From Bacteroidia bacterium (GTDB lineage: Bacteria > Bacteroidota > Bacteroidia > B-17B0 > Aurantibacillaceae): DNA of 64,000 bases. Every line of letters starts with the position of its first letter. The stretch's first letter is position 1. Position numbers and translations under genes: made by a program. Positions 1 to 64,000 of this stretch are shown here, in pieces. The notes beneath the pieces are model-generated. The model made no database searches. It was not told the origin of the DNA and was given only the letters and a program-made list of their open reading frames with translations. Where the stretch lies: contig JANYIQ010000036.1 of assembly GCA_025362575.1 (NCBI GenBank), forward strand, positions 1 through 64,000, written 5' to 3'.

Positions 1-1
1 C

Positions 2-1051
2 ACGGTTGGCTTGACACCTACCACACTTTTTCTTTTAGCGATTATTGGATCAGGCTTTAATGCCAACGCACAATGTACAGGTTGCACAACAAATATTACC
101 GGACTTTCAACTTCCAATTACCTGATTCCTGCAGGAGTAAAATTATGCATCTCTTCAACAGGCACGGTTACCGGGCTGATAGCCGTAAATGGAGGCACAC
201 TTTGTAATCAGGGAACAATAAATAATGCTAGAGTGCTTGTTTATAACGGAGGATTATTTTCGAATTTTAATCTGGCAGATATTGATAGTTTGCTAATTCA
301 AGATAATAATTCCTATTATACAAACTGGGGTACGTCTATTCATGTGCGTTTTTCAAGCATAACGGGATCCGTTGCTAACAACTATATGAATCTTACTACT
401 GATTATTTAGGCGACTCACTTGGTAATATAAATAATTCAGGAGACCTAAAAATTAATTTCAATTTTTATAACACATACAATGGTGTGTTTAATAATTTTA
501 AATATTTAAAAATCTTTGGTAGTTTTTATAATTCAAACGGTGGAACGGTTTCTACAAACTGCAAAGTAGATGTGGTTCAGAATTTTTATAATTCTGCAAT
601 TTTAAAAGGGGCAACGGGTGGTTGCGGGGGTTTTAACATTGCCGGCTTTAGCGCTAATACAGGTACCGTTGGCATAAGTGGTTCTCCGATCGATATTTGT
701 GATGCAAGCTCTAGTTCCTTTGATGCGAATTCAGGTAACATAACCAACGCTACCTTTTGCACCTGTTCCAATAATTGTACTCCAATGGTTGGAATAAAAG
801 AAGTTTCACAAAACTCCATTACTCAAACTATTTTTCCAAATCCTTGTTCTCAAAAATGCATCACCGAATACAATGAAACGATTTCTTCAGTAAATTTATT
901 TAATGAGTTAGGACAAATTGTAAAAGCTTCAGTTTCTATTTCAGAAAATAAAGTAGAAATAAATTCTCAGAACCTGAAAGCCGGAATTTATTTTATTGAA
1001 GCAACTTCTGCTTCCGGAAAAGTAGATCGTCAGAAATTTATTGTGGAATAG
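2..1051 (+). CDS. T9SS-sorted secreted protein, 5'-truncated by the window edge
   Basis: The reading frame is open from the first bases, so the true start probably lies left of the window; the first usable start inside is a TTG at 11. A signal-peptide hydrophobic stretch ending in NANAQ is followed by a Cys- and Asn/Gly-rich exported region of low complexity. The last ~75 residues look like a T9SS type A sorting domain: IFPNPC, then short beta-strand segments such as NLFNELGQIV and LKAGIYFIEA, and a terminal QKFIVE. It should be exported by Sec, moved across the outer membrane by T9SS, and its C-terminal domain cleaved. No enzymatic motif was recognised; the middle resembles a right-handed beta-helix type surface protein only loosely. 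Confidence 0.75.
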   Translation, partial: TVGLTPTTLFLLAIIGSGFNANAQCTGCTTNITGLSTSNYLIPAGVKLCISSTGTVTGLIAVNGGTLCNQGTINNARVLVYNGGLFSNFNLADIDSLLIQDNNSYYTNWGTSIHVRFSSITGSVANNYMNLTTDYLGDSLGNINNSGDLKINFNFYNTYNGVFNNFKYLKIFGSFYNSNGGTVSTNCKVDVVQNFYNSAILKGATGGCGGFNIAGFSANTGTVGISGSPIDICDASSSSFDANSGNITNATFCTCSNNCTPMVGIKEVSQNSITQTIFPNPCSQKCITEYNETISSVNLFNELGQIVKASVSISENKVEINSQNLKAGIYFIEATSASGKVDRQKFIVE

Positions 1052-1056
1052 ATTCG

Positions 1057-1788
1057 TTACTGATAATTGTAAAACATATATCCAATTTGTAAGCAAAAGT
1101 ATTGATTAAAAAAATTTTCATTCCAGTTTTTTGGAAATAAAGGCATAATTCCAGTTTTTACTTTTGCCTCTAATGCTATTTTACCTTTTCCTAACCTTAA
1201 ACAGGCTCCGAGTTTTGCTGCCGTTCCAAAATCAATTACCCGAATTACATTTGTTTTGTTTGAAAATTGTTCCCTATCCACTATATAGTAGTCGCCCTTA
1301 TAACCAGTGGCAGGGGAATATGGTAAAATATCGAAATTTGGCCCGATTCCAATGTACATTTTTTGCTTAAGAAATAATAAGTTGAAATATGCAGGAATGG
1401 TTATTGCATTAATATTGATTTTAACATCGTAATAATCATACTCCGTCTGAAAATTTCCTTTTTGCGGATCAAAATTATTGATCCACGCTATTCTATATTT
1501 TGTTTGAGCGTATTCAAGTCCTGTTTGAAACAAATAATGTTTCCCCTTTATTTTAAAATAATAAAGGGATACAGAAGCACTTAAATAGTTCGCTGTAACA
1601 TTCTGTGAAGTAACATCTGTAGACGGAGTTTTGCTTGTGTTATACAATCTTAGTGACTCACAAACGCCACCTAAAACACAAAGTCCATTTTGGCTATTAT
1701 AAGTTGAATCTTTTTGCGCGATAAGCGAAGGGTTTAAAATAAAAATCGAAAACACGAGGGTCAAATATGTTTTCATTCTTTTTTTCAT
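1057..1788 (-). CDS. Putative outer-membrane beta-barrel protein
   Basis: This is a 243-residue protein with an N-terminal signal peptide ending near LIAQ (residues 1-25). The rest alternates short strands rich in Tyr, Phe and Ile (for example YLSASVSLYYF, HYLFQTGLEYAQ, MYIGIGPNFDIL) with polar turns. It ends in an aromatic strand, FCLQIGYMFYNYQ, which is the usual signature of a small Bacteroidota outer-membrane barrel of the PorT/OMP_b-brl type. The family assignment rests on pattern, not on a conserved motif. A second in-frame ATG at codon 5 is an equally good start. It is convergent with the preceding T9SS gene and has no clear operon partner. Confidence 0.6.
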   Translation of the reverse strand: MKKRMKTYLTLVFSIFILNPSLIAQKDSTYNSQNGLCVLGGVCESLRLYNTSKTPSTDVTSQNVTANYLSASVSLYYFKIKGKHYLFQTGLEYAQTKYRIAWINNFDPQKGNFQTEYDYYDVKININAITIPAYFNLLFLKQKMYIGIGPNFDILPYSPATGYKGDYYIVDREQFSNKTNVIRVIDFGTAAKLGACLRLGKGKIALEAKVKTGIMPLFPKNWNENFFNQYFCLQIGYMFYNYQ

Positions 1789-1816
1789 CCTTGTGACATT
1801 ATTATGCTAACTAACT

Positions 1817-3103
1817 TTACCCTTTCCAGTTAATAAGATCTTTGCCAATATCTTTTCGATAATACTTTTTATCGTAAGAAATTTTTTCTGCGCACTTGAA
1901 ACTTTTGCCAACTGCTTCCGAAATTGAATTTCCAAAAGAGGTAACTGCAAAAACCCGTCCGCCTGAGGTCAGCACTTTATCTCCATCAAATTTTGTTCCC
2001 GAATGAAATACATGAGAGCCGTTATGATCTTCTAAACCCGAAACCAATTTTCCTTTTTCATAATCTTCGGGATAACCACCCGACACCATTACCACAGTAG
2101 TAGCGGTTTCCGGAGTGACCTCGAATTTTTTTGTATCTAAAGTTTGTGTTGCCACTCCTTGTAAAAGATCTAAAAGATCAGAACTTATTCTCGGTATCAC
2201 CACTTCTGTTTCCGGATCACCCATGCGGCAATTATATTCAATTACCGATGGCTCACCATTATCATTCATTAAACCTATAAAAATAAATCCGCGGTAATCA
2301 ATGTTCTCTTTTCGTAAACCTGCAATGGTTGGCTTTACGATTTTCTCTTCCACTTTTTTAATGAACGCTTCGTCGGCAAATGGCACAGGGCTCACAGCTC
2401 CCATTCCACCGGTATTCAGGCCTGTATCGCCTTCGCCAATGCGTTTATAATCTTTTGCAGCAGGTAAAATTTTGTAAGATTTTCCATCCGTTAAAACAAA
2501 AACAGAAAGTTCAATGCCTTTTAAGAATTCTTCGATCACAACAGTTTCTGAAGCTTCACCGAATTTAGAATTCAATAACATATTTTCTAATTCAGTTTGC
2601 GCCTCTTTTAAATCATCAATTATCAAAACACCTTTTCCTGCAGCAAGACCGCTTGCTTTTAAAACAAATGGCGGCTGTAATGTCTCTAAAAATTTCTTAC
2701 CATCATTAACAGTTTTGCCGGTAAAACTTTGGTAGCGTGCTGTTGGCACACCATGTTTGATCATGAATTGTTTACTGAAATCTTTACTGCCCTCTAACTG
2801 CGCCCCATCTTTTTTAGGGCCAATTACCGGAATGTCTTTCAGCACTTCATCGTCCAGAAAATAATCGTGTATGCCTTTTACCAAAGGATCTTCAGGTCCT
2901 ACCAAAACCATGTCAATTCCTTTTTCCCATACCAAATTTTTGATTGCGTCAAAATCAGTAGCAGAAATATTAACGTTAGTTCCACACTGAGCAGTGCCTG
3001 CATTACCCGGAGCAATATATAGATTCTCTAATTGTTTGCTTTGAGCGATCTTCCATGCAAAAGCATGTTCGCGACCACCGGATCCTAATATTAAAACATT
3101 CAT
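1817..3103 (-). CDS. purD: Phosphoribosylamine--glycine ligase (GAR synthetase)
   Basis: The 428-residue protein has the full length of bacterial PurD, which ligates glycine to 5-phosphoribosylamine with ATP in step two of de novo purine synthesis in the cytosol. The N-terminal domain starts VLILGSGGREHA. The ATP-grasp core follows (FVLKASGLAAGKGV near residues 145-158, GLNTGGMGAVSPVP near 230). The metal-binding stretch EYNCRMGDPETEV is near residue 290, and the C-terminal domain holds VMVSGGYPEDYEKG. The ATG is the first codon and no upstream alternative is better. It stands alone rather than in a purine operon. Confidence 0.97.
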   Translation of the reverse strand: MNVLILGSGGREHAFAWKIAQSKQLENLYIAPGNAGTAQCGTNVNISATDFDAIKNLVWEKGIDMVLVGPEDPLVKGIHDYFLDDEVLKDIPVIGPKKDGAQLEGSKDFSKQFMIKHGVPTARYQSFTGKTVNDGKKFLETLQPPFVLKASGLAAGKGVLIIDDLKEAQTELENMLLNSKFGEASETVVIEEFLKGIELSVFVLTDGKSYKILPAAKDYKRIGEGDTGLNTGGMGAVSPVPFADEAFIKKVEEKIVKPTIAGLRKENIDYRGFIFIGLMNDNGEPSVIEYNCRMGDPETEVVIPRISSDLLDLLQGVATQTLDTKKFEVTPETATTVVMVSGGYPEDYEKGKLVSGLEDHNGSHVFHSGTKFDGDKVLTSGGRVFAVTSFGNSISEAVGKSFKCAEKISYDKKYYRKDIGKDLINWKG

Positions 3104-3151
3104 GAAAAAATTTTAAGCAAAAATAAGAAATGGTTTAAGCTTTAAGAAAGA

Positions 3152-3508
3152 TTAATATCTTCTTTTAGCAAACGAAACGTTTCCGTGAACGCGATTTTTT
3201 GCTCTCTCGCGGTTAAGACGAGCTTGCAAACCGGATTTGTGTTTTTTGCCGGCGGTACGGTAACGTGTGAATAAATGACGTTGTTCTAAATTTTGTTTTT
3301 TTCCGGGACGAGTAGGTTTGTAAACCCAACCACCGGCTGTAACTTTAGTACCACGGCTTTTTTTACCCCCGCTGTAACCATAAGCAAAGGCATTACTGTT
3401 TCCGCGACTACGCTGATTTCTATGCTCACGCTTACGCCCTTGAGCCGATAAATCGTTGCTGATGCAAAAAGCAAAAAGCACCGCGAGTATGAAAATGAGT
3501 CTTTTCAC
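3152..3508 (-). CDS. Small, strongly basic exported protein
   Basis: The 118-residue protein begins with a clear signal peptide (MKRLIFILAVLFAFCISNDLSAQ). The mature part is unusually rich in Arg, Lys and Gly (for example RKREHRNQRSRG and GYSGGKKSRG) and ends ERAKNRVHGNVSFAKRRY. There is no Cys in the mature part and no recognised domain. Such small basic exported proteins occur in the phylum without known function. It is transcribed in the same direction as purD, 48 bases upstream of it. I do not recognise the family; the length, signal peptide and clean start support a real gene. Confidence 0.6.
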   Translation of the reverse strand: MKRLIFILAVLFAFCISNDLSAQGRKREHRNQRSRGNSNAFAYGYSGGKKSRGTKVTAGGWVYKPTRPGKKQNLEQRHLFTRYRTAGKKHKSGLQARLNRERAKNRVHGNVSFAKRRY

Positions 3509-3752
3509 GGTTGTTGAATTACAATATTAATGAAATTTTAGAACAATTTCTGCATATTTCACTCATTTTTAGGCCAGTTTCAGTAAAGATTTTAACAAGA
3601 AAAGACTTATAAACGTTTAGATTTTAGAAAAAAACGCCAAAACTGACATTGGTCGATAAAAAAACAAGTTTCATATTTTAAGCTCGAAAATCGCAGAAAA
3701 TCGCAAATTATAGCCGGAATTGTATTTGTGTGGTTAATTTTACAAACCATTT

Positions 3753-4787
3753 ATGCTGATCGAGAACATCATAGTTAAAGATTTTTTAGAGCTTGCTCAG
3801 GACCATCTTGTGATCGATGTGCGGGCACCGATAGAATTCAATAACGGACATGTACCCGGAGCGATCAATATTCCATTATTTGAAGATATTGAACGTGCTG
3901 AAATAGGAACCTTGTACAAACAAAAAGGAAAAGATCCTGCGGTGATGCGCGGTTTTGAAATTGCTTCACCCAAATTCATTGAATTCATTAAACTGGTTAA
4001 GAACACAACCAAAAAAAATGATGTCTTCGTGTATTGTTTCAGGGGCGGCATGCGAAGCAATACCTTTGGCTGGTTACTGAATACAGCAGGATTAAATGCA
4101 AGAGTAATGAAAGGCGGTTACAAAGCTTATCGCAATCATTTACTTTCTGAATTCGAATCGCCAAAAAAACTAATACTCTTAGGCGGTTCAACGGGTTCAG
4201 GCAAAACAGAAATATTGTACGAGTTACAGAAACAAATACAACTTATTGATCTCGAAAAACTGGCCAATCACAAAGGTTCTGCTTTTGGAAGCATCAATCA
4301 ACCGCCGCAATTAACACAGCAGCTATTTGAAAATTCGTTTTATGATGAACTTATAAAACAGAATTTTGAAAAGTATATCTTACTTGAAGATGAATCGATG
4401 TCGATCGGATTCAATAAAATACCGTACACATTCTGGTTACAAATGAAATCATCTCCCATCATAAAAATAAATGTTCCCTTTGAATTGCGCGTGAACCGGC
4501 TTGTGAAAGATTATGGAAATACCTCGGCAGAAAAATTAAAAAAGGGTTTGATCAGCATTTCATCTCGGCTAGGGCCTAATTATACTGCAGAGGCCATGAA
4601 GCATCTTGAAGATGGGAACCTTGCGGATTTCATGCGAATTGCTTTAAAATATTACGACAAAGCTTACAATTTTAATTATACCAAAGGAGAGAAAAAAACT
4701 ATTTTCGAAGTGGAAACCGATACAGATGATATTAAAATAAATGCTTCAAAAGTAAAAACGATATTTGATGAGTATAGAAACCGTTAA
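3753..4787 (+). CDS. mnmH: tRNA 2-selenouridine synthase (MnmH/SelU)
   Basis: The two-domain architecture is diagnostic. A rhodanese domain (residues ~1-130) has DVRAPIEF and the active-site loop with Cys95 in CFRGGMRS. A P-loop domain has the Walker A motif GGSTGSGKT at 144-152. The family replaces sulfur by selenium at the wobble 2-thiouridine (mnm5s2U34) of tRNA Lys, Glu and Gln, using selenophosphate and a geranylated intermediate. At 344 residues it has the usual length. The next gene is selD, which makes the selenophosphate donor; the two coding regions overlap by about 20 bases, so they are translationally coupled. Confidence 0.95.
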   Translation: MLIENIIVKDFLELAQDHLVIDVRAPIEFNNGHVPGAINIPLFEDIERAEIGTLYKQKGKDPAVMRGFEIASPKFIEFIKLVKNTTKKNDVFVYCFRGGMRSNTFGWLLNTAGLNARVMKGGYKAYRNHLLSEFESPKKLILLGGSTGSGKTEILYELQKQIQLIDLEKLANHKGSAFGSINQPPQLTQQLFENSFYDELIKQNFEKYILLEDESMSIGFNKIPYTFWLQMKSSPIIKINVPFELRVNRLVKDYGNTSAEKLKKGLISISSRLGPNYTAEAMKHLEDGNLADFMRIALKYYDKAYNFNYTKGEKKTIFEVETDTDDIKINASKVKTIFDEYRNR

Positions 4788-5802
4788 ACTAACACAATTC
4801 AGTAAGGCCTCAGGATGCGGTTGTAAAATTGCCCCCGCTGCCCTGCAGGAAATCTTAAAAACAGATCACAAATTCGATTGTCCTGAATTACTGGTAGGAT
4901 ACAATCACAGTGATGATGCTGCTGTTTACGATCTGGGAAATGGTCAGTGCCTGATAAGTACTACCGATTTTTTCATGCCAATTGTTGATGATGCTTTTGA
5001 TTTTGGAAGAGTAGCAGCCACGAATGCCATCAGCGATGTTTATGCCATGGGCGGAAAGCCATTAATGGCAGTTGCTATTTTAGGATGGCCCACCGAAAAA
5101 TTAGGAACTGCTCTTGCCAGAAAAGTATTGGATGGCGCTCGGGAACAATGCAAAAAAGCCGGAATTCCTTTAGCAGGAGGGCATAGCATTGAAAGTCAGG
5201 AACCCATTTTCGGTTTGGCTGTAAGCGGAATGGTAGAGAAAAAATATCTCAAACAAAATAATACAATTCATGCAAATGATGTGTTATACCTTACCAAGCC
5301 TTTAGGTACGGGGGTTTTCAGTACAGCATTAAAACGCGGTGTTTTGCAAAACAACGATCATGCCATTCTCATGGATACACTCACTGAACTGAATTCCCTT
5401 GGTTACGAACTTGGAAAAAACCCTGCAGTTACTGCCATTACTGATGTTACAGGCTTTGGACTTGCCGGACATTTACTTGAAATGTTAGGTGATACCGGTT
5501 TTTGCGCAGAACTTGAAAAGAAAAACATTCCTGTTTTTGAAAATTTATCGAACTACACTTCTCAATTTATTTTTCCGGATAATACCACGCGCAATTTAAA
5601 TGCTTATAACGAAAACATAGGCGGCATGAATGATCTTGATTTCATTACATACTGCGATCCTCAAACCTCAGGAGGCCTTTTGTTTACGGTAAAAGCAGAG
5701 GAACAGGTGAATTTTGAAAATTGGATGAAACAGAAAAATCATTCAGCATCAAAGATCGGAACGATAACAAAAAGATCAGGAAAACGCGTTCAATTCATTT
5801 AG
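4768..5802 (+). CDS. selD: Selenide, water dikinase (selenophosphate synthetase)
   Basis: SelD makes selenophosphate from selenide and ATP. The ATG at 4768 is preferred over the TTG at 4765 because it puts the catalytic Cys at residue 17 (ASGCGCKIAP), as in the E. coli enzyme, followed by the second Cys at 19. Further family motifs are HSDDAAVYDLG, TTDFFMPIVDD, AISDVYAMGG, GGHSIESQEP and TDVTGFGLAGH. The length is as expected. The active site has Cys, not selenocysteine, and no selA, selB or selC is in the window, so the visible use of selenium here is tRNA modification by the upstream mnmH. Confidence 0.96.
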   Translation: MSIETVKLTQFSKASGCGCKIAPAALQEILKTDHKFDCPELLVGYNHSDDAAVYDLGNGQCLISTTDFFMPIVDDAFDFGRVAATNAISDVYAMGGKPLMAVAILGWPTEKLGTALARKVLDGAREQCKKAGIPLAGGHSIESQEPIFGLAVSGMVEKKYLKQNNTIHANDVLYLTKPLGTGVFSTALKRGVLQNNDHAILMDTLTELNSLGYELGKNPAVTAITDVTGFGLAGHLLEMLGDTGFCAELEKKNIPVFENLSNYTSQFIFPDNTTRNLNAYNENIGGMNDLDFITYCDPQTSGGLLFTVKAEEQVNFENWMKQKNHSASKIGTITKRSGKRVQFI

Positions 5803-6236
5803 TCGTCGCGCTCCACTAAACTTTTACAAACATGATGATTGAAGGCATCTCTGAATTTTTGTAATTGCGAATTACGGATCCCCATTATTTTTATTACTTC
5901 TTCATCGTCATCATTGTAGGTGATACGGAAACTTTTTTTGTTCAATTCCCCTACTTTTTTGATGTCAATAAGGTACCAGATCTTGCTTCTGTACATCGAT
6001 TTTTTTACTTCTATGCGATTTTCATATATCAAAGCATACGGATTTAACAATATCCAGAGGGTTTGAAAAGACACGATGGCTGCCGGAACTCCGATAACAA
6101 AACCCAAAGGACTAACCGCCATAATATAGTGATAGCAGAGGTAACAAAGCACGATAGTTCCTATTACATGAAGTGTTAAAATGAGCCAATCCCGCTCAAA
6201 ATACTCCATTGCCTTCTCTTCTTCTTCTTTTTTCAC
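5799..6236 (-). CDS. Small two-pass membrane protein with PH-like cytoplasmic tail
   Basis: The 145-residue protein has a charged N-terminus (KKEEEEKAMEYFERD), two hydrophobic helices around residues 16-35 and 40-57, then a basic, beta-rich tail (YENRIEVKKSMYRSKIWYLIDIKKV, read in parts as YENRIEV and WYLIDIKKV) that resembles bacterial PH-like domains. The protein is convergent with selD and the two stop codons overlap. No catalytic residues are visible. The PH-like assignment is inference from strand pattern and position after two helices; the family is not otherwise recognised. Confidence 0.6.
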   Translation of the reverse strand: MKKEEEEKAMEYFERDWLILTLHVIGTIVLCYLCYHYIMAVSPLGFVIGVPAAIVSFQTLWILLNPYALIYENRIEVKKSMYRSKIWYLIDIKKVGELNKKSFRITYNDDDEEVIKIMGIRNSQLQKFRDAFNHHVCKSLVERDD

Positions 6237-6431
6237 AGTGCTAAGTTAAAAATTAAAACTCTTTAACATTTTAATTCGCTTTTCTTTTTTTAACCTTGTT
6301 AGAGCGAATATCCTGCTAATATTGCAATTATTAGACGGGCGTGTTGCTTTTTCGCTAATTTATTGATATTTATGTAACTTAATGTTCCTGAAATCGTTTA
6401 ATCATTAACAATACCCTTATAATCCGCTATA

Positions 6432-7955
6432 ATGGCATCATTTAAAAAAATATTAGTTCCGGCATTTCTAAGCCTGTTTTTATTTCAGGCCAATGCACAA
6501 ACTATAGCAGATGATCCTATTGCGGTTATGCTCGACAGTTTGGCAAACAAAAAGGTACTTGATTATGCTTTTTCCAAGCCTGCCTTTCCAAAAAACAATA
6601 AATACCATTTTAGCGAAGATAGCATTCCTGAATGCGACGATTTTACTTTTGAAGCCCGCTTAGCAAAACTCGATGGCTTATCCCCTTTCGATCTTACTTA
6701 CAATTCGCATGTTAAAGGTTTCATTAACCTTTACCTTCGCAAACGTGTACTTGTTGGCCGTATGTTAGGCTTAGCTCAATTGTACTACCCCATGTTCGAG
6801 GAAGTGTTCGACCGTTATAATATTCCTTTAGAATTAAAACATCTTGCTGTAATTGAATCGGCCTTAAATCCTAACGCACGCTCAAGAGCCGGCGCACAAG
6901 GTTTGTGGCAATTCATGTATCCAACCGGTAAAATGTATGGCTTAAACGTTACCTCTTATATTGATGAGCGTTCTGATCCTTACAAAGCAACTGTTTCTGC
7001 AGCAGAATATTTGAAATCATTGTACGATATGTTCGGTGACTGGCAAATGGTACTGGCTGCTTATAATGCAGGGCCGGGCACTATCAGCAAAGCCATTCGC
7101 CGAAGCGGTGGTAAAAAAACGTATTGGGAGATCCGTCCTTTCTTACCAAAAGAAACACAAGGGTATGTTCCTGCATTCATTGCAGCCAATTACGTGATGA
7201 ACTATTATCTTGAACATAATATTTATCCTGAGGTTCCGCGCAAAACCTATTTTGAGGTAGATACTGTTATTGTAAAAGAACCAATGACCTTTGAACAGAT
7301 CAGTGCTGCTTTAGATGTTCCTTTCGATGAAGTAAAATATTTCAATCCTCAGTATCGCAAAAATGTAATTCCTCCCGGTGGATATTCTTTGTGCTTACAA
7401 AAAGCTAAGATCGGTGCATTCATTAATAATGAATTAGACATTTACGCGGCCATAAAAGCGCAGGCGCAGGAAAATCAGGGATTAGCCAATAACAATGTTA
7501 AGGAAGTTCAGATAACACACACGGTTAAAGGCGGAGAAAAACTAAGCACCATAGCCCGTAAATACGGTGTTACTGTTGCAGATCTTAAAACCTGGAACTA
7601 TATAGGCAAAAAGGGGATTCGCCCAGGCAAGCGCTTAGCCGTTTACATTAAAAAACCGGTTGAGAATGCTGCTCCGCTTAAAGTTGACACAAAAACTGAC
7701 GGACAAAATTTAGCAGCGAATAATTCTACAACTACTGCCGAAGAGAAGAAGCTTGCAGATAACAGCGTGGCCAATGCACTCGATAAAAAACTGGCAGAGG
7801 CAGGCATGAAAGAAGTGTGGCACCATGTGAAAGCCGGCGAAACACTTTACAGTATTGCCAAGCGTTACGGCGTAACTGCAGATGCGATCCGTGATTTTAA
7901 TGGCATTGATAAAAAAGCGGGCGTGAAAAAAGGCACTGCATTGCGAATTAAATAA
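6432..7955 (+). CDS. mltD: Membrane-bound lytic transglycosylase MltD-type with two LysM domains
   Basis: The enzyme cleaves the glycan strand of peptidoglycan, forming 1,6-anhydro-muramyl ends. After a signal peptide ending FQANAQ, a linker leads to the SLT domain (~residues 110-270). The catalytic Glu is Glu142 in HLAVIESALNP, followed by the family motifs GAQGLWQFM and MVLAAYNAGPG. Two LysM peptidoglycan-binding modules follow, one near residues 357-400 (HTVKGGEKLSTIARKYGV) and one at the C-terminus (HHVKAGETLYSIAKRYGV), separated by an Asn/Ala/Lys-rich linker. Length and order fit MltD. There is no lipobox, unlike E. coli MltD. It is convergent with the next gene, one base apart. Confidence 0.93.
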   Translation: MASFKKILVPAFLSLFLFQANAQTIADDPIAVMLDSLANKKVLDYAFSKPAFPKNNKYHFSEDSIPECDDFTFEARLAKLDGLSPFDLTYNSHVKGFINLYLRKRVLVGRMLGLAQLYYPMFEEVFDRYNIPLELKHLAVIESALNPNARSRAGAQGLWQFMYPTGKMYGLNVTSYIDERSDPYKATVSAAEYLKSLYDMFGDWQMVLAAYNAGPGTISKAIRRSGGKKTYWEIRPFLPKETQGYVPAFIAANYVMNYYLEHNIYPEVPRKTYFEVDTVIVKEPMTFEQISAALDVPFDEVKYFNPQYRKNVIPPGGYSLCLQKAKIGAFINNELDIYAAIKAQAQENQGLANNNVKEVQITHTVKGGEKLSTIARKYGVTVADLKTWNYIGKKGIRPGKRLAVYIKKPVENAAPLKVDTKTDGQNLAANNSTTTAEEKKLADNSVANALDKKLAEAGMKEVWHHVKAGETLYSIAKRYGVTADAIRDFNGIDKKAGVKKGTALRIK

Positions 7956-7956
7956 C

Positions 7957-8319
7957 CTACTTCTTCTTTCTTTTCAGTAGATCAATTACGAGTTCAGGAG
8001 GTCTTCCGATCACGGCCTTGTAGCCATCAATAATTATTGGCCGCTCTATTAATATTGGATGTTCAAATAAGATCTGGATCCACTCTTGTTCTGAGAATTT
8101 CTTATTCAAAAAATTCTTTATGAATAAAGGTTCTTTCTTTCTCACGATATCAAAAGCCTTACAGCCCAATTTAGCAAGCAGTTCTTTCAACTCCTTTTTT
8201 GTTGGCGATCTTTTAAGGTATTCGCGAATTTCGATCTCGCAATTATTTTCTTCCAAAATACCCAGTGCCTCTCTGCTTTTTGAACAGCGGGGGTTGTGAT
8301 ATATTACGATTTTATTCAT
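7957..8319 (-). CDS. arsC: ArsC/Spx-family thioredoxin-fold protein, probable arsenate reductase
   Basis: The 120-residue protein has the ArsC fold signatures: the N-terminal strand IVIYHNPRCSKSR with Cys12 as the nucleophile, EIREYLKRSPTKKEL, and the late IIDGYKAVIGRPPE with its conserved Arg. Family members reduce arsenate with glutathione/glutaredoxin or act as Spx-like regulators. There is no second CxxC cysteine, which argues against Spx, and no ars operon genes are adjacent, so arsenate reduction is likely but not shown. It is monocistronic in appearance. Confidence 0.85.
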   Translation of the reverse strand: MNKIVIYHNPRCSKSREALGILEENNCEIEIREYLKRSPTKKELKELLAKLGCKAFDIVRKKEPLFIKNFLNKKFSEQEWIQILFEHPILIERPIIIDGYKAVIGRPPELVIDLLKRKKK

Positions 8320-8404
8320 CTAGTTTTCAAGTATTTATAATATTAATCCAAATATAGATTAAACTTATTCATAAAATAAACGTCTAACACTAAAATTATA
8401 AAAT

Positions 8405-9193
8405 ATGAAAGCAAAATTATTACTTATCAGTGCAATTGCTATAACTGTAGGTTTAGCATCGTGTAAAAAAACTGCAGGTCCAGATGGAGCTCAAGGACCA
8501 CAAGGGCCCAGTGGGCCAGCCTTAACCGGTAACTTAAAGGGATTTGTTTCTCATTATGATTTATCCGGCTCAAAAATTACAACCAATTTAATGGGTGATT
8601 CTGTATCAATTGATGGGACAGGCAACATGAGTGTTACTGATGCTCTTGGAATGTATAGTTTTTCAGGGTTATCTACGGGGGTTTATAATTTAACCATTAA
8701 GCGTTCGGGCTATGGTTGGACGAAATTACAAGACGTACAATTTACTGGTGGTGGTGATACGTATCGCAATGCAAACCTTTCTAAAATTCCAACTAATAAT
8801 GTTCTTACCTTTACTTCCGTTGATACCGTTGTAGCAGGTGTTAATTATGTAAGGCTAAGAGGCACTATACCAACTACAACAATTACACAAAGCGTAATCT
8901 TTTTTGTGGGCATCCCGGGTAATGCGACTGTTAACTCAGGAACATCAAACGAGAGCAGTCAATATGTAATAAACGTTGCTCCAACTACAAATGCTGTCAC
9001 TTCATTTAGAAAAGATATTCCAACATCAGATCTTTATGATTTAGGTTATGCACCAACCAATGTTGCCTACTTTGCAGCATACACAATTGGCGGAAACACT
9101 AACGCATCAAGTTATACTGACTTAACAAATAACAAACCAATATTTACTGCATTAGGAAGTACGGCACTTTTTGCCAACGCACCGGTGCAATAA
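8405..9193 (+). CDS. Lipoprotein with short collagen-like triplet run
   Basis: A type II signal peptide ends at the lipobox GLASCKK, so the mature Cys at residue ~20 is lipidated. Directly after it comes a short Gly-Pro-x run (GPDGAQGPQGPSGPA, five triplets), often seen as a rigid spacer in Bacteroidota surface lipoproteins. The next ~80 residues (KGFVSHYDLSG to RNANLSKIP) look like a carboxypeptidase-regulatory-like beta-sandwich, with the typical GMYSFSGLSTGVYNLTIKR segment. The rest is a second beta-rich domain of unknown kind. A strong terminator follows 10 bases after the stop. Function is unknown. Confidence 0.75.
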   Translation: MKAKLLLISAIAITVGLASCKKTAGPDGAQGPQGPSGPALTGNLKGFVSHYDLSGSKITTNLMGDSVSIDGTGNMSVTDALGMYSFSGLSTGVYNLTIKRSGYGWTKLQDVQFTGGGDTYRNANLSKIPTNNVLTFTSVDTVVAGVNYVRLRGTIPTTTITQSVIFFVGIPGNATVNSGTSNESSQYVINVAPTTNAVTSFRKDIPTSDLYDLGYAPTNVAYFAAYTIGGNTNASSYTDLTNNKPIFTALGSTALFANAPVQ

Positions 9194-9203
9194 AAAAATG
9201 AAT

Positions 9204-9234
9204 AAAAAGGCCTGTTTAATAACAGGCCTTTTTT
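9204..9234. terminator. Bidirectional Rho-independent terminator
   Basis: A perfect hairpin has arms AAAAAGGCCTGTT and AACAGGCCTTTTT around a TAAT loop. It is flanked by A on the left and T on the right, so it can end both the lipoprotein transcript from the left and the prfB transcript from the right. It sits between the two convergent genes. Confidence 0.9.
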
Positions 9235-9253
9235 ATTTCCAAAATAAATATAA

Positions 9254-10343
9254 TTATTTCTTGCCATTCTGCATTAAATAGGCTTTGATCAGCTCATCCA
9301 AATTTCCATCAAGCACGCCTTGTGCGTCAGTAATCTTTAATTCCGTACGATTATCATTTACCATTTTATAAGGATGCAAAACGTAACTACGAATTTGCGA
9401 GCCCCACTCTATTTTCATTTTTCCTTCTTCCACACTTTGTTTGGCATCGCTGCGTTTACGCATTTCGATCTCATACAATTGTGATTTGAGCATCTTCATG
9501 GCGCGTTCACGGTTTCCTAATTGCGAACGTTCTACCTGACAAACCACAATGATTCCTGTTGGTTTATGCAATAACTGAACCTTTGATTCTACTTTATTTA
9601 CGTTCTGTCCACCCGCACCACCCGATCGCGAAGTGCTCATTTCAATGTCGTTAGGGTGAATGTTGATTTCAATGCTATCATCAACAACCGGATAAACAAA
9701 TACAGAAGCAAATGAAGTGTGACGTTTTGCGTTGGAATCAAAGGGACTTATCCTCACCAAACGGTGAACGCCATTCTCTCCTTTCAGATAACCATAGGCA
9801 AAGTCTCCATCGATCTGAATGGAAACTGATTTTATACCCGCCGCATCACCATCATTACGATCAAGCTCCGTGGTCTTAAATCCTTGTTTATCGGCCCACA
9901 TTGCATACATTCGCATCAACATGCTTGCCCAGTCGCAACTTTCGGTACCACCGGCACCGGCATTGATCTGGAGCACGCAACTTAATGCATCTTCTTCGCT
10001 GCGGAGCATATTTTTGAATTCAATATTCTCCAGCAAATGAAATGTTGTATTGAACTGGGCTACGGTTTCTTGTTCGGTGGCATCACTTGATTTAAAAAAA
10101 TCGTAAAGCGTATTCAGATCCTCAACCGAACGGGTGAGATCATCATAAGCGGTCGTCCAGGTCTTTCGAAGTTTAACTTCTTTTAAAACCTGTTCAGCCT
10201 TTTTTGAATCATTCCAGAAATTTGGATCTTGTGTTTTTTCGTCGAGTTCTTCTAACTCTTTTTTCTTGCGATCGTAGTCAAAGAAACCCCCTCAAAGCCA
10301 GATGGCGATCGTTAACGTCTTTTAATTGGTCGTTTGTAAACAT
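9254..10343 (-). CDS. prfB: Peptide chain release factor 2, expressed by programmed +1 frameshift
   Basis: RF2 recognises UGA and UAA stop codons. The gene starts at the ATG whose first base is 10343, and its first 21 codons ([21 protein letters not shown]) end at an in-frame TGA at 10280-10278. The sequence there is the canonical RF2 frameshift signal: an AGGGGG Shine-Dalgarno-like stretch at 10292-10287, three bases, then CTT TGA C. After a +1 slip on CTT the frame continues [13 protein letters not shown] and stays open to 9254, giving a 362-residue protein. The GGQ catalytic loop is in [10 protein letters not shown], and the domain 2/3 boundary is normal. A shorter reading from 10036 would lack the N-terminal helical domain and is not the real start. 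Confidence 0.96.
10278..10292 (-). promoter_or_regulatory. RF2 programmed frameshift site
   Basis: On the minus strand this reads AGGGGG TTT CTT TGA, followed by C. The internal Shine-Dalgarno-like element pairs with 16S rRNA just upstream of the P-site CTT. The poorly terminating UGAC lets the ribosome slip one base forward when RF2 is scarce, which is the known autoregulation of this gene. Confidence 0.93.
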
Positions 10344-10352
10344 AAGACAAAG

Positions 10353-11222
10353 CTATAAAGAATTTTTAAATTTAAAAGCCGGAGCATAAAAAATACTGTA
10401 AGCAATGATCATTATAAAGCCAAAACTTGGCAAACCCATGACCAGCGCGATGAACAAATGTTGCAAAACACCAAAGGCCAAAAACTGTTTCTTTGTTTTT
10501 TTGATCCATATTAAGATCGGAAAGCTGACCTGATAAGCAATGATAAAGTAATTCATCATTTTCAGAATAACTGAACTGCCTTCTACATTATTATAATAAA
10601 AAGGCAGGCTAAAATCGTTGATCATGAAGGTTTGAATCAATGCCATGCCGTTCTGCCAATCGGCATCCATAAGCTTTGCCAATCCTGCAACAAAATAAAC
10701 AATGCAGATCTGAATTTTAATGGCGGCCACTCCGGTATTGTGAATTGCTTTGTCAAGTTCATTGCCAATTTCTGTTTTTCCCAATGAAAAATTGGATAAA
10801 AAAATATTGAAAAATAAAAGCTGCTGAAACAAAAAATCGCCTCCCGTTAAAGTTGGATATATTTTATTATCGATGTTCACAAGTAAGAACCAAACTGTAA
10901 ATGCAACCAGCCTTGAAAAACTCTTGAAGAAAAAGGCATATAAAGAAAGCACGATGCCGCCGATCAACGCCGCATACGACATAAAAGCCGAATCTGAATT
11001 AAATAATAAGAAGGCCGTAGACTTAATGAACGATAAATGAATGCTATTCTTATGTACAATGCTTTCAGGACCAAACAACAGATCAAAATCAGCAAGCCAG
11101 TAAAAACATTTTACGATCATGAAACCATATAGTAAGCGCCTGAAAAGAGTCGCTTCTTTTTGGAAACCATATTCACTAAATAAATATTTCAATATCAGTT
11201 TCAATTTTTTTGCTTTGACCAA
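10353..11222 (-). CDS. HTTM-family membrane protein (vitamin K carboxylase-like)
   Basis: The 289-residue protein has several hydrophobic helices and the look of the HTTM (horizontally transferred transmembrane) domain. It includes the segment VAAIKIQICIVYFVAGLAKLMDADW, whose YFVAGLAKL core is family-typical, and an early LYGFMIVKCFYWLADFDLLFGP (cited in parts). HTTM proteins are distant relatives of gamma-glutamyl carboxylase; their bacterial function is unknown. The best start is TTG at 11222, which overlaps the upstream DUF5819 gene by 22 bases. It ends nine bases before the prfB start, so prfB may be co-transcribed with it. Confidence 0.75.
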   Translation of the reverse strand: MVKAKKLKLILKYLFSEYGFQKEATLFRRLLYGFMIVKCFYWLADFDLLFGPESIVHKNSIHLSFIKSTAFLLFNSDSAFMSYAALIGGIVLSLYAFFFKSFSRLVAFTVWFLLVNIDNKIYPTLTGGDFLFQQLLFFNIFLSNFSLGKTEIGNELDKAIHNTGVAAIKIQICIVYFVAGLAKLMDADWQNGMALIQTFMINDFSLPFYYNNVEGSSVILKMMNYFIIAYQVSFPILIWIKKTKKQFLAFGVLQHLFIALVMGLPSFGFIMIIAYSIFYAPAFKFKNSL

Positions 11223-11740
11223 AAGTGTGAATGCCCTTTTTGTTCTGAAATGGATCTTATGTTTATGATCAGTTTCAGATCCTTTACTTGCACTTGCTCC
11301 TTGTTATTCAAATATTTTTCAATTATTTTTTCAAGCACAATAAAATTAATGTTTGTATTTTCACCTTCCATTTTTTCACTCACCGCAGGTACCGACGAAG
11401 AAAAATAACGCAATGCATTTGAAAACGCCAGTAAAACAGATTCGTTCCCCGCAAAACGATTGCTTTGATGCTTACTGTTTATCTCGTAAAAAATATCCGT
11501 CCAATCCTGCGTTTTTTGTCCGGCATTATACTTTACATATATCGAAAAATTTTGCTTTGGCGTGGGTACAAATAAATTCCAACTCTGGTGAAAATGAGGG
11601 TAAATGTAAGCGTACGAGTATATTGCAGTTTTGGAGGCGGGGTTTTTATCAGGCCAGGTATAAAGCATTACCGCCAAAAAATGGAACAGTAAATAGCTTA
11701 ATAAAGCAAGAGAAATAATTATTTTATGCCTATATTTAAT
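11201..11740 (-). CDS. DUF5819-like membrane-anchored protein, partner of HTTM
   Basis: The segment YIYPHFHQSWNLFVPTPKQN matches the hallmark of DUF5819 (aromatic, P-x-F-x-Q-x-W-x-LF-x-P-x-P). Members of that family commonly sit next to HTTM genes, as here. The usual start codons allow only a TTG at 11677, which would cut into the membrane anchor. The frame is open further upstream, and an ATT at 11740 would give a full N-terminal anchor (KYRHKIIISLALLSYLLFHF), so a rare ATT start or a sequence error is likely. The C-terminus ends at an A7 run, beyond which the HTTM frame lies in -1. The mature domain would be periplasmic. Function is unknown. Confidence 0.6.
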   Translation of the reverse strand: MKYRHKIIISLALLSYLLFHFLAVMLYTWPDKNPASKTAIYSYAYIYPHFHQSWNLFVPTPKQNFSIYVKYNAGQKTQDWTDIFYEINSKHQSNRFAGNESVLLAFSNALRYFSSSVPAVSEKMEGENTNINFIVLEKIIEKYLNNKEQVQVKDLKLIINIRSISEQKGHSHFWSKQKN

Positions 11741-11762
11741 GCTCTAATTTAAGGATTTTAAG

Positions 11763-12728
11763 ATGTACAGACTAAAGATATTTTTCATTGCTTTTTTTAT
11801 CATCAACATCAGCATTTCTGCACAAGAAGCAACTCTTTATTCGAATGGCTTTGGCAAAAAAACCGATCCGGCTGTCATCTATTTTCATGGCGGACCGGGC
11901 TACAATTCGGCAAATTTTGAATTCTCAACTGCAGAAGAACTTTCTAAAAAAGGTTTATTTGTAGTTGTATTCGATCAAAGAGGATGCGGAAGATCTAAAA
12001 ATTATCATAGCGACGGACCTTATACTTTTGAAGCGCAAATTGAAGATGTTCTAAGTGTTTACAAAAAATATGATCTTACAAAAGCTTCATTAATTGGTCA
12101 CAGTTGGGGCGGAACACTGGCTACAAAATTTGCAGAGAAACATCCTGAAATGGTTCAGAAGATCATTTTTGTTGGCGCGCCCATGTCGTATCAAATGACT
12201 TTAAGAGGAATTCTTCAACGTTGCAAAGATAAGTTCTCGTTCAAACATGATTCAATAAACCTTAAACGCATTGCCTTTGTTGAGAAAATGGATACCAGTT
12301 CGATCAACTACAGTGCCTCTTGCTTTATGTTTGCGGTTGCAAACGGATTTTACAACCCATCTTTAAAAAGTCAGTTCGCTGAAGATTTCAAAGAAAAAAT
12401 GGAAGGCACTGAAGCCGAAAAGTTATTTGGTCAGATCGAAAGAGAACCTGTTCAGGGTGTTTACGATGCCGAGAAATACACTACCATACATCTTTTTAAA
12501 ACCTGGATGGAATTAAAAAAAACAATTCCATTATACGGCCTTTACGGACATGATGATGGCTTATTTGAAGATCAGCAATTAGATCTTATAGAAGTTGCAG
12601 TTGGCTTTGCACATTACCATCTCATAAAAGGAGCTTCGCACAATGTTTTTATTGACACCCATTCTGAATTCATGGATCTCGTTACCAAAATCTTAATAAA
12701 TAATCCTAATGCACATGAAAAAAAATAA
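11763..12728 (+). CDS. Exported alpha/beta hydrolase, prolyl-iminopeptidase-like
   Basis: A signal peptide (MYRLKIFFIAFFIINISISAQ) precedes an alpha/beta hydrolase fold. The oxyanion motif HGGPGYNS is followed by VVFDQRGCGRS and the nucleophile elbow GHSWGG with Ser114. An acidic candidate lies in GLYGHDDGLFED and a late His in GASHNVF, completing a Ser-Asp-His triad. HGGPG with DQRGCGRS is typical of the S33 proline iminopeptidase group, but substrate is not determined. It overlaps the S9B peptidase gene downstream and probably forms an operon with it. Confidence 0.85.
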   Translation: MYRLKIFFIAFFIINISISAQEATLYSNGFGKKTDPAVIYFHGGPGYNSANFEFSTAEELSKKGLFVVVFDQRGCGRSKNYHSDGPYTFEAQIEDVLSVYKKYDLTKASLIGHSWGGTLATKFAEKHPEMVQKIIFVGAPMSYQMTLRGILQRCKDKFSFKHDSINLKRIAFVEKMDTSSINYSASCFMFAVANGFYNPSLKSQFAEDFKEKMEGTEAEKLFGQIEREPVQGVYDAEKYTTIHLFKTWMELKKTIPLYGLYGHDDGLFEDQQLDLIEVAVGFAHYHLIKGASHNVFIDTHSEFMDLVTKILINNPNAHEKK

Positions 12729-14859
12729 TCTAAGCCTTGCCCTCATTCTTCTAACCTTTGTTTGTTTATCTCAAAACAAATTATTGACCATTCAGGAAGC
12801 TGTTTTAAAAGGCCGGACTACTCTAGCGCCAAAACGTTTGCAAAATTTGTCATTTATCAGCGGTAGCGACAAATTTTTTTATGTTGATAATAATATCATT
12901 AAAACCGGAGACAATTCTTCAGGTAAAACAAATGATGTTGTTAGTCTTACTGAGATGAATACACTTTTAAAAACAAACTCTAAAGATACTCTACCCGCGT
13001 TTGGCTCCATCAGTTTTAAAAACGACGATCAATTCTATTTCTCAAACAAAAAAGGAGAGCTACTTTATTCCATCAGTAAAAAAATAATTGAGGCCAGCGA
13101 CAAAATACAAACCGATGTTGCTTACGAAAACCTGGATGAATTTAAAAAAGGTGAGAAGTTTGCTTACACAAAAGACAATAACCTCTATGTAAATAACAAC
13201 AGCGTACCGCATCTTCAGATCACAAAAGATGGTTCGTATGATCTTGTTTATGGAAAAAGTGTTCACCGCGATGAGTTTGGTATTCACAAAGGAACTTACT
13301 GGAGTCCTAATGGAAATTTGCTTGCTTTTTACAGAATGGATCAAACAGATGTATTTGATTATCCTGTTATTGATTGGAGCGTTTATCCTGCTAAAAGTAA
13401 AAACGTAAAATACCCGATGGCCGGAAATAAAAGCCATTATGTTACTCTTGGTATATACAATTTGAAAGCCGGAACAACCACGTATGTTAAAACGGAAGGT
13501 CCAAAAGATCAATATCTCACTAATATTGCATGGAGTCCGGATGAAAAATACATTTACATTGCCGTTTTGAATCGCGAACAAAATCATTTTAAATTAAATG
13601 AGTATGATGCAAACAGCGGAAATTTTGTGCGCACTTTATTTGAAGAGAAAGATGAAAAATATGTAGAGCCTTTACACGAAATGATATTTTTAAAGAACGA
13701 TCCTAAACAATTTATCTGGCAAAGCCGCCGCGATGGTTTTAACCACTTCTATTTATACGACATTAAAGGAACTCTTATCAAACAATTAACAAAAGGTAAA
13801 TGGGAAGTGAAAGAAGTAAATGGTTTTGACGAAAAAGGCGAAAACTTATTCTTTCATGCCAATGAACAAAGTCCGGTTAACCAGGATTTTTACAGCGTAA
13901 ATTTAAAGTCGGGACAAATGACCCGCTTAACTGAAGGCAATGGATTTCACTCGGTTTTTGTAAGCGAAAAAGGAAATTACGTTCTGGACAATTTCAGCAG
14001 CTCGCACATTCCGAGAGAGTACAACCTCATTAACACGGCTACAAAAAAATCAGTGAACATATTTAAGGCCGAAAATCCGATCAAAGATTACAAAACAGGA
14101 ACCTGGAATTTATTCAGCATAAAAAACAGTGAAGGCACAGATCTTTATTGCCGCATGTTCAAGCCGGTTGATTTTGACTCTACAAAAAAATACCCTGTGC
14201 TTGTGTACTTGTATAATGGTCCGCACTCGCAACTGGTAACAAACACCTGGCTGGCCGGCGGAGAGCTTTGGTATCAATACATGGCACAAAAAGGATTCAT
14301 TGTGTTTACATTAGACGGAAGAGGCACATCGAATCGCGGAAAAGCATTTGAACAAATCATTCACCGACAATTAGGAACTAAAGAAATGGAAGATCAACTA
14401 AAAGGTGTTGAATATTTAAGATCCTTGCCTTATGTAGATGCCAACAGACTTGGCGTTCATGGCTGGAGTTACGGCGGTTTCATGACCACTTCATTAATGA
14501 CAAGGTATCCGGGAACATACAAAGTTGCAGTTGCCGGCGGACCGGTAATTGACTGGAGCTATTACGAGATCATGTACGGAGAACGTTACATGGATATGCC
14601 TCAGGAAAATAAAGAAGGTTATGATCAAAATAATTTATTGAATCACGTTGATAAATTAAAAGGCAAATTATTAATGATACATGGCGCGCAGGATGATGTG
14701 GTAGTTTGGCAGCACAGCATTATGTATCAGAAGAAAGCTGTAGATAAAGGAATTCAACTGGATTATTATGTTTATCCCGGACATCAGCACAATGTGTTAG
14801 GTAAAGACCGCGCGCATTTAATGGAAAAAGTTTGCAATTATTTTATTGATAATTTATAA
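12715..14859 (+). CDS. S9B-family dipeptidyl peptidase IV-like serine protease
   Basis: After a signal peptide (MKKNNLSLALILLTFVCLSQ) comes an eight-bladed-propeller-like N-terminal region (DPPIV_N) and a C-terminal prolyl-oligopeptidase catalytic domain. The catalytic Ser is Ser585 in GWSYGGF, the Asp is in GAQDDVV (residues 660-661), and the His is in GHQHNV (690-692). The glutamate pair expected to bind the peptide N-terminus is plausible in the YRMDQTDVFDYP region but not certain. The ATG at 12715 is preferred over the one at 12709, since it gives the cleaner signal peptide. It probably acts in the periplasm on Xaa-Pro peptides, alongside the upstream iminopeptidase-like enzyme. Confidence 0.92.
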   Translation: MKKNNLSLALILLTFVCLSQNKLLTIQEAVLKGRTTLAPKRLQNLSFISGSDKFFYVDNNIIKTGDNSSGKTNDVVSLTEMNTLLKTNSKDTLPAFGSISFKNDDQFYFSNKKGELLYSISKKIIEASDKIQTDVAYENLDEFKKGEKFAYTKDNNLYVNNNSVPHLQITKDGSYDLVYGKSVHRDEFGIHKGTYWSPNGNLLAFYRMDQTDVFDYPVIDWSVYPAKSKNVKYPMAGNKSHYVTLGIYNLKAGTTTYVKTEGPKDQYLTNIAWSPDEKYIYIAVLNREQNHFKLNEYDANSGNFVRTLFEEKDEKYVEPLHEMIFLKNDPKQFIWQSRRDGFNHFYLYDIKGTLIKQLTKGKWEVKEVNGFDEKGENLFFHANEQSPVNQDFYSVNLKSGQMTRLTEGNGFHSVFVSEKGNYVLDNFSSSHIPREYNLINTATKKSVNIFKAENPIKDYKTGTWNLFSIKNSEGTDLYCRMFKPVDFDSTKKYPVLVYLYNGPHSQLVTNTWLAGGELWYQYMAQKGFIVFTLDGRGTSNRGKAFEQIIHRQLGTKEMEDQLKGVEYLRSLPYVDANRLGVHGWSYGGFMTTSLMTRYPGTYKVAVAGGPVIDWSYYEIMYGERYMDMPQENKEGYDQNNLLNHVDKLKGKLLMIHGAQDDVVVWQHSIMYQKKAVDKGIQLDYYVYPGHQHNVLGKDRAHLMEKVCNYFIDNL

Positions 14860-15498
14860 GTGAAAAAGATCTACGCGATACCGGGGCTTGGTACAACAAA
14901 AGAATTATTTCGTGAACTTAATATTGACGGTGCAGAGATCGTTGTTTTAGATTGGGTCACAACAGCCGGAAACGACTCAATGAAAGATTATGCCTCGCGT
15001 TTTGCTGAAAAAATAGATATTACAAAACCCTTCTATTTAATGGGTGTTTCATTAGGAGGAATGATCTGTTCTGAACTAAGTGAAATTATTAAACCCGAAA
15101 AAACGTTTTTAATTTCAAGTGCAAAGTGCAGAAGGGAATTGCCTCGACTCATGCGATTTTTTAAACACTTTCCATTGCACTTATTAATGTCCGAAAAAAT
15201 AATTCGATTCATAAACAGTTATTCGCGCCGCATCATTGGTTTTGAAAAAGCTTTTTTGCCGGAGTTCATTGCCATGATGGATTCGATGCCTGATAATTAT
15301 TATAAGCATTGCATTCGTTACATTATTAACTGGGCAAAAGAAAGTCCGGGTAAGAACATAATTCATCTTCACGGCACAGGCGACAAACTCTTAAAGTATA
15401 AATTCGTAAAAGCTGATCATATCATTGAAGGTGGAACGCATGCCATGGTGGTTTACAAAGCCAAAGAGATCAGTAAGATCATTGCTGATAATCTATAA
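14860..15498 (+). CDS. Cytosolic alpha/beta hydrolase
   Basis: It starts with GTG immediately after the S9B stop codon, so it is translationally coupled to it. The 212-residue protein has no signal peptide. The nucleophile elbow is GVSLGG with Ser64, and the late HLHGTGDKLL and EGGTHAMVVY segments supply the probable acidic residue and the His. It looks like a small single-domain esterase or thioesterase-type hydrolase; no substrate can be assigned. Confidence 0.8.
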   Translation: MKKIYAIPGLGTTKELFRELNIDGAEIVVLDWVTTAGNDSMKDYASRFAEKIDITKPFYLMGVSLGGMICSELSEIIKPEKTFLISSAKCRRELPRLMRFFKHFPLHLLMSEKIIRFINSYSRRIIGFEKAFLPEFIAMMDSMPDNYYKHCIRYIINWAKESPGKNIIHLHGTGDKLLKYKFVKADHIIEGGTHAMVVYKAKEISKIIADNL

Positions 15499-15571
15499 AT
15501 TAAACTCCAAATTTTGTTAATTTGAAATGCGCCGCGAACTCTTTCGGGTATTTTTTGTTACATTTATTATT

Positions 15572-16027
15572 ATGAAAACGCGAATCATTGTATTGTTTTT
15601 TATTGTAGCCGGAACTAAATTGATTTCGCAAACTTCTCCGGTGGCAACAAAAATAATTGAATTTTCAATGAAAAATTTTGGCAAGAAAGTTGACAGAGGT
15701 GAATGCTGGGATCTTGCCAATGCTGCTTTAAACTATGCCAATGCCGATTGGGAAGCGCCTTTTAAATTCGGAGACAAACAGAATTATCAAAAAGACGGAT
15801 TACAAACTGCAGATATATTACAATTCAGCAATATTAAAATGAAAATGCCAAATGGCGCCATGAGTTTTCCGAAACATACAGCCATTGTTTACAAGGCAAA
15901 AGGTAAACAAGTAACCTTGATACATCAGAATTTTAATAATAAGCGTTATGTAGATACCATCAGCATAAGCCTCGACTATATTAAGAGCGGTAAGATAGAA
16001 GCCTTCAGGCCAAAAGAAAAGTTATAA
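15572..16027 (+). CDS. Small exported CHAP/NlpC-like cysteine hydrolase
   Basis: The ATG at 15572 is chosen because it begins a good signal peptide (MKTRIIVLFFIVAGTKLISQ); a start at 15527 adds 15 extra residues before it. The mature domain (~130 residues) has Cys45 in RGECWDLANAAL, His102 in PKHTAIVY and a following IHQNF. This is the Cys-His-polar layout of papain-fold peptidoglycan amidases or endopeptidases of the CHAP/NlpC type. It may hydrolyse peptidoglycan cross-bridges, but the assignment is by motif only. It is the last gene of the 11.7-16 kb run and is directly convergent with pyk. Confidence 0.65.
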   Translation: MKTRIIVLFFIVAGTKLISQTSPVATKIIEFSMKNFGKKVDRGECWDLANAALNYANADWEAPFKFGDKQNYQKDGLQTADILQFSNIKMKMPNGAMSFPKHTAIVYKAKGKQVTLIHQNFNNKRYVDTISISLDYIKSGKIEAFRPKEKL

Positions 16028-17458
16028 CTAACTAATGTAACTAAGCTTCATCATATTTGTCCGTCCTTTTTCTTTCATTGGCATGCTGGCAATATTAATG
16101 ACCAGATCATCCACTTTTACCAATCCTCTGTCTCTGATAAAATCTTTCAGGTCAGAAATAGTTTGATCGGTGCTTTCATATTTATCGTAAGCATATCCTC
16201 GTACACCCCACACCAAACTTAAAGAAGTAAGTAAACTTAAATTATCGGTGAAAATTAAAATATTTGCTTTCGGGCGATGGCTTGCCAGTTTAAAAGCTGT
16301 ATAGCCGCTGTTGGTCATGCTGATGATTGCTTTTACATTAGCATGGCGCGCCAGTGTGCAGGCATTAAAACAAATGCTGTCAGTTATATAGGTCACTGTT
16401 TTAAGTTCGGGGGCGTGCTCGCGATAGTAAATGGAATCCAAAGCTTCCACTTCAGTAATAATGCGACGCATCATTTCAATAACTTTTACAGGATATTTTC
16501 CAACCGATGTTTCTGCACTTAGCATTACAGCATCTGCACCATCCATAACGGCATTGGCCACATCATTCACTTCGGCACGCGTTGGCGTATAGCTTACGAT
16601 CATACTTTCCATCATTTGAGTGGCAATGATAACAGGCTTGGAAGCCTGAATACATTTTTGCACCATCATCTTTTGCAAAAGAGGAACTTGTTCCATTGGC
16701 AGCTCTACTCCCAGATCCCCACGCGCAACCATTAATCCATCGGTTACATCAATGATCTGATCGATCTCGCGAATGGCTTCCGGTTTTTCGATCTTCGCAA
16801 TTACTCTCGATCTTTTTCCTTTATGGCGGATGATCTCTTTCAGATCAACAATGTCGGTTACCGAACGCACAAAAGATAAACCGATCCAATCAAAATCGAG
16901 TTCAAGGGCAACATCAAGATCACGAAGATCCTTTATGGTTAAACATGGTAATGAAATTTTTGTGTTGGGAAGATTAACTCCTTTTTTGGAAGACAGAACT
17001 CCGCCAACAATTATCTTGCAGCGCACTTCATCTTTACCGTTCGTGTCAATAACGCGCAAGTGCAATTTCCCATCATCTATCAATACCAATTCTCCGGCCT
17101 TTACATCCTGAGGGAACTGAGGATAGGTAATATAAACTTTGTTCTCATCACCTTCACATTCTTTAGTAGTGATAATAATATCTTTATCAGGAACCAATGT
17201 TGCTGAATTATTTTTAACGACCCCAATTCGCAATTTAGGGCCTTGCAGGTCACCCAAAATACCTACGTGACGCTTTAGTTTCTTATTCAATGAACGGATG
17301 TTATTTACCACATCCCTAACAGCATCGTAATCGCCGTGTGAAAAATTGATCCTGCAAATATCAAGGCCTTCGTTGAACATCTGTTCAAGTACATTGATAT
17401 CAGCTGTAGCCGGGCCCATTGTGGCTACGATCTTGGTTTTATTAAAAAATGTTTTCAT
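16028..17458 (-). CDS. pyk: Pyruvate kinase
   Basis: The 476-residue protein is full length and collinear with bacterial pyruvate kinase (phosphoenolpyruvate + ADP to pyruvate + ATP). Motifs include KIVATMGPATADI, CRINFSHGD, VGILGDLQGPKLRIG, the catalytic IAKIEKPEAI with its Lys, MVARGDLGVELP, QMMESMI and NAVMDGADAVMLSAETSVG. The C-terminal allosteric domain is present. The start is the ATG at 17458. It is transcribed alone, divergent from trmB. Confidence 0.97.
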   Translation of the reverse strand: MKTFFNKTKIVATMGPATADINVLEQMFNEGLDICRINFSHGDYDAVRDVVNNIRSLNKKLKRHVGILGDLQGPKLRIGVVKNNSATLVPDKDIIITTKECEGDENKVYITYPQFPQDVKAGELVLIDDGKLHLRVIDTNGKDEVRCKIIVGGVLSSKKGVNLPNTKISLPCLTIKDLRDLDVALELDFDWIGLSFVRSVTDIVDLKEIIRHKGKRSRVIAKIEKPEAIREIDQIIDVTDGLMVARGDLGVELPMEQVPLLQKMMVQKCIQASKPVIIATQMMESMIVSYTPTRAEVNDVANAVMDGADAVMLSAETSVGKYPVKVIEMMRRIITEVEALDSIYYREHAPELKTVTYITDSICFNACTLARHANVKAIISMTNSGYTAFKLASHRPKANILIFTDNLSLLTSLSLVWGVRGYAYDKYESTDQTISDLKDFIRDRGLVKVDDLVINIASMPMKEKGRTNMMKLSYIS

Positions 17459-17553
17459 GTATTGAGTTCGTTTTTTTGTGATATGGAAAGTCTTCTTTAA
17501 AAAGGCCCCCTAAAATACCACACTAAATTACTAAATAGATCGAAACAAAAATT

Positions 17554-17561
17554 TAACTTTG
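17554..17561 (+). promoter_or_regulatory. Bacteroidota -7 element upstream of trmB
   Basis: TAACTTTG matches the phylum's TAnnTTTG element and lies 23 bases upstream of the trmB ATG. A matching -33 TTG at 17-23 bases upstream is not evident, so the call rests on the -7 box alone. Confidence 0.4.
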
Positions 17562-17583
17562 CATTATTAATTGATGATTTTTT

Positions 17584-18252
17584 ATGCCCAGTAAACAAGA
17601 GAAATTTGCCGACTTTAATGACTTCAAAAACTGTTTTACCCTTTATTTCGAACAAATAGGCGAAGGCTTCGGGCTAAAGGGAAAATGGCATAAAGAATAC
17701 TTTAAAAACAATAACCCGATCGTGCTTGAATTGGGCTGCGGCAAGGGTGAATATACGGTTGGACTGGCAAAGAACAACCCCGATAAAAATTTTATTGGGG
17801 TAGATATAAAGGGGAACCGGATCTGGACCGGGGCTAAAGATGTCATTGATAATAAGCTTAACAATGTAGCTTTTATAAGAACCCGAATTGACTTTATTGA
17901 CCATTGTTTTGATGCCAATGAAGTGAGCGAAATATGGATCACTTTTCCCGATCCTCAACCGCAAAAAACAAGAACCAGAAAGCGCTTAACCAACATGATG
18001 TTCATTGATCGCTACAGAAGTTTTTTAAAACCCGGAGGTTTGGTGCATTTAAAAACCGATAGCACCAGTTTTTACGAATACACGCTTGAAGTGATCAAAG
18101 AAAATAATTTGCCTTTATTGTTTGCCACCAACGATCTTTATAAGAATTGCCCCAAAGGAAGAGAAGAATTGATCGAAATTAAAACCCATTATGAAAAATT
18201 GTTCACCGACAGAGGTGAAGACATAAAATATTGTAGCTTTAATATTAATTAG
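17584..18252 (+). CDS. trmB: tRNA (guanine-N7-)-methyltransferase
   Basis: TrmB methylates G46 in the variable loop of tRNA using S-adenosylmethionine. The 222-residue protein has the SAM-binding motif VLELGCGKGEYT, then FIGVDIKGNRIW, the catalytic-region motif WITFPDPQPQKTR (family PDPWPKxRH variant) and KTDSTSFYEYT. Length and order are as in the family. The Trp and His usually seen in the PDPWPKKRH motif are replaced here by Gln and Arg, as in some Bacteroidota members. It leads a short run of genes with tight spacing. Confidence 0.94.
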   Translation: MPSKQEKFADFNDFKNCFTLYFEQIGEGFGLKGKWHKEYFKNNNPIVLELGCGKGEYTVGLAKNNPDKNFIGVDIKGNRIWTGAKDVIDNKLNNVAFIRTRIDFIDHCFDANEVSEIWITFPDPQPQKTRTRKRLTNMMFIDRYRSFLKPGGLVHLKTDSTSFYEYTLEVIKENNLPLLFATNDLYKNCPKGREELIEIKTHYEKLFTDRGEDIKYCSFNIN

Positions 18253-18253
18253 C

Positions 18254-18601
18254 ATGACTCTACATAACAAGATAAAAAAGCTTCCACACAGAACTCATTT
18301 TTATAATGCAGTTCTTAGAGGCGTGATCATTGCCGGAGGGATCTTAACTTTTTCATTAGCCATTGGCATTGCAGGCTACTGCTATTTTTTTGATCTGGGA
18401 TTTTACGACAGCCTTTTAAATGCCAGCATGATCTTAGGCGGCATGGGGCCTGTTGACATTGCTCACACTAACGGAGCAAAAGTTTTTGCTTCCCTGTATG
18501 CTTTATATAGCGGCGTAGCATTTTTAAGTAGTTTGGCCGTAATTTCAGGACCTATACTTCACAGGTTCTTGCACCGCTTTCATTTGGATGTTGAAGAGTA
18601 A
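18254..18601 (+). CDS. Small membrane protein, function unknown
   Basis: The 115-residue protein has two or three hydrophobic helices (around AVLRGVIIAGGILTFSLAIG, cited as its core GVIIAGGILTF, and LYSGVAFLSSLAVISGPILH). Between them is a conserved-looking loop ASMILGGMGPVDIAH with an invariant-like GGMGP. The C-terminus is His-rich (HRFLHRFHLDVEE). It begins two bases after trmB and its stop overlaps the next start by one base (TAATG), so the three genes are one transcription unit. I do not recognise the family. Confidence 0.65.
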   Translation: MTLHNKIKKLPHRTHFYNAVLRGVIIAGGILTFSLAIGIAGYCYFFDLGFYDSLLNASMILGGMGPVDIAHTNGAKVFASLYALYSGVAFLSSLAVISGPILHRFLHRFHLDVEE

Positions 18602-19686
18602 TGGCTAAAGTACTGGTAATATCTGCTCACCGCCTGAATCGCTCGCCCAGCCAGCGTTACCGCTACGAGCAGTATATTTCATTTTTAGAGCAGAATGGAT
18701 TTGAATTTACTTTTTCTCCCATTTTATCGGAGCGTTCAGACAAAATTTTTTACTCAAAAGGGAATTTTATTTTAAAAGCTGCGATCGTTTTTAATTCTTT
18801 ATGCAAAAGAATAAAAGACGGAATGCGTTGCAATAATTTTGACATTGTTTTCATTCAGCGCGAAGCTCTATTTATTGGAAGTATTTTTTTTGAAAAAAGA
18901 GCCTATAAAAGTAAAGCAAAGGTTGTTTTTGATTTTGATGACAGCATCTGGTTAATGGATACATCGCCGGGAAATAAAAAATGGGAATGGTTGAAGAATC
19001 CGGATAAAACAAAAGAGAATGTGCAGCACGCACACCTTGTAATTGCCGGTAATGATTACTTAGCCAACTTTGCAAAGCAGTTCAATCCTACCACCATCAT
19101 TATTCCAACAACGGTAGATACGGATACGTACAAGCCGAAACCGGAATTAAGAAATAAAGAAATTATAACGATAGGTTGGAGCGGGAGTTTAAGCACCTTG
19201 AAACATTTTGAGATGGCAATTCCTGTTTTAAAAAAGCTTAAGGAAAAATACGGAACAAAGATCGCTTTCAAATATATTGGAGATTCGGATTACAAAAATG
19301 AAGCGCTTAACATTATCGAAACCAAATGGGATCCTAAAACAGAAGTAGATGAACTGAATAGTTTTGATATTGGCATTATGCCTTTACCGGATAACGAATG
19401 GACAAAAGGTAAGTGTGGCTTAAAAGGCCTTACATACATGGCTTGCGGCATACCAACAGTAATGAGTTCGGTTGGTGTAAATAAAGACATCATTTCTCAC
19501 AACGAGAATGGATATTTAGCGAGTAATGATGAAGAATGGATAAATTATTTATCGATGCTCATTGAATCTGCTGAACTGAGAACTAAAATGGGTGCTGCCG
19601 GAAGAGAAACGGTAATTAAAAATTATTCGGTGGAGGCCAATAAAGATAAGTACTTGCAGGCCTTTAAGGGCTTGTTAAATAAATAG
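18601..19686 (+). CDS. GT-B fold (GT4-like) glycosyltransferase
   Basis: The 361-residue protein has the two Rossmann-like domains of GT4 enzymes. The N-terminal part holds the acceptor-side SPSQRYRYEQY and FDFDDSIWL. The C-terminal nucleotide-sugar domain has IGWSGSLSTLKHFE, FDIGIMPLPDNEW, and GLTYMACGIPTVMS leading into GVNKDIISHNENGYLA. This is the retaining-GT4 pattern. It likely modifies a cell-surface glycan, but donor and acceptor are unknown. The start codon overlaps the stop of the preceding gene. Confidence 0.88.
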   Translation: MAKVLVISAHRLNRSPSQRYRYEQYISFLEQNGFEFTFSPILSERSDKIFYSKGNFILKAAIVFNSLCKRIKDGMRCNNFDIVFIQREALFIGSIFFEKRAYKSKAKVVFDFDDSIWLMDTSPGNKKWEWLKNPDKTKENVQHAHLVIAGNDYLANFAKQFNPTTIIIPTTVDTDTYKPKPELRNKEIITIGWSGSLSTLKHFEMAIPVLKKLKEKYGTKIAFKYIGDSDYKNEALNIIETKWDPKTEVDELNSFDIGIMPLPDNEWTKGKCGLKGLTYMACGIPTVMSSVGVNKDIISHNENGYLASNDEEWINYLSMLIESAELRTKMGAAGRETVIKNYSVEANKDKYLQAFKGLLNK

Positions 19687-19696
19687 GTTTTAAACA

Positions 19697-19732
19697 AACT
19701 TTTCCAAAGTTTGAAACTTTGTTGGAAAAGTT
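19697..19732. repeat. REP-like palindrome upstream of the RAYT gene
   Basis: AACTTTTCC and GGAAAAGTT form an outer stem around an inner perfect palindrome CAAAGTTTGAAACTTTG (centre G), with a two-base bulge. A 27-base stretch from 19695 recurs downstream of the transposase at 20356-20382 with two mismatches, in the same orientation. A weaker relative lies after trmD at 23494-23518. This is the arrangement expected of REP sequences acted on by the neighbouring RAYT. Confidence 0.7.
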
Positions 19733-19740
19733 CTTATAAG

Positions 19741-20352
19741 ATGAATTCACGAATTGACAAATATTCTGAGTTATCACCTGAGTGCTTTTACCATGTTTAT
19801 AACAGAGCAAATGGGAATGAGAAGGTCTTTCTTTCAGACGAAAATTATAGATTCTTTCTAAGAAAATATTCGGAACATATTATGCCTGTTGCTCAAACAT
19901 TTTCATATTGCTTAATGCCTAATCATTTTCATTTTTTAATTCAGATCAAAAGTGAGAAAGAGATTCTTGCGAGTTTAAATAAAGACAATAAAAAAGTTAT
20001 TTCAATCGAAAAACTCGTAAGTAAGAGGTTTTCCAACCTATTTAGCTCGTATACCCAGGCTTTCAATAAACAGCAGAATCGGATGGGCAGTTTATTCATG
20101 AAGAATTTTAAACGAATTAGAATAAATGATGAGATTTATCGTCAGAAATTGGTTCACTACATTCATTTCAATCCTGTTGAATCAGGTCTTTGCAATATGC
20201 CTCATGAATGGGATTTTTCCTCTTATTCTCAGATTCTTACAACCAAGAGGCCAGAATTTCTAGATCCAGAATCTATTGAATGGTTTGGGGATGAAAAGAA
20301 CTTTCAATTCGTTCACTCTAAAACTAATTTTTCAGGTGATATAACACTCTAA
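19741..20352 (+). CDS. REP-associated tyrosine transposase (RAYT, Y1 family)
   Basis: The ATG at 19741 begins MNSRIDKYSELSPECFYHVYNRANG, the family start; a TTG at 19711 would lie inside the REP-like palindrome. The Y1-HUH domain is complete. The HUH metal motif is HFHFL in MPNHFHFLIQI, and the catalytic Tyr lies in LVHYIHFNPVESGL. At 203 residues it has the RAYT length. These proteins cut and rejoin REP hairpins and are usually domesticated single-copy genes. Flanking REP-like palindromes on both sides support the call. It lies between a glycosyltransferase and an agmatinase gene. Confidence 0.88.
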   Translation: MNSRIDKYSELSPECFYHVYNRANGNEKVFLSDENYRFFLRKYSEHIMPVAQTFSYCLMPNHFHFLIQIKSEKEILASLNKDNKKVISIEKLVSKRFSNLFSSYTQAFNKQQNRMGSLFMKNFKRIRINDEIYRQKLVHYIHFNPVESGLCNMPHEWDFSSYSQILTTKRPEFLDPESIEWFGDEKNFQFVHSKTNFSGDITL

Positions 20353-20355
20353 AGA

Positions 20356-20382
20356 CAAACTGTTCCAAAGTTTGAAAGTTTG
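20356..20382. repeat. REP-like repeat downstream of the RAYT gene
   Basis: This is a 27-base direct copy of 19695-19721 with two differences (25 of 27 identical). One change breaks the perfect inner palindrome, and the outer stem is lost. It begins three bases after the transposase stop codon. Confidence 0.65.
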
Positions 20383-20384
20383 AA

Positions 20385-21449
20385 CTACCCCTTCCTACCA
20401 TTACTCATTGCTACCATGTTAGCAATACGGTACAACAAGCGAGCCGCAACGTTTGCATCCCACTCATCTCCTTCGGGCCCAGGAGTAACTTCGTTAATGT
20501 CAAAAGCAATTATTTGCTTGCCGCTTTTTACAACCTTTTCAATTAAATATAAAACCTGCTCGGCTTCAAAACCACCAGCTACAGGGGTTCCGGTATGCGG
20601 ACATAATTTTGGGTCCAATCCGTCGATATCAAAACTCAAATATATTTTTTGAGGCAATTCATTCACGATCTTATCACAGATCTGCGCCCAGGTTTCACCA
20701 CCATAAATGGCATGTTTAATGTCGCGGTCAAAAAAAGTTTTTACTCTGCCGTTTGAATTCTTGATAAGATCGAATTCTTCTTCGCAATAATCGCGAATGC
20801 CAACCTGCACCAATTTTTCAACCTGCTTTATTTTTAAAGCATTATACATTATGGAAGCGTGCGAAAATTCAAAACCTTCAAAAGCATTTCTAAGATCGGC
20901 ATGCGCATCAATTTGCAAAATAGCAAAATCACCAAACTTATCTGCTAAAGCTTCCATCATTCCCAATGGTGTAGAATGATCGCCGCCGATCAAGCCAACA
21001 ACTTTATTCATTTCCAAAAAATGAGCTACTTGTCGTTTCACTTCAACGTTCATCCAAAAACAGCCTTCGTGAACCTGCTTGGCAATGGTTTGTAAATTTC
21101 TGTTTGTTTCAGCCGTCTCGCCATTTGATAAAGCGTTGATATAAATTTCTGCACGCTCTCTTAAAAAATCACTTCGCTCACGTATCAAAGGATTCTCTTC
21201 TACCATCCAGATGCCCATTTTCCAGGCATCTTTAACAATGGGATCGAACAGATCTACCTGATAAGAAGCATCTGCTATGGCTTTTGGACCATCAGCCGTT
21301 CCGCCGCTATAACTTACCGTTACTTCCCATGGAATTGGAATCAAAATAATTTCACAATCCTGCATCTCAAATGGTAAACCAAAAACGCCATCGTTCAATT
21401 GTCCAACACCGTTAGGGTCGAAATTCCGTATTGCTAATTCTTTATTCAT
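20385..21449 (-). CDS. Agmatinase/arginase-family ureohydrolase
   Basis: The 354-residue protein carries the binuclear manganese-binding motifs of ureohydrolases in order: GGDHSTPLG, IDAHADLR and SFDIDGLDP, then FDINEVTPGPEGDEWDAN. Family members release urea or ammonia equivalents from agmatine, arginine or formimidoylglutamate. Bacteroidota carry one such gene, often annotated speB, but the substrate cannot be fixed from sequence here. It has an N-terminal extension (~60 residues) compared with E. coli SpeB. It stands upstream of nothing on its strand before the REP region; pdxH lies 46 bases upstream of its start. Confidence 0.88.
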   Translation of the reverse strand: MNKELAIRNFDPNGVGQLNDGVFGLPFEMQDCEIILIPIPWEVTVSYSGGTADGPKAIADASYQVDLFDPIVKDAWKMGIWMVEENPLIRERSDFLRERAEIYINALSNGETAETNRNLQTIAKQVHEGCFWMNVEVKRQVAHFLEMNKVVGLIGGDHSTPLGMMEALADKFGDFAILQIDAHADLRNAFEGFEFSHASIMYNALKIKQVEKLVQVGIRDYCEEEFDLIKNSNGRVKTFFDRDIKHAIYGGETWAQICDKIVNELPQKIYLSFDIDGLDPKLCPHTGTPVAGGFEAEQVLYLIEKVVKSGKQIIAFDINEVTPGPEGDEWDANVAARLLYRIANMVAMSNGRKG

Positions 21450-21495
21450 TTTTCAGTTGGTGAGGTATAAGTTGGTGAGTGGTTGAAGTAAAAAG

Positions 21496-22143
21496 TTAAG
21501 GTGCTAAGCGGTTTATTTTCCAGATGTTATTTTCTAAAGTATATGCTATTCTGTCGTGCAGGCGGTTCTTGCGGCCTTGCCAGAATTCGTAGTAGTTTGC
21601 TTTTAAAACAAAGCCTCCCCAAAATTCGGGACGCGCAATTTCTTTACCGTCAAATTTTTTGCGGTTGGCCTCAACATTATCTTCCAATTCTTTGCGTGAA
21701 CTTAAAACATTACTTTGAGATGAACTCCAGGCACCGATCTGAGATTCGTACGGGCGGTTTCTGAAATATTCATCAGCCATTGAAGGATTAGCTTTTGTAA
21801 CTGTGCCTTCAATTCTAATTTGTCTTTCAAGATCAGGCCAGAAAAAATTCAAACAAATGTTATTGTTCTTATCCATTTGCATGGCTTTTTTAGAATGGTA
21901 ATGCCCATAGAACCAAAAGTTGCCGTTCTCAAATTCTCTTAAATAAACAATTCGGGAACTTGGTTTTCCATCTTCAGAAACTGTACTAAGCACCATGGCT
22001 TGGGCTTCCGGAATCTTTGATTCAATGGCGTTGCTCATCCAGCTGTCAAACTGCAAAGCAGGATCTTTGTTCACATCGCTTTCGCTTAATGTGCCCTTCA
22101 TGAAATCTTCGCGCAACTTTCTTACTACTTCTCTGTGTGGCAT
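21496..22143 (-). CDS. pdxH: Pyridoxamine 5'-phosphate oxidase
   Basis: The 215-residue flavoprotein has the expected length and motifs. EAQAMVLSTVSEDGKPSSRIVYLRE (cited in parts) binds FMN, FYGHYHSKKAMQM and NPSMADEYFRNRP follow, and the C-terminal signature is FWQGRKNRLHDR. It oxidises pyridoxine or pyridoxamine 5'-phosphate to pyridoxal phosphate with O2. It is divergent from yqgE and probably shares a transcript with the agmatinase-family gene behind it. Confidence 0.96.
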   Translation of the reverse strand: MPHREVVRKLREDFMKGTLSESDVNKDPALQFDSWMSNAIESKIPEAQAMVLSTVSEDGKPSSRIVYLREFENGNFWFYGHYHSKKAMQMDKNNNICLNFFWPDLERQIRIEGTVTKANPSMADEYFRNRPYESQIGAWSSSQSNVLSSRKELEDNVEANRKKFDGKEIARPEFWGGFVLKANYYEFWQGRKNRLHDRIAYTLENNIWKINRLAP

Positions 22144-22231
22144 AATTTGAATAACAAATATATGATAAAGGTTACAATAAAATGATGATTTTTATTAGGT
22201 AAATTTTTTATTTTTTGACTAATTTTACTCT

Positions 22232-22771
22232 ATGCAAGGTCAGTTTTTAATAGCGCATCCGATGTTGAACGACGGATACTTTAAACGGGCGGTCATTTAT
22301 GTTACCGAACATAATGAAGAGGGTTCTCTTGGTTTTGTTCTTAACTTTAAAACCGATCTTTTTTTGCGCGACCTTTTTCCGCATATTAAAAATGGAAATT
22401 ACCCGATATTTGAAGGCGGACCGGTTTCTAAAAATCAGCTTTATTACATTCATAAACTGGGTCCCGATCTTTCACAAAGTATTTCCATTGGAAACGATCT
22501 GTTTTGGGGCGGCGATTTTTTTGAGCTTGCACATTTGATCGAGCATGGAAAAGTAAAGCATGAAGACATTCGTTTTTTTGTAGGATATTCCGGTTGGACA
22601 CCTAATCAGCTTGACGAAGAATTAATTCAAAAAGCCTGGTTTGCCCACAGAGCAGAGCCTAAGGAAGTGCTTGCCTCCGACCCAAAAACCTTATGGGGTT
22701 CGGAGCTTGAAAAAGTGAAAGAATCGTATAAAGTATTTTCGGAAATTGGTTTTGATCCGAATTTAAATTAA
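22232..22771 (+). CDS. YqgE/AlgH family protein
   Basis: The 179-residue protein has the UPF0301 signatures: [42 protein letters not shown], then [16 protein letters not shown] and the C-terminal W..A segment. The family fold is known but the biochemical role is not; it was first linked to alginate regulation in Pseudomonas. The trmD gene follows 44 bases later on the same strand. Confidence 0.92.
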
Positions 22772-22815
22772 CTCTAATTGTTGCGATTCAACAAAAGGAA
22801 AAACTCGAAGAAATT

Positions 22816-23490
22816 ATGAGAATAGATATTATAAGTGTAGTGCCCGATCTTTTGAATGGTCCTTTCGATCATTCCATTTTAAAACGTGCGCGCGATAAAG
22901 GCCTGGCAGAAGTAAATGTAATTAACCTCAGAGATTATTCTACAAGCAAACAAAAACAGGTTGACGATTATGCTTTTGGCGGCGGTGCAGGAATGGTAAT
23001 GATGATAGAACCAATTGCCAATTGCATTAACGACTTGAAAAGCAAATGCAATTATGATGAAATAATTTACATGTCGCCCGACGGAGAATTATTGAATCAA
23101 AAAATTTGCAATCAACTTTCATTAACGAGAAACCTGATCATTTTGTGCGGGCATTACAAAGGAATTGATGAGCGCGTTCGCGAACATTTCATTACAAGAG
23201 AAATTTCTGTTGGAGATTATGTTTTGTCGGGAGGTGAATTGCCTGCTGCCATTTTAAGTGATGCAGTGATACGATTAATACCCGGAGTTTTAAATGACGA
23301 GACCTCGGCGCTTACCGATTCGTTTCAGGATAATTTACTGGCCCCGCCGGTTTATACAAGGCCTGCAGAATATAATGGCTGGAAAGTTCCTGAAATATTA
23401 ATGAGCGGCCATACTGCCAACGTTGAAAAATGGCGTTACGAAAGAGCCGTGGAGAGAACCAAGCAAAGAAGGCCTGATTTGTTGAAGTGA
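22816..23490 (+). CDS. trmD: tRNA (guanine37-N1)-methyltransferase
   Basis: TrmD makes m1G37 next to the anticodon and is an essential SPOUT-family enzyme with a deep trefoil knot. Here are [11 protein letters not shown] at the start, [43 protein letters not shown] and [16 protein letters not shown], then [18 protein letters not shown]. The 224 residues match the family. It ends 22 bases before a weak REP-like copy. Confidence 0.96.
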
Positions 23491-23493
23491 GTT

Positions 23494-23518
23494 TCAGGCT
23501 TTGAAACTTTGTAGGAAA
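23494..23518. repeat. Degenerate REP-like copy downstream of trmD
   Basis: CAGGCTTTGAAACTTTGTAGGAAA shares the CTTTGAAACTTTGTnGGAAA core with the right arm of the palindrome at 19697-19732, about 3.8 kb away. The left arm is absent. It may be a solo REP remnant of the same family. Confidence 0.45.
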
Positions 23519-23611
23519 TGCTTAATTTTAATAAAGCGATAAGGTTCACAAAAGTTCCCCAGTTGAACACAATACGGGAGATTGGGGTGTAAAAAGCTCT
23601 CCTATAAGCTA

Positions 23612-23627
23612 GTTAGGCGTAATTATT
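23612..23627 (+). repeat. attC-like core and terminal inverted repeat, left
   Basis: GTTAGGCGTAATTATT begins with a perfect integron core (GTTRRRY). Its reverse complement recurs with one mismatch at 24088-24103, on the other side of the DUF4279-like gene. No partner left half of an attC hairpin is visible upstream of it. Confidence 0.5.
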
Positions 23628-23642
23628 AAGACACACAGAAGC

Positions 23643-24092
23643 ATGAGCTGCTATTTAAGAATATCTGGTAAGAGAATGGACATCGAGAAACTTACCAAAA
23701 AAATGACATTAAAACCCTCAGACATTTTTATAAAAGGACAACCTTTATTTAAATCGAAACCAAATTATAAGCTACACACTACAAACGAAATTATATTTTT
23801 GGTAAGCGATGACAATTTTGACAAAATTGATAAACAAATCAAAGACTCAATTAAGTATCTGTTAAAACATAAGACACAAATAAGAAAACTGACCTTAGAC
23901 AAAACTGTAACCTATTCTGTGTTGGACTTTGGACATGACTTGAGAATTGGCTATAATAACATAGCTTGTCAATTTGACTATTTCCCTCATGAGTTGTTAA
24001 AATTAGCCGGCGACTTAAAAATCAATATAGCTAGCAGTTTGTATCCTCCTGCAGCAGACGAGGAACTCCAAAAAATATTATCAAAAAAATAA
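23643..24092 (+). CDS. DUF4279-like protein in a cassette-like unit
   Basis: The 149-residue protein begins with a strand CYLRISGKRMDIE, then LKPSDIFIKGQPL and a long Lys/Ile helix region with paired Asp (SDDNFDKIDKQIKDS), a later strand LDFGHDLRIGYN and an ending helix plus strand. This order is that of DUF4279 proteins, which are small, often immunity-like or cassette-borne, and of unknown function. No signal peptide is present. It is flanked by 16-base inverted repeats with integron core sequence, and the stop codon overlaps the right one. Codon use is more A-rich than the trmD neighbour. Confidence 0.55.
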   Translation: MSCYLRISGKRMDIEKLTKKMTLKPSDIFIKGQPLFKSKPNYKLHTTNEIIFLVSDDNFDKIDKQIKDSIKYLLKHKTQIRKLTLDKTVTYSVLDFGHDLRIGYNNIACQFDYFPHELLKLAGDLKINIASSLYPPAADEELQKILSKK

Positions 24093-24272
24093 CTACGCCT
24101 AACCGCACCTAAATTCAATTTGGGCATTCGGCTTCGGCATTTGCAAAAGCGGTAGACAATTAATCATTTTTGCTTTGCAAATGTCTATTAAACATTTAGT
24201 TTTGTTAGTAAGCTTTTCGGTAGAAAACGGTTTCAAACCCAAACTGAAATTTAGCCGCAAACCGTTATAGTT
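24088..24272. repeat. Large nested inverted-repeat (attC-like) structure
   Basis: The stretch starts with GCCTAAC (24097-24103, RYYYAAC core) and folds on itself in three nested arms. The outermost, AACTA at 24091 with TAGTT at 24268, is short. Next come CTAAATTCAATTTGGG (24109-24124) against 24238-24254 with about two differences. The innermost is CATTTGCAAAAGC (24138-24150) against GCTTTGCAAATG (24172-24183) with one bulge. The length (~180 bases) and the GCCTAAC start fit a long attC site, but the right-hand core GTTATAG is not a good GTTRRRY match. No integrase gene is in the window. Confidence 0.55.
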
Positions 24273-24331
24273 TATGCACAATTTGCGGTATTGCTCAGGC
24301 AGGCATCGCGAAATTCTCCGGCACCAAAAAT

Positions 24332-24339
24332 TAAATTTG
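24332..24339 (+). promoter_or_regulatory. Bacteroidota -7 element for the higBA genes
   Basis: TAAATTTG fits TAnnTTTG, 52 bases upstream of the toxin ATG. A matching -33 element is not clear, so this is a weak call. Confidence 0.35.
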
Positions 24340-24391
24340 CATGCATCGAATTTATTGGTTACCTTTAACGTTAGTAACGTAACTCGAGACT

Positions 24392-24673
24392 ATGATTCTA
24401 TCTTTCGGCGACAAGACGACCAAAAAAATATGGGACGGTGAACGCGTAAAAGGTATTGCAACCGAAATACAAGAAGCAACTCGAAGGAAGTTAAGAATGC
24501 TCAATAACTCGGTTGACATAAAGGACTTAACGATCCCTCCCTCAAATAAACTTGAGAAGTTAAAGGGAAATCTCAAAGACTTTTACTCAATTCGTGTAAA
24601 TGATCAATGGCGAATAATTTTTAAATGGGATAATGGTAATGCACAAAATGTTGAATTAATAGATTATCACTAA
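24392..24673 (+). CDS. higB: HigB-type toxin (RelE/ParE superfamily)
   Basis: The 93-residue protein begins MILSFGDKTTKKIWDGERVKG and continues with the family helices TEIQEATRRKLRML and LTIPPSNKLEKLKGNLKDFY, then SIRVNDQWRIIFKWDNG with the conserved Arg/Lys, and ends VELIDYH. HigB toxins cleave mRNA at the ribosome. The order toxin first, antitoxin second is the HigBA hallmark. The gene lies in the patch bounded by integron-like motifs, where toxin-antitoxin cassettes are common. Confidence 0.92.
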   Translation: MILSFGDKTTKKIWDGERVKGIATEIQEATRRKLRMLNNSVDIKDLTIPPSNKLEKLKGNLKDFYSIRVNDQWRIIFKWDNGNAQNVELIDYH

Positions 24674-24721
24674 TAAAATGAAATCGAAGATTCACGAATA
24701 CAAAAATTTAAATATTATATT

Positions 24722-25024
24722 ATGAGTAAAAAACTAAAAAACATACATCCCGGTGAAATTCTTTCTGAAGAGTTTTTAATTCCATTAGACATTAGTGCTT
24801 ACAGACTTTCCAAAGAAATTTCCATTCCTCAAACACGCATTTCGGAAATTATCAAAGGCAACAGACGCATTACTGCAGACACTGCCTTACGGCTTTCCAA
24901 ATTTTTTGGTAATTCCGCAAAGTTCTGGCTCGGTCTTCAAGACGACTTTGATATTGAAGATCAAAAAAAGCATAAACAAAAGGATCTCAATTCAATCAGG
25001 CAATACGTTCGCAACGCCGCCTAA
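24722..25024 (+). CDS. higA: HigA-type antitoxin, HTH XRE family
   Basis: The 100-residue protein has the HigA start KKLKNIHPGEILSEEFLIPL and a Cro/C1-type helix-turn-helix (YRLSKEISIPQTRISEIIKGNRRI, cited in parts, with recognition helix around QTRISEIIKG), then TADTALRLSKFFGNSAKFWLGLQ. It neutralises HigB and should repress the operon. It starts 48 bases after the toxin gene. The stop codon is embedded in GCCTAAC (25019-25025), an integron-core-like sequence. Confidence 0.92.
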   Translation: MSKKLKNIHPGEILSEEFLIPLDISAYRLSKEISIPQTRISEIIKGNRRITADTALRLSKFFGNSAKFWLGLQDDFDIEDQKKHKQKDLNSIRQYVRNAA

Positions 25025-25042
25025 CACAGACATCGTGCGAAC
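25007..25042. repeat. Hairpin with GCCTAAC at the end of higA
   Basis: GTTCGCAACG (25007-25016) and CGTGCGAAC (25034-25042) are inverted with a single bulge. The loop contains the higA stop codon inside GCCTAAC (25019-25025). It may be a shortened attC-like end or a weak transcription barrier between two convergent genes; there is no U-run to make a clear terminator. Confidence 0.4.
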
Positions 25043-25066
25043 AAATTATCCCTTCAGTAATTCACC

Positions 25067-26458
25067 CTACCTCTTCAAAGAAATATTTTCATCACCAATT
25101 TTATAAGGCATGTAGGTAAAAATGAATTGAAACATTTCTTCGGTGGTTTGCATGCTTTCATTTCCTTCACCTTGCTCTATCTGCCTTGGCGGATGAAAAG
25201 GATTGAAAGGGTTTTTGTCGGTATTGTCAAAGGTTCCGTAAGCATGAATGGTCGATCCCTTCGGAATTTTTACAGGATGCAAATACGTATAATAATATTG
25301 CCAACGGAAATCCCATTTATTTATTTTGATCAAAGGAATGGTATCGTTTTGCGGCCCCAATGCGAAAGCCCAAAATGTTTTTCCCAATAAATGCATGTGC
25401 GGATTAACCGATAAAATGGAGATCTCGCTTTGCAAAGTAACTTTTGTGTGAAATGTTTTTATTTCGTTTGCCGGCACAATTAATTTAGGTTCTATTGCCG
25501 AAATGCCAAAAGTACCCATTTGTGTTTCAAATACCGGGCGCTTTGGTTTTGTTTTTCTAAAAAACACATTAATGTAACTGCTGTCTTCAACATCGGCATT
25601 ACTTGGCCCGTAATGAATGTTCTTTAAAAAGAAAGCGCCATCTTTTTTAATTTTAAAACCGCCAATATCCTCATTATAAACCGGAGGTGTGTAGCCCGGC
25701 AAATAATACACAACATTTGGCATGAGTGTTGGCAATGCAGGTTCTTTTTTATCGGTATAGGTAATGTTCATTTTTTCGTAGGCTTCCTTAAAATTGGCAT
25801 GGGCATCTTCTAAAATAGTTTCGCCGCTCATGTAATTAAACGTTCTGTCGGCATTGTAACTTAATAAATGGCCGTTTACGTGATGCACCAATTTAGTTTG
25901 GCCCGGAACAAATTCAACATAACTCACAAATGTATCGGCCAATAATTGATAAGGTAATTTTATCATCAAAAAAAGATCGGTGCCATTTCCTTTTATCTTA
26001 ACAGGCTTTTGCATTTTTACTACAAGGTCAGGCTTTCCAAAAAAAGAACCTTTGTAAAAAACAGGCGCTTGCACTTCTTTTGCCGAATCTCCGCGGGGCA
26101 TTTTATTTTCGGCCCAGCTTTTGATCTGCGCAATTTCTTTTTCAGTCAAGGTGCGTTCATCCACAAAATGACTGTAGCCATTATCAGCAGGCCATGGCGG
26201 CATGAAACGTGTTTGTGTAGCAAATTTAATTTTGTTGGCCGTTCTCACTGCATCATCATAATTGAGTAGATCGAAAGTGCCTGCTGCGCCGGGGCGGTGA
26301 CAGGGCGTGCAGTTCTTATAAATAATTGGCGCAATGTGTTCGCTCCAAGTTATATTTTGGACAGTATTTTCTTCGTCGATCTTAGTGGCATTATTACAGG
26401 CGCACAATATCAAGCAAAAGAAAATGGCAAAGCGGGGATGATCCTTTAACCAATTCAA
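25067..26458 (-). CDS. Cytochrome c and copper-monooxygenase-like lipoprotein
   Basis: A lipobox near LILCAC (candidate Cys19 or Cys21) is followed by a mono-heme cytochrome c motif CTPCH at 50-54, in WSEHIAPIIYKNCTPCHRPG. The C-terminal two thirds are beta-rich and contain TKLVHHVNGHLL and NPHMHLLGKTFWAFA, which are the paired His motifs of the copper type II ascorbate-dependent monooxygenase (PHM-like) fold. Bacteroidota have such cytochrome-monooxygenase proteins of unknown substrate. It would sit in the periplasm, attached to a membrane. It is the last gene of the minus-strand run, 18 bases behind the DUF420 gene, suggesting a shared respiratory or oxidative role. Confidence 0.75.
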   Translation of the reverse strand: MNWLKDHPRFAIFFCLILCACNNATKIDEENTVQNITWSEHIAPIIYKNCTPCHRPGAAGTFDLLNYDDAVRTANKIKFATQTRFMPPWPADNGYSHFVDERTLTEKEIAQIKSWAENKMPRGDSAKEVQAPVFYKGSFFGKPDLVVKMQKPVKIKGNGTDLFLMIKLPYQLLADTFVSYVEFVPGQTKLVHHVNGHLLSYNADRTFNYMSGETILEDAHANFKEAYEKMNITYTDKKEPALPTLMPNVVYYLPGYTPPVYNEDIGGFKIKKDGAFFLKNIHYGPSNADVEDSSYINVFFRKTKPKRPVFETQMGTFGISAIEPKLIVPANEIKTFHTKVTLQSEISILSVNPHMHLLGKTFWAFALGPQNDTIPLIKINKWDFRWQYYYTYLHPVKIPKGSTIHAYGTFDNTDKNPFNPFHPPRQIEQGEGNESMQTTEEMFQFIFTYMPYKIGDENISLKR

Positions 26459-26476
26459 TGACTAAAGATACAGAAA

Positions 26477-27076
26477 TTAATAATTGTAATACGGAGAGAT
26501 CATTATATACACCACAACGCCCGTAATGGTAACATACAACCAGATGGGATAAGAGAAGCGGGTTAGTTTTTTATGTTTAGAACGCTGGTCGGTTAAACCA
26601 TAGTAAAACGATAACAATACCATTGGAAGAACAACAATGGCTAAAAGAATATGAGATAACAAAATAACAAGATACACCGGTTTAATACCCGAAACCAAAG
26701 CCTGCTCAGCGGCATCCAGCATGCCATTATGATCGGAGTCGCCATATTTTGTATCAGGAATAAAATAATGTGCCGTTACATAAGAAACCAAAAACAATGA
26801 ACTGATAACAAAAGCCGTAAGATTTATTTTTTTATGAAGTTCAATGTTTCCTTTTTTGATGGCCAGTAAAGAGCAGATCAGTAAAATACTACAGGTTCCG
26901 TTAAAGTAGGCATTTAACAAAGGCAATTTATAAATAAAGGAGGGGATGCTGCTTGGCTCCGGTAATACTTTGCGGTTCAAAATAAAAACAGCAAGACAAA
27001 TTACTATTGAAGTGATCCAAATTGTGATCTTTATGGCTTTATCGTTAACCGGGCTTGAAGCTGTTGTTCCTGACAT
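26477..27076 (-). CDS. DUF420 membrane protein with an EF-hand-like loop
   Basis: The 199-residue protein has about five hydrophobic helices and the DUF420 features (FIYKLPLLNAYFNGTCSILL, cited as LPLLNAYFNG, and KKGNIELHKKINLTAF, later KHKKLTRFSYPIWLYVTITG). DUF420 proteins are linked to cytochrome oxidase assembly (CtaM-like). Between helices lies DSDHNGMLDAAE, which fits the 12-position EF-hand loop exactly (D-x-D-x-N-G-x-L-x-x-x-E). Its start shares a base with the dehydratase stop, so it belongs to the same operon. Confidence 0.8.
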   Translation of the reverse strand: MSGTTASSPVNDKAIKITIWITSIVICLAVFILNRKVLPEPSSIPSFIYKLPLLNAYFNGTCSILLICSLLAIKKGNIELHKKINLTAFVISSLFLVSYVTAHYFIPDTKYGDSDHNGMLDAAEQALVSGIKPVYLVILLSHILLAIVVLPMVLLSFYYGLTDQRSKHKKLTRFSYPIWLYVTITGVVVYIMISPYYNY

Positions 27077-27453
27077 TATTGAGCTTTGAATGTTCCTTTG
27101 AATTTTGTGAATGTAGTTCCTTCAAAAAACAAACGGGCATCAACACTGATTATGCCTGCGTCTTTTAAAGTGTGCGTCATTTCAATATTAATTATTGCAT
27201 TTTGCGGCGGCACGATCATTCCTGTGAATTTAATGTTATCGCCCGTAACCGTTAATAATTTTTTACCTAAATGCCCTTCCAGTAATTCTTTGATCATTTG
27301 AAGCTGGCAAACACCCGGCACTACAGGCATTTCAGGAAAATGGCCTTTATAAATATCGTGATCTACATTAAGATGAACAACAGTAAGCGTTTGGTTAGCA
27401 CCAATAACAGAGCTTTCTTTAATTGTATAAAAATCGTTTTTTAACGCGTTCAT
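27076..27453 (-). CDS. Hotdog-fold 3-hydroxyacyl-ACP dehydratase-like protein
   Basis: The 125-residue protein has the FabZ-type active-site motif KGHFPEMPVVPGVCQLQMI, where the His of GHFP and a helix Gln replace the usual His/Glu pair. The pattern GHFPxxPVxPG is diagnostic. It dehydrates 3-hydroxyacyl-ACP or binds acyl chains. In this gene run it most probably serves the local ketosynthases. It overlaps the lipoprotein gene by four bases. Confidence 0.85.
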   Translation of the reverse strand: MNALKNDFYTIKESSVIGANQTLTVVHLNVDHDIYKGHFPEMPVVPGVCQLQMIKELLEGHLGKKLLTVTGDNIKFTGMIVPPQNAIINIEMTHTLKDAGIISVDARLFFEGTTFTKFKGTFKAQ

Positions 27454-28076
27454 TCTGTTACTTTCTCTAATTCAATGTATAGTTTGATCCAACCGTACTG
27501 CTTCAAATGTACGGAGGAATAATCATTTGTGTACACTGTTTTTGACTCTTTTTTACGTTTATTGAACACATTTAATTGCGATGCCTGCTTATCAGCATTA
27601 AGAGCTAAAAACAAATTACGCTTGCCGCTCCTTAAATACAGGCCTTCTTGTGCGTTTTTGGTTCTTACAGCCGCTTTATTCCCGTACCATTCCAGCAATA
27701 AAATAGACCTGAAATTTCTACACAAAGCATCAATTAGTTTGGGTTTATTAAGGGCCTTGAACACAAAAACAGGTGTAATGCTATCGCCTTTTATTTCAAA
27801 ATCGAACATGCGCATGCCTAACTCAGTAACAAAAACCAAATGTTTTGTTGCGGTATCAGTTTGTTTGATGACCAATATTCCGGTAAGATGATTTTTTAAG
27901 ATATCGATGCTTGTTTTGTATTTTACAGACCGGCCATCGATGGGAACGAGCGTTTTTAAATTATCGGAAGTGATGCTTCGTTCAGATGCTTGTGGTAAAG
28001 AAGCGAATTTATGATAAGCGCAGGAAGAAAGCAGTAAACTACTTAATGCTAAAAATATTATCTGCCAACGCGCCAT
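27450..28076 (-). CDS. Lipoprotein of the fatty-acyl cluster (LolB/DUF3261-like position)
   Basis: The 208-residue protein has a lipobox LLSSCAY. The mature part holds two long beta-rich segments (HLTGILVIKQTDTATKHLVFV, cited in parts, and MRMFDFEIKGDSITPVFVFK). No catalytic motif is visible. Its place, just behind a LolA-like gene and in front of the dehydratase, is that of the small outer-membrane lipoproteins in aryl-polyene clusters, and a LolB-like role is inferred from that. It overlaps the LolA gene by 38 bases. Confidence 0.65.
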   Translation of the reverse strand: MARWQIIFLALSSLLLSSCAYHKFASLPQASERSITSDNLKTLVPIDGRSVKYKTSIDILKNHLTGILVIKQTDTATKHLVFVTELGMRMFDFEIKGDSITPVFVFKALNKPKLIDALCRNFRSILLLEWYGNKAAVRTKNAQEGLYLRSGKRNLFLALNADKQASQLNVFNKRKKESKTVYTNDYSSVHLKQYGWIKLYIELEKVTE

Positions 28077-28659
28077 TCAGTTTTTTGTTGATGAACTCTA
28101 AGGTCGTGTAATCGTCGTTAGGTTCTATCATGTCTAATTTAGACACCGAAGTTACGTTTTTATCAAAATACATGTTTATTTTTTTCAGACTTTCTTTCAT
28201 GGCCGCTGCAAGTGGCGTCAGTTCTAACTTGTAGTACTTGTCGTTCTCAAAATAACTTATCCTGAACTTATTCGACTTAAAAATGGTGCCCTGAACGCAA
28301 GAGATCATGATGTCGTTTATCTCTTTAAAAACCTTATTGGCATTAAGATCGTATTTAGATGTTTTTTTATCGTCTTTTATCCAGATCTTATCTTTATTTA
28401 TAAGGATCAGGTATTTATAAGGCGTGGTATATTCCCACCTCAGCATGTTCTCTTTTTTAAAACAGAAATGCCCTTTGCTATTTACTTTTTCGGAAAGTAC
28501 GCTAAGATTTTTTTCTTGTGTAAAATCACTTTCAATGGCGTTAGTGGCTTTACTCATTTGTTCAATGCGCTGTTTTAAAGCTGCAGTATCTTTTACTTGC
28601 TTAAAGGTTTGAGCAAAGGCAAACTGCGACAAACATATCAGAAACAAAATTTTTTTCAT
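28039..28659 (-). CDS. LolA-family outer-membrane lipoprotein carrier
   Basis: After a signal peptide (MKKILFLICLSQFAFAQ), the 206-residue protein has the LolA-type segment AIESDFTQEKNLSVLSEKVNSKG (cited in parts) followed by FCFKKENMLRWEYTTPYKYLILIN and DKIWIKDD. These match the LolA fold (FxQ...G.fyFkrP..lRWeY..P). In aryl-polyene gene clusters a LolA homologue moves lipid-like products; the same may hold here. Its coding region begins at the stop of the deacetylase gene with one base shared. Confidence 0.88.
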   Translation of the reverse strand: MKKILFLICLSQFAFAQTFKQVKDTAALKQRIEQMSKATNAIESDFTQEKNLSVLSEKVNSKGHFCFKKENMLRWEYTTPYKYLILINKDKIWIKDDKKTSKYDLNANKVFKEINDIMISCVQGTIFKSNKFRISYFENDKYYKLELTPLAAAMKESLKKINMYFDKNVTSVSKLDMIEPNDDYTTLEFINKKLNGALADNIFSIK

Positions 28660-29408
28660 TACTCGATCGTTACAAATTCAAATTTCTTTTCTTTTAAAGC
28701 CGGTATTAACTTATCTAATAACTCAGGCATTTGATCAAGCCTGTCGTGCAACAAAATTACAGAACCGTTCTTGGTTTGAGACATTACCCTATCAAAAACT
28801 TTGTTAATATCCTTGTTGCTTGTGTCGTAAGAACGCACATTCCAGCCTATAGACCTCAGATCAAGATCATGAAGCACAAGTTTAAAATTTGGAGTGGTTA
28901 CTCCGTAAGGCGGTCTGAATAGTTTTACTTCCTTTGTTGTTACTTGCTTTATTGCATCTAAACTCTTTACAATATCTTCTTTCAATTTTTTCTTGCCCCA
29001 AAGATCTATCCAATAATCATGCGAAAAACTATGCGAGCCAATCGCGTGACCTTCTGAGATCATCTGTTTCAAAATGGTTTCATTTCCCGCAATGTTCTTG
29101 CCGATCACAAAAAAAGTAGCTTTAACCTGATGCTTTTTCAAAACCTCCAGAACCTTTATGGTTTGAGGGTTACAAGGACCATCGTCGAAAGTTAAGGCTA
29201 TCTTTGGTTTTGTTTTATCAAGATAATTGAGAGAAGGTAAATGAAAATTCAAACCAATGAAATAAGCGCCTAAAAATTCAATTTCAAGATATAGAAAAAC
29301 GATGAGCGCAAGAGATACATTAAAACAAGGAGTTCCTAATTTACAACATAAAAAAACCGCACCTACACCGATCGCAAAAAGTGCTGTTGTAAAACGGTGG
29401 TTCAACAT
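28659..29408 (-). CDS. NodB-type polysaccharide deacetylase
   Basis: The 249-residue protein has two N-terminal hydrophobic helices (to about residue 55), then the NodB catalytic domain: TFDDGPCNP (motif 1), HSFSHD (motif 2 with two metal-binding His), RPPYGVTTPNF (motif 3), DTSNKDINKV (motif 4) and ILLHDR (motif 5). The metal triad Asp-His-His is complete. It probably deacetylates a carbohydrate or an N-acyl group at the inner membrane. Aryl-polyene clusters do not require it, so the substrate here is open. It overlaps the downstream and upstream genes by 1 and 7 bases. Confidence 0.88.
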   Translation of the reverse strand: MLNHRFTTALFAIGVGAVFLCCKLGTPCFNVSLALIVFLYLEIEFLGAYFIGLNFHLPSLNYLDKTKPKIALTFDDGPCNPQTIKVLEVLKKHQVKATFFVIGKNIAGNETILKQMISEGHAIGSHSFSHDYWIDLWGKKKLKEDIVKSLDAIKQVTTKEVKLFRPPYGVTTPNFKLVLHDLDLRSIGWNVRSYDTSNKDINKVFDRVMSQTKNGSVILLHDRLDQMPELLDKLIPALKEKKFEFVTIE

Positions 29409-30460
29409 TTTGATAAAAGCGTAAATGAATAATTGATGTTTAAGTATCCATTTATGATGAGAACGGTATTCACAGAGGTTTTATTACTTAGATTGATCTT
29501 AACCGCATCAGGAATATTTTGTTTTTGAATGATCTTATTGGCAAGCCATGTTCCAAAAGCGCCGGCCGTATGGTATTCGCCGCACAAATGTTTAAAATGC
29601 CCTACCGCGTTAGTTTTTGAAATGCCCGCAATGATATCGAGTAAATGTTTATCAAGATCTTTATCGCCCGATAAACCAAATAGAACAAGATCGATGTTCT
29701 CTAAAGAAGTATTATGTTGTTTCAAAAATTGAGTTGCTTTTAAAAGTATCTCTTTTGAAACTTCAGGTTTATACAGCATTGAAATTCCATCGATGCATGA
29801 ACTTGCATTTTTATTTGTATCCGACAAAACGAAAAAGGCAGCACCTTCGCCCATTTGAATACCAAGATCTTTTCCTTCAAAATATTTATGATCGATGTGC
29901 GAATCCAATTTATGTGCATGTTGATTTAAGTCTATATATATCGGCGTGTGCTCTTCAATACCTCCGATCAAAGCGGTATGTTTTCCTTCATCAAAGCTCA
30001 TCATGGCATCCATGATACAGCTTTCAAAAGAAAATCCGCGGTGCACGTAGGTATGATTATAATTATGACACTTCATGATCAAAGCGATCTGTGAACCAAC
30101 GGTGTTGTGTGTAGACTGAATAAAAGATGTTGGTGTTAAAAATTGCTCTTCGTTACGAAGCAAAGCCAATAAAAAACGTTCGCTGTCTTCGAAGCAACCC
30201 AAGCCGGTCCCCGACATGGTGCCATCTACATTTTCAACCTTTGCTTCAGTAGTTGCAATACTTGCCGCAGTAACTCCCATTTTAATGGCACGGCCCATGC
30301 GGCGCAGCATATTGGGATTGATGTATTCCTTATAAGAAGGTTCAATTGCATTTAAATGATCACTTTCATGAGATACTACCGATTCAAAGAACCAATTGTT
30401 ATCTACCGTATTTTGCGGTGATATACAGCCTGAACCGATTATGTATGCTTTTTTTGCCAC
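29402..30460 (-). CDS. Ketosynthase-like protein lacking the active-site Cys (chain-length-factor type)
   Basis: The 352-residue protein keeps the ketosynthase N-terminal layout (AYIIGSGCISPQ, TGLGCFEDSERFL, TPTSFIQSTHNTVGSQIA) but the active-site TACSSA is replaced by HRGFSFES, around residues 140-147. The HGTGT motif is absent and only one late His motif (VGHFKHLCGEYHTAGAFG) remains. It cannot condense on its own. Its partner is presumably the catalytic ketosynthase just upstream, whose stop codon abuts this start. Similar non-catalytic subunits set chain length in type II polyketide systems. I infer that role. Confidence 0.8.
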   Translation of the reverse strand: MAKKAYIIGSGCISPQNTVDNNWFFESVVSHESDHLNAIEPSYKEYINPNMLRRMGRAIKMGVTAASIATTEAKVENVDGTMSGTGLGCFEDSERFLLALLRNEEQFLTPTSFIQSTHNTVGSQIALIMKCHNYNHTYVHRGFSFESCIMDAMMSFDEGKHTALIGGIEEHTPIYIDLNQHAHKLDSHIDHKYFEGKDLGIQMGEGAAFFVLSDTNKNASSCIDGISMLYKPEVSKEILLKATQFLKQHNTSLENIDLVLFGLSGDKDLDKHLLDIIAGISKTNAVGHFKHLCGEYHTAGAFGTWLANKIIQKQNIPDAVKINLSNKTSVNTVLIINGYLNINYSFTLLSKC

Positions 30461-31654
30461 TTAGTTCTTTGAAATGATAAGTGATGAACAATTTCCGCCA
30501 AAACCAAATGAGTTTGATAATACGTTTTTAATTTGCGCGTCGGTAACTTTTGTAACCGGACTCAAATTAAACTCACTTATTGGCGTTGTGAAATTTAAGT
30601 TCGGGTAAATTTTATTATTTAAAATAGACAGAACTGAAATTACAGCTTCTACACTTGCAGCAGCAGCTAATGTATGTCCGGTAAATGCTTTTGTTGAACT
30701 GAATTTTGGAACATTGCTTCCAAATATGTTTACGGTTGCTTTACTTTCCGACTGATCGTTGTTGGGAGTTCCTGTACCATGCATGTTAATGTAATCAATG
30801 TCCGCAGGTTTTAATCCACTCATGGCCAAAGCTTGTTCTATTGCCATTGTAGCTCCCAATCCATCGGGCGAAGAAGCTGTTTGATGATACGCATCGTTGG
30901 CGTTTGCATAACCTGCAACCTGCGCAAGCGCTTTTCCGTTTCGCTTTTTTAGAGAGGCTTCACTTTCAATGATAATGAATGCGCCCGCTTCCCCTAAATT
31001 TAATCCTTTACGATTTTCGTCAAACGGTTTACACCATTCTTTATCTAAGATCATTAAGGTATTGAATCCGTTGAAAGTGAATTTTGATAGAGAATCTACT
31101 CCGCCTACAACAGCGCGATCGAGCATTCCGCTTTTTATCATTCTGCAACCTAACATTACTGCATTTGCTGCCGATGAACAGGCCGTTGAAATGGTAGTAA
31201 CAAAATCTTTTATTCCTAAATGATCGGCAATGCGTTCTGTGCTTTCGCCGCAATCGTGAAAATCGAGAACTTCCAGGTGCCCGTGCTTCTCAACCATATC
31301 ACGATAATACAATTCTGTATTACACATTCCTGCAACAGTTGTTGAAGAGATCAATCCGGTTCGTAAACCATCTTTAAGATCAATACCTGAATTTACCAAT
31401 GCTTCTTTGGCAGCGATCATTCCTAATAAAGAAGTGCGATTCAAGCCTGGAGCCGTTGAACCAACAACATCCATTAATTCTTTGTTGGATAATTTTACTT
31501 CGCCTAAAAGATATTCGTCTTTGTAACGCGTTGTAAGATGATTGACCTTACCTATGCCGGTTTTAGAATTCGATAAACTAAAAAGCGCTTCGGGCACATT
31601 GTTTCCAATAGCCGAGATCATTCCAAGTCCGCTTATAAAAATGGGTTGTGACAA
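30461..31654 (-). CDS. Beta-ketoacyl-ACP synthase (KAS II-type), catalytic
   Basis: The 397-residue protein has the complete Cys-His-His triad of KAS I/II enzymes: Cys159 in TISTACSSAANA, then NMHGTGTPNNDQSE and FTGHTLAAAASVEA, with GFGGNCSSLII at the end. It condenses malonyl-ACP or another extender with an acyl primer. The downstream chain-length-factor-like gene follows with no gap, and the ACP gene lies directly upstream, so the three are likely one functional set. Confidence 0.93.
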   Translation of the reverse strand: MSQPIFISGLGMISAIGNNVPEALFSLSNSKTGIGKVNHLTTRYKDEYLLGEVKLSNKELMDVVGSTAPGLNRTSLLGMIAAKEALVNSGIDLKDGLRTGLISSTTVAGMCNTELYYRDMVEKHGHLEVLDFHDCGESTERIADHLGIKDFVTTISTACSSAANAVMLGCRMIKSGMLDRAVVGGVDSLSKFTFNGFNTLMILDKEWCKPFDENRKGLNLGEAGAFIIIESEASLKKRNGKALAQVAGYANANDAYHQTASSPDGLGATMAIEQALAMSGLKPADIDYINMHGTGTPNNDQSESKATVNIFGSNVPKFSSTKAFTGHTLAAAASVEAVISVLSILNNKIYPNLNFTTPISEFNLSPVTKVTDAQIKNVLSNSFGFGGNCSSLIISKN

Positions 31655-31912
31655 TTACGATTTACCGTGTGATTTAATGAATTCTGCCATGGTGCGTAAA
31701 GATTCAAATATCTTTTTACCGTCGGCGGGGTTTTGAATTTTAATGCCGTAATGTTTTTCCAACAATACAATTAACTCAAGAGCATCAATAGAATCTAATC
31801 CTAAACCATCGCCAAATAATGGACCATCCGGTTTAATATCTTCGGGTTTAACCTCAGCTAAATTTAATTGTTCTATGATCTGTACTTTTAACTTTTCTAT
31901 TAAAGCATCCAT
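31655..31912 (-). CDS. Acyl carrier protein
   Basis: The 85-residue acidic protein has the phosphopantetheine site GLGLDSIDALEL with Ser41. The flanking helices (DALIEKLKVQIIEQLNL and VLLEKHYGIKI) fit an ACP. Start and stop sit against the neighbouring KAS genes (gap two bases upstream, none downstream). It should carry the intermediates of the local system; the housekeeping AcpP gene is not in this window. Confidence 0.93.
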   Translation of the reverse strand: MDALIEKLKVQIIEQLNLAEVKPEDIKPDGPLFGDGLGLDSIDALELIVLLEKHYGIKIQNPADGKKIFESLRTMAEFIKSHGKS

Positions 31913-31914
31913 AA

Positions 31915-32556
31915 TTAATTTTGGTATAATTGGTTTACAATTGTTTGATTTAGAGCCTTAAAATTAACACTTTTAATTGAATCCTTTTGTATTTCCACTA
32001 AATATATAAACGCCTCATAATCACTGCCATCGTAATTGATCCATCCACAAAGCGCGGCGCCCGCCATATTGGTTTTTAGAAGCTGTTGTGTATAATTTAC
32101 CAGGGTTTCGGCATCAAATTTATCGCTAACTAAAAAGGCGTTCTCACCGGTAATTTTATACTTTATGGCAATTTCTCCGATCACAATGTTAGGAAGCGTA
32201 TAAACAAAAATAGCCGGCGATGGTAGATACCGATCTTTATTGGCAATAGAGTTCTGATGAATTCTGTCGGTGTCTAAACTCGAAGAATGATTGGATAAAA
32301 TAATGGCTGTATTTTCGGGATCATTATTTTTTAAAAGATCTGAGTTCTTAAAACAAATTTCTGCAGCTATTAGTCCCAACTTCGATAAATTATCCATTTT
32401 ATGGAATTTAGGATAATTCATTTCAGAAAATTTATATGCCTCTTTCAAAAAATCGGAAGCCGGCATTTCTTTTACTGAAAATAATTTTTGGCCATTACAC
32501 CAAATGGCATTATTTTTTATTTTACAATATGTTGTAATTACAAACTCCATTAACAT
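31915..32556 (-). CDS. Truncated ketosynthase-like protein without catalytic residues
   Basis: The 213-residue protein resembles the N-terminal thiolase half of a ketosynthase: SNHSSSLDTDRIHQNSI, PSPAIFVYTLPNIVIGEIAI, then KITGENAFLVSDKFDAETL, where a KAS would show VSTACSS. The Cys and both His are missing and there is no C-terminal half. It may be a structural partner of the ketosynthases. Such short KS-like proteins occur in Bacteroidota flexirubin-type clusters; whether this one is a true homologue needs a search. It overlaps the upstream KAS gene by seven bases. Confidence 0.7.
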   Translation of the reverse strand: MLMEFVITTYCKIKNNAIWCNGQKLFSVKEMPASDFLKEAYKFSEMNYPKFHKMDNLSKLGLIAAEICFKNSDLLKNNDPENTAIILSNHSSSLDTDRIHQNSIANKDRYLPSPAIFVYTLPNIVIGEIAIKYKITGENAFLVSDKFDAETLVNYTQQLLKTNMAGAALCGWINYDGSDYEAFIYLVEIQKDSIKSVNFKALNQTIVNQLYQN

Positions 32557-33674
32557 TTCTTAAATAAAGCTGCTGCATTGCACCCTCCAAAACCTGAAGC
32601 CGTTTTTAAAAACGCATTCATTTTTTTGTTCTTGTTTTTTTCAATGACCGTAATGTTTCCGGCCAAACCCTTTTCTTTAAAACCACCACTGTAAATTAAT
32701 TGATCTCTATTTAAGGCCATTACGCTTATGATGGTCTCTAAAATACCCGCCGCGCCAAGCGTGTGGCCGTAGTACCCTTTTAAACTATTTACAGGCACAT
32801 TTGAAAAACCCGAACGCTCAAAGGCTACCGATTCCATGTCGTCGTTAAAAGGCGTGGCTGTACCATGGGCATTTATAAAACCAATTTCTTCATTTTGGTT
32901 TTGTATTGTTTTTTTTATGGCGTGAAATAATCCATCGCCAGTTCGTGAAGGTCCTGAAATATGATTAGCATCGTTTGCGCCGGCGCCCGAAATTATTTGT
33001 GCCGAATCTTTATTGATCAGATTTTTATTATTTGTTACGATTAAAGTTGCCACAGCTTCACCTAAATTAATTCCAAGCCTGTTCTTGTCAAATGGTTTGC
33101 AAGGTTCGGCACTTAAAGCATTGAATGATTTGAAACCACTCACCGTAAATTCAGAAATGATATCTCCGCCGCAAACCACAATGGTATCGTATTGCCCCGA
33201 TTCAATCGATCGTTTTGCCATAATAATGGCCAGCAAGCCCGAAATGCAAGCGTTTGAAAGCACAAGGGGTGTGTTAGCCGCGTTAAAATAATCTCCCACC
33301 GTATTTGCCATGTTACTTAAATAGGCTTTGGCAGGATTGGCATTTGAACCGAGCGCATCAATGTTTCCTTTTGTGGTAGAATAAATTAAAAGCGTTCTTT
33401 TATCACTCAGGGAAACTTTTGACTTATTTAAAACATCCTGAATAGAAATGATGCTCAGCAGTTCGAGTTTAGAAAGTTTTTCAAAACCAATATAATTTTT
33501 TTTCCAGGAATTTATCTTCTCTGCAGAAATAGATCCAAGACAAAAAGATTCATTAAGCTTTCCGAAGCTTTGTATTTTTAGTCCTGAATTATTATTTAAA
33601 ACTGCATCATAATTCTCTTCTGAGGTAAATCCCAAAGGCGACACAATGTTGTGATATGAAGTAAAAACCTCCAA
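32550..33674 (-). CDS. Beta-ketoacyl-ACP synthase, second catalytic copy
   Basis: The 374-residue protein has the full triad: Cys143 in LSNACISGLLAI, then NAHGTATPFNDDMES and YYGHTLGAAGILET, and the C-terminal SGFGGCNAAALF. It is shorter than KAS II and diverged from the other KAS of the cluster. It may start the chain or use a different primer. The start is the ATG at 33674, 22 bases behind the crotonase stop. Confidence 0.92.
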   Translation of the reverse strand: MEVFTSYHNIVSPLGFTSEENYDAVLNNNSGLKIQSFGKLNESFCLGSISAEKINSWKKNYIGFEKLSKLELLSIISIQDVLNKSKVSLSDKRTLLIYSTTKGNIDALGSNANPAKAYLSNMANTVGDYFNAANTPLVLSNACISGLLAIIMAKRSIESGQYDTIVVCGGDIISEFTVSGFKSFNALSAEPCKPFDKNRLGINLGEAVATLIVTNNKNLINKDSAQIISGAGANDANHISGPSRTGDGLFHAIKKTIQNQNEEIGFINAHGTATPFNDDMESVAFERSGFSNVPVNSLKGYYGHTLGAAGILETIISVMALNRDQLIYSGGFKEKGLAGNITVIEKNKNKKMNAFLKTASGFGGCNAAALFKKC

Positions 33675-33696
33675 TCAAACTCCGATAAATAACAGA

Positions 33697-34491
33697 TTAA
33701 TTACCCTGACCCTGAAAGTTGGCTTTGCGTTTTTCGATGAACGCGTTAATGCCTTCTTTAAAGTCGTTAGTGCCAAAACTCTTGCCAAACTCTTCGATCT
33801 CCACTTCGTAACCGTTAAGCGTGCTGTTGTAACCTGCATTAATTACTTTAATGGCAGTTCTAACAGCGGTTGGCGATTTGGTAGCTATTTTAGAAGTGAT
33901 CTCGAAACATTTGTTCAACAATTCTTCCTGAGTGGTAACATAGTTCACCAATCCCCATTTGTATGCATCCTGAGCGTTGATCATGTCGGCAGTAACGATC
34001 ATTTCAAATGCTTTTCCTTTTCCAACCAACTGCGCTAAACGTTGTGTGCCGCCGTAACCCGGAATAACTCCCAAACTTACTTCAGGCAAGCCCATTTTAG
34101 CATTATCGCTTGCAACACGCATATGACAGGCCATTGCCAATTCCAACCCGCCACCTAAAGCAAAACCGTTAACGGCTGCAATAACAGGCTTTGAATAATT
34201 CTCAATGAAATTAAATATTTTGAAATGCCCTGTTGAACTTAACTGTCGTCCTTCGGCAATTGAATAATTAGCGAATTCTAAAATATCGGCACCTGCTACA
34301 AATGATTTAGTGCCTGCTCCTGTTAAAATAATTGCGCGGATGGCTTTTTGATTTTCGGCATCCACCAAAGTTTCGTGAAGCTCTTCGATGGTTTGTTTGT
34401 TAAGAGCATTTAATTTATCAGGGCGATTAATTGTAATAACTAAAACACCATTTTTTATTTCAGTTAAAATACTTTCTGCGGTCATAATCAT
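33697..34491 (-). CDS. Enoyl-CoA hydratase/isomerase (crotonase family)
   Basis: The ~262-residue protein is a complete crotonase: ITINRPDKLNALN, AGTKSFVAGADILEF, the oxyanion-hole NGFALGGGLELAMACH, and LPEVSLGVIPGYGGTQRL with the second catalytic Glu. The start may be ATG at the third codon (MTAESILTE). It hydrates or isomerises enoyl-CoA thioesters in the cytosol. It is the first gene of the minus-strand run. It may feed CoA substrates, or may be a housekeeping beta-oxidation gene that happens to head the operon. Confidence 0.9.
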   Translation of the reverse strand: MIMTAESILTEIKNGVLVITINRPDKLNALNKQTIEELHETLVDAENQKAIRAIILTGAGTKSFVAGADILEFANYSIAEGRQLSSTGHFKIFNFIENYSKPVIAAVNGFALGGGLELAMACHMRVASDNAKMGLPEVSLGVIPGYGGTQRLAQLVGKGKAFEMIVTADMINAQDAYKWGLVNYVTTQEELLNKCFEITSKIATKSPTAVRTAIKVINAGYNSTLNGYEVEIEEFGKSFGTNDFKEGINAFIEKRKANFQGQGN

Positions 34492-34647
34492 TTTTTCAGA
34501 ATTTAGCCACCCATTATGAGCGGAATTGTTTTAACAAATATAAAAGGAATATGCTTAAACTGGTCAATAGTTATTAACGGTTTATTCGTAGGAAAATGAT
34601 AAGTTTTTCCGGAATTTTAACAAAATAATTTATTTGATTTGCAGCTC

Positions 34648-37600
34648 TTAAGCCTTTTCGAATTTCAAGAAAAATGTTGTACCCTCATTTTCAGAACTTT
34701 CAAACCATATCTCGCCCTTAAATGAATTCACAATGTTTTTAACCATGGCCAGGCCTAATCCCGTGCCTGTACTTTTAGTTGTGAAGTTTGGAGTGAATAT
34801 TCGTTCTTTCATATGATCCGCAATTCCGCAGCCGTTATCTTTTATAGTTACAAGAACAAAACCGGAACTATCACCTATCACGATGTCAATTTGTCCTTTC
34901 TTAGTTTCAGGAATGGATTGAACCGCATTCTTCAAAAGATTATTGAACACTCTTAAACATTGTTCTTTATCGGCGGTGACAAAAAAAGAATCTGAAGAAG
35001 AAGTAAAGGTGATCTGCATGCTCTCTTCGTTCTTAAATAATTGAATAGAAGTTAAAATAACCTCATTAAGATTTACCGATTGCAGAACTACCTTTGGCAT
35101 TTGGGCGAAATTAGAGAACTCCCCTGCAATGTGCGCCAAAGTATCAATTTGCTCAATGATAGAAGCGGAGACGCCTTTGAATTTTTCTTTAAAATCAACG
35201 CCATCCTCACCAACAATTCTTTGCAGATACTGCAGGTTCAGTTTCATCGGCGTCAACGGATTTTTAATTTCGTGCGCTACCTGTTTTGCCATTTCGCGCC
35301 ACGCACTTTCACGTTCCGATCTTGCCAGTAAACCTGCACTCTCTTCGAGTTTTAAAAGCATGTGATTGTATTCACCAACCAATTGTCCGATCTCGTCATT
35401 GGTTTGCCACAAAATAGGTTCGTTCTTTTTTGTGAACGAAATTTTAGCGAGCTGCTGCTGCACCATTCGGAGTGGTTTTGTAATGTAAGAGGTTACAATT
35501 AAACCCGTAAATAAACTCACAAGAAACAGAACTACATACACATTTAAAAGTGTGGTCAGATAATCCGACAACTCTTTTTCGAGTCCGCTTTGCCGCGCAA
35601 AATAAGGGAGGTTAACATAGCCCAGTAATTTTGCATCTGCATTATAAACCACGGTATAAAGCGATAAATAATTCAGTGAGCCAATATGATCATAAGTGCT
35701 AAAATAAGAGGACTGTTTCCTTTTAAAATTACCGATGGCCAGCGGATTCATGAACTGAGAACTTAATCCAAGATCAAATAATTGCTGGCGTGATGTTGCG
35801 TAAAGATTTCCCGAAATATCATATAAAGAAATATCTGAATTAAAAAGGCCGGCGTATTTTTTCAAAACATCTTCGGCATAAACCTTATTATTAGATTCTA
35901 ATTTTTGTGTGTTGAATAATAAAGGCCCAAGCTCATTGTTTATGCGCTGGGCACTTTCTGTTAACTGTTTCACGCGGTCTTCTTCAAATTTTTTACTCAC
36001 CAGACGAACCGAAAAAATTCCAACGGCCGATAAGGCAAAGAATAAAATGGAAACAATGAAGAACTGAATGCGGCGATTGAGCGAGAAAAACAAGACCACC
36101 TTATCAGACACGAGATAGAATCCAAAAAACAACAGCAAGCCCAGAACAGAATAAAATAAAAAGTAATAGGAATTTGTGGTGAAAAAATAGTTGAGGTCTT
36201 TTGTTTTGCCTGTTAATACTATAAGTGCGCCATCCTGTTCAAAAAAATGATGATCGTATTCCGGGTTCATGGATCCCAGTTTTTCCTTTGAAATAAAATT
36301 CAAAGGGTAATCGAAATCGCCGAAACTTGAATTCAATTTATTCTGTTTATAAATTGCATAAGGATATTTATTCTGCTTTTGCTGATTGCTTGGCAACAAT
36401 AATTCAGGGAAACTTCCAACGCTTGCTGATGTTTTGGGCTCCAATAAAGCATAAAGAACATGAGAAGGTTTTGCATCCGGTTTTTTATTGAAACTGATCT
36501 TGCCAACATATAAAGTGTTCTTTTTATGGCCTTCAATAAAGAAAAGATCATTACTGCTGAAACTGGGTATAGTAGTTGAATCTTTAATAAGCGCTTCAAA
36601 ATAATCGCTATTGCTTAAGATCGGATTTGAATTTTTGAAATCGGGCATGCATAAGGAATCGAAAATCACCAGCTGCAGATTGTATTTCTCGAAATAACCA
36701 TTAAAATACTGCTGCCTTATTTTTTGCTCCAACTCGGCATTGCCCGCCGGCAGCTGTTTTACGGCGGCATGAAGCACCTCATCCGAACTTATTTTTTTTG
36801 CAATTTTTCCGAATTCACTTTCTAAAAATGGATCAGTTCGGTCGGATAATTTATCGGATAGAGATCTTAGATTCTGATCTTCGTTAAGCGAATTGTATTT
36901 GGTAAATAACCAGGAAGTGATTATGGAGAACAAAAGGATCCGCAAACCAATACTAACAATGCTCCTGTTAAATTTAAAGTATCTTAATGCATAGGAGAAA
37001 ATGAAAAACACGGAGAACCAGATCGTTTCTTTTTTTGCAAAATGATGTTTCAGGAAAATAAAATAAGTTAATGCATAGATGATCGCAAAGGCCAGGAAAA
37101 TGATTTTTTTGTTCTTGTTCTCGTTTTCAAAATAAATGTTCAGCCATTTTTCAATGAGAATGGCGATCGAGAATCCGTAAAAAAACACAAGCCCTAAGCA
37201 CAAAAAACTTAAGGCATTCAAATTAAAAAAATTCAAAAACTCGAAGGAAATGGTTGAATTTTCGATCAAACTTTTTATGATCACGTTTAGTTCGAAGGCC
37301 AGAAAAATGAGCGTGAAGGCAAGAGCGCCAAGGCCAAGAAATTGTGTGGTAGTGCCTGAAAAACGAAATTCTGTTTTTTTATAAAACACAAATGCCCATA
37401 CAAAAAGCAGCAATACATTTAAGATCATATCACCTAAAAAATAATTAAAGAACGATTGACTGTTGGCATAAGTACTTACGTCATAAAGCGCTGTGTGATA
37501 TAGCAGATCCGGAAATTTAAACCAGATCATCAGCCAGCGCATTGCAAATAAAACTGCGCTCCCTAAAATAAAACGCTGTAAGGAAATGGTTTTGCTCAAA

Positions 37601-38289
37601 CTGAGCTTAACTCCAAAAAATAAGGCAATGACAAGTGAGAGAAAAAATAAACCCGTTGACCAGATGCTGAGTAAACTGCTTTTTACTCCCAACTCATCAC
37701 TTTCGGCAATTTCAAAAAGCGCCTTATCTTTTATGGAAGTAACTGAATTCGTTTTATTATTTATCGGATAAATTAATTTCGCTGAGGCAGGTAAGTTTAA
37801 CCATTCGGAAAAAGAATTATTCAAATAATTATTCTGAACATCAAATTCAGGTTTAATTAATATCAGCGCCAGGGTTTTCAGTTTTTTCTGTCGGCTCGCA
37901 AAATATTCGTACCAGCCATTTCGCAAATGCAAGATTCCATTTTCATCATTTATCTGCTTCTCTTTTATTTCAAGCGGGATCCGATTGGTGGTCCAGAATT
38001 TCAAAGTATCATCTTCAATAACATATAAAGCAATGTTTTCCTTATCACAGAGTTCTGTAATTGGACCTTCATAAAGATCGAAAAGCTTGTTGGGAGCGGT
38101 CTTCTGAAGCATCTGCCCCATCTCCGTCAGTTTCGTAATGGCTTTGTTTTCCTTTAACCTGAGGCTTTTTGTGGCTTTTTTGCTTAATTCAGAAGCAGAG
38201 TAATTATTGAGGTAATTCAGCAGGAAGGCCAATGCCAGAGCAATAACAGCCAGCGTAAACCCTACTTTACTATTTATTTTAGTCGACAT
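34648..38289 (-). CDS. Large multi-pass sensor histidine kinase
   Basis: The ATG at 38289 is used; frames from 38304 add five residues before it. Of ~1213 residues, the first ~800 hold a hydrophobic N-terminus with many membrane helices (for example around FLSLVIALFFGVKL and ALAFTLIFLAFELNV) and large extracytoplasmic parts, a sensor layout unlike classic one-loop kinases. Near residue 945 a HAMP-like linker (YITKPLRMVQQQLAKI) follows the last helix. The H-box is QVAHEIKNPLTPMK with His1006, the N-box FNNLLKNAVQSIPE and the G-boxes DNGCGIADHM and STGTGLGLAMVKNI. No response regulator is adjacent, so the partner is unknown. Confidence 0.9.
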   Translation of the reverse strand: MSTKINSKVGFTLAVIALALAFLLNYLNNYSASELSKKATKSLRLKENKAITKLTEMGQMLQKTAPNKLFDLYEGPITELCDKENIALYVIEDDTLKFWTTNRIPLEIKEKQINDENGILHLRNGWYEYFASRQKKLKTLALILIKPEFDVQNNYLNNSFSEWLNLPASAKLIYPINNKTNSVTSIKDKALFEIAESDELGVKSSLLSIWSTGLFFLSLVIALFFGVKLSLSKTISLQRFILGSAVLFAMRWLMIWFKFPDLLYHTALYDVSTYANSQSFFNYFLGDMILNVLLLFVWAFVFYKKTEFRFSGTTTQFLGLGALAFTLIFLAFELNVIIKSLIENSTISFEFLNFFNLNALSFLCLGLVFFYGFSIAILIEKWLNIYFENENKNKKIIFLAFAIIYALTYFIFLKHHFAKKETIWFSVFFIFSYALRYFKFNRSIVSIGLRILLFSIITSWLFTKYNSLNEDQNLRSLSDKLSDRTDPFLESEFGKIAKKISSDEVLHAAVKQLPAGNAELEQKIRQQYFNGYFEKYNLQLVIFDSLCMPDFKNSNPILSNSDYFEALIKDSTTIPSFSSNDLFFIEGHKKNTLYVGKISFNKKPDAKPSHVLYALLEPKTSASVGSFPELLLPSNQQKQNKYPYAIYKQNKLNSSFGDFDYPLNFISKEKLGSMNPEYDHHFFEQDGALIVLTGKTKDLNYFFTTNSYYFLFYSVLGLLLFFGFYLVSDKVVLFFSLNRRIQFFIVSILFFALSAVGIFSVRLVSKKFEEDRVKQLTESAQRINNELGPLLFNTQKLESNNKVYAEDVLKKYAGLFNSDISLYDISGNLYATSRQQLFDLGLSSQFMNPLAIGNFKRKQSSYFSTYDHIGSLNYLSLYTVVYNADAKLLGYVNLPYFARQSGLEKELSDYLTTLLNVYVVLFLVSLFTGLIVTSYITKPLRMVQQQLAKISFTKKNEPILWQTNDEIGQLVGEYNHMLLKLEESAGLLARSERESAWREMAKQVAHEIKNPLTPMKLNLQYLQRIVGEDGVDFKEKFKGVSASIIEQIDTLAHIAGEFSNFAQMPKVVLQSVNLNEVILTSIQLFKNEESMQITFTSSSDSFFVTADKEQCLRVFNNLLKNAVQSIPETKKGQIDIVIGDSSGFVLVTIKDNGCGIADHMKERIFTPNFTTKSTGTGLGLAMVKNIVNSFKGEIWFESSENEGTTFFLKFEKA

Positions 38290-38297
38290 TAAATACA

Positions 38298-38319
38298 AAA
38301 GCAATTTAGGTAATTTTCT
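38298..38319. repeat. 22-base direct repeat, copy 1
   Basis: AAAGCAATTTAGGTAATTTTCT sits nine bases upstream of the histidine kinase ATG and recurs at 38519-38540, exactly 221 bases further, in the same orientation. The two copies frame the intergenic region between divergent genes. Confidence 0.7.
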
Positions 38320-38518
38320 CTGAATAAGGCCCTTTCTTTACCGAAATTGAACCTTGAATGCCTACAGGTGTATCAGCTAACAGGCACCGTAACAAATGCG
38401 TTGGTAAGAAAAGCTTAATAATGCGCCGGCTTTGGTATTTGAATGGTTTTACAAGTGAATTTTGCTCAAAAACCGCATAAAACCTGCTAATTCGTCTGCT
38501 TTTTTAACTTTTTATGCT

Positions 38519-38540
38519 AAAGCAATTTAGGTAATTTTCT
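38519..38540. repeat. 22-base direct repeat, copy 2
   Basis: The second copy of AAAGCAATTTAGGTAATTTTCT lies 39 bases upstream of the TMTC-like gene, next to a TATATTTG (-7-like) element at 38550-38557. No terminal inverted repeats were seen between the copies, so a simple insertion with target duplication is not proven. Confidence 0.7.
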
Positions 38541-38578
38541 TGAAATAATTATATTTGTAACTCGATTAAAAAACAATT

Positions 38579-40978
38579 ATGGCCAAACAAACAAAAAGCA
38601 CTGCAAAACAACCGCAACTCCTTGAGTTAAAAAATACATTCAAATATTTTCCATTCATAAACCAAAGGCAACCGATCATTGTTTTAGCCATGATCGGCCT
38701 GATATTTTATTGTACCACCCTTTACAACGAATATGCACTCGATGACGGGATCATTATTCACCAAAATGACCACGTAATTAAAGGTATTGCCGGTATTAAA
38801 GGCATTATGACCAAAGATGCTTACGAGAGTTTTTACAGAAGGATGAATGCTACCGACCAATTAGCCGGTGGTCGTTACCGTCCTTTATCTGTAGTTAGTT
38901 TTGCCATAGAGCAAGAGTTCATTGGTGCTTACCCCAGCAATGGTCTGTATCCCGCTAAAACGGGGCCCGGCAATTTTAACTGCTGGGATCTGAATCAGAA
39001 CGATAAGAACGACCCTGAAGAAGATCTTAACGAAGACGGTGTTTTCAACGAGGTAGATTGTCAGGTAAAAGGAGCGTTCTTACGCCACTTTAACAATATG
39101 TGGACCTACGTATTGGGTTGTATCTTCTTATACCTTGTATTTAGAAATCACATGTTCAGGGAAAATCAGGACATGGCTTTTTTATCGGCGCTGATCTTCC
39201 TAACACATCCACTGCATACAGAAGCCATTGCCAACGTAAAAAGCCGGGATGAGATCTTCTCACTCATATTCATTTCACTCACCTTTCTCTATTGTTTCCG
39301 CTACATTCAATCCAAAAAATTCAGCCATTTATTCTGGTCTGCGTTTATGTTCTTATTGGCGCTACTTTCAAAAGAGTACGCCTTGGTATTATTAGGATTA
39401 ATTCCATTGGCCTTTTACATTTTCAACAAGATCGATTTCGATTTCAAGGCACTTGCTCCTCCAACCATTACTTTCATGATCATTGCTGTTTTGATGGTGG
39501 TACTGAAGTATAAAAAAATATCGTATGGCATAATGCCATTCATATACATGGGTATTGCGGCCTTTGCTATGGGAAAAACCTTGAAGCGAAAAGATCTGAA
39601 TACATTAATGATCTGGTTATTCGGTTCGTTCTTGCTTTATCTTGGCATGCGTTTAAATGCGGTGATCCTGAAACCGGGCGTGCCGGATACGGAGATCTTA
39701 AATAACCCTTATTTATTAGCAAATGGCGAAGAACGCTTTTGTTCTAAAGGTTATGTGTTATTGCATTACCTAAAACTTTGCTGGTTGCCGCATCCATTAT
39801 CATCTGATTATTCTTACCGTTCTATTTTATACCGCCATTTTACGGATTGGGATTTTCTTCTTTCTGTAGTGCTTCACATTGCATTGGTAATTGCAGGATT
39901 TAAACTTTGTTTGAAGCGTCACGTGCTTGGTTTTGCAATTGCTACTTACATTGCTTTCTTATTAATGATCGGTAACGTGTTAATGGACATTGGTGCTACA
40001 ATGGGTGAACGTTTATTGTTCCACTCCACCATTGGTTTTGCCATTGCACTGGCCTGGTTAATATTGAACGGGTTTGAAAAGCTTACCAGTATCAGCTTCA
40101 ATGTTCGTAAAATTGCATTATTCAGCATGCTGAGCGTTGTCGTTTTTTTATATGGATGCAAAGCTTGGGAAAGAAACTGGGATTGGAAAAATGACATTAC
40201 TTTATTTATTAAAGACGTTAACATTATGCCAAACTCGGTGCTTGTATTAGGAAATGCAGGTGCGCGTTGGATCGATCTTTGCGACACTAAATTCTTTAAC
40301 AAACTTCCCGGCGAACAGGCTTTATTGCCTTTCAGTACTTACGAAGATAAAATGTTAGAGTATAAAGTTATTGACCGTGAGTTGCAGGATGGTATTCATA
40401 CCAAAGATAGTATCACAGAACCTATCGAAGGCGAATTCACCAATCCACAAAAATTAACACCACGCGAAAGAAGTTTATACAAAGGCATCGGCTACCTGAA
40501 ACATGCCGTTGCATTGCACCCGCGTTACGTGAACGGTTATCTGAATTTAGGATTGGCATATTACAAATTGAATCGCGACAGAGAATCCTTGTATTATTGG
40601 AAGCATGCAGAAAAATTATATCCAAATAATCCTTACTTAAAGAATTATTACATTGTATTCTACAACGCACTATTGCAGCGCGGTTATCAGAAAGCTCAAC
40701 GTGGCCGTCCGGATAGCGCCGCTTATGAATTAAATAAGTGCATCATATTAGATCGTTACAATCCTGAAGGATGGTACAATTTAGGTGGCTCTTATTTTAA
40801 CATGGGTAAATTCAAAAAAGCACAATTCTGCTGGAAAGAAGCATTGAAGCTTAATCCGAATCACCCTCAGGCATTACAGGGCATAAGAAACATTACACCT
40901 CAAATGCTTGGAGAAAATCCACCTACCGTTGTAATTGCACCGGGAAGTGTAAAACCATCGCCGATCAAAAAGAATTAA
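38579..40978 (+). CDS. TMTC-like membrane protein with TPR repeats
   Basis: The 799-residue protein has about ten membrane helices followed by C-terminal TPRs. The luminal-side motif THPLHTEAIANVKSRDEI resembles the conserved HTEAV-NV-R segment of TMTC-type putative O-mannosyltransferases. The TPR part has YVNGYLNLGLAYYKLNRD and PEGWYNLGGSYFNMGKFKKA. Between helices 1 and 2 is an acidic insert NQNDKNDPEEDLNEDGVFN whose DLNEDGVFNEVD fits a calcium-binding (EF-hand/dockerin-like) loop. It may glycosylate exported proteins, but the family is not biochemically settled in bacteria. It leads a four-gene run. Confidence 0.82.
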   Translation: MAKQTKSTAKQPQLLELKNTFKYFPFINQRQPIIVLAMIGLIFYCTTLYNEYALDDGIIIHQNDHVIKGIAGIKGIMTKDAYESFYRRMNATDQLAGGRYRPLSVVSFAIEQEFIGAYPSNGLYPAKTGPGNFNCWDLNQNDKNDPEEDLNEDGVFNEVDCQVKGAFLRHFNNMWTYVLGCIFLYLVFRNHMFRENQDMAFLSALIFLTHPLHTEAIANVKSRDEIFSLIFISLTFLYCFRYIQSKKFSHLFWSAFMFLLALLSKEYALVLLGLIPLAFYIFNKIDFDFKALAPPTITFMIIAVLMVVLKYKKISYGIMPFIYMGIAAFAMGKTLKRKDLNTLMIWLFGSFLLYLGMRLNAVILKPGVPDTEILNNPYLLANGEERFCSKGYVLLHYLKLCWLPHPLSSDYSYRSILYRHFTDWDFLLSVVLHIALVIAGFKLCLKRHVLGFAIATYIAFLLMIGNVLMDIGATMGERLLFHSTIGFAIALAWLILNGFEKLTSISFNVRKIALFSMLSVVVFLYGCKAWERNWDWKNDITLFIKDVNIMPNSVLVLGNAGARWIDLCDTKFFNKLPGEQALLPFSTYEDKMLEYKVIDRELQDGIHTKDSITEPIEGEFTNPQKLTPRERSLYKGIGYLKHAVALHPRYVNGYLNLGLAYYKLNRDRESLYYWKHAEKLYPNNPYLKNYYIVFYNALLQRGYQKAQRGRPDSAAYELNKCIILDRYNPEGWYNLGGSYFNMGKFKKAQFCWKEALKLNPNHPQALQGIRNITPQMLGENPPTVVIAPGSVKPSPIKKN

Positions 40979-40981
40979 TTT

Positions 40982-41383
40982 TTGAATAAGGCTGCCGGCA
41001 TAATTTGTTTTTTTGTGTGTTTTGTTTTTAATGGCAAAGCGCAAAACCCAATAAATGCCGACACCATAGGTTTAAAAACAATTAGTGATAATGTTTATAA
41101 TAAACCGTTATTCAACGATAGTTTGGCAAGCAGTTTTGTAATTGTAATAAAAAAAGAAGTTAAAGCCCACAGGCATGTCAACCACACCGAACACGTTGTG
41201 GTTTTGGCAGGAACAGGAGAAATGAAATTGGGCGATAAACAATTTGAAATAAAAAAAGGAGATGTGATCTTAATTCCAAAGAACACTATTCACTCCGTAA
41301 AAACAATAAGTAAAGAACCGTTGAAAGTGTTAAGTCTACAGGCACCGTATTTTGACGGCAAAGACCGCATCTTCATTCAATAA
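40982..41383 (+). CDS. Small exported cupin-domain protein
   Basis: The start is TTG at 40982, three bases after the TMTC-like stop and in the same frame; there is no ATG in a sensible place. The N-terminus is a signal peptide ending NGKAQ. The cupin barrel has RHVNHTEHVVVLAGTGEMKL (His-rich metal site) and ILIPKNTIHSVKTI. Cupins of this type are often metal-dependent sugar or thiol enzymes; function is not fixed. It ends five bases before the next gene. Confidence 0.75.
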   Translation: MNKAAGIICFFVCFVFNGKAQNPINADTIGLKTISDNVYNKPLFNDSLASSFVIVIKKEVKAHRHVNHTEHVVVLAGTGEMKLGDKQFEIKKGDVILIPKNTIHSVKTISKEPLKVLSLQAPYFDGKDRIFIQ

Positions 41384-41388
41384 GATCT

Positions 41389-43503
41389 ATGAAAAAAATT
41401 CTCAGCATACTTTTAATTGTTTTGTTTGGCTCCATAAAAGCTCAGGTTTTGTTCAGCGATGCTTATGGCATGTATACTCTTCAGGATTATACTACCACTA
41501 CTTCTACAACAACTTATTCTACAGTTAATACGGCATCCTATACCATACTTAACGACGGATTAAAAAATAATGTTGGATCAACCAACGCCCCTAACAAACC
41601 TTTTAATGTGCCCGCTTTAAAAACTACCGGCTGGGCAATTTCGTACAACGCCATTGAGAACGATACATTTTTAGTTTCCACATCATGGCTCGATACTTCG
41701 GCGGCTGTTAATCGCTGGATAGTTACTCCGTTGATCAGCACCATTACTGCTAGTACTGTTTTGTCGTGGGAAGCGATGTCGCCCGACCCGAATTACCGCG
41801 ATGGTTATGAGGTTTATGTTACCAACAATACAGGAACTTTAACGCCTTCCAGTTTTTCAATTAGCGATCGTATTTTTTCAATTAGCGATGGGAATACCGC
41901 AGGTGGCGGTGAACAAAGCACATGGACCAAACACGGAATTTCGCTTGCCATGTATGCCGGACAAAATTTACGCATTGCATTCAGAAACACATCCAAGAAC
42001 ATGTATCAGCTTTGGATAGATGATGTAGTTTTAGAAAACGTTGTCAACTCAACAGATGCTGAGATCACATTAACACAACCTCCAATTAATAAATACAACA
42101 AAATTAATACGCCGGCTAATGTAAGCTGTCACATAACCAACAGAGGTTATAACAATATTAATAGCATTACCTTGAACTACATGATCAGCGGCATCGCTAA
42201 TCAGCTGGAAGCATTCAGCGCATCTGTTCCGGTCAGCATGTATGGCTCTAAAGATTTTATTTTTAGTGTTCCATACAGCATAAGTACACCCGGTTATTAT
42301 AAAATAAAAATGTGGGTAAGTTATGTGAATGGCCTTGTTGATCAAAATCATCTGAACGATACTACGAGTAGTTTTGTAAGCATAATGAGTTCGGCGCCTC
42401 CTAAAACAGTAATGGTTGAGCAATTCACAAGTGCGTTTGATGGTTATGGTCCGGATGGGCAGGATAAATTAAATGCACTCATCACTCCATCGGTAGTTGT
42501 TGTAAATGTTCACGATGGTGATTCATTAAAGATCTCTTCCGTTTCGAGTTTGATCTCAACCTATCGCAAGACTACCACAACCGCCTGCGTTGATCGTAAT
42601 TATTTTTACGACATCAGTTCAGTGCCTGTTGACAAATCTTCATATGCTTCTAAGATCAATCAGCGCTTAACGGCAGTCGTGCCGGCAAGCGTGAGTATCA
42701 TCAATAAAGTTTATACATCATCAACACGCGTACTGACCTTTACAGTTAAAGCAGATTTTATTGGCGAAGTGAAAGGTGACTTTCGCATCAATGCCTGTTT
42801 AACAGAGAACAATGTTTACGGTCCTTCGGGAGATGCAACTTATAACGGTTGGAATCAATTAAGTTTCATGTACAACATTCCTTGGTCGCAATATTTCCAG
42901 CAAGGTAATTTTTACGGTCCTGCCAATGGCTACGTTATTGATGCTTTCCGTTACAAGCATCAGTGGGTGCTGGATGCTTCTTTAGATGGATCTTTTGGTT
43001 TATCGGGCGGACCGATACCACTAACGGGCGGCACACAAGGACAATCGTATACAAAATCATACTCCTACACAGTTCCTGCTGCTCCTGTTTCATCGGCTGA
43101 TACCTTCAGATACAATGCTGATAATATGTATATAGTTGGTTATGTGGCCGAATACAGCATTAATAAAATTTATAGAACTGTTTTAAATTGCGCGCAGGAC
43201 AAAGTAACTTCGAATTCAGAACTTATCACAGTTAAAGAACTTAGTGTTGAAAATAATTTGTTCCAGTTATATCCTAATCCAAGTTATGGAGCGATCAGTA
43301 TTTTAATCCCTGAAAAAAGTTTTAAGAATGCTCCGATCATTAAGGTAATAGATATTTTAGGTAAAGAAGTTTATGTTCAGCAAACCGATTTTAATTTTGG
43401 GTTACTCCAGTTAAACCTCAATCATTTGGCGAACGGAACTTATTACATTAAACTCGAAGACGGGAACTCGAGCAGTTTAAAAAAATTAATCATTGCCAAA
43501 TGA
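41389..43503 (+). CDS. Large T9SS-secreted protein with Omp28-like domain
   Basis: The 704-residue protein has a signal peptide (MKKILSILLIVLFGSIKAQ). The N-terminal ~190 residues look like a cleaved-adhesin/choice-of-anchor beta-sandwich (ETWDLSSA-like ISLAMYAGQNLRIAFRN and QLWIDDVVLENV). Next is a CARDB-like segment. An Omp28/thioredoxin-like segment begins PKTVMVEQFTSAFDGYGPDG. The last ~75 residues are a T9SS type A sorting domain (LYPNPSYGAISI to LKKLIIAK). It should end up on or outside the cell surface. It is co-transcribed with the genes on both sides. Confidence 0.85.
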   Translation: MKKILSILLIVLFGSIKAQVLFSDAYGMYTLQDYTTTTSTTTYSTVNTASYTILNDGLKNNVGSTNAPNKPFNVPALKTTGWAISYNAIENDTFLVSTSWLDTSAAVNRWIVTPLISTITASTVLSWEAMSPDPNYRDGYEVYVTNNTGTLTPSSFSISDRIFSISDGNTAGGGEQSTWTKHGISLAMYAGQNLRIAFRNTSKNMYQLWIDDVVLENVVNSTDAEITLTQPPINKYNKINTPANVSCHITNRGYNNINSITLNYMISGIANQLEAFSASVPVSMYGSKDFIFSVPYSISTPGYYKIKMWVSYVNGLVDQNHLNDTTSSFVSIMSSAPPKTVMVEQFTSAFDGYGPDGQDKLNALITPSVVVVNVHDGDSLKISSVSSLISTYRKTTTTACVDRNYFYDISSVPVDKSSYASKINQRLTAVVPASVSIINKVYTSSTRVLTFTVKADFIGEVKGDFRINACLTENNVYGPSGDATYNGWNQLSFMYNIPWSQYFQQGNFYGPANGYVIDAFRYKHQWVLDASLDGSFGLSGGPIPLTGGTQGQSYTKSYSYTVPAAPVSSADTFRYNADNMYIVGYVAEYSINKIYRTVLNCAQDKVTSNSELITVKELSVENNLFQLYPNPSYGAISILIPEKSFKNAPIIKVIDILGKEVYVQQTDFNFGLLQLNLNHLANGTYYIKLEDGNSSSLKKLIIAK

Positions 43504-43934
43504 TGCAAGCCATAAAATATGGTGTTGAACTTTCTTCCTGCAACCACAACGATCTTATTACAGTAAAGAACTGCATTGCGAAACTTTGTTTGGATGACAA
43601 TTCTTTAAGCGAAGAACAGTTTGTTGTAGCTAAATATAAGCAGGAGATCTTTGGATTTGGAAGGCTAAGAACTTATGAGGATTGCCAGGAACTTTGCTCA
43701 TTAGGTCTAATTGAACCGGAGAGGATGAAAGGAATTGGCAGGCTTTTGACCCATGAACTGATACAAAAAAGTGATAAGCCTTTATTTGTGGTGACTGTAA
43801 TTCCCGATTTCTTTGAAAAGTTCAGTTTTGAGGCGGTTGGCTCGTATCCCATGGTAATTGGGCAAAAAATGGAATATTGCATTGGCAGTTTATGGGTTCC
43901 GGAGCCCTATGTGGCCATGAAACTGGTGAAATAA
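43500..43934 (+). CDS. GNAT-family N-acetyltransferase
   Basis: The 144-residue protein has the GNAT core: VVAKYKQEIFGFGRLRTY (substrate strand), LCSLGLIEPERMKGIGRLLTHELI with the acetyl-CoA-binding RxxGxG variant MKGIGRL, and the late FFEKFSFEAVGSYP. Its substrate is unknown. The ATG overlaps the previous stop (ATGATG at 43500), so it is coupled. It ends 65 bases before tRNA-Leu. Confidence 0.8.
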   Translation: MMQAIKYGVELSSCNHNDLITVKNCIAKLCLDDNSLSEEQFVVAKYKQEIFGFGRLRTYEDCQELCSLGLIEPERMKGIGRLLTHELIQKSDKPLFVVTVIPDFFEKFSFEAVGSYPMVIGQKMEYCIGSLWVPEPYVAMKLVK

Positions 43935-43953
43935 GGAATTAAAAAGAGATTCG

Positions 43954-43982
43954 TTTGATTTAGTAAAAATTTCGTAGATTTG
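43954..43982 (+). promoter_or_regulatory. Promoter of tRNA-Leu(UAG)
   Basis: TTTG at 43954-43957 and TAGATTTG at 43975-43982 are separated by 17 bases. This is a near-perfect Bacteroidota TTTG/TAnnTTTG promoter, 18 bases before the mature tRNA. Confidence 0.75.
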
Positions 43983-44000
43983 TCCACCAATTTTTAAAAT

Positions 44001-44082
44001 GCGGATGTGGCGTAATTGGTAGCCGCGCCAGACTTAGGATCTGGTGCCGTAAGGCGTGGGGGTTCGAGTCCCTTCATCCGTA
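44001..44082 (+). tRNA. tRNA-Leu (anticodon UAG)
   Basis: The gene folds as a class II tRNA. The acceptor stem is GCGGATG with CATCCGT (one G-U at the end), the anticodon stem is CCAGA/TCTGG with loop CTTAGGA giving anticodon UAG, and the long variable arm (TGCCGTAAGGCGTG) is typical of Leu. The T-loop is TTCGAGT. It is 82 bases with discriminator A and no encoded CCA. It is followed directly by a terminator whose sequence is duplicated 2.6 kb downstream. Confidence 0.97.
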
Positions 44083-44090
44083 CTAACAGG

Positions 44091-44127
44091 AAAACCCCTG
44101 ATAAAGTCTTATTTATCAGGGGTTTTT
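44091..44127 (+). terminator. tRNA-Leu terminator, within left copy of a direct repeat
   Basis: AAAACCCCTGATAAA and TTTATCAGGGGTTTTT form a perfect hairpin with loop GTCTTA and a T-run. It lies eight bases past the tRNA. The sequence from here to TGTTCGAG at 44188 (98 bases) recurs in slightly shorter form at 46705-46788. Confidence 0.9.
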
Positions 44128-44188
44128 GGTTCGATAAAGTATCGTTAAAAACACAAAACCCTTTATTTTCAAGCAGTACTTGTTCGAG
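44091..44188 (+). repeat. Direct repeat (att-like), left copy
   Basis: Terminator plus about 60 further bases, including CTTTATTTTCAAGCAGT and TTGTTCGAG, match 46705-46788 (TTTATTTTCAACCAGT and TTGTTCGAG). The main difference is about 14 extra bases in this copy. Repeats bracketing a unit next to a tRNA gene suggest an integration scar. Confidence 0.65.
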
Positions 44189-44318
44189 TTCTCCAAGGTT
44201 AAATTTAAAAATTGTATTTTCGAGATAGTTAAGAAAGTACAAAATTGAGCTGGTGTTAGCTGCAACCATTGCGAAACCCGAACCAACTTTGTAACGAAAC
44301 GAAATTGGCAAAAAACAA

Positions 44319-46538
44319 ATGAAAAAAGTAGTCCTCCTCTTTGTTATCTTGTATTTATTTCAACATCTATCTTTTTCTCAGAATAGGAAACTAGATTCTC
44401 TGAAAGTTGAACTGCAAAAAGCAACGCAGGATACTACCCGATTAAGAATTTATCTTGCCCTCGGAATTACTTGCGAAAGAAAAGATATATTATTATACGC
44501 TGAACCGGCTGCAAAACTGGCGGATAGACTTATTTTGCAGATTTCTAATGATAAAGAAAAAAATAAAATTTTTGGACAAAAAGCAATTGCTTATCATTTT
44601 ATTAGTGCCTTTTATACAGAAGGCAAGGATGCTGATATGAATAAAGCTTTAGAGTATAACAAAAAGATCATAAAAATATACGAGGATATAAATGACATTA
44701 AGAATCTTGTTCCTGAAATAGGTGGCTTGGCACAATTTTATTTATCTATTGGTGATTTCCCAAAAGCCCTGGAATCTGTTCAAAGAGCACTTTCCATTTC
44801 AAGGAAAATGAATTACAAATCAGGAATTGCAAAATGTATGTTATACTTTGCTGATATATATAGAGACAAGGGTGAAAATACACAGGCATTGGAAAACTAT
44901 CAAAACGCACTATCTCTTCTTACTGAAATAAAAGACACAGCCACTTTGTATAATGCGCTTGCTGCAACAGGAGGATTTTACTACAAAATAAATAATAAAC
45001 AAAAGGCGCTCGAGTATTACCATAAAGTAATTTTGTTGTGTACAGCTAATAAAGACTTAAAATATAGTGCAGGTGTAGTATATAAATGGATTGGACAGGT
45101 TTACAGGGATGATAAAGATTATGCAAATTCCTTATTAAATTACGAAAAGAGTTTGTTAATGTTGGAAAGTGCAAATGATTTAGAGAGGGTATTAGTTGTG
45201 CTGAACGATATTGGCACATTATTTTATAAACAAGGCAGATATGCCGAAGCCCTTGAATATTATTATAGATCTTTAAAGATATCCGCCGAACTAAAGTCCA
45301 TATATACTAAAGCATTGACCCAATATCGCCTGGCACTTACTTACAAAATGCAGAAAAATTATAGGGCTGCAAAAGAGAACAATGACCTTGCGCTAAATTT
45401 TTTGAAAACCCAATTCCAGATAAAAGATTACAGCATGTCCGAATTATTAGCTTCGCAAATTGATTCTGCCAATGGAAACGGAAACGGTGCTTTTGAGCAT
45501 TACAAGCAGTTTATTATACTAAATAATAAATTAAAAGGGGATGAAATACACAAAGCTGCGGAAAAAGAAAAATATCAAAATGAATATGATAAACAAAAAG
45601 CAGAGCAAAATAAAAAAGATGATTTGGCAAAAGCGGAAAGCAAAAAGCAAAAACTTATAATTCTTTTTATTGCTTTGGGTTTATTGTTTGTATTGGTTTT
45701 CGCAGGTTTTATATTTCGTTCTCTTCGTATAAGAAATAAGCAAAATAAAATTATTATAGAGCAGAAAAGCATTGTAGAAAACAAGCAAAAAGAAATACTT
45801 AATAGTATAGAATATGCTTTACGTATTCAAACCGCAATACTTCCGCCACAGCGCATAGTAAAACAATATTTAGAAAATTCATTTATACTTTATAAACCAA
45901 AAGACATCGTAGCAGGAGATTTTTATTGGATAGAAGCCGTTAATGATTTGGTTTTATTTGCAGCTTGCGATTGCACAGGGCACGGAGTGCCGGGGGCAAT
46001 GGTTTCAGTAGTTTGTCATAATGCACTTAACAGAGCAGTAAGAGAATTTGATTTAACTCAACCAGCCGCAATACTTGACAAGACAGCAGAAATAGTAATA
46101 GAAAACTTTTCTAAAAGCGAAGAAAAAATAAAAGATGGAATGGATATTTCTCTTTGTGCTTACAACTCTAAAACAAAAATAATTCAATGGGCAGGAGCTA
46201 ACAACGCTTTATGGTTATTACAAAACGGACAACTCATAGAAACCAAAGCAGACAAGCAACCCATCGGAATGAATGATGACAAGAAGCCATTTACAAACCA
46301 TACATTCACGCTCAACAATGGAGATACAATTTATCTTTTCACAGACGGTTTCGCAGACCAGTTTGGTGGCGACAAGAGAGAAAAGAAACTGACAAGAAAA
46401 AGATTTAAAGAACAATTATTATTAATTCAAAACAAATCATTGCAGGAACAAGGAATTGCCTTAGACAATTTCATAACTGGCTACAGGAAAGAAGTTGAGC
46501 AAGTGGACGACATACTCGTTATGGGCGTGAAGGTATAA
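44319..46538 (+). CDS. TPR-containing membrane SpoIIE-type serine/threonine phosphatase
   Basis: The 739-residue protein has a signal peptide, then about eight TPR-like repeats (residues ~70-390; for example ALESVQRALSISRKM and ALEYYYRSLKISAEL), a Lys/Glu-rich helix, one membrane span (LIILFIALGLLFVLVFAGFIF), a coiled coil and a C-terminal PP2C/SpoIIE domain. The domain has KDIVAGDFYWIEA, the metal-binding AACDCTGHGVPGAM, and TDGFADQFGGDKR. It should sense through periplasmic TPRs and dephosphorylate a cytosolic partner, often an anti-sigma-antagonist. It is the only gene inside the repeat-bounded unit. Confidence 0.92.
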   Translation: MKKVVLLFVILYLFQHLSFSQNRKLDSLKVELQKATQDTTRLRIYLALGITCERKDILLYAEPAAKLADRLILQISNDKEKNKIFGQKAIAYHFISAFYTEGKDADMNKALEYNKKIIKIYEDINDIKNLVPEIGGLAQFYLSIGDFPKALESVQRALSISRKMNYKSGIAKCMLYFADIYRDKGENTQALENYQNALSLLTEIKDTATLYNALAATGGFYYKINNKQKALEYYHKVILLCTANKDLKYSAGVVYKWIGQVYRDDKDYANSLLNYEKSLLMLESANDLERVLVVLNDIGTLFYKQGRYAEALEYYYRSLKISAELKSIYTKALTQYRLALTYKMQKNYRAAKENNDLALNFLKTQFQIKDYSMSELLASQIDSANGNGNGAFEHYKQFIILNNKLKGDEIHKAAEKEKYQNEYDKQKAEQNKKDDLAKAESKKQKLIILFIALGLLFVLVFAGFIFRSLRIRNKQNKIIIEQKSIVENKQKEILNSIEYALRIQTAILPPQRIVKQYLENSFILYKPKDIVAGDFYWIEAVNDLVLFAACDCTGHGVPGAMVSVVCHNALNRAVREFDLTQPAAILDKTAEIVIENFSKSEEKIKDGMDISLCAYNSKTKIIQWAGANNALWLLQNGQLIETKADKQPIGMNDDKKPFTNHTFTLNNGDTIYLFTDGFADQFGGDKREKKLTRKRFKEQLLLIQNKSLQEQGIALDNFITGYRKEVEQVDDILVMGVKV

Positions 46539-46597
46539 CACGAAAGAAATAAATGGCAACAGCTAACAGAGGATTGATGATTTAAGGCAAAAGGGAA

Positions 46598-46697
46598 TCA
46601 CGCTTCATTAAGAAGGTAACCATACAAGTCCCAAATCCGAGCAAGAAGCCTTGTATCTTCAAGGAGTTCGTTTATATTTGGTCTGGAAGGGGGTACG
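46598..46697 (-). pseudogene. Relic of a serine recombinase C-terminus
   Basis: On the minus strand the bases encode VPPSRPNINELLEDTR, then LLARIWDLYGYLLNEA and a stop, matching the C-terminal tail of the intact recombinase (VPPSRPNMNDILEDTR, then DLARIWDMYGYL) with conservative substitutions and many synonymous changes. The DNA match breaks at about 46697 and nothing upstream remains, so only the tail of a related but distinct recombinase gene survives. It abuts the second copy of the tRNA terminator. The sequence before it (46539-46597) holds nothing recognisable. Confidence 0.85.
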
Positions 46698-46704
46698 ATG
46701 ATGG

Positions 46705-46741
46705 AAACCCCCTGATAAAGTCTTATTTGTCAGGGGTTTTT
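46705..46741 (+). terminator. Duplicated Rho-independent terminator
   Basis: The hairpin of arms CCCCTGATAAA and TTTGTCAGGGG with a T-run still forms, with one G-T pair near the loop. It is now about 170 bases behind the SpoIIE gene and may end that transcript. Confidence 0.8.
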
Positions 46742-46788
46742 CCTCGAAATACAAAATAGTTTATTTTCAACCAGTTATTTTGTTCGAG
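46705..46788 (+). repeat. Direct repeat (att-like), right copy, including a terminator
   Basis: AAACCCCCTGATAAAG to TTTGTCAGGGGTTTTT is the same hairpin as behind tRNA-Leu with one base change in each arm. The downstream flank matches too. There is no tRNA sequence next to it. Confidence 0.75.
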
Positions 46789-47015
46789 ACTGGTAGCCTG
46801 TTTTTTTTTAAAGTTTTATTATATAAATTCCAATTGACAAAAAACATACATATTCATCCTTACAGCCTATTTAAATTTAAAGTGTGAATTATGTAATTCT
46901 TTAATTAATTTGTGTAATAGTTGGCTGTTATAAGAAGGTACTTTTGTTTCGAATAACTGTGATCTTTAAATCAAGTTATTTGTTATTTTTTTAATAGAGT
47001 TTAAAACAATCTAAC
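46789..47015. other. AT-rich intergenic region
   Basis: No gene-sized frame was found between the right repeat and the PKD/PD40 lipoprotein. A -7-like element lies near its end and is listed separately. There is no other feature I can support. Confidence 0.6.
46939..46946 (+). promoter_or_regulatory. -7-like element upstream of the PKD/PD40 lipoprotein
   Basis: TACTTTTG fits TAnnTTTG, 69 bases before the ATG. TTG elements lie 15 and 26 bases upstream, just outside the usual 17-23 spacing. Confidence 0.35.
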
Positions 47016-48332
47016 ATGAAAACACTAATGACCATAAAAAAAATTAAGTATTTGCTACCCATAATGGCAGTTTTAATTTTTGCGGCTTGTAAAAAACCTT
47101 CGACTGCTTGTTTTACCATGAGTTCTTCAACAATTTATATTGGGCAATCTGTAACTTTTTCATCCTGCTCGAAATGCACAAAATGTTCAAACCACAATAC
47201 AATAAGTGATTTACAGTGGGATTTCGGAGATGGTACGGCAGGAAGTGGCACACCAGTTGATCATACATACAACTCCGCAGGGCAATATAACGTGACTCTT
47301 ACAAGTAATGATGCTGACCATGACGCAAAAGGAACGGTTACCCAAGTAATTAATGTTGTAAAATATTCTGATCTAACCCGCGCAGGAAAATTCATTGCAT
47401 TTACTTCTAATCAAGATGGTGATTACGATATTTATCTTGCTCAGGTGGATGCCGGTGGGAATCTTGCAACTTCCAATCTTATTCTTGGTTCAAACCCTTA
47501 TAATATTACTAACTCTTTTAATAGTTTGGCTGACCGGGCTCCTAATTGGTCACCGGATGGAAATGCACTTATTTTTTCCGCAAAACGACCAAGCGGTGAG
47601 GAAAATATATACGCTTTCTTTTTTAATGGTAACGGAACTCTTGTATCTCCAACACCAGTAATAGTTGTTCCCCAAACTCAAGCTTGGGATGAAAACGCGG
47701 GTTTTTCTTCTGATGGAAACCATATTATTTTTGAAAGAAGGGTTGATCAAAATGCTAACGGTCTTGATAGTACCGACGCCCGGGATCTTTATATGGTCAA
47801 CATAACATTAGCCGCTTCATCTATTGTTGTAAATGGAACTGTTATTCAAGTAACAAATACTTCCGGTATTGACGAAGGGAATCCAAAATGGTCGCCATTA
47901 ATTTCAGTAGGCCGAGTTGCTTATGAACGACCTTCCTCTTCGACTTCCAGCGACCATGACATTTATATAATTGACCCATTAAATCCTACCAATAATTTAG
48001 TTTTTAATAATCCGGGGAGTTCGGGTTATCCAGCATGGACACCGGATTGTAGTTCTATTACATTCGAAAGTAATAGTGGTAATGGCGGTTTTTATAAAAT
48101 TGTAAATGCTTCTTATCCTAATAATGCAGGAACATCTGATGTGGCAAAAAGTAGTTCACAAGACTTTAGATATCCGACACGGATTCCTAATGGAGGAATG
48201 GTGGCTTATATACAAGTTAACCCTACAACATTTAAAGGAAATATTTACATTGTTCCAATAGGTGGAGGAACTTCAATAAAGTTGCTGCCTGCAAGTTTTG
48301 ATAATGCGGATAATGTTTTTCCGGCGTGGTAG
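47016..48332 (+). CDS. Lipoprotein with PKD domain and PD40/TolB-like propeller
   Basis: A lipobox (LIFAACKK) marks a lipidated Cys near residue 24 if the first ATG is used; ATG at codon 5 gives MTIKKIKYLL. A short CxxC region (CSKCTKCSNH) is followed by a PKD domain (DLQWDFGDGTAGSG, then HTYNSAGQYNVTLTSND). The remainder has several PD40-type blades (IAFTSNQDGDYDIYLAQ, PNWSPDGNALIFSA, GFSSDGNHIIFER, PAWTPDCSSITFESN). It probably binds or displays at the surface; function is not known. It lies between the repeat region and the recombinase. Confidence 0.85.
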   Translation: MKTLMTIKKIKYLLPIMAVLIFAACKKPSTACFTMSSSTIYIGQSVTFSSCSKCTKCSNHNTISDLQWDFGDGTAGSGTPVDHTYNSAGQYNVTLTSNDADHDAKGTVTQVINVVKYSDLTRAGKFIAFTSNQDGDYDIYLAQVDAGGNLATSNLILGSNPYNITNSFNSLADRAPNWSPDGNALIFSAKRPSGEENIYAFFFNGNGTLVSPTPVIVVPQTQAWDENAGFSSDGNHIIFERRVDQNANGLDSTDARDLYMVNITLAASSIVVNGTVIQVTNTSGIDEGNPKWSPLISVGRVAYERPSSSTSSDHDIYIIDPLNPTNNLVFNNPGSSGYPAWTPDCSSITFESNSGNGGFYKIVNASYPNNAGTSDVAKSSSQDFRYPTRIPNGGMVAYIQVNPTTFKGNIYIVPIGGGTSIKLLPASFDNADNVFPAW

Positions 48333-48457
48333 TTTTTAGCGAAAAGAAATAGCCTTCGATAGTAAACTTTTTTGTCGAACCATGTTATGGTAATCTTTAA
48401 AGCTACTATGTTTAATTTACTTTTCGTACCTTTATTTCTCATTTTAATAATTCATCA

Positions 48458-48658
48458 ATGAAAAAATCATTTTCAATAATTACTGTTCTGGTCATAGTTG
48501 CGCTGAGCTCTTGTAAAAAGGATTATACTTGTGTTTGTACATCGAGCGGCACCACTGTTTCTACAACTACGATTCATGCAACTAAGTCAAACGCCACCTC
48601 ACAGTGTAGTGCAATGAGTAGTTCGGGAAATAACGGGAAAACTTGTTCTATTCAATAA
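48458..48658 (+). CDS. Small Cys-rich lipoprotein
   Basis: The 66-residue protein has a signal peptide with lipobox VALSSCKK, then DYTCVCTSSGTTVSTTT and a Ser/Thr/Asn-rich mature part with two further Cys. Similar tiny lipoproteins beginning KDYTCVC are frequent in the phylum; none has a known role. It follows the PKD lipoprotein by 125 bases on the same strand. Confidence 0.7.
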   Translation: MKKSFSIITVLVIVALSSCKKDYTCVCTSSGTTVSTTTIHATKSNATSQCSAMSSSGNNGKTCSIQ

Positions 48659-48699
48659 AGCGCGACAACGAGCGTTTTTGTTAAACCTTTTTGAACGGA

Positions 48700-50427
48700 T
48701 TAGTTTATTTGCCTGTTAGCATATTTTTTGAGATTAATATCCTGTAAACGATCTTTTACCAAATATCCATACATGTCCCAAATCCGAGCAAGATCCCTTG
48801 TATCTTCAAGGATGTCGTTCATATTTGGTCTGGAAGGGGGTACCAAAAGGGACTTTTGATCATTAAAATCATAAGTCCCTTTTTCTTTTTCCTCCAGATC
48901 CCTTGCTATATCTGACATTACAAAGGCCACTTCATTAATTTCCGGGGTTCGGAAATCACTTTTTTCACGATCATACGAGATCCCATTCGGAAACATTAAT
49001 TCTTGCAATTCCAGTTTACCCTTGTATCCGTTGGAAGTCCATAAAACATTGAGGTTGCAAAGGATCTGACAGTACTTTTCAAGCCTATTTTCGAGGTTCG
49101 AGTTCCGGAACCTCATGCCATCCAATTCCAGTTCAATTTCTGATTTTTCTTTTCTGTATTTACTTAGGAATTTTTGATACAACTCATTATCAATTTCTCC
49201 GATCACAAACCGCTCCTCCAGTTTTTCCATCTTTCCGGCGATCTCTGTTAAACGGCCTTTTAATATACTGGAATGGTTTAAACTCTCCTTTTCACTTTCA
49301 TTAAAATATTTGAAAAATTCCTCTTTTACCGGATCAATATATTTTGACATTAAAGTATAACTGTTCAGTTTCTCCGCAAATAGTTCATTTAAAGTCTTAG
49401 CGCTCCGGTTACATTTGCAACCGGTTTTATTACACTTATAGTACCATAGGCCCTTTTTCTTTACTTGGTAACCACAAAACGAACTACCACATTCGCCACA
49501 CTTTAAAAAATGCTTTAAGGGTACTTCCGAAAAATCTTTATCCAGCTTCCAGGTAACATTAGCTCCTTTTCCGTTATTGGCCAACAAGAAAATATCCATT
49601 GGTACCAATTTCTCTTGCTTGCCTTCTATTAACTGACCATTTAAAAGATTATGGCTTATAATCCCACAATAAAATGGATTGTTCAAGATCTTGGTTAATT
49701 TTTGCTTGTACATATTTATACCGGCATTTTTTAAACGGTACATTATTTCTGCGTTGGTTAATTTATCAACGGCTTTCCAATAAAATGCTTTACGAATTAG
49801 TTTCCCTGTTTCGTTAACCGTAATCTTTTGACGTTCTTCCAAGCCAACATTTTCTCGCTTCTTCCGCGTTATTTTGTCATAACCTAAAGGAGCTTTTAAA
49901 GGCCAATAACCATTTAACAGCATTTCTTTAAGGCCCGCCATACATTTTTCTTTTCGTAGGTCGTTATCATATTGAGAAAATATGAATTGCAAATTTTGCT
50001 GCATGATACCCGTTGAAGTTGACGTATCGGTAGGTTGAGTAACCGCAATAATTCGAATGTTTTGTTTTCTTAATTCGCTCGCTATGTAAATGGCATTGGC
50101 ACCGGAACGCGAAAAGCGATCATGACTATATACCACTATACAAGATATTTTTACTTTGCTTTGCTGAGCAAATTTTAGCATGCGATCAAACTCTTTACGT
50201 TCATCGGTTGCAGCACTTTCATAAGTACCGCCGAAGTAGGCAACTACGTTTAATTTCATTTTTTCACAATTCTCCTCAATTACGCGCTTTTGTGTTTCCA
50301 GGCTAAAACCTTTAGCTTGTTCTTTTGAAGATACACGGGTGTAGACTATACTATTTAAACCATCGATACGTCTGGCGAATTTATTCTTTTTAACAAAGGG
50401 TTTAAAAATCTCAAGATCTGTTTTCAT
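48700..50427 (-). CDS. Large serine recombinase (integrase)
   Basis: The 575-residue protein has a resolvase N-terminal domain with catalytic Ser33 in YTRVSSKEQAKG, then VVYSHDRFSRSGANAI, and the recombinase domain (MAGLKEMLLNGYWPLKAPLGY, GIISHNLL). A zinc ribbon CGECGSSF...CNKTGC lies near residues 313-340, then a long coiled coil and a C-terminal tail. It resembles transposon- or prophage-type large serine integrases, which act on attP/attB pairs without high-energy cofactors. The tail matches a relic at 46598-46697. No capsid or conjugation genes are near, so it belongs to a small or decayed element. Confidence 0.92.
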   Translation of the reverse strand: MKTDLEIFKPFVKKNKFARRIDGLNSIVYTRVSSKEQAKGFSLETQKRVIEENCEKMKLNVVAYFGGTYESAATDERKEFDRMLKFAQQSKVKISCIVVYSHDRFSRSGANAIYIASELRKQNIRIIAVTQPTDTSTSTGIMQQNLQFIFSQYDNDLRKEKCMAGLKEMLLNGYWPLKAPLGYDKITRKKRENVGLEERQKITVNETGKLIRKAFYWKAVDKLTNAEIMYRLKNAGINMYKQKLTKILNNPFYCGIISHNLLNGQLIEGKQEKLVPMDIFLLANNGKGANVTWKLDKDFSEVPLKHFLKCGECGSSFCGYQVKKKGLWYYKCNKTGCKCNRSAKTLNELFAEKLNSYTLMSKYIDPVKEEFFKYFNESEKESLNHSSILKGRLTEIAGKMEKLEERFVIGEIDNELYQKFLSKYRKEKSEIELELDGMRFRNSNLENRLEKYCQILCNLNVLWTSNGYKGKLELQELMFPNGISYDREKSDFRTPEINEVAFVMSDIARDLEEKEKGTYDFNDQKSLLVPPSRPNMNDILEDTRDLARIWDMYGYLVKDRLQDINLKKYANRQIN

Positions 50428-50432
50428 AAAAC

Positions 50433-50759
50433 TTAGTTTTTCTTATTTTCAATGTGTTGTTCGTTCAAATATAAATGATGCAATATTTTGGCCATTCTCT
50501 TTATCACATCAATTTGTTTGGCTGCATCCGCTTCGCTTGTGTTTTCGAAACCTTTATATTGCTTTAGCGTTTCAAAAGTTAATTCAGTTGTTCTAAACTG
50601 ATCAATTGGTTTGCGAGGGTATAAATTAAGGCCCTGTTTTTGCTCAACTGATCTTTTATTTAATAGGTCCTTAAACAAGGAAGGCACAGTTATAATAATT
50701 ACAACAACTGCTACTATAATAATAACATCAAATAGGCTTAGTTTTTTATCGATTTTCAT
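50433..50759 (-). CDS. Small membrane protein next to the recombinase
   Basis: The 108-residue protein has one hydrophobic helix (DVIIIVAVVVIIITVPSLF) and a charged helical tail (AAKQIDVIKRMAKILHHLYLN). It is on the same strand and ends five bases before the recombinase start, so the two are probably co-expressed. No family is recognised. It could be an accessory to integration or unrelated cargo. Confidence 0.6.
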   Translation of the reverse strand: MKIDKKLSLFDVIIIVAVVVIIITVPSLFKDLLNKRSVEQKQGLNLYPRKPIDQFRTTELTFETLKQYKGFENTSEADAAKQIDVIKRMAKILHHLYLNEQHIENKKN

Positions 50760-50891
50760 TTTAAATTTTTGTTGATGGTTATACTAATATACGATTAAAT
50801 ATTCCTGTTTCAGAAAATATTATTCACTGTAAAATATTTTGATCCTTTAATAGGGAGCAGGAAGACCATTTATAGAGGAAATCACAGATCC

Positions 50892-50956
50892 GATATGCAT
50901 TTTTGATATACCATTTCGATATACATTTTCTGTATACTTTTTTAGTATATAATAAA
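50892..50956. repeat. Iteron-like array, five units of 13 bases
   Basis: Five imperfect 13-base units run head to tail: GATATGCATTTTT, GATATACCATTTC, GATATACATTTTC, TGTATACTTTTTT and AGTATATAATAAA. Each has a gAtATac-like left half and a T-rich right half. The middle three are closest. The array is 130 bases upstream of the small membrane protein start and could bind a regulator, a replication protein or the integrase. Confidence 0.6.
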
Positions 50957-51168
50957 TATATATAGAACAGGTCAAAAACCTTCCTTCAAAGCAAAATTCA
51001 TATATCAATTCACATCTTTTACTTAATATATCGATCACTTTTTTATTCAATTATTCGTTTATTTAGTTATTTATTTTTTGAAGGGTGGATGAAATCTGAT
51101 TTTATGTATCATTTAGATGGTTAGAAGTAGAGATAAGTACCTATTCTGATCAAATTAAATATGTCTAT

Positions 51169-51240
51169 ATGGGAGGGGTTGTGATTGCAACTGGTGCAAT
51201 GGCAGCCTTAGTTGGAGGTTATGCTTTTTACAAATTATGA
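51169..51240 (+). CDS. Candidate 23-residue hydrophobic peptide
   Basis: ATG at 51169 begins MGGVVIATGAMAALVGGYAF and ends YKL, an Ala/Gly/Val-rich segment long enough for one membrane span. The frame is open about 22 codons further upstream without a good start. The stop overlaps the next start (ATGA). It may be a real micropeptide or the end of a decayed gene. Confidence 0.3.
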   Translation: MGGVVIATGAMAALVGGYAFYKL

Positions 51241-51296
51241 TCAAAGAGTTAGAGAAATTATTAGAATACATACAAACGGATAAGAAAGTCTATTGA
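51237..51296 (+). CDS. Candidate 19-residue charged peptide coupled to the previous one
   Basis: The frame starts at the ATGA overlap and reads MIKELEKLLEYIQTDKKVY. It is amphipathic and helical-looking. Length makes it doubtful on its own; the four-base overlap is the only structural support. Confidence 0.25.
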   Translation: MIKELEKLLEYIQTDKKVY

Positions 51297-51345
51297 TTCC
51301 AGATATCGTTAGAATATAATAAAACTGTGCATTACTGACATAATT

Positions 51346-52008
51346 TTATTTTAAATTAAGTGCATAGCCTACAAGGTGATTTGTAATTATTACATCATGA
51401 CCTAAGATCTTTCGTATCTTACTCATATGAACTTCAATTACGCGGCCTTTTAAAATTTTTTCATCGTTCCAAATTTTAGACGCTATTTCCTCTCTCGAAA
51501 AATATTTGCCAGGAACCGAATTTAAAAGAGTTAATATATGAAACCCTCTTTTTTGAATAATATAATCTTTGTTATGAATTGTTACCTTAAATTTTTCCTT
51601 ATCAATAAATATCCCAGCCGATTTAACTTTCGCTTTATCAATTCTTTTTAAAGTAGCAAATATTTTCAATTTGAATATATTCGAATTAATTGGCAGAGAA
51701 ATGAAATTATCTGCTCCTGAGTCCAAAGAATTAATAATAATAAAATCATCTGCTTTCTTTGAACAGATAAATATAATTGATTCCTTACTTTTATTATTCC
51801 TAATGTATTGCACAAGAGAAATTCCATCAATTTCATCAAGGTTTAAATCAATTATTATTAGATCAAAAAAGTGATCCTCAATGCATTTTTCAAAATCCAG
51901 ATAAGAACAGGTTGTTATAAGATCGCAATCTAATTTTCTTAGACACCTTTTATAAAATTCTGTGTTTGTTTTACTTATCGAATATACAATTCCGTTAAAG
52001 TTCGCCAT
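51346..52008 (-). CDS. OmpR-type response regulator with degenerate receiver
   Basis: The 220-residue protein has a receiver-like N-terminal half with a possible phospho-acceptor Asp54 (LIIIDLNLDEIDG). The acidic pair that binds Mg2+ is missing (residues 7-12 read IVYSIS), and the conserved Lys before Pro is Leu105 (ISLPINSN). The C-terminal winged helix is complete (REEIASKIWNDEKILKGRVIEVHMSKIRKILG, cited in parts, and ITNHLVGYALN). It may therefore work without phosphorylation. No histidine kinase is adjacent. Confidence 0.85.
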   Translation of the reverse strand: MANFNGIVYSISKTNTEFYKRCLRKLDCDLITTCSYLDFEKCIEDHFFDLIIIDLNLDEIDGISLVQYIRNNKSKESIIFICSKKADDFIIINSLDSGADNFISLPINSNIFKLKIFATLKRIDKAKVKSAGIFIDKEKFKVTIHNKDYIIQKRGFHILTLLNSVPGKYFSREEIASKIWNDEKILKGRVIEVHMSKIRKILGHDVIITNHLVGYALNLK

Positions 52009-52059
52009 TTCATGTTGCCAAGTATGTCAGAAATTATCTTTCTGATTAAAGGATATCGA

Positions 52060-52260
52060 TTAATTTTTTGCAATTATTTTCACACTATAGGCTTCCATTC
52101 CTTTTTTGGCTTGTCTAATTTCAAAAGTCACCTTATCACCTTTAACAATTGTTTCTGAGGGATTTTTTATGTAAAAATAGTAGTCGGTTCCGGTACTGTT
52201 TTCTTTAATAAAACCGAATCTGCTTTTTAAATTGAAAAATGTGACTTCTCCTTCCCGCAT
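52060..52260 (-). CDS. Cold-shock domain protein
   Basis: From the ATG at 52260, the 66-residue protein reads MREGEVTFFNLKSRFGFIKE, with RNP1-like SRFGFI and RNP2-like DYYFYI, then VTFEIRQAKKGMEAYSVKII. It is a CspA-type single-stranded nucleic-acid-binding fold; the RNP2 motif differs from the canonical VFVHF, so binding may be altered. ATG at 52266 adds two residues. It lies between the response regulator and a T9SS gene on the same strand. Confidence 0.85.
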   Translation of the reverse strand: MREGEVTFFNLKSRFGFIKENSTGTDYYFYIKNPSETIVKGDKVTFEIRQAKKGMEAYSVKIIAKN

Positions 52261-52273
52261 GTACAACTAATTC

Positions 52274-53227
52274 TTATTTAGAAATTAAAAAACGTTCGGT
52301 ATATGTTTTAGAGTCTTCGCTAACTCTAACAAAATATATCCCAGCAGGCAAGGTGTTTATATTAAGTTTGATTTTCCCATCTGGTAAGTTTTCTTTATTT
52401 TCGGAAATAATTGTCACACCTAATATATTGATAACCTCTATTTTTGAGTAATTGATGTTTTGAGGATCAAGATAAATAATATCTCCATCAACAGGATTAG
52501 GATATAATTTGAAGGAAGCATTAATATCATGTGATATTTCCGCGACCCCGGCACCGAGTGATGCTGATCCGCTCACTACAACAGAATCTATACTAAAAGT
52601 ACCGCTACTTCCTTCAGCATCCCAACCATAAAAGCGAAAAGAAACTGGACTCAAGACATTTGTGTATGGTACTCCTCCTAAAATTATACCACTGCCGCGT
52701 TGATCAAATGAAGTAGAAGTGGCATCCGCGGTCCAAAAAAAAGTGCTTCCGGTTTGCACCGCCAAAGCGGTATTTGTAGGGACGGTTAGTGTCGCTGTTA
52801 AATTGCTTGCATACCCACTAACACTACTTCTTAATGCGTAATGTCTTATACCTGTACCCGAACGACGTATATTAAAATTAATTTTATTGTATGTAATTCC
52901 GTACCCTGCTTGAGGAGTTAATGTAATGTTATAATAAATGGCGGTGTTAATGCTTCCTGTAAAAGTCAAGTCATTAGCATTGGTAGCACCAATTGGCCAC
53001 CCGGCAAACGAAAATCTTCCGGCTCCGCTTGAGCCCGTTCCGGTACCAACTGCCATAAAAGATCCGGAAGTAATTCCAGTCGCAATGGGAGGTGCTGTCG
53101 GATCTGTGGTTATTGGCGTCACTGTTCCGGCTACGGCCGAAAAATCATAAGTTAAATTAAATACTTGAGCGTTTGTTGTCTCAGTTATTGCAAAAATAGC
53201 AATTAAAGAAAGTAGTTTTTTGATCAT
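52274..53227 (-). CDS. T9SS-secreted beta-sandwich protein
   Basis: The 317-residue protein starts with a signal peptide ending TTNAQ. The central part is Thr/Ser/Gly-rich, with a beta-sandwich pattern (YYNITLTPQAGYGITYNKI, NVLSPVSFRFYGWDA, GTFSIDSVVVSGSASLG). It closes with a T9SS type A sorting domain (FKLYPNPVDGDIIYL to YTERFLISK). No enzyme motif was recognised. It should be a surface or secreted protein. Confidence 0.82.
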   Translation of the reverse strand: MIKKLLSLIAIFAITETTNAQVFNLTYDFSAVAGTVTPITTDPTAPPIATGITSGSFMAVGTGTGSSGAGRFSFAGWPIGATNANDLTFTGSINTAIYYNITLTPQAGYGITYNKINFNIRRSGTGIRHYALRSSVSGYASNLTATLTVPTNTALAVQTGSTFFWTADATSTSFDQRGSGIILGGVPYTNVLSPVSFRFYGWDAEGSSGTFSIDSVVVSGSASLGAGVAEISHDINASFKLYPNPVDGDIIYLDPQNINYSKIEVINILGVTIISENKENLPDGKIKLNINTLPAGIYFVRVSEDSKTYTERFLISK

Positions 53228-53898
53228 GGTTTCCAGTTTTAAAGTGTTAAAGTTAAGTTGTATGTATAAAGTTTTTGTTAATTAGTTATTATGATAAGTT
53301 AAACCTTGTTTAAAATAATTCACGGTAATCTTCTGTAATAATCTTTACTAAAATGCATATTCTCTTATAAAGTTATAAAGTACAATCCATTTGGCATTTA
53401 TTTTAAATTGAATTTTATCTTCGAATCATTAAATGTTTTGCTTATCATTAACCGCCATAAAGCATTATCAATTTTAACAACCTTTTTTACAAAACATTAA
53501 ACATAATTTTCATTTCTTTAAGCCTTTGAAATGGAATTTTGTATTTAGGTTAGTAAAACTTTCAATGTCAATGATCAATTCCCAGAAAAAAATTCCGTTC
53601 TGCCTTTAGTACAAAAATTTATTTCCTACAAAAAGATTTTGGTATAGCAAGTGAAAATAATTCCAAATACACTTAGGTAAAAAATTTGATGAATATTTAA
53701 TGCGCGCTTCATATTAATAAAATGAATTAATTATTTATAGAAGTGGTTTTGGAATATAAAGAAGAGCTCTTTTTTAAACCTGTAGGATTTTCACTCCAAC
53801 TACGATGAACAAATGTCGTTCTAATTCCTTAAACTTAATGTTATAATTTTGTTAACTTTAATTTAAGAGAATGCTAAGTAAAGATCTTGGGATTAAAA
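53228..53898. other. AT-rich intergenic region
   Basis: I read both strands and found no frame with a plausible start and length, no tRNA and no strong hairpin. Several short frames of 12-15 codons are chance. It separates two minus-strand genes. Confidence 0.6.
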
Positions 53899-54309
53899 TT
53901 AACTATGGCTATATAGATAGAAATTATTACCCTCGCTGTCTTTTAACTCAGTATAGTAACCCACCTGATTATCTATTAGATTCGTGCCAATAATTGTTTC
54001 GCCATTTTTATTTTTTTGTCTTAGTAACGTGGGCAAACTTACAACTTGCCCTCCATTATCTTTTACTCTTTGAACTGCTGAATGGAGAATATCGGCATGA
54101 AAAATTAATTTCACTCCATTTCCTCCTGAATAGTTCTCAACTTCAACCAGAGATCCCTTTATCCCTATGTCTTCTTTTTTAAAAAAAGCCATAGGTTTAT
54201 CAAAAACTGTTCGAACGTCAAGTTTCGTTTCTAAAACTTTTTCGTAAAATGTTACAGCCCTGGTGAAATTTGAAACCGGAATCTCCACCCATAAAATATT
54301 AGATTTCAT
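53899..54309 (-). CDS. VOC-family (glyoxalase/bleomycin-resistance-like) protein
   Basis: The 136-residue protein has the paired beta-alpha-beta-beta-beta layout of the vicinal oxygen chelate fold: ILWVEIPVSNFTRAVTFYEKVL, LVEVENYSGGNGVKLIFHADI, then TNLIDNQVGYYTELKDSEGNNFYLYSHS. A metal ligand set cannot be fixed without a structure; a Glu in YYTELKDSEGN and a His in IFHADI are candidates. The chemistry is unknown. Confidence 0.82.
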   Translation of the reverse strand: MKSNILWVEIPVSNFTRAVTFYEKVLETKLDVRTVFDKPMAFFKKEDIGIKGSLVEVENYSGGNGVKLIFHADILHSAVQRVKDNGGQVVSLPTLLRQKNKNGETIIGTNLIDNQVGYYTELKDSEGNNFYLYSHS

Positions 54310-54460
54310 ATAGAAAATATTTAAATTTAAACATACAAACGGAAAGTAACCACTGCGTTACAAGAATATTAAATTTTCTTCTCAGGCCTTGTTTTTTTGA
54401 ACACAATGCCCACCTCTTGGAATTTTTTTTGAACCCATTTCTTGATGGATAAACTTGGCA

Positions 54461-55633
54461 TTAATTAAGAATGAGCTTAAGGTTTAAAGCTTTTAAGCCA
54501 TTTGAGCTTTTTAGGAAATAGAACCCCTTTTGCAAGTTAACTTTAGAAATAGTGGTTACATTTGCCACATCGTCTAAGAGCGCTTCTTTAACCATGTTTC
54601 CCTGCGCATCAAACAACCGAACTCTTTCGTTTATATATTGTGAATTGAAATGGATGTTAATGTTGCTCTCGCTCTGATCTACCCATGTGGCTTTTGCATT
54701 CCCATCAAAATTTACAACAATTATTTTTCCTTCCCCAATCGAACTATTATTATCAAAACTGCTAAGCCTATAATAATTGGTTCCTCTTGATGGATAGTAA
54801 TCGGTTGTTTGATAACTTTGATTGGTTCCATAAACTGTATTATTGGCATAAATTGCTGATAGTTTTTCCCAAACAATTCCATCATAACTTTTTTCAATTA
54901 AATAGTAGTTAACGTTTTTTTCTGAAGCGACGGACCATTCGATGTTAACTTTGTCACTCAGTATTTGCCCTTTAAATAGTATTAATTCAATGGGCAATAC
55001 ACCACCACAACTTGGACCACAGGTTCCTGACAGATTTATTGTGTAGGTCATTATTTCGTCGGCGCGATTTGATGTTCCTCCAATAGTAACAACGCCTCCG
55101 GTAACAATCATTTTGAGTGTCCCGTCAGCATTGTTGCATCCGGGAGAAAGACTTGCCACTGCAGTTGTATAAACTCCCAGAGTGGGATATAGCGCACAAG
55201 TACCAACGTTTACATCTATAGTTGAACTTTGCGAGGCAACTACCCCCCCAGCCTGAGTGATCTGAAAACCATCCGGTGAACCATCCATCCCACAATTACT
55301 GCACCCTACACCTGATGGATTAACAGGTGCTCCAAAATAATTTCTTTTTTTATATTCAGCTACTACAGTAGCAGTACAGCCCGCAGGAATGGAATACGAA
55401 GTTGATCTCGAGTACGCAACTCCTCCGGAAGTTGCAACTGTGCCACAGGCAACGGGCGTGAATGCAGGCACATAAAGAGATGCAAGATTGCAATAGTTTA
55501 CACCGTTACCGCATCCGGCTGTTGAGCCGGGGTCAGTCATTGCACCACTAATGTAACAGCCGCTAAAGGAAACCTGAGAGAAGTTGTTTAGCGTTAGCAA
55601 TAAAATTTCTGTTATATATAGTAATCGTTTCAT
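54461..55633 (-). CDS. Cys-rich T9SS-secreted protein downstream of the adhesin
   Basis: The 390-residue protein has a signal peptide (MKRLLYITEILLLTLNNFS) and an N-terminal domain with at least six Cys (GCYISGAMTDPG, GCGNGVNYCNL, CSNCGMDGSPDG). A fibronectin-like segment follows (LSDKVNIEWSVASEKNVNYYLIE), and a T9SS sorting domain ends it (LFDAQGNMVKEAL to LNLKLILN). It begins four bases after the SprB-like gene and is probably expressed with it. Confidence 0.8.
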   Translation of the reverse strand: MKRLLYITEILLLTLNNFSQVSFSGCYISGAMTDPGSTAGCGNGVNYCNLASLYVPAFTPVACGTVATSGGVAYSRSTSYSIPAGCTATVVAEYKKRNYFGAPVNPSGVGCSNCGMDGSPDGFQITQAGGVVASQSSTIDVNVGTCALYPTLGVYTTAVASLSPGCNNADGTLKMIVTGGVVTIGGTSNRADEIMTYTINLSGTCGPSCGGVLPIELILFKGQILSDKVNIEWSVASEKNVNYYLIEKSYDGIVWEKLSAIYANNTVYGTNQSYQTTDYYPSRGTNYYRLSSFDNNSSIGEGKIIVVNFDGNAKATWVDQSESNINIHFNSQYINERVRLFDAQGNMVKEALLDDVANVTTISKVNLQKGFYFLKSSNGLKALNLKLILN

Positions 55634-55637
55634 TTTT

Positions 55638-58600
55638 TTATTTTATAAGGGTCACATGTCCGGTAAACTCTTTTGCCTTTCCAAACACATTGGTAACATT
55701 AATAACCCAAGTGTATATGTCTTCTTTAACTTCTTTATTGCCTCTGTTTTGATATGTTCCATCCCAGGCATCCTGTATATCATTGCTTGTAAATAATTTT
55801 TCACCCCAACGATCAAAAATGTTCATTTCAAATTTTGTGATTCCATAACCCTTAGCATAAAACCGATCATTAACACCATCGCCATTAACTGTAAAGGCGT
55901 TAGGAACATAAATCCCAAAGTCTTCACCAACAAGTATTGATTTAAGAGTTGTGTCAACACAACCATAATCACTTTTCACTATTAGAGCAATTACAAATTG
56001 ACCGGCATCCTTATAAACATATACCGGGTTTTGTAAATTGGAGGTTGCAGAAGCATTATTCATAAAGTACCAATTCCAATTTGTAATATTTGCTCCATAA
56101 GATGCATCAGTAAAATGAACGTCGGCATCCTCGTTTACGATTGGTTTATAAGGGTTATAATTGAAATCTGCGGTGGGTTTAGGATAAACCTGAACTGTAT
56201 AAATAGTTGTGGTATTTTGACAGCCATTAGCATCAATAACTGTTGAGGTGATAGTATATACTCCAGGACTTTGATAACAGGCATTAGAGTTTATGTTTCC
56301 ATTGGTATAGGAACCATCTCCCATAATCCAGTTTACTGTTGCACCCGGTGTTGTCTGACAAGTAAATGAAACGCATAAAGGTGTGCAACCTTTTGGAGCA
56401 TTCGCTAAAATTACGGAAGGAGGTGTACCTGCAATGATAATGGCAGTATTAGCCTGCGCATTGGGTACTGAGCACCCATCAGAAACTATTACAGTATAAT
56501 TCTGACTTGCTGATGGAGAAACAGTAATCGACTGACCTGTTAAATTGCCCGGTAACCACAAGTAATTGTAATTGCCATTTCCGCCGCTTGCGTTTGCTGT
56601 TAGCGCTTTGCTTACCCCCGGACAAATTGTATAATTTGGGCTTACCGATACCGACAGCGCAGGAGACACATTAATTAAAGCTGTGTCCGCTGAAGAAGAA
56701 CATCCATTTGCATCAATTACTGTTAGTGTATAAATCGTGGTTACTGATGATGAAACTGAAGTTGGGCTTGGTCCAGCTATTCCATTCCAGATAAATGTAT
56801 AGGGTGAATTACCTCCACTTGCCAAACCGAATAAATTCCCGGATTGACCATAACATAATTTAATTCCGTTTGCACTGGCAATAATTGGTGGAGGTTGATT
56901 AATTATTGTTGAAATCACATAGCTGCAATTATTCGCGTCTGTAATTGTTGTTGAATAGGTTCCTGCGCTTAATCCACCTGCGATTGTAGCTATACCGCCT
57001 GTTGGACTCCAGCTATAACTATAAGGAGATGTTCCACCAGTTGCAGTTACAGTTGAGCTTCCATTTGTTCCTGCATTGCAACTTGTACTGGTTGATAAAA
57101 TTGAAGCTCCCAATTTACTTGGCTGAGTAATTATTCCTACGGCTATAATTTTGCAATTATTTATATCCATAACAGTTACAGAATAACTGCCAGCGCTAAG
57201 TCCACCGGCAGATGCCGCACTACCGCCTGATGGAACCCAGGTGAATGTATAACCCGGCGTCCCTCCGCCTGCAATTACCGAGGCGCTCCCATTGGCCGCA
57301 CCATTGCAGGTTGCATCGGTTGATGTAATAACAGCACTTAATGCACTTGGTTGTGTTATCGTAACCGATGCATTGATTATACAGTTGTTGATATCTTTGA
57401 CAGTTAGAGTATAACCTCCGGCTACAAGCGCACTTGCGCTTATTCCTGATCCTCCTGATGGTGACCAGCTATAAGTATATCCCGCCGTTCCGCCACCAAC
57501 TGTTACAGAAGAAACTCCATTAGCAGCTCCGTTACAAGTTACATTTGTTGAAGTTATTGCTATTGTTAAAGCTGAAGGTTCGGTTATAATGGAATTTATA
57601 GAAGTTGTACAATTGTTGGCGTCTGTAATTGTTAATGTATAGTTTCCCGCAATCAGTCCATTTGCACTTGCAGCTGAACCGCCCGTTGGTGACCAGCTAT
57701 ATGCATATCCCGGTGTCCCGCCTCCGGTAACCGAATTTATAACTCCGTTTGAACCGCCATTGCAGGTAACATTATTTGTGTTGATAGTGGTTGTAATTGC
57801 ACCGGGTTGTGTAATAATAGCTGTTGCCGAAACACCACAATTATTAGCATCCTTAACAATTACTGTATATGTTCCTGCCGTTAGTCCAGAAACGTTAGAC
57901 GTTCCTTGACCTGCTCCAGGTGCAGGCGACCAAGTATAAGAATAGGGAGCCGAACCTCCACTTACATTTATAGTAGACGCTCCGGTAGCACCACCGAAAC
58001 ATTTCACATTATTTATGTTAACGGTGGTTGTAATAACAATCGGTTGGTTAACCATGGCAACTGCAGTTACTGCACAATTATTAACGTCTTTTACAGTAAC
58101 TGTATAACTTCCTGCTGCAAGTCCGTTTGCAGTTGCCCCGGTTCCACCTGTCGGTAGCCAATTATAAGTATAGCCTGGAGTTCCACCACCCGCTGTCACC
58201 GCTGCTGAACCGTTAGATAATCCACAAGTTGCCAGTGTTGTTGTGGTAATTGCAGTTAAAGCGGTCGGTTGTGTTATGTTCGCAACAGCTGTTATAGTAC
58301 AATTATTGACGTCTTTTACAGTAACTGTATAACTTCCTGCTGTAAGTCCTGCTGCAGTTGCCGCTGTTCCTCCTGAAGATGTCCAGTTATAAGTATAACC
58401 GGAAGTTCCTCCACCAACTGTTACTGATGCAATACCATTAGTCGCTCCATTGCAAGCTACATTGGTTGAGGTGATAGCTGTTGTTAGCGCACTTGGTTGG
58501 GTAATAATAGCCGTTGCCGAGATACTACAGCTGTTAACATCAGAAATGATTATCGTATAAGTTCCTGCTATAAGCCCTGAAACGTTAGATGTTCCTTGAC

Positions 58601-60803
58601 CTGCACCAGGTGCAGGCGACCAAGTATAAGAATAGGGAGCCGAACCTCCACTTACGTTTATAGTAGACGCTCCGGTAGCACCACCGAAACATTTCACATT
58701 GCTTACATTAACGGTAGTTGACATTGCAACCGGTTGGTTAACTACCGCAACAGAAGTAATTGTACAATTATTTACATCCTTCACAGTTACAGTATAACTA
58801 CCGGCCGCGAGCCCACTGGCTATTGATCCGGTTCCACCGGATGGTGACCAGCTATAAGTGTATCCTGGTGTTCCGCCACCTGCTGTTACTGAGGCAATAC
58901 CATTAGTCGCTCCATTGCAAGTTACATTGGTTGAGGTGATAGCTGTTGTTAGCGCACTTGGTTGAGTAATTGTTGCGACTGCTGTTACAGTACAATTTAA
59001 TGCATCCTTAATTACAACACTGTAGGATCCTGCCGTAAGTCCTGAAACGTTAGATGTACCCTGACCCCCTCCTGGTGCAGGTGACCAGGTGTATGTGAAG
59101 GGTCCCGTCCCACCACCAATATTTACCGTAGAAGATCCTGTTGCCGAACTATTACAGGGTAAATTTGTTGAACTGATTGTAGTTGTCATTGAAACGGGTT
59201 GAGAAATAACTGCAACTGCAGTTATGGTACAGTTATTTATATCCTTTACTATTACAGTATATGAACCGGCAGCAAGTCCGCTGGCTGTTGATCCGGTTCC
59301 ACCGAATGGTGACCAGCTATAAGTGTATCCTGGTGTTCCGCCACCTACCGTTACTGCCGCAGATCCATTAGTACTACCGCAGGTCGCATTTGTAGAAGTA
59401 ATTGCTGCTGTCAATGATGGTGGTTGGGTTATTATTGTTGCCGCAGTTATTGAACAACCATTGATATCTTTTACTGTTACAGTATAAGTGCCAAGCCCAA
59501 GCCCAGAAGCGATGGCCGCGTTTCCTCCAGAAGGTGCCCATGTATAAGTATAACCGGGAGTTCCACCTGCCGCGGTTAGTGTTGCGCTTCCGTTATTAGA
59601 TCCATTGCAGGTTACATTCGTTTTAATAATTGTTGCAGAGAGTATAGGAGGCTGAATAATTGAAATTGTTTTTGTAACGATGCAATTATTTCCGTCCTTA
59701 ATTTGAACAGAATAAGTACCGGCTGTTAAACCGGATGCTGTCGATGAGTTTCCACCTGTTGGAGACCAGGTATAAGTAAATGGCGCAGCTCCCGTAACTG
59801 AAACTGTTCCACTTCCATTACTTCCGCCGAAACAGGTTACGCTTTGTGAAACGGGAGGAATAGCGAAGTTTGACACGCTTACTGTTTGAGTATACGAGCC
59901 CGGGGGATTGCATTGACCGCCGCTAACAGATAGAGTAACTGAATAAATTCCTGGCCCTGAAAATATATGTGTAGGGTTTGCAATATTAGAAACATTAGAA
60001 GGTCCTGAAAGTGGGTCTCCGAAGTTCCATGTATAAGTGCTAACTGTTGGGCATGGGGGATTAATTGCTGTAAAGTTATTGCAATTAACACTAAATGTTG
60101 AAGCATGTGGCATTCCTTCTGAAATTGTAAAATCATCGATCGCCTCACCATCATATGAATTGCAAGTAGTACCGGAGCCCATAAGAAAACGAAAAATCAC
60201 GTTTGGTTGATTGGCTAATCCAACCAAGCAATGCTTCGCAGTTAGCCAGCCGCCACTTCCAAATCCTCCTGTACAAGATCCAGCTGTAGCACCAATTCTT
60301 CCTGACCACCCATGTTTAGTAGGGATCGAAGTCAGCCAAGTGATGTTTCCATAATTATACCAATTAGCAGTATTGCAATCTGGGGCATCGCCAAAAGCGC
60401 CAACATTTATCCAGGTAGCACCACTGTTTATAGAATATTGCAAAACCATTCCATCCCATTGTCTTTCACATTCCCAAAATATTTTAAAGGATACCCAAGG
60501 ATAGTTAAGAGTAGAGAAATTATAACATGGGCTTTGAATCCAACACTGCTCTGAAAAAGCATAAGACGAACCCGTTAATCCGCCTACACACCAACTTTTT
60601 GTACCCCCACCGGCAGTATTAATTGTTGGATGGGCTGGTGTTCCCCATGCCCAATCATTATTTGCTCCTCCTGAGGTCCAGGTGGGAGCGGCTTCAAATG
60701 TTTCAGTGTTTGGATAAGTGTTTATGCATTGTGCTTTTAAATTTGTAGTTAACAAAAATGCAAATGAAATCAACACTTTTAATATTGTGATATACCCTTT
60801 CAT
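55638..60803 (-). CDS. SprB-type repeat adhesin with gliding-type (T9SS type B) C-terminus
   Basis: The 1721-residue protein has a signal peptide, an N-terminal module with a PKD-like repeat (STYTWNFGDPLSGPSN) and then 13 tandem SprB repeats of 76-79 residues (about residues 330-1330). Each has a Cys pair (NVTCNG ... NNCTIT), GGGTPGYTYSWSPSGG and GLAAGSYTVTVKD. Ig-like and PKD domains follow (WIMGDGSYTNGN, WNWYFMNNASATSN). The C-terminal domain NAFTVNGDGVNDRF ... IFDRWGEKLF ... AWDGTY is the gliding-motility-associated type B sorting domain. SprB is the moving adhesin of gliding Flavobacteria; repeats 6 and 9 are nearly identical at DNA level. Confidence 0.93.
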   Translation of the reverse strand: MKGYITILKVLISFAFLLTTNLKAQCINTYPNTETFEAAPTWTSGGANNDWAWGTPAHPTINTAGGGTKSWCVGGLTGSSYAFSEQCWIQSPCYNFSTLNYPWVSFKIFWECERQWDGMVLQYSINSGATWINVGAFGDAPDCNTANWYNYGNITWLTSIPTKHGWSGRIGATAGSCTGGFGSGGWLTAKHCLVGLANQPNVIFRFLMGSGTTCNSYDGEAIDDFTISEGMPHASTFSVNCNNFTAINPPCPTVSTYTWNFGDPLSGPSNVSNIANPTHIFSGPGIYSVTLSVSGGQCNPPGSYTQTVSVSNFAIPPVSQSVTCFGGSNGSGTVSVTGAAPFTYTWSPTGGNSSTASGLTAGTYSVQIKDGNNCIVTKTISIIQPPILSATIIKTNVTCNGSNNGSATLTAAGGTPGYTYTWAPSGGNAAIASGLGLGTYTVTVKDINGCSITAATIITQPPSLTAAITSTNATCGSTNGSAAVTVGGGTPGYTYSWSPFGGTGSTASGLAAGSYTVIVKDINNCTITAVAVISQPVSMTTTISSTNLPCNSSATGSSTVNIGGGTGPFTYTWSPAPGGGQGTSNVSGLTAGSYSVVIKDALNCTVTAVATITQPSALTTAITSTNVTCNGATNGIASVTAGGGTPGYTYSWSPSGGTGSIASGLAAGSYTVTVKDVNNCTITSVAVVNQPVAMSTTVNVSNVKCFGGATGASTINVSGGSAPYSYTWSPAPGAGQGTSNVSGLIAGTYTIIISDVNSCSISATAIITQPSALTTAITSTNVACNGATNGIASVTVGGGTSGYTYNWTSSGGTAATAAGLTAGSYTVTVKDVNNCTITAVANITQPTALTAITTTTLATCGLSNGSAAVTAGGGTPGYTYNWLPTGGTGATANGLAAGSYTVTVKDVNNCAVTAVAMVNQPIVITTTVNINNVKCFGGATGASTINVSGGSAPYSYTWSPAPGAGQGTSNVSGLTAGTYTVIVKDANNCGVSATAIITQPGAITTTINTNNVTCNGGSNGVINSVTGGGTPGYAYSWSPTGGSAASANGLIAGNYTLTITDANNCTTSINSIITEPSALTIAITSTNVTCNGAANGVSSVTVGGGTAGYTYSWSPSGGSGISASALVAGGYTLTVKDINNCIINASVTITQPSALSAVITSTDATCNGAANGSASVIAGGGTPGYTFTWVPSGGSAASAGGLSAGSYSVTVMDINNCKIIAVGIITQPSKLGASILSTSTSCNAGTNGSSTVTATGGTSPYSYSWSPTGGIATIAGGLSAGTYSTTITDANNCSYVISTIINQPPPIIASANGIKLCYGQSGNLFGLASGGNSPYTFIWNGIAGPSPTSVSSSVTTIYTLTVIDANGCSSSADTALINVSPALSVSVSPNYTICPGVSKALTANASGGNGNYNYLWLPGNLTGQSITVSPSASQNYTVIVSDGCSVPNAQANTAIIIAGTPPSVILANAPKGCTPLCVSFTCQTTPGATVNWIMGDGSYTNGNINSNACYQSPGVYTITSTVIDANGCQNTTTIYTVQVYPKPTADFNYNPYKPIVNEDADVHFTDASYGANITNWNWYFMNNASATSNLQNPVYVYKDAGQFVIALIVKSDYGCVDTTLKSILVGEDFGIYVPNAFTVNGDGVNDRFYAKGYGITKFEMNIFDRWGEKLFTSNDIQDAWDGTYQNRGNKEVKEDIYTWVINVTNVFGKAKEFTGHVTLIK

Positions 60804-60878
60804 TTTAATAATTTTATTTTATTAATAATGAAGTGGCTTTGGTGAATCAAATCGCCTCAAGGGTTTTCACTTCTGAGA

Positions 60879-60906
60879 CAAAAGTAATCTAACCAATTCA
60901 ATGCAA
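60879..60906 (-). promoter_or_regulatory. Probable promoter of the SprB-like gene
   Basis: On the minus strand TTG (60906-60904), 17 bases, then TACTTTTG (60886-60879) fit the Bacteroidota consensus. The -7 box lies 76 bases before the start codon, leaving a leader of about 70 bases. Confidence 0.5.
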
Positions 60907-61144
60907 TAATAAGGGTGTATTAAATTTAGGTAAAATATTTGTTGAAGTATTAACTCTCATTTTTGCAGCACTCAGTATTTAAAACTAAGCTCACTCACTG
61001 TACTTGATGATTGAACCTAGAAACTTAAGGTTTCAATCAAAGAAATAAGATTTAACAAAGACTTTACCTAATTTTTTTCGAACTTTATGTAATATTATCT
61101 GTCGAACAATTAAATTATTTGAAAAATTCATGTCGTTTATCTAT
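60907..61144. other. AT-rich gap upstream of the adhesin promoter
   Basis: The region between the promoter and the startless frame holds nothing I can support: no gene-sized frame, no tRNA and no clear repeat. Confidence 0.5.
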
Positions 61145-61480
61145 TCAGTACAATTGACCTCTTAACCCAACCTGGTTAGCCTTTGGCGTAAGGTAAAATT
61201 CTACCGGGCTGCGCGAGGCGAGTAAAATAGATTTTGTAATGGGCTGAAAGTTTAACATAATTTGTCCGGTTTTTAATCCGTTGCCGTTAAGAATAATAGA
61301 TGTGGCAATTGATTTGTATTTGCAGCTTATTTCAAAATACAGACTTAAATGGTTAAATTTTGAAGAATGTTCAATTTCATATTCAATATACTTAAAGACA
61401 AACTGTTCTTTTATTTCGAAAACAAAATCTTGAACACTTATTAGTTCAATTTTTTTTCTGTTAATAATCGATTCCGTTTT
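61145..61480 (-). pseudogene. Startless 111-codon frame, probable gene remnant
   Basis: After a TAG at 61483 the minus-strand frame is open to a TGA at 61147. It translates to a protein-like sequence (ESIINRKKIELISVQDFVF ... ILNGNGLKTGQIMLNFQP ... LTPKANQVGLRGQLY) without any ATG, GTG or TTG in a sensible place. It is 47 bases behind the SpoIIE phosphatase stop. Either translation begins at ATT or this is a truncated gene. No family is recognised. Confidence 0.4.
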
Positions 61481-61527
61481 CTAGTGTCAGTTATCCTCTA
61501 AATATAATAGGAGCGTTATGGCTTGTT

Positions 61528-62298
61528 TTAAAATCTTATTCCTAGTAAAATAACATCATCTGTTTGATCTATAAACATTTTCCAGGAATTAAATGCATCC
61601 TCGAAAAATTTTTTTTGAGCCTCCATTTCACAACCATGAAAAGACTGTACTAGATCGGATAACCTTTTCTTTGAGAATTTTTTATTTTTTGGATTGAATT
61701 GGTGCTTTATGCCATCTGAGAAAAAATAAATAGTATCTCCAATATGTAATACTATTTTGTGAGTTTCAAATTCTCTCTTTTTCTCAATTTGCCATCCGCC
61801 GATAGGATAGTTATTCCCTCTCAAATGACGAATGCCTTCATTGTTGCAAATAAAAAATTCGCCATTAGCAGAACTATACTGAAATTCTCTTGTAAGGTTA
61901 TTAAAGGAACACAAGGTTATTTCCATCCAGTCATTATCAAAACTGATTTCATGATGGTCCTCCTTAAAGGTTTCTACCCATTTTTTATCAATTTCATTCA
62001 AAATTTCACCAACAGAATTGTAATTTTTGATAATAGCATAGTTAAGCAAACTAATGCCAAGGACACTGAGCATCGCGCCGGCCGTGCCATGACCAGAGCA
62101 GTCTGCAACCGCCAAGTAAGTAGTTTCATTTGTTTTACTCAACCAATAAAAATCACCTCCAACAAAATCCATAGGTTTATAATAAACAAAGTAGTCATTG
62201 CACATTTGTTTAAAATGCCGATGTTTTGGCAAAAGGCCCAGCTGAATTACTCGGGCATAAATTAGTTTGTCGTTTAAATTCTCAACTTCTTTGATCAT
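61528..62298 (-). CDS. SpoIIE-type PP2C phosphatase, soluble
   Basis: The 256-residue protein is essentially a lone SpoIIE domain: FVYYKPMDFVGGDFYWLS (cited in parts), VADCSGHGTAGAMLS with the metal-binding Asp, FSSANGEFFI-like YSSANGEFFICN, NYPIGGW and DTIYFFSDGIKHQF. The N-terminus LIYARVIQLGLLPKHRHF is the linker usually placed after a sensor domain. The sensor is missing here. It overlaps the upstream S1/P1-like gene by 17 bases, so the two are co-translated. It is related in domain type to the TPR-SpoIIE protein at 44.3 kb. Confidence 0.9.
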   Translation of the reverse strand: MIKEVENLNDKLIYARVIQLGLLPKHRHFKQMCNDYFVYYKPMDFVGGDFYWLSKTNETTYLAVADCSGHGTAGAMLSVLGISLLNYAIIKNYNSVGEILNEIDKKWVETFKEDHHEISFDNDWMEITLCSFNNLTREFQYSSANGEFFICNNEGIRHLRGNNYPIGGWQIEKKREFETHKIVLHIGDTIYFFSDGIKHQFNPKNKKFSKKRLSDLVQSFHGCEMEAQKKFFEDAFNSWKMFIDQTDDVILLGIRF

Positions 62299-62707
62299 TA
62301 GTTATATGAATATTATCTATTAAATGGAAAAGAATTTTTAGATTTTGAAATGTCCTTTCTTTTGGAATAGCTGCCATGTTTTTCAACCCAGCTATCACAA
62401 AATAAACTTCATTTATTATGTTCGCGAAATTTGTTTTTAGATAAGTATTGTTCTTCTCGATATTGATATCGTGCCTAGGTTTCATATGGTCAGAGGAGTG
62501 ATCGCTTCGCATCTTGTCCATCCAAACCGATGCCTTTTCCCAGGTTAATTTTCCAAGATATTCATTAACTGAGTCAAGAATTTCTCTCTTAACGCGGGAC
62601 CTGGCGACCTCAACTACTAATTCGTGCCCGATGGTACCCCCACCGAAACAGACAATTGACTTACAGAGTACAAATATCAGAAAACAAACTTTGCAAACTT
62701 TTTTCAT
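62282..62707 (-). CDS. Truncated S1/P1-nuclease-like exported protein
   Basis: The 141-residue protein has a signal peptide (VCFLIFVLCKSIVCFGGG) and then S1/P1-like motifs in the right order: GTIGHELVVEVA, TWEKASVWMDKMRSD, HDINIE and FHLIDNIHIT. The family's N-terminal zinc-binding Trp is absent (Gly), the HxxGDxH motif is changed to HLIDNIH, and the second half of the ~260-residue domain is missing. It is either a degenerate nuclease or a remnant that now leads the SpoIIE gene. Catalysis is doubtful. Confidence 0.6.
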   Translation of the reverse strand: MKKVCKVCFLIFVLCKSIVCFGGGTIGHELVVEVARSRVKREILDSVNEYLGKLTWEKASVWMDKMRSDHSSDHMKPRHDINIEKNNTYLKTNFANIINEVYFVIAGLKNMAAIPKERTFQNLKILFHLIDNIHITNDQRS

Positions 62708-62809
62708 GATCTTGTAATTATTTAATTAAATAAATTGTCGCGGTTTAGGTAATCTCTCGTCAGAAAAAACTAAAGAGCTATGTCTTGTGGGGTTTTCGTG
62801 CAACTATTA

Positions 62810-62842
62810 CAAATTTATATGAAAAAAATAATGTTTGATCAA
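62810..62842 (-). promoter_or_regulatory. Possible promoter of the S1/P1-like/SpoIIE unit
   Basis: On the minus strand TTG (62842-62840), 22 bases, then TAAATTTG (62817-62810). The spacing is at the upper limit of the consensus. It lies about 100 bases before the ATG. Confidence 0.35.
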
Positions 62843-62903
62843 GCAAAATTATCTTAGTATTAATTTCTTAATTAAATTTAGTTGACATATTAATTAAAGA
62901 ATG

Positions 62904-63065
62904 TTAACTTGTAAGATAGCCATAAAAAAATGAGTCCGCTTTAAATAAGATTAAAACCAAAATAAGTAAAATAGTAAGAAATAAAAATATTTCCTGCCAC
63001 TCTAATTCTTTTTTTTGCGAGTCCGGTAAAAATAGGAATGCCAAATTACTTAATGCTGCCTTCAT
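62904..63065 (-). CDS. Candidate 53-residue single-pass membrane protein
   Basis: ATG at 63065 begins MKAALSNLAFLFLPDSQKKE, then LEWQEIFLFLTILLILVLILF forms a good membrane span (cited as IFLFLTILLILVLILF), and it ends KADSFFYGYLTS before TAA. Nothing is known of it. The even composition and clean helix make it more than a chance frame, but there is no strong ribosome-binding site. It lies in the gap between the PLD-like gene and the S1/P1-like gene, which otherwise holds nothing. Confidence 0.4.
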   Translation of the reverse strand: MKAALSNLAFLFLPDSQKKELEWQEIFLFLTILLILVLILFKADSFFYGYLTS

Positions 63066-63118
63066 TCTGTTATAGTTTTTCCACCAATAATATCAATTAC
63101 TTAATTATGAATTACCAA

Positions 63119-64000
63119 TTATTTTTCTACGATTATTTTAGTAACATAAGAGTGGCTTGACGAAGTAATAATTAGACTATAAACCCCACTTGAAAAGGAA
63201 GATACATCAATGGAATCTGTTTTTTCAGATGACGAATAAACAGTTCTTCCAAAAACATCATAAAGAGTAATAAGTCTTGCGTCTTCGTTATTAATTAGTT
63301 TAAAATTAACAACACCTGATGCTGGATTTGGGTATACAAGTACTGAACTATCTCTGTTTAATTCAGCTATACCAACAAACTGGTCTGCCCACCTTTGAGT
63401 AAATTCCTGAAAATAAATATTAGCTATAGTTGCATTGTGAACGGACACTGAGTTCTCATCATTTTTAGTTTCACCACTATTTGACCAGTTATGAGAACCT
63501 GTCCATAAAATCGGATCTGAAGATGTGTTTGATTGATCCACAATCATATATTTATGATGGAATAACCAACTAAATGAATTTATTTTAATATTATTCGACA
63601 TTGCGCCTTTCATAATAAAATAGGATGTGCTTGCGCCTGAAGTATCATTTAGAATTCCTTTTGAAATAAGCGAATTGGAAGTTATCTGATTTGCAACTTT
63701 TGATGCGATATCAGAACGCGTTTCCAATAACAAACCAAAATATAGATCGGTATTAGCACTTGCAATCGTTGATATTATGTGAGAAGTGATTCCATCGGAA
63801 GGACTGAAGTAACTTTCTACTCTTGTACCATTAATGTTATATTCATGAGGTGTATTATCTTTTTTAAACTGGCCAAATTTACCTAAAGAAGTATTTGGAC
63901 TTGAAGATACACTTGAATCACCCCACATTTCGTCAAATTCTAATTTATAACCTCTTGCAATACTTTGATCCTGAAAAATAATTACATTGTTTGCATCGGT
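63119..64000 (-). CDS. PLD-family T9SS-secreted protein, start beyond the window
   Basis: The frame is open to the right edge. A Met at 63928 is internal, since the upstream residues (VIIFQDQSIARGYKLEFDE) fit the phospholipase D-like family, so the true start lies outside. One HKD motif is visible, HHKYMIVD, then DPILWTGSHNWSNSGETKNDEN. A T9SS type A domain closes it (LVYPNPASGVVNF to YVTKIIVEK). The visible part is a C-terminal half of a nuclease or phosphodiesterase fold, probably acting outside the cell. The first HKD motif should lie in the missing part. Confidence 0.85.
   Translation of the reverse strand, partial: TDANNVIIFQDQSIARGYKLEFDEMWGDSSVSSSPNTSLGKFGQFKKDNTPHEYNINGTRVESYFSPSDGITSHIISTIASANTDLYFGLLLETRSDIASKVANQITSNSLISKGILNDTSGASTSYFIMKGAMSNNIKINSFSWLFHHKYMIVDQSNTSSDPILWTGSHNWSNSGETKNDENSVSVHNATIANIYFQEFTQRWADQFVGIAELNRDSSVLVYPNPASGVVNFKLINNEDARLITLYDVFGRTVYSSSEKTDSIDVSSFSSGVYSLIITSSSHSYVTKIIVEK

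Follow-up and report, generated by a model that had tools for sequence, protein, structure and literature searches.

A probable tandem array of three units behind a tRNA-Leu gene in Bacteroidia, and a related clade of large serine recombinases at tRNA 3' ends

Introduction

How did a terminator and a piece of recombinase coding sequence come to stand twice behind the same tRNA gene? This question is raised by a locus that we analysed within a continuous stretch of 64,000 nucleotides (the window, from here on). Our answer, to which we assign a probability of about 0.78, is that three units stand in tandem behind tRNA-Leu, at its 3' end, in the order tRNA / T1-SpoIIE-tail / T2-PKD-small ORF-tail / recombinase body-cargo, an arrangement that would have arisen through a serine recombinase joining the tRNA 3' end with a site across the 3' terminus of the recombinase gene. 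The parts, as they appear in this reading, are the following.

44001..44083, + strand: tRNA-Leu (anticodon tag), anchor of the array (ARAGORN; comparison with the empty sites L051 and L052)
44080..44200, + strand: T1, left end of unit 1, with GTAC, terminator hairpin and conserved flank (nhmmer 44081-44200)
44319..46538, + strand: unit 1 cargo, a 739-aa TPR-SpoIIE phosphatase
46601..46696, - strand: unit 1 right end (tail, P arm), ending in ..GGGGGTAC; its minus-strand reading is VPPSRPNINELLEDTRLLARIWDLYGYLL
46693..46802, + strand: T2, left end of unit 2, of older appearance (74% to consensus)
47016..48332, + strand: unit 2 cargo, a 438-aa PKD / PD40 beta-propeller protein
48458..48658, + strand: unit 2 cargo, a 66-aa small ORF
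48751..48843, - strand: unit 2 right end (tail), fused in frame to the recombinase body and forming the recombinase C-terminus
48700..50427, - strand: unit 3, a 575-aa large serine recombinase whose body is residues 1-530
48846..48881, + strand: terminator hairpin and T-run on the tRNA strand, within the recombinase 3' coding end (z -6.1)
50428..64000, - strand: probable unit 3 cargo (response regulator, glyoxalase-like, SprB/PKD type IX-secreted giant, SpoIIE)

All junctions of the array have GTAC and all units share one orientation. No right end of unit 3, and no further tail, is present before the contig ends at 70,096. Within the probable cargo of this unit, positions 55638-60803 (- strand) code for a 1721-aa protein in which SprB repeats and PKD domains are combined with a type IX secretion signal, and have a G+C content above that of the surroundings.

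Results

Repeats and empty sites

The terminator behind tRNA-Leu recurs as the original prediction had described, with 44089-44127 and 46703-46741 being 95% identical over 39 bp (2614 bp from start to start) and a second block in the flank 81% identical over 42 bp. The single large gene that the two copies were said to bracket is also there, and its product carries TPR repeats and a SpoIIE phosphatase domain. The recombinase stretch claimed to lie next to the second copy could be recovered in part: positions 46617-46696 are 91% identical over 80 bp to 48764-48843, but this covers only residues 531-559, approximately, of the recombinase, and the last 16 residues differ. Since the best other matches within the window reach only 59% identity for T1 and 46% for the tail, neither repeat can be attributed to chance.

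Two genomes of the same genus (L051 and L052) have the same left-hand genes as the window and provide the empty site. In both, a different terminator stands behind tRNA-Leu(tag), after which comes a yqgE-like gene (identified by its sequence), and at this site there is no copy of T, no phosphatase and no tail. The tRNA-Leu 3' end reads ..CATCCGTAC in the window and ..CATCCGCAC in these homologues. As both T copies are missing from the empty sites, they arrived with the inserted DNA, and the earlier proposal of successive integrations of related elements at tRNA-Leu is supported; the observation named beforehand as speaking against it, both terminators present in an empty site, was not made. 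The accompanying proposal, that integration copied a terminator of the host tRNA while a recombinase gene decayed to a relic of 100 bases, appears very improbable. Both terminators and the shared recombinase stretch do exist, but the ancestral terminator is neither T1 nor T2. Each of these forms the left end of an inserted unit and belongs to a module of about 120 bp whose first bases are exactly GTAC, copies of which stand in other genomes behind other tRNAs and behind tails.

The comparison with contig G005:C18, made over 1817-43934, showed that the segment of the window at 1.8-22.8 kb (about 1-22.8) is inverted relative to 22.8-43.9 kb. One breakpoint falls exactly at the tRNA-Leu/yqgE junction, that is, at the attachment site, and for this reason the sequence behind the array does not lead into the old right flank. 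In L052 (about 160 bp downstream of tRNA-Leu) and in L051 the last 24 bp or so of tRNA-Leu are repeated together with the terminator, likely the scar of a different, older integration. Position 72 of the tRNA (C to T) was considered as a signature of integration and dropped, given that an element-free tRNA-Leu(taa) of the same genome also has T72.

The catalytic domain of the SpoIIE gene (45771-46549) is 92% identical in DNA to a contig from a genome of another family (G039:C29). This match spans the catalytic domain only, without the TPR part and without the unit ends, so mobility of the SpoIIE unit, initially considered on this basis, was rejected. The window SpoIIE gene is a mosaic gene.

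The recombinase and its targets

The protein encoded by unit 3 has the make-up of a large serine recombinase (LSR), namely a catalytic Resolvase domain with an invariant serine (Ser33, in all 12 sequences compared), a Recombinase domain, a zinc ribbon and a coiled coil. The Pfam domains are PF00239, PF07508 and PF13408, with the zinc ribbon just under the cut-off (25.2 against 25.3). The AlphaFold model (AF2) has a mean pLDDT of 75 and a pTM of 0.35 and is to be read at domain level only; the closest folds in the PDB are serine integrase complexes, including those of Bxb1 and PhiC31. The tail is modelled as a low-confidence helix past a linker, outside all known domains. Orthologues with 56-69% identity align up to residue 530-533 or earlier and lack the tail.

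In these orthologues the 3' end of the gene runs antisense into the 3' end of a tRNA, which in the first set was Leu, Val, Met, Arg or Ser. In a class-wide set of 33 recombinase loci (the best-scoring matches only, three of them loci from the first set that reappear with public accessions), 30 adjoin a convergent tRNA 3' end, adding Phe, Pro and Asp to the list. A tRNA target is thus the rule in this recombinase clade and not the exception that had been supposed. At least six of the 25 tRNA hits in this genome carry such a recombinase, and the clade is present in 63 of the 395 Bacteroidia genomes sampled. Plasmid and phage collections gave no match to the recombinase at E 1e-20.

The recombinase 3' ends have a second feature in common. 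All 14 examined contain a strong hairpin followed by a T-run on the tRNA strand (z between -5.1 and -7.7), and six close homologues show compensatory changes at 5 of the 14 pairs, positions that are also constrained by the codons. The 11 correctly placed junctions (L117 stands outside this count) all cross GTAC in the same phase. When both ends of the G011 element were joined in silico, a single frame of 573 codons resulted.

The left end: the T module

The T module measures about 120 bp and comprises a terminator and its conserved flank. It was found after tRNA-Leu(tag), tRNA-Leu(caa) and tRNA-Leu(taa), and also after tails of the first and second types (see below), and it recurs in several genera with many different cargos. 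Among 87 genomes of the family, 12 have both T and the tail, 4 only T, 7 only the tail and 64 neither (Fisher p = 3.6e-7, a value that overstates independence, these being draft and related genomes). We considered that T might be the 3' end of another recombinase gene, a possibility that was discarded because the minus-strand frame is open only in the T1 of the window, where a difference of 1 bp accounts for it; most other copies have this frame closed, and the module is non-coding in general. Another kind of arm is seen at G000:C10, around 5809-5825 (L037), where a T module is attached to a shortened tRNA-Leu 3' end (CTCCCTTCATCCGTAC); no tRNA gene was found at this junction.

The right end: the tail

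The stretch shared with the recombinase had been regarded as a relic of a recombinase gene, but its distribution identifies it as the common right end of the units. It is present in 19 of the 87 genomes of the family, often in multiple copies, and also in two other families. Tails occur without a recombinase in many genomes and are missing from the recombinase orthologues, and they end at the same GTAC junction and continue into many different sequences, observations that are hard to reconcile with a decayed gene. Most copies end at GTAC, after which comes T, a recombinase 3' end or one of various mostly terminator-like sequences.

The variation among tails is of the kind seen in coding sequences. 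In 29 tails, 40% of the changes are synonymous against 25% expected, in one frame only and not in the two shifted frames. The tail of the first type is fused in frame to recombinases with as little as 27% identity to that of the window, and there is a second type, with the same reading phase, that is joined to another recombinase of this genome (G000:C200) and free-standing in G061. These in-frame fusions and the bias toward synonymous changes suggest that the right end is a swappable C-terminal exon. Some tails (L045, L093 and L096) contain stop codons and consequently not all of them can act as C-termini. Further types of right end (VPQRIAVPNQINVDLAKIDNIRFVEF; VPYGLDLSNFIDDFQAIRTLMN) were observed at L050 576-651, L105 6816-6869, L095 11389-11454 and L100 6343-6396, which suggests a repertoire of alternative coding right ends.

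Could the tail simply be a small gene or RNA of its own that spreads independently of the recombinase? It does occur on its own, a stop codon closes it, and its variation resembles that of a coding sequence. Its start codon, though, is not conserved (ATG, ATA, GTA or TCG are found at that position), and almost every copy of the tail runs up to a GTAC-like junction, on the far side of which lies T, a recombinase 3' end or another terminator-like sequence. The in-frame fusions to such distant recombinases, and the same behaviour in a second and unrelated type of tail, also argue against independence, making this explanation exceedingly improbable.

Units and arrays in other genomes

Stretches running from T to tail measure 0.8-7 kb and carry one to several genes, mostly on the tRNA strand. 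Their cargo is unrelated from one to another and includes Reg_prop propellers, AraC plus a short-chain dehydrogenase, SnoaL-like and ORF6N proteins, a trans-2-enoyl-CoA reductase and others. The array of G011, behind tRNA-Leu(caa), begins with a 27-kb recombinase unit that is followed by T-tail1, -tail2, T-tail1, -tail2 and T-tail1, amounting to six inferred units in a single orientation. G019 was examined as the right-flank empty site for this array and rejected, its left genes matching and its right flank not. For several arrays (G006, G086), the stretch analysed contained no tRNA.

Ordinary accretion would be another way to arrive at such arrays. The units would be dead, CIME-like deletion derivatives of autonomous elements in which both ends happened to survive, there would be no movement of cassettes, and the tail would have no function after integration. 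Accretion of CIMEs is well known (PMC5704250), and the unit of G041 fits this description, with the last part of a recombinase gene at the tRNA, paired with a tail 3.2 kb away that contains a stop codon. The pairing itself also counts in favour of the array reading. On the other hand, T is a separate conserved left end and not a trimmed recombinase, and its association with many cargos in several genera suggests that the units move as such. We regard accretion of dead derivatives as a rather unlikely account, one that still deserves some weight.

Proposed mechanism

In the array reading that we prefer, attB would be the tRNA 3' end joined to whatever lies downstream, and attP would be the joint of tail and recombinase body, placed across the 3' end of the recombinase gene itself. 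Integration would then produce an attL made of tRNA and body and an attR made of tail and the old downstream sequence. The 3' end of the body, or T in the units without a recombinase, would provide the tRNA with a new terminator hairpin. The last residues of the recombinase would come from whatever lies past GTAC, which would be the tail in the circle or behind another unit and antisense tRNA in the remaining cases, so that the tail would be read as the last 30-45 residues only when joined to a body.

The small units, which keep both ends and have no recombinase, probably owe their position to the enzyme's action in trans, with the newest one beside the tRNA. The order seen in the window would follow if unit 2, and then unit 1, had entered next to the tRNA. 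T1 is nearer to the consensus than T2 (94% vs 74%), a weak indication that fits unit 1 entering last.

A more ambitious version would make this system the serine-recombinase counterpart of the integron. The tRNA 3' ends would be fixed entry points for the ordered capture of small cargo units, each bounded by a terminator on the left and by coding sequence on the right. The latter would be a swappable C-terminal exon that signals to the recombinase whether its gene is in a free circle or integrated and so sets the direction of the reaction. We put this forward as a speculative and, at present, unlikely proposal.

Significance

In PMC4383910, tRNA islands are described as catalysed by tyrosine integrases. 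If our reading is true, a clade of large serine recombinases that is common in Bacteroidia inserts at many different tRNA 3' ends, a niche usually given to tyrosine integrases. The clade would then be a source of new tRNA-targeting serine integrases for genome engineering, and the units would represent a second cassette-like route to collecting accessory genes. The idea of a recombinase that senses its own state of integration through a self-exchanged C-terminus would become testable.

Comparison with known systems

Like the present system, the staphylococcal cassette chromosome (SCC, with CcrA/B/C) uses a large serine recombinase, enters at a gene's 3' end and forms tandem composite islands. 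In SCC the target is rlmH, whereas here the targets are tRNAs and attP lies inside the recombinase gene. CcrB is the best NCBIfam match of the window recombinase, at 84.3 bits against a cut-off of 900, which leaves the protein outside the Ccr family.

Classical examples of CIMEs and of accretion use tyrosine integrases. What defines a CIME (cis-mobilizable element) is the loss of the integrase with both attachment sites kept, and CIMEs, ICEs and IMEs can be stacked in tandem at one target (PMC5704250). Units 1 and 2 and their relatives have such ends, with T at the left, the tail at the right and no recombinase between them. They differ from the classical examples in being associated with a serine recombinase, in being units of one to few genes and in having a separate conserved left end.

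The streptococcal ICEs that target rumA have a large serine integrase whose gene contains attP at its 3' end, and the C-terminus of the protein is exchanged on integration (PMC4701971). Similarly, the antisense-tRNA and tail C-termini described here diverge at one point and in the same phase, two states from which we infer the exchange. The rumA target is a protein gene and the exchange there shifts the reading frame, while here insertion is at tRNA 3' ends and the phase is constant. In addition, the recombinase end doubles here as a tRNA terminator, and units without a recombinase share the right end. No conjugation module was found among ten of the proteins of the G011 element.

In Archaea an integrase gene is split at its own attP, and a review called such splitting exclusive to this domain (PMC8371274). 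The "suicidal" integrases of the SSV type resemble our case in having attP within the integrase gene, a tRNA target and a stray integrase end after integration (PMC8371274). They are, however, tyrosine recombinases whose gene is broken by integration, and the window protein falls outside this type, being a serine recombinase that keeps its known domains intact when integrated and exchanges only its last 30-45 residues.

Integron cassettes are likewise small cargo units in one orientation with a fixed entry point. The differences are that integrons use a tyrosine and not a serine recombinase, that the junctions here look like double-stranded GTAC sites with a terminator arm and a coding arm instead of attC hairpins, and that several genes per unit are possible. 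A literature search, mostly at the level of titles and abstracts and covering few subscription papers, did not turn up a serine clade that targets tRNAs and combines terminator overlap with cassette-like units. CIME accretion, SCC and the rumA ICEs are the precedents of this system; the tRNA target, the overlap with the terminator and the cassette-like units are what appears to be new here.
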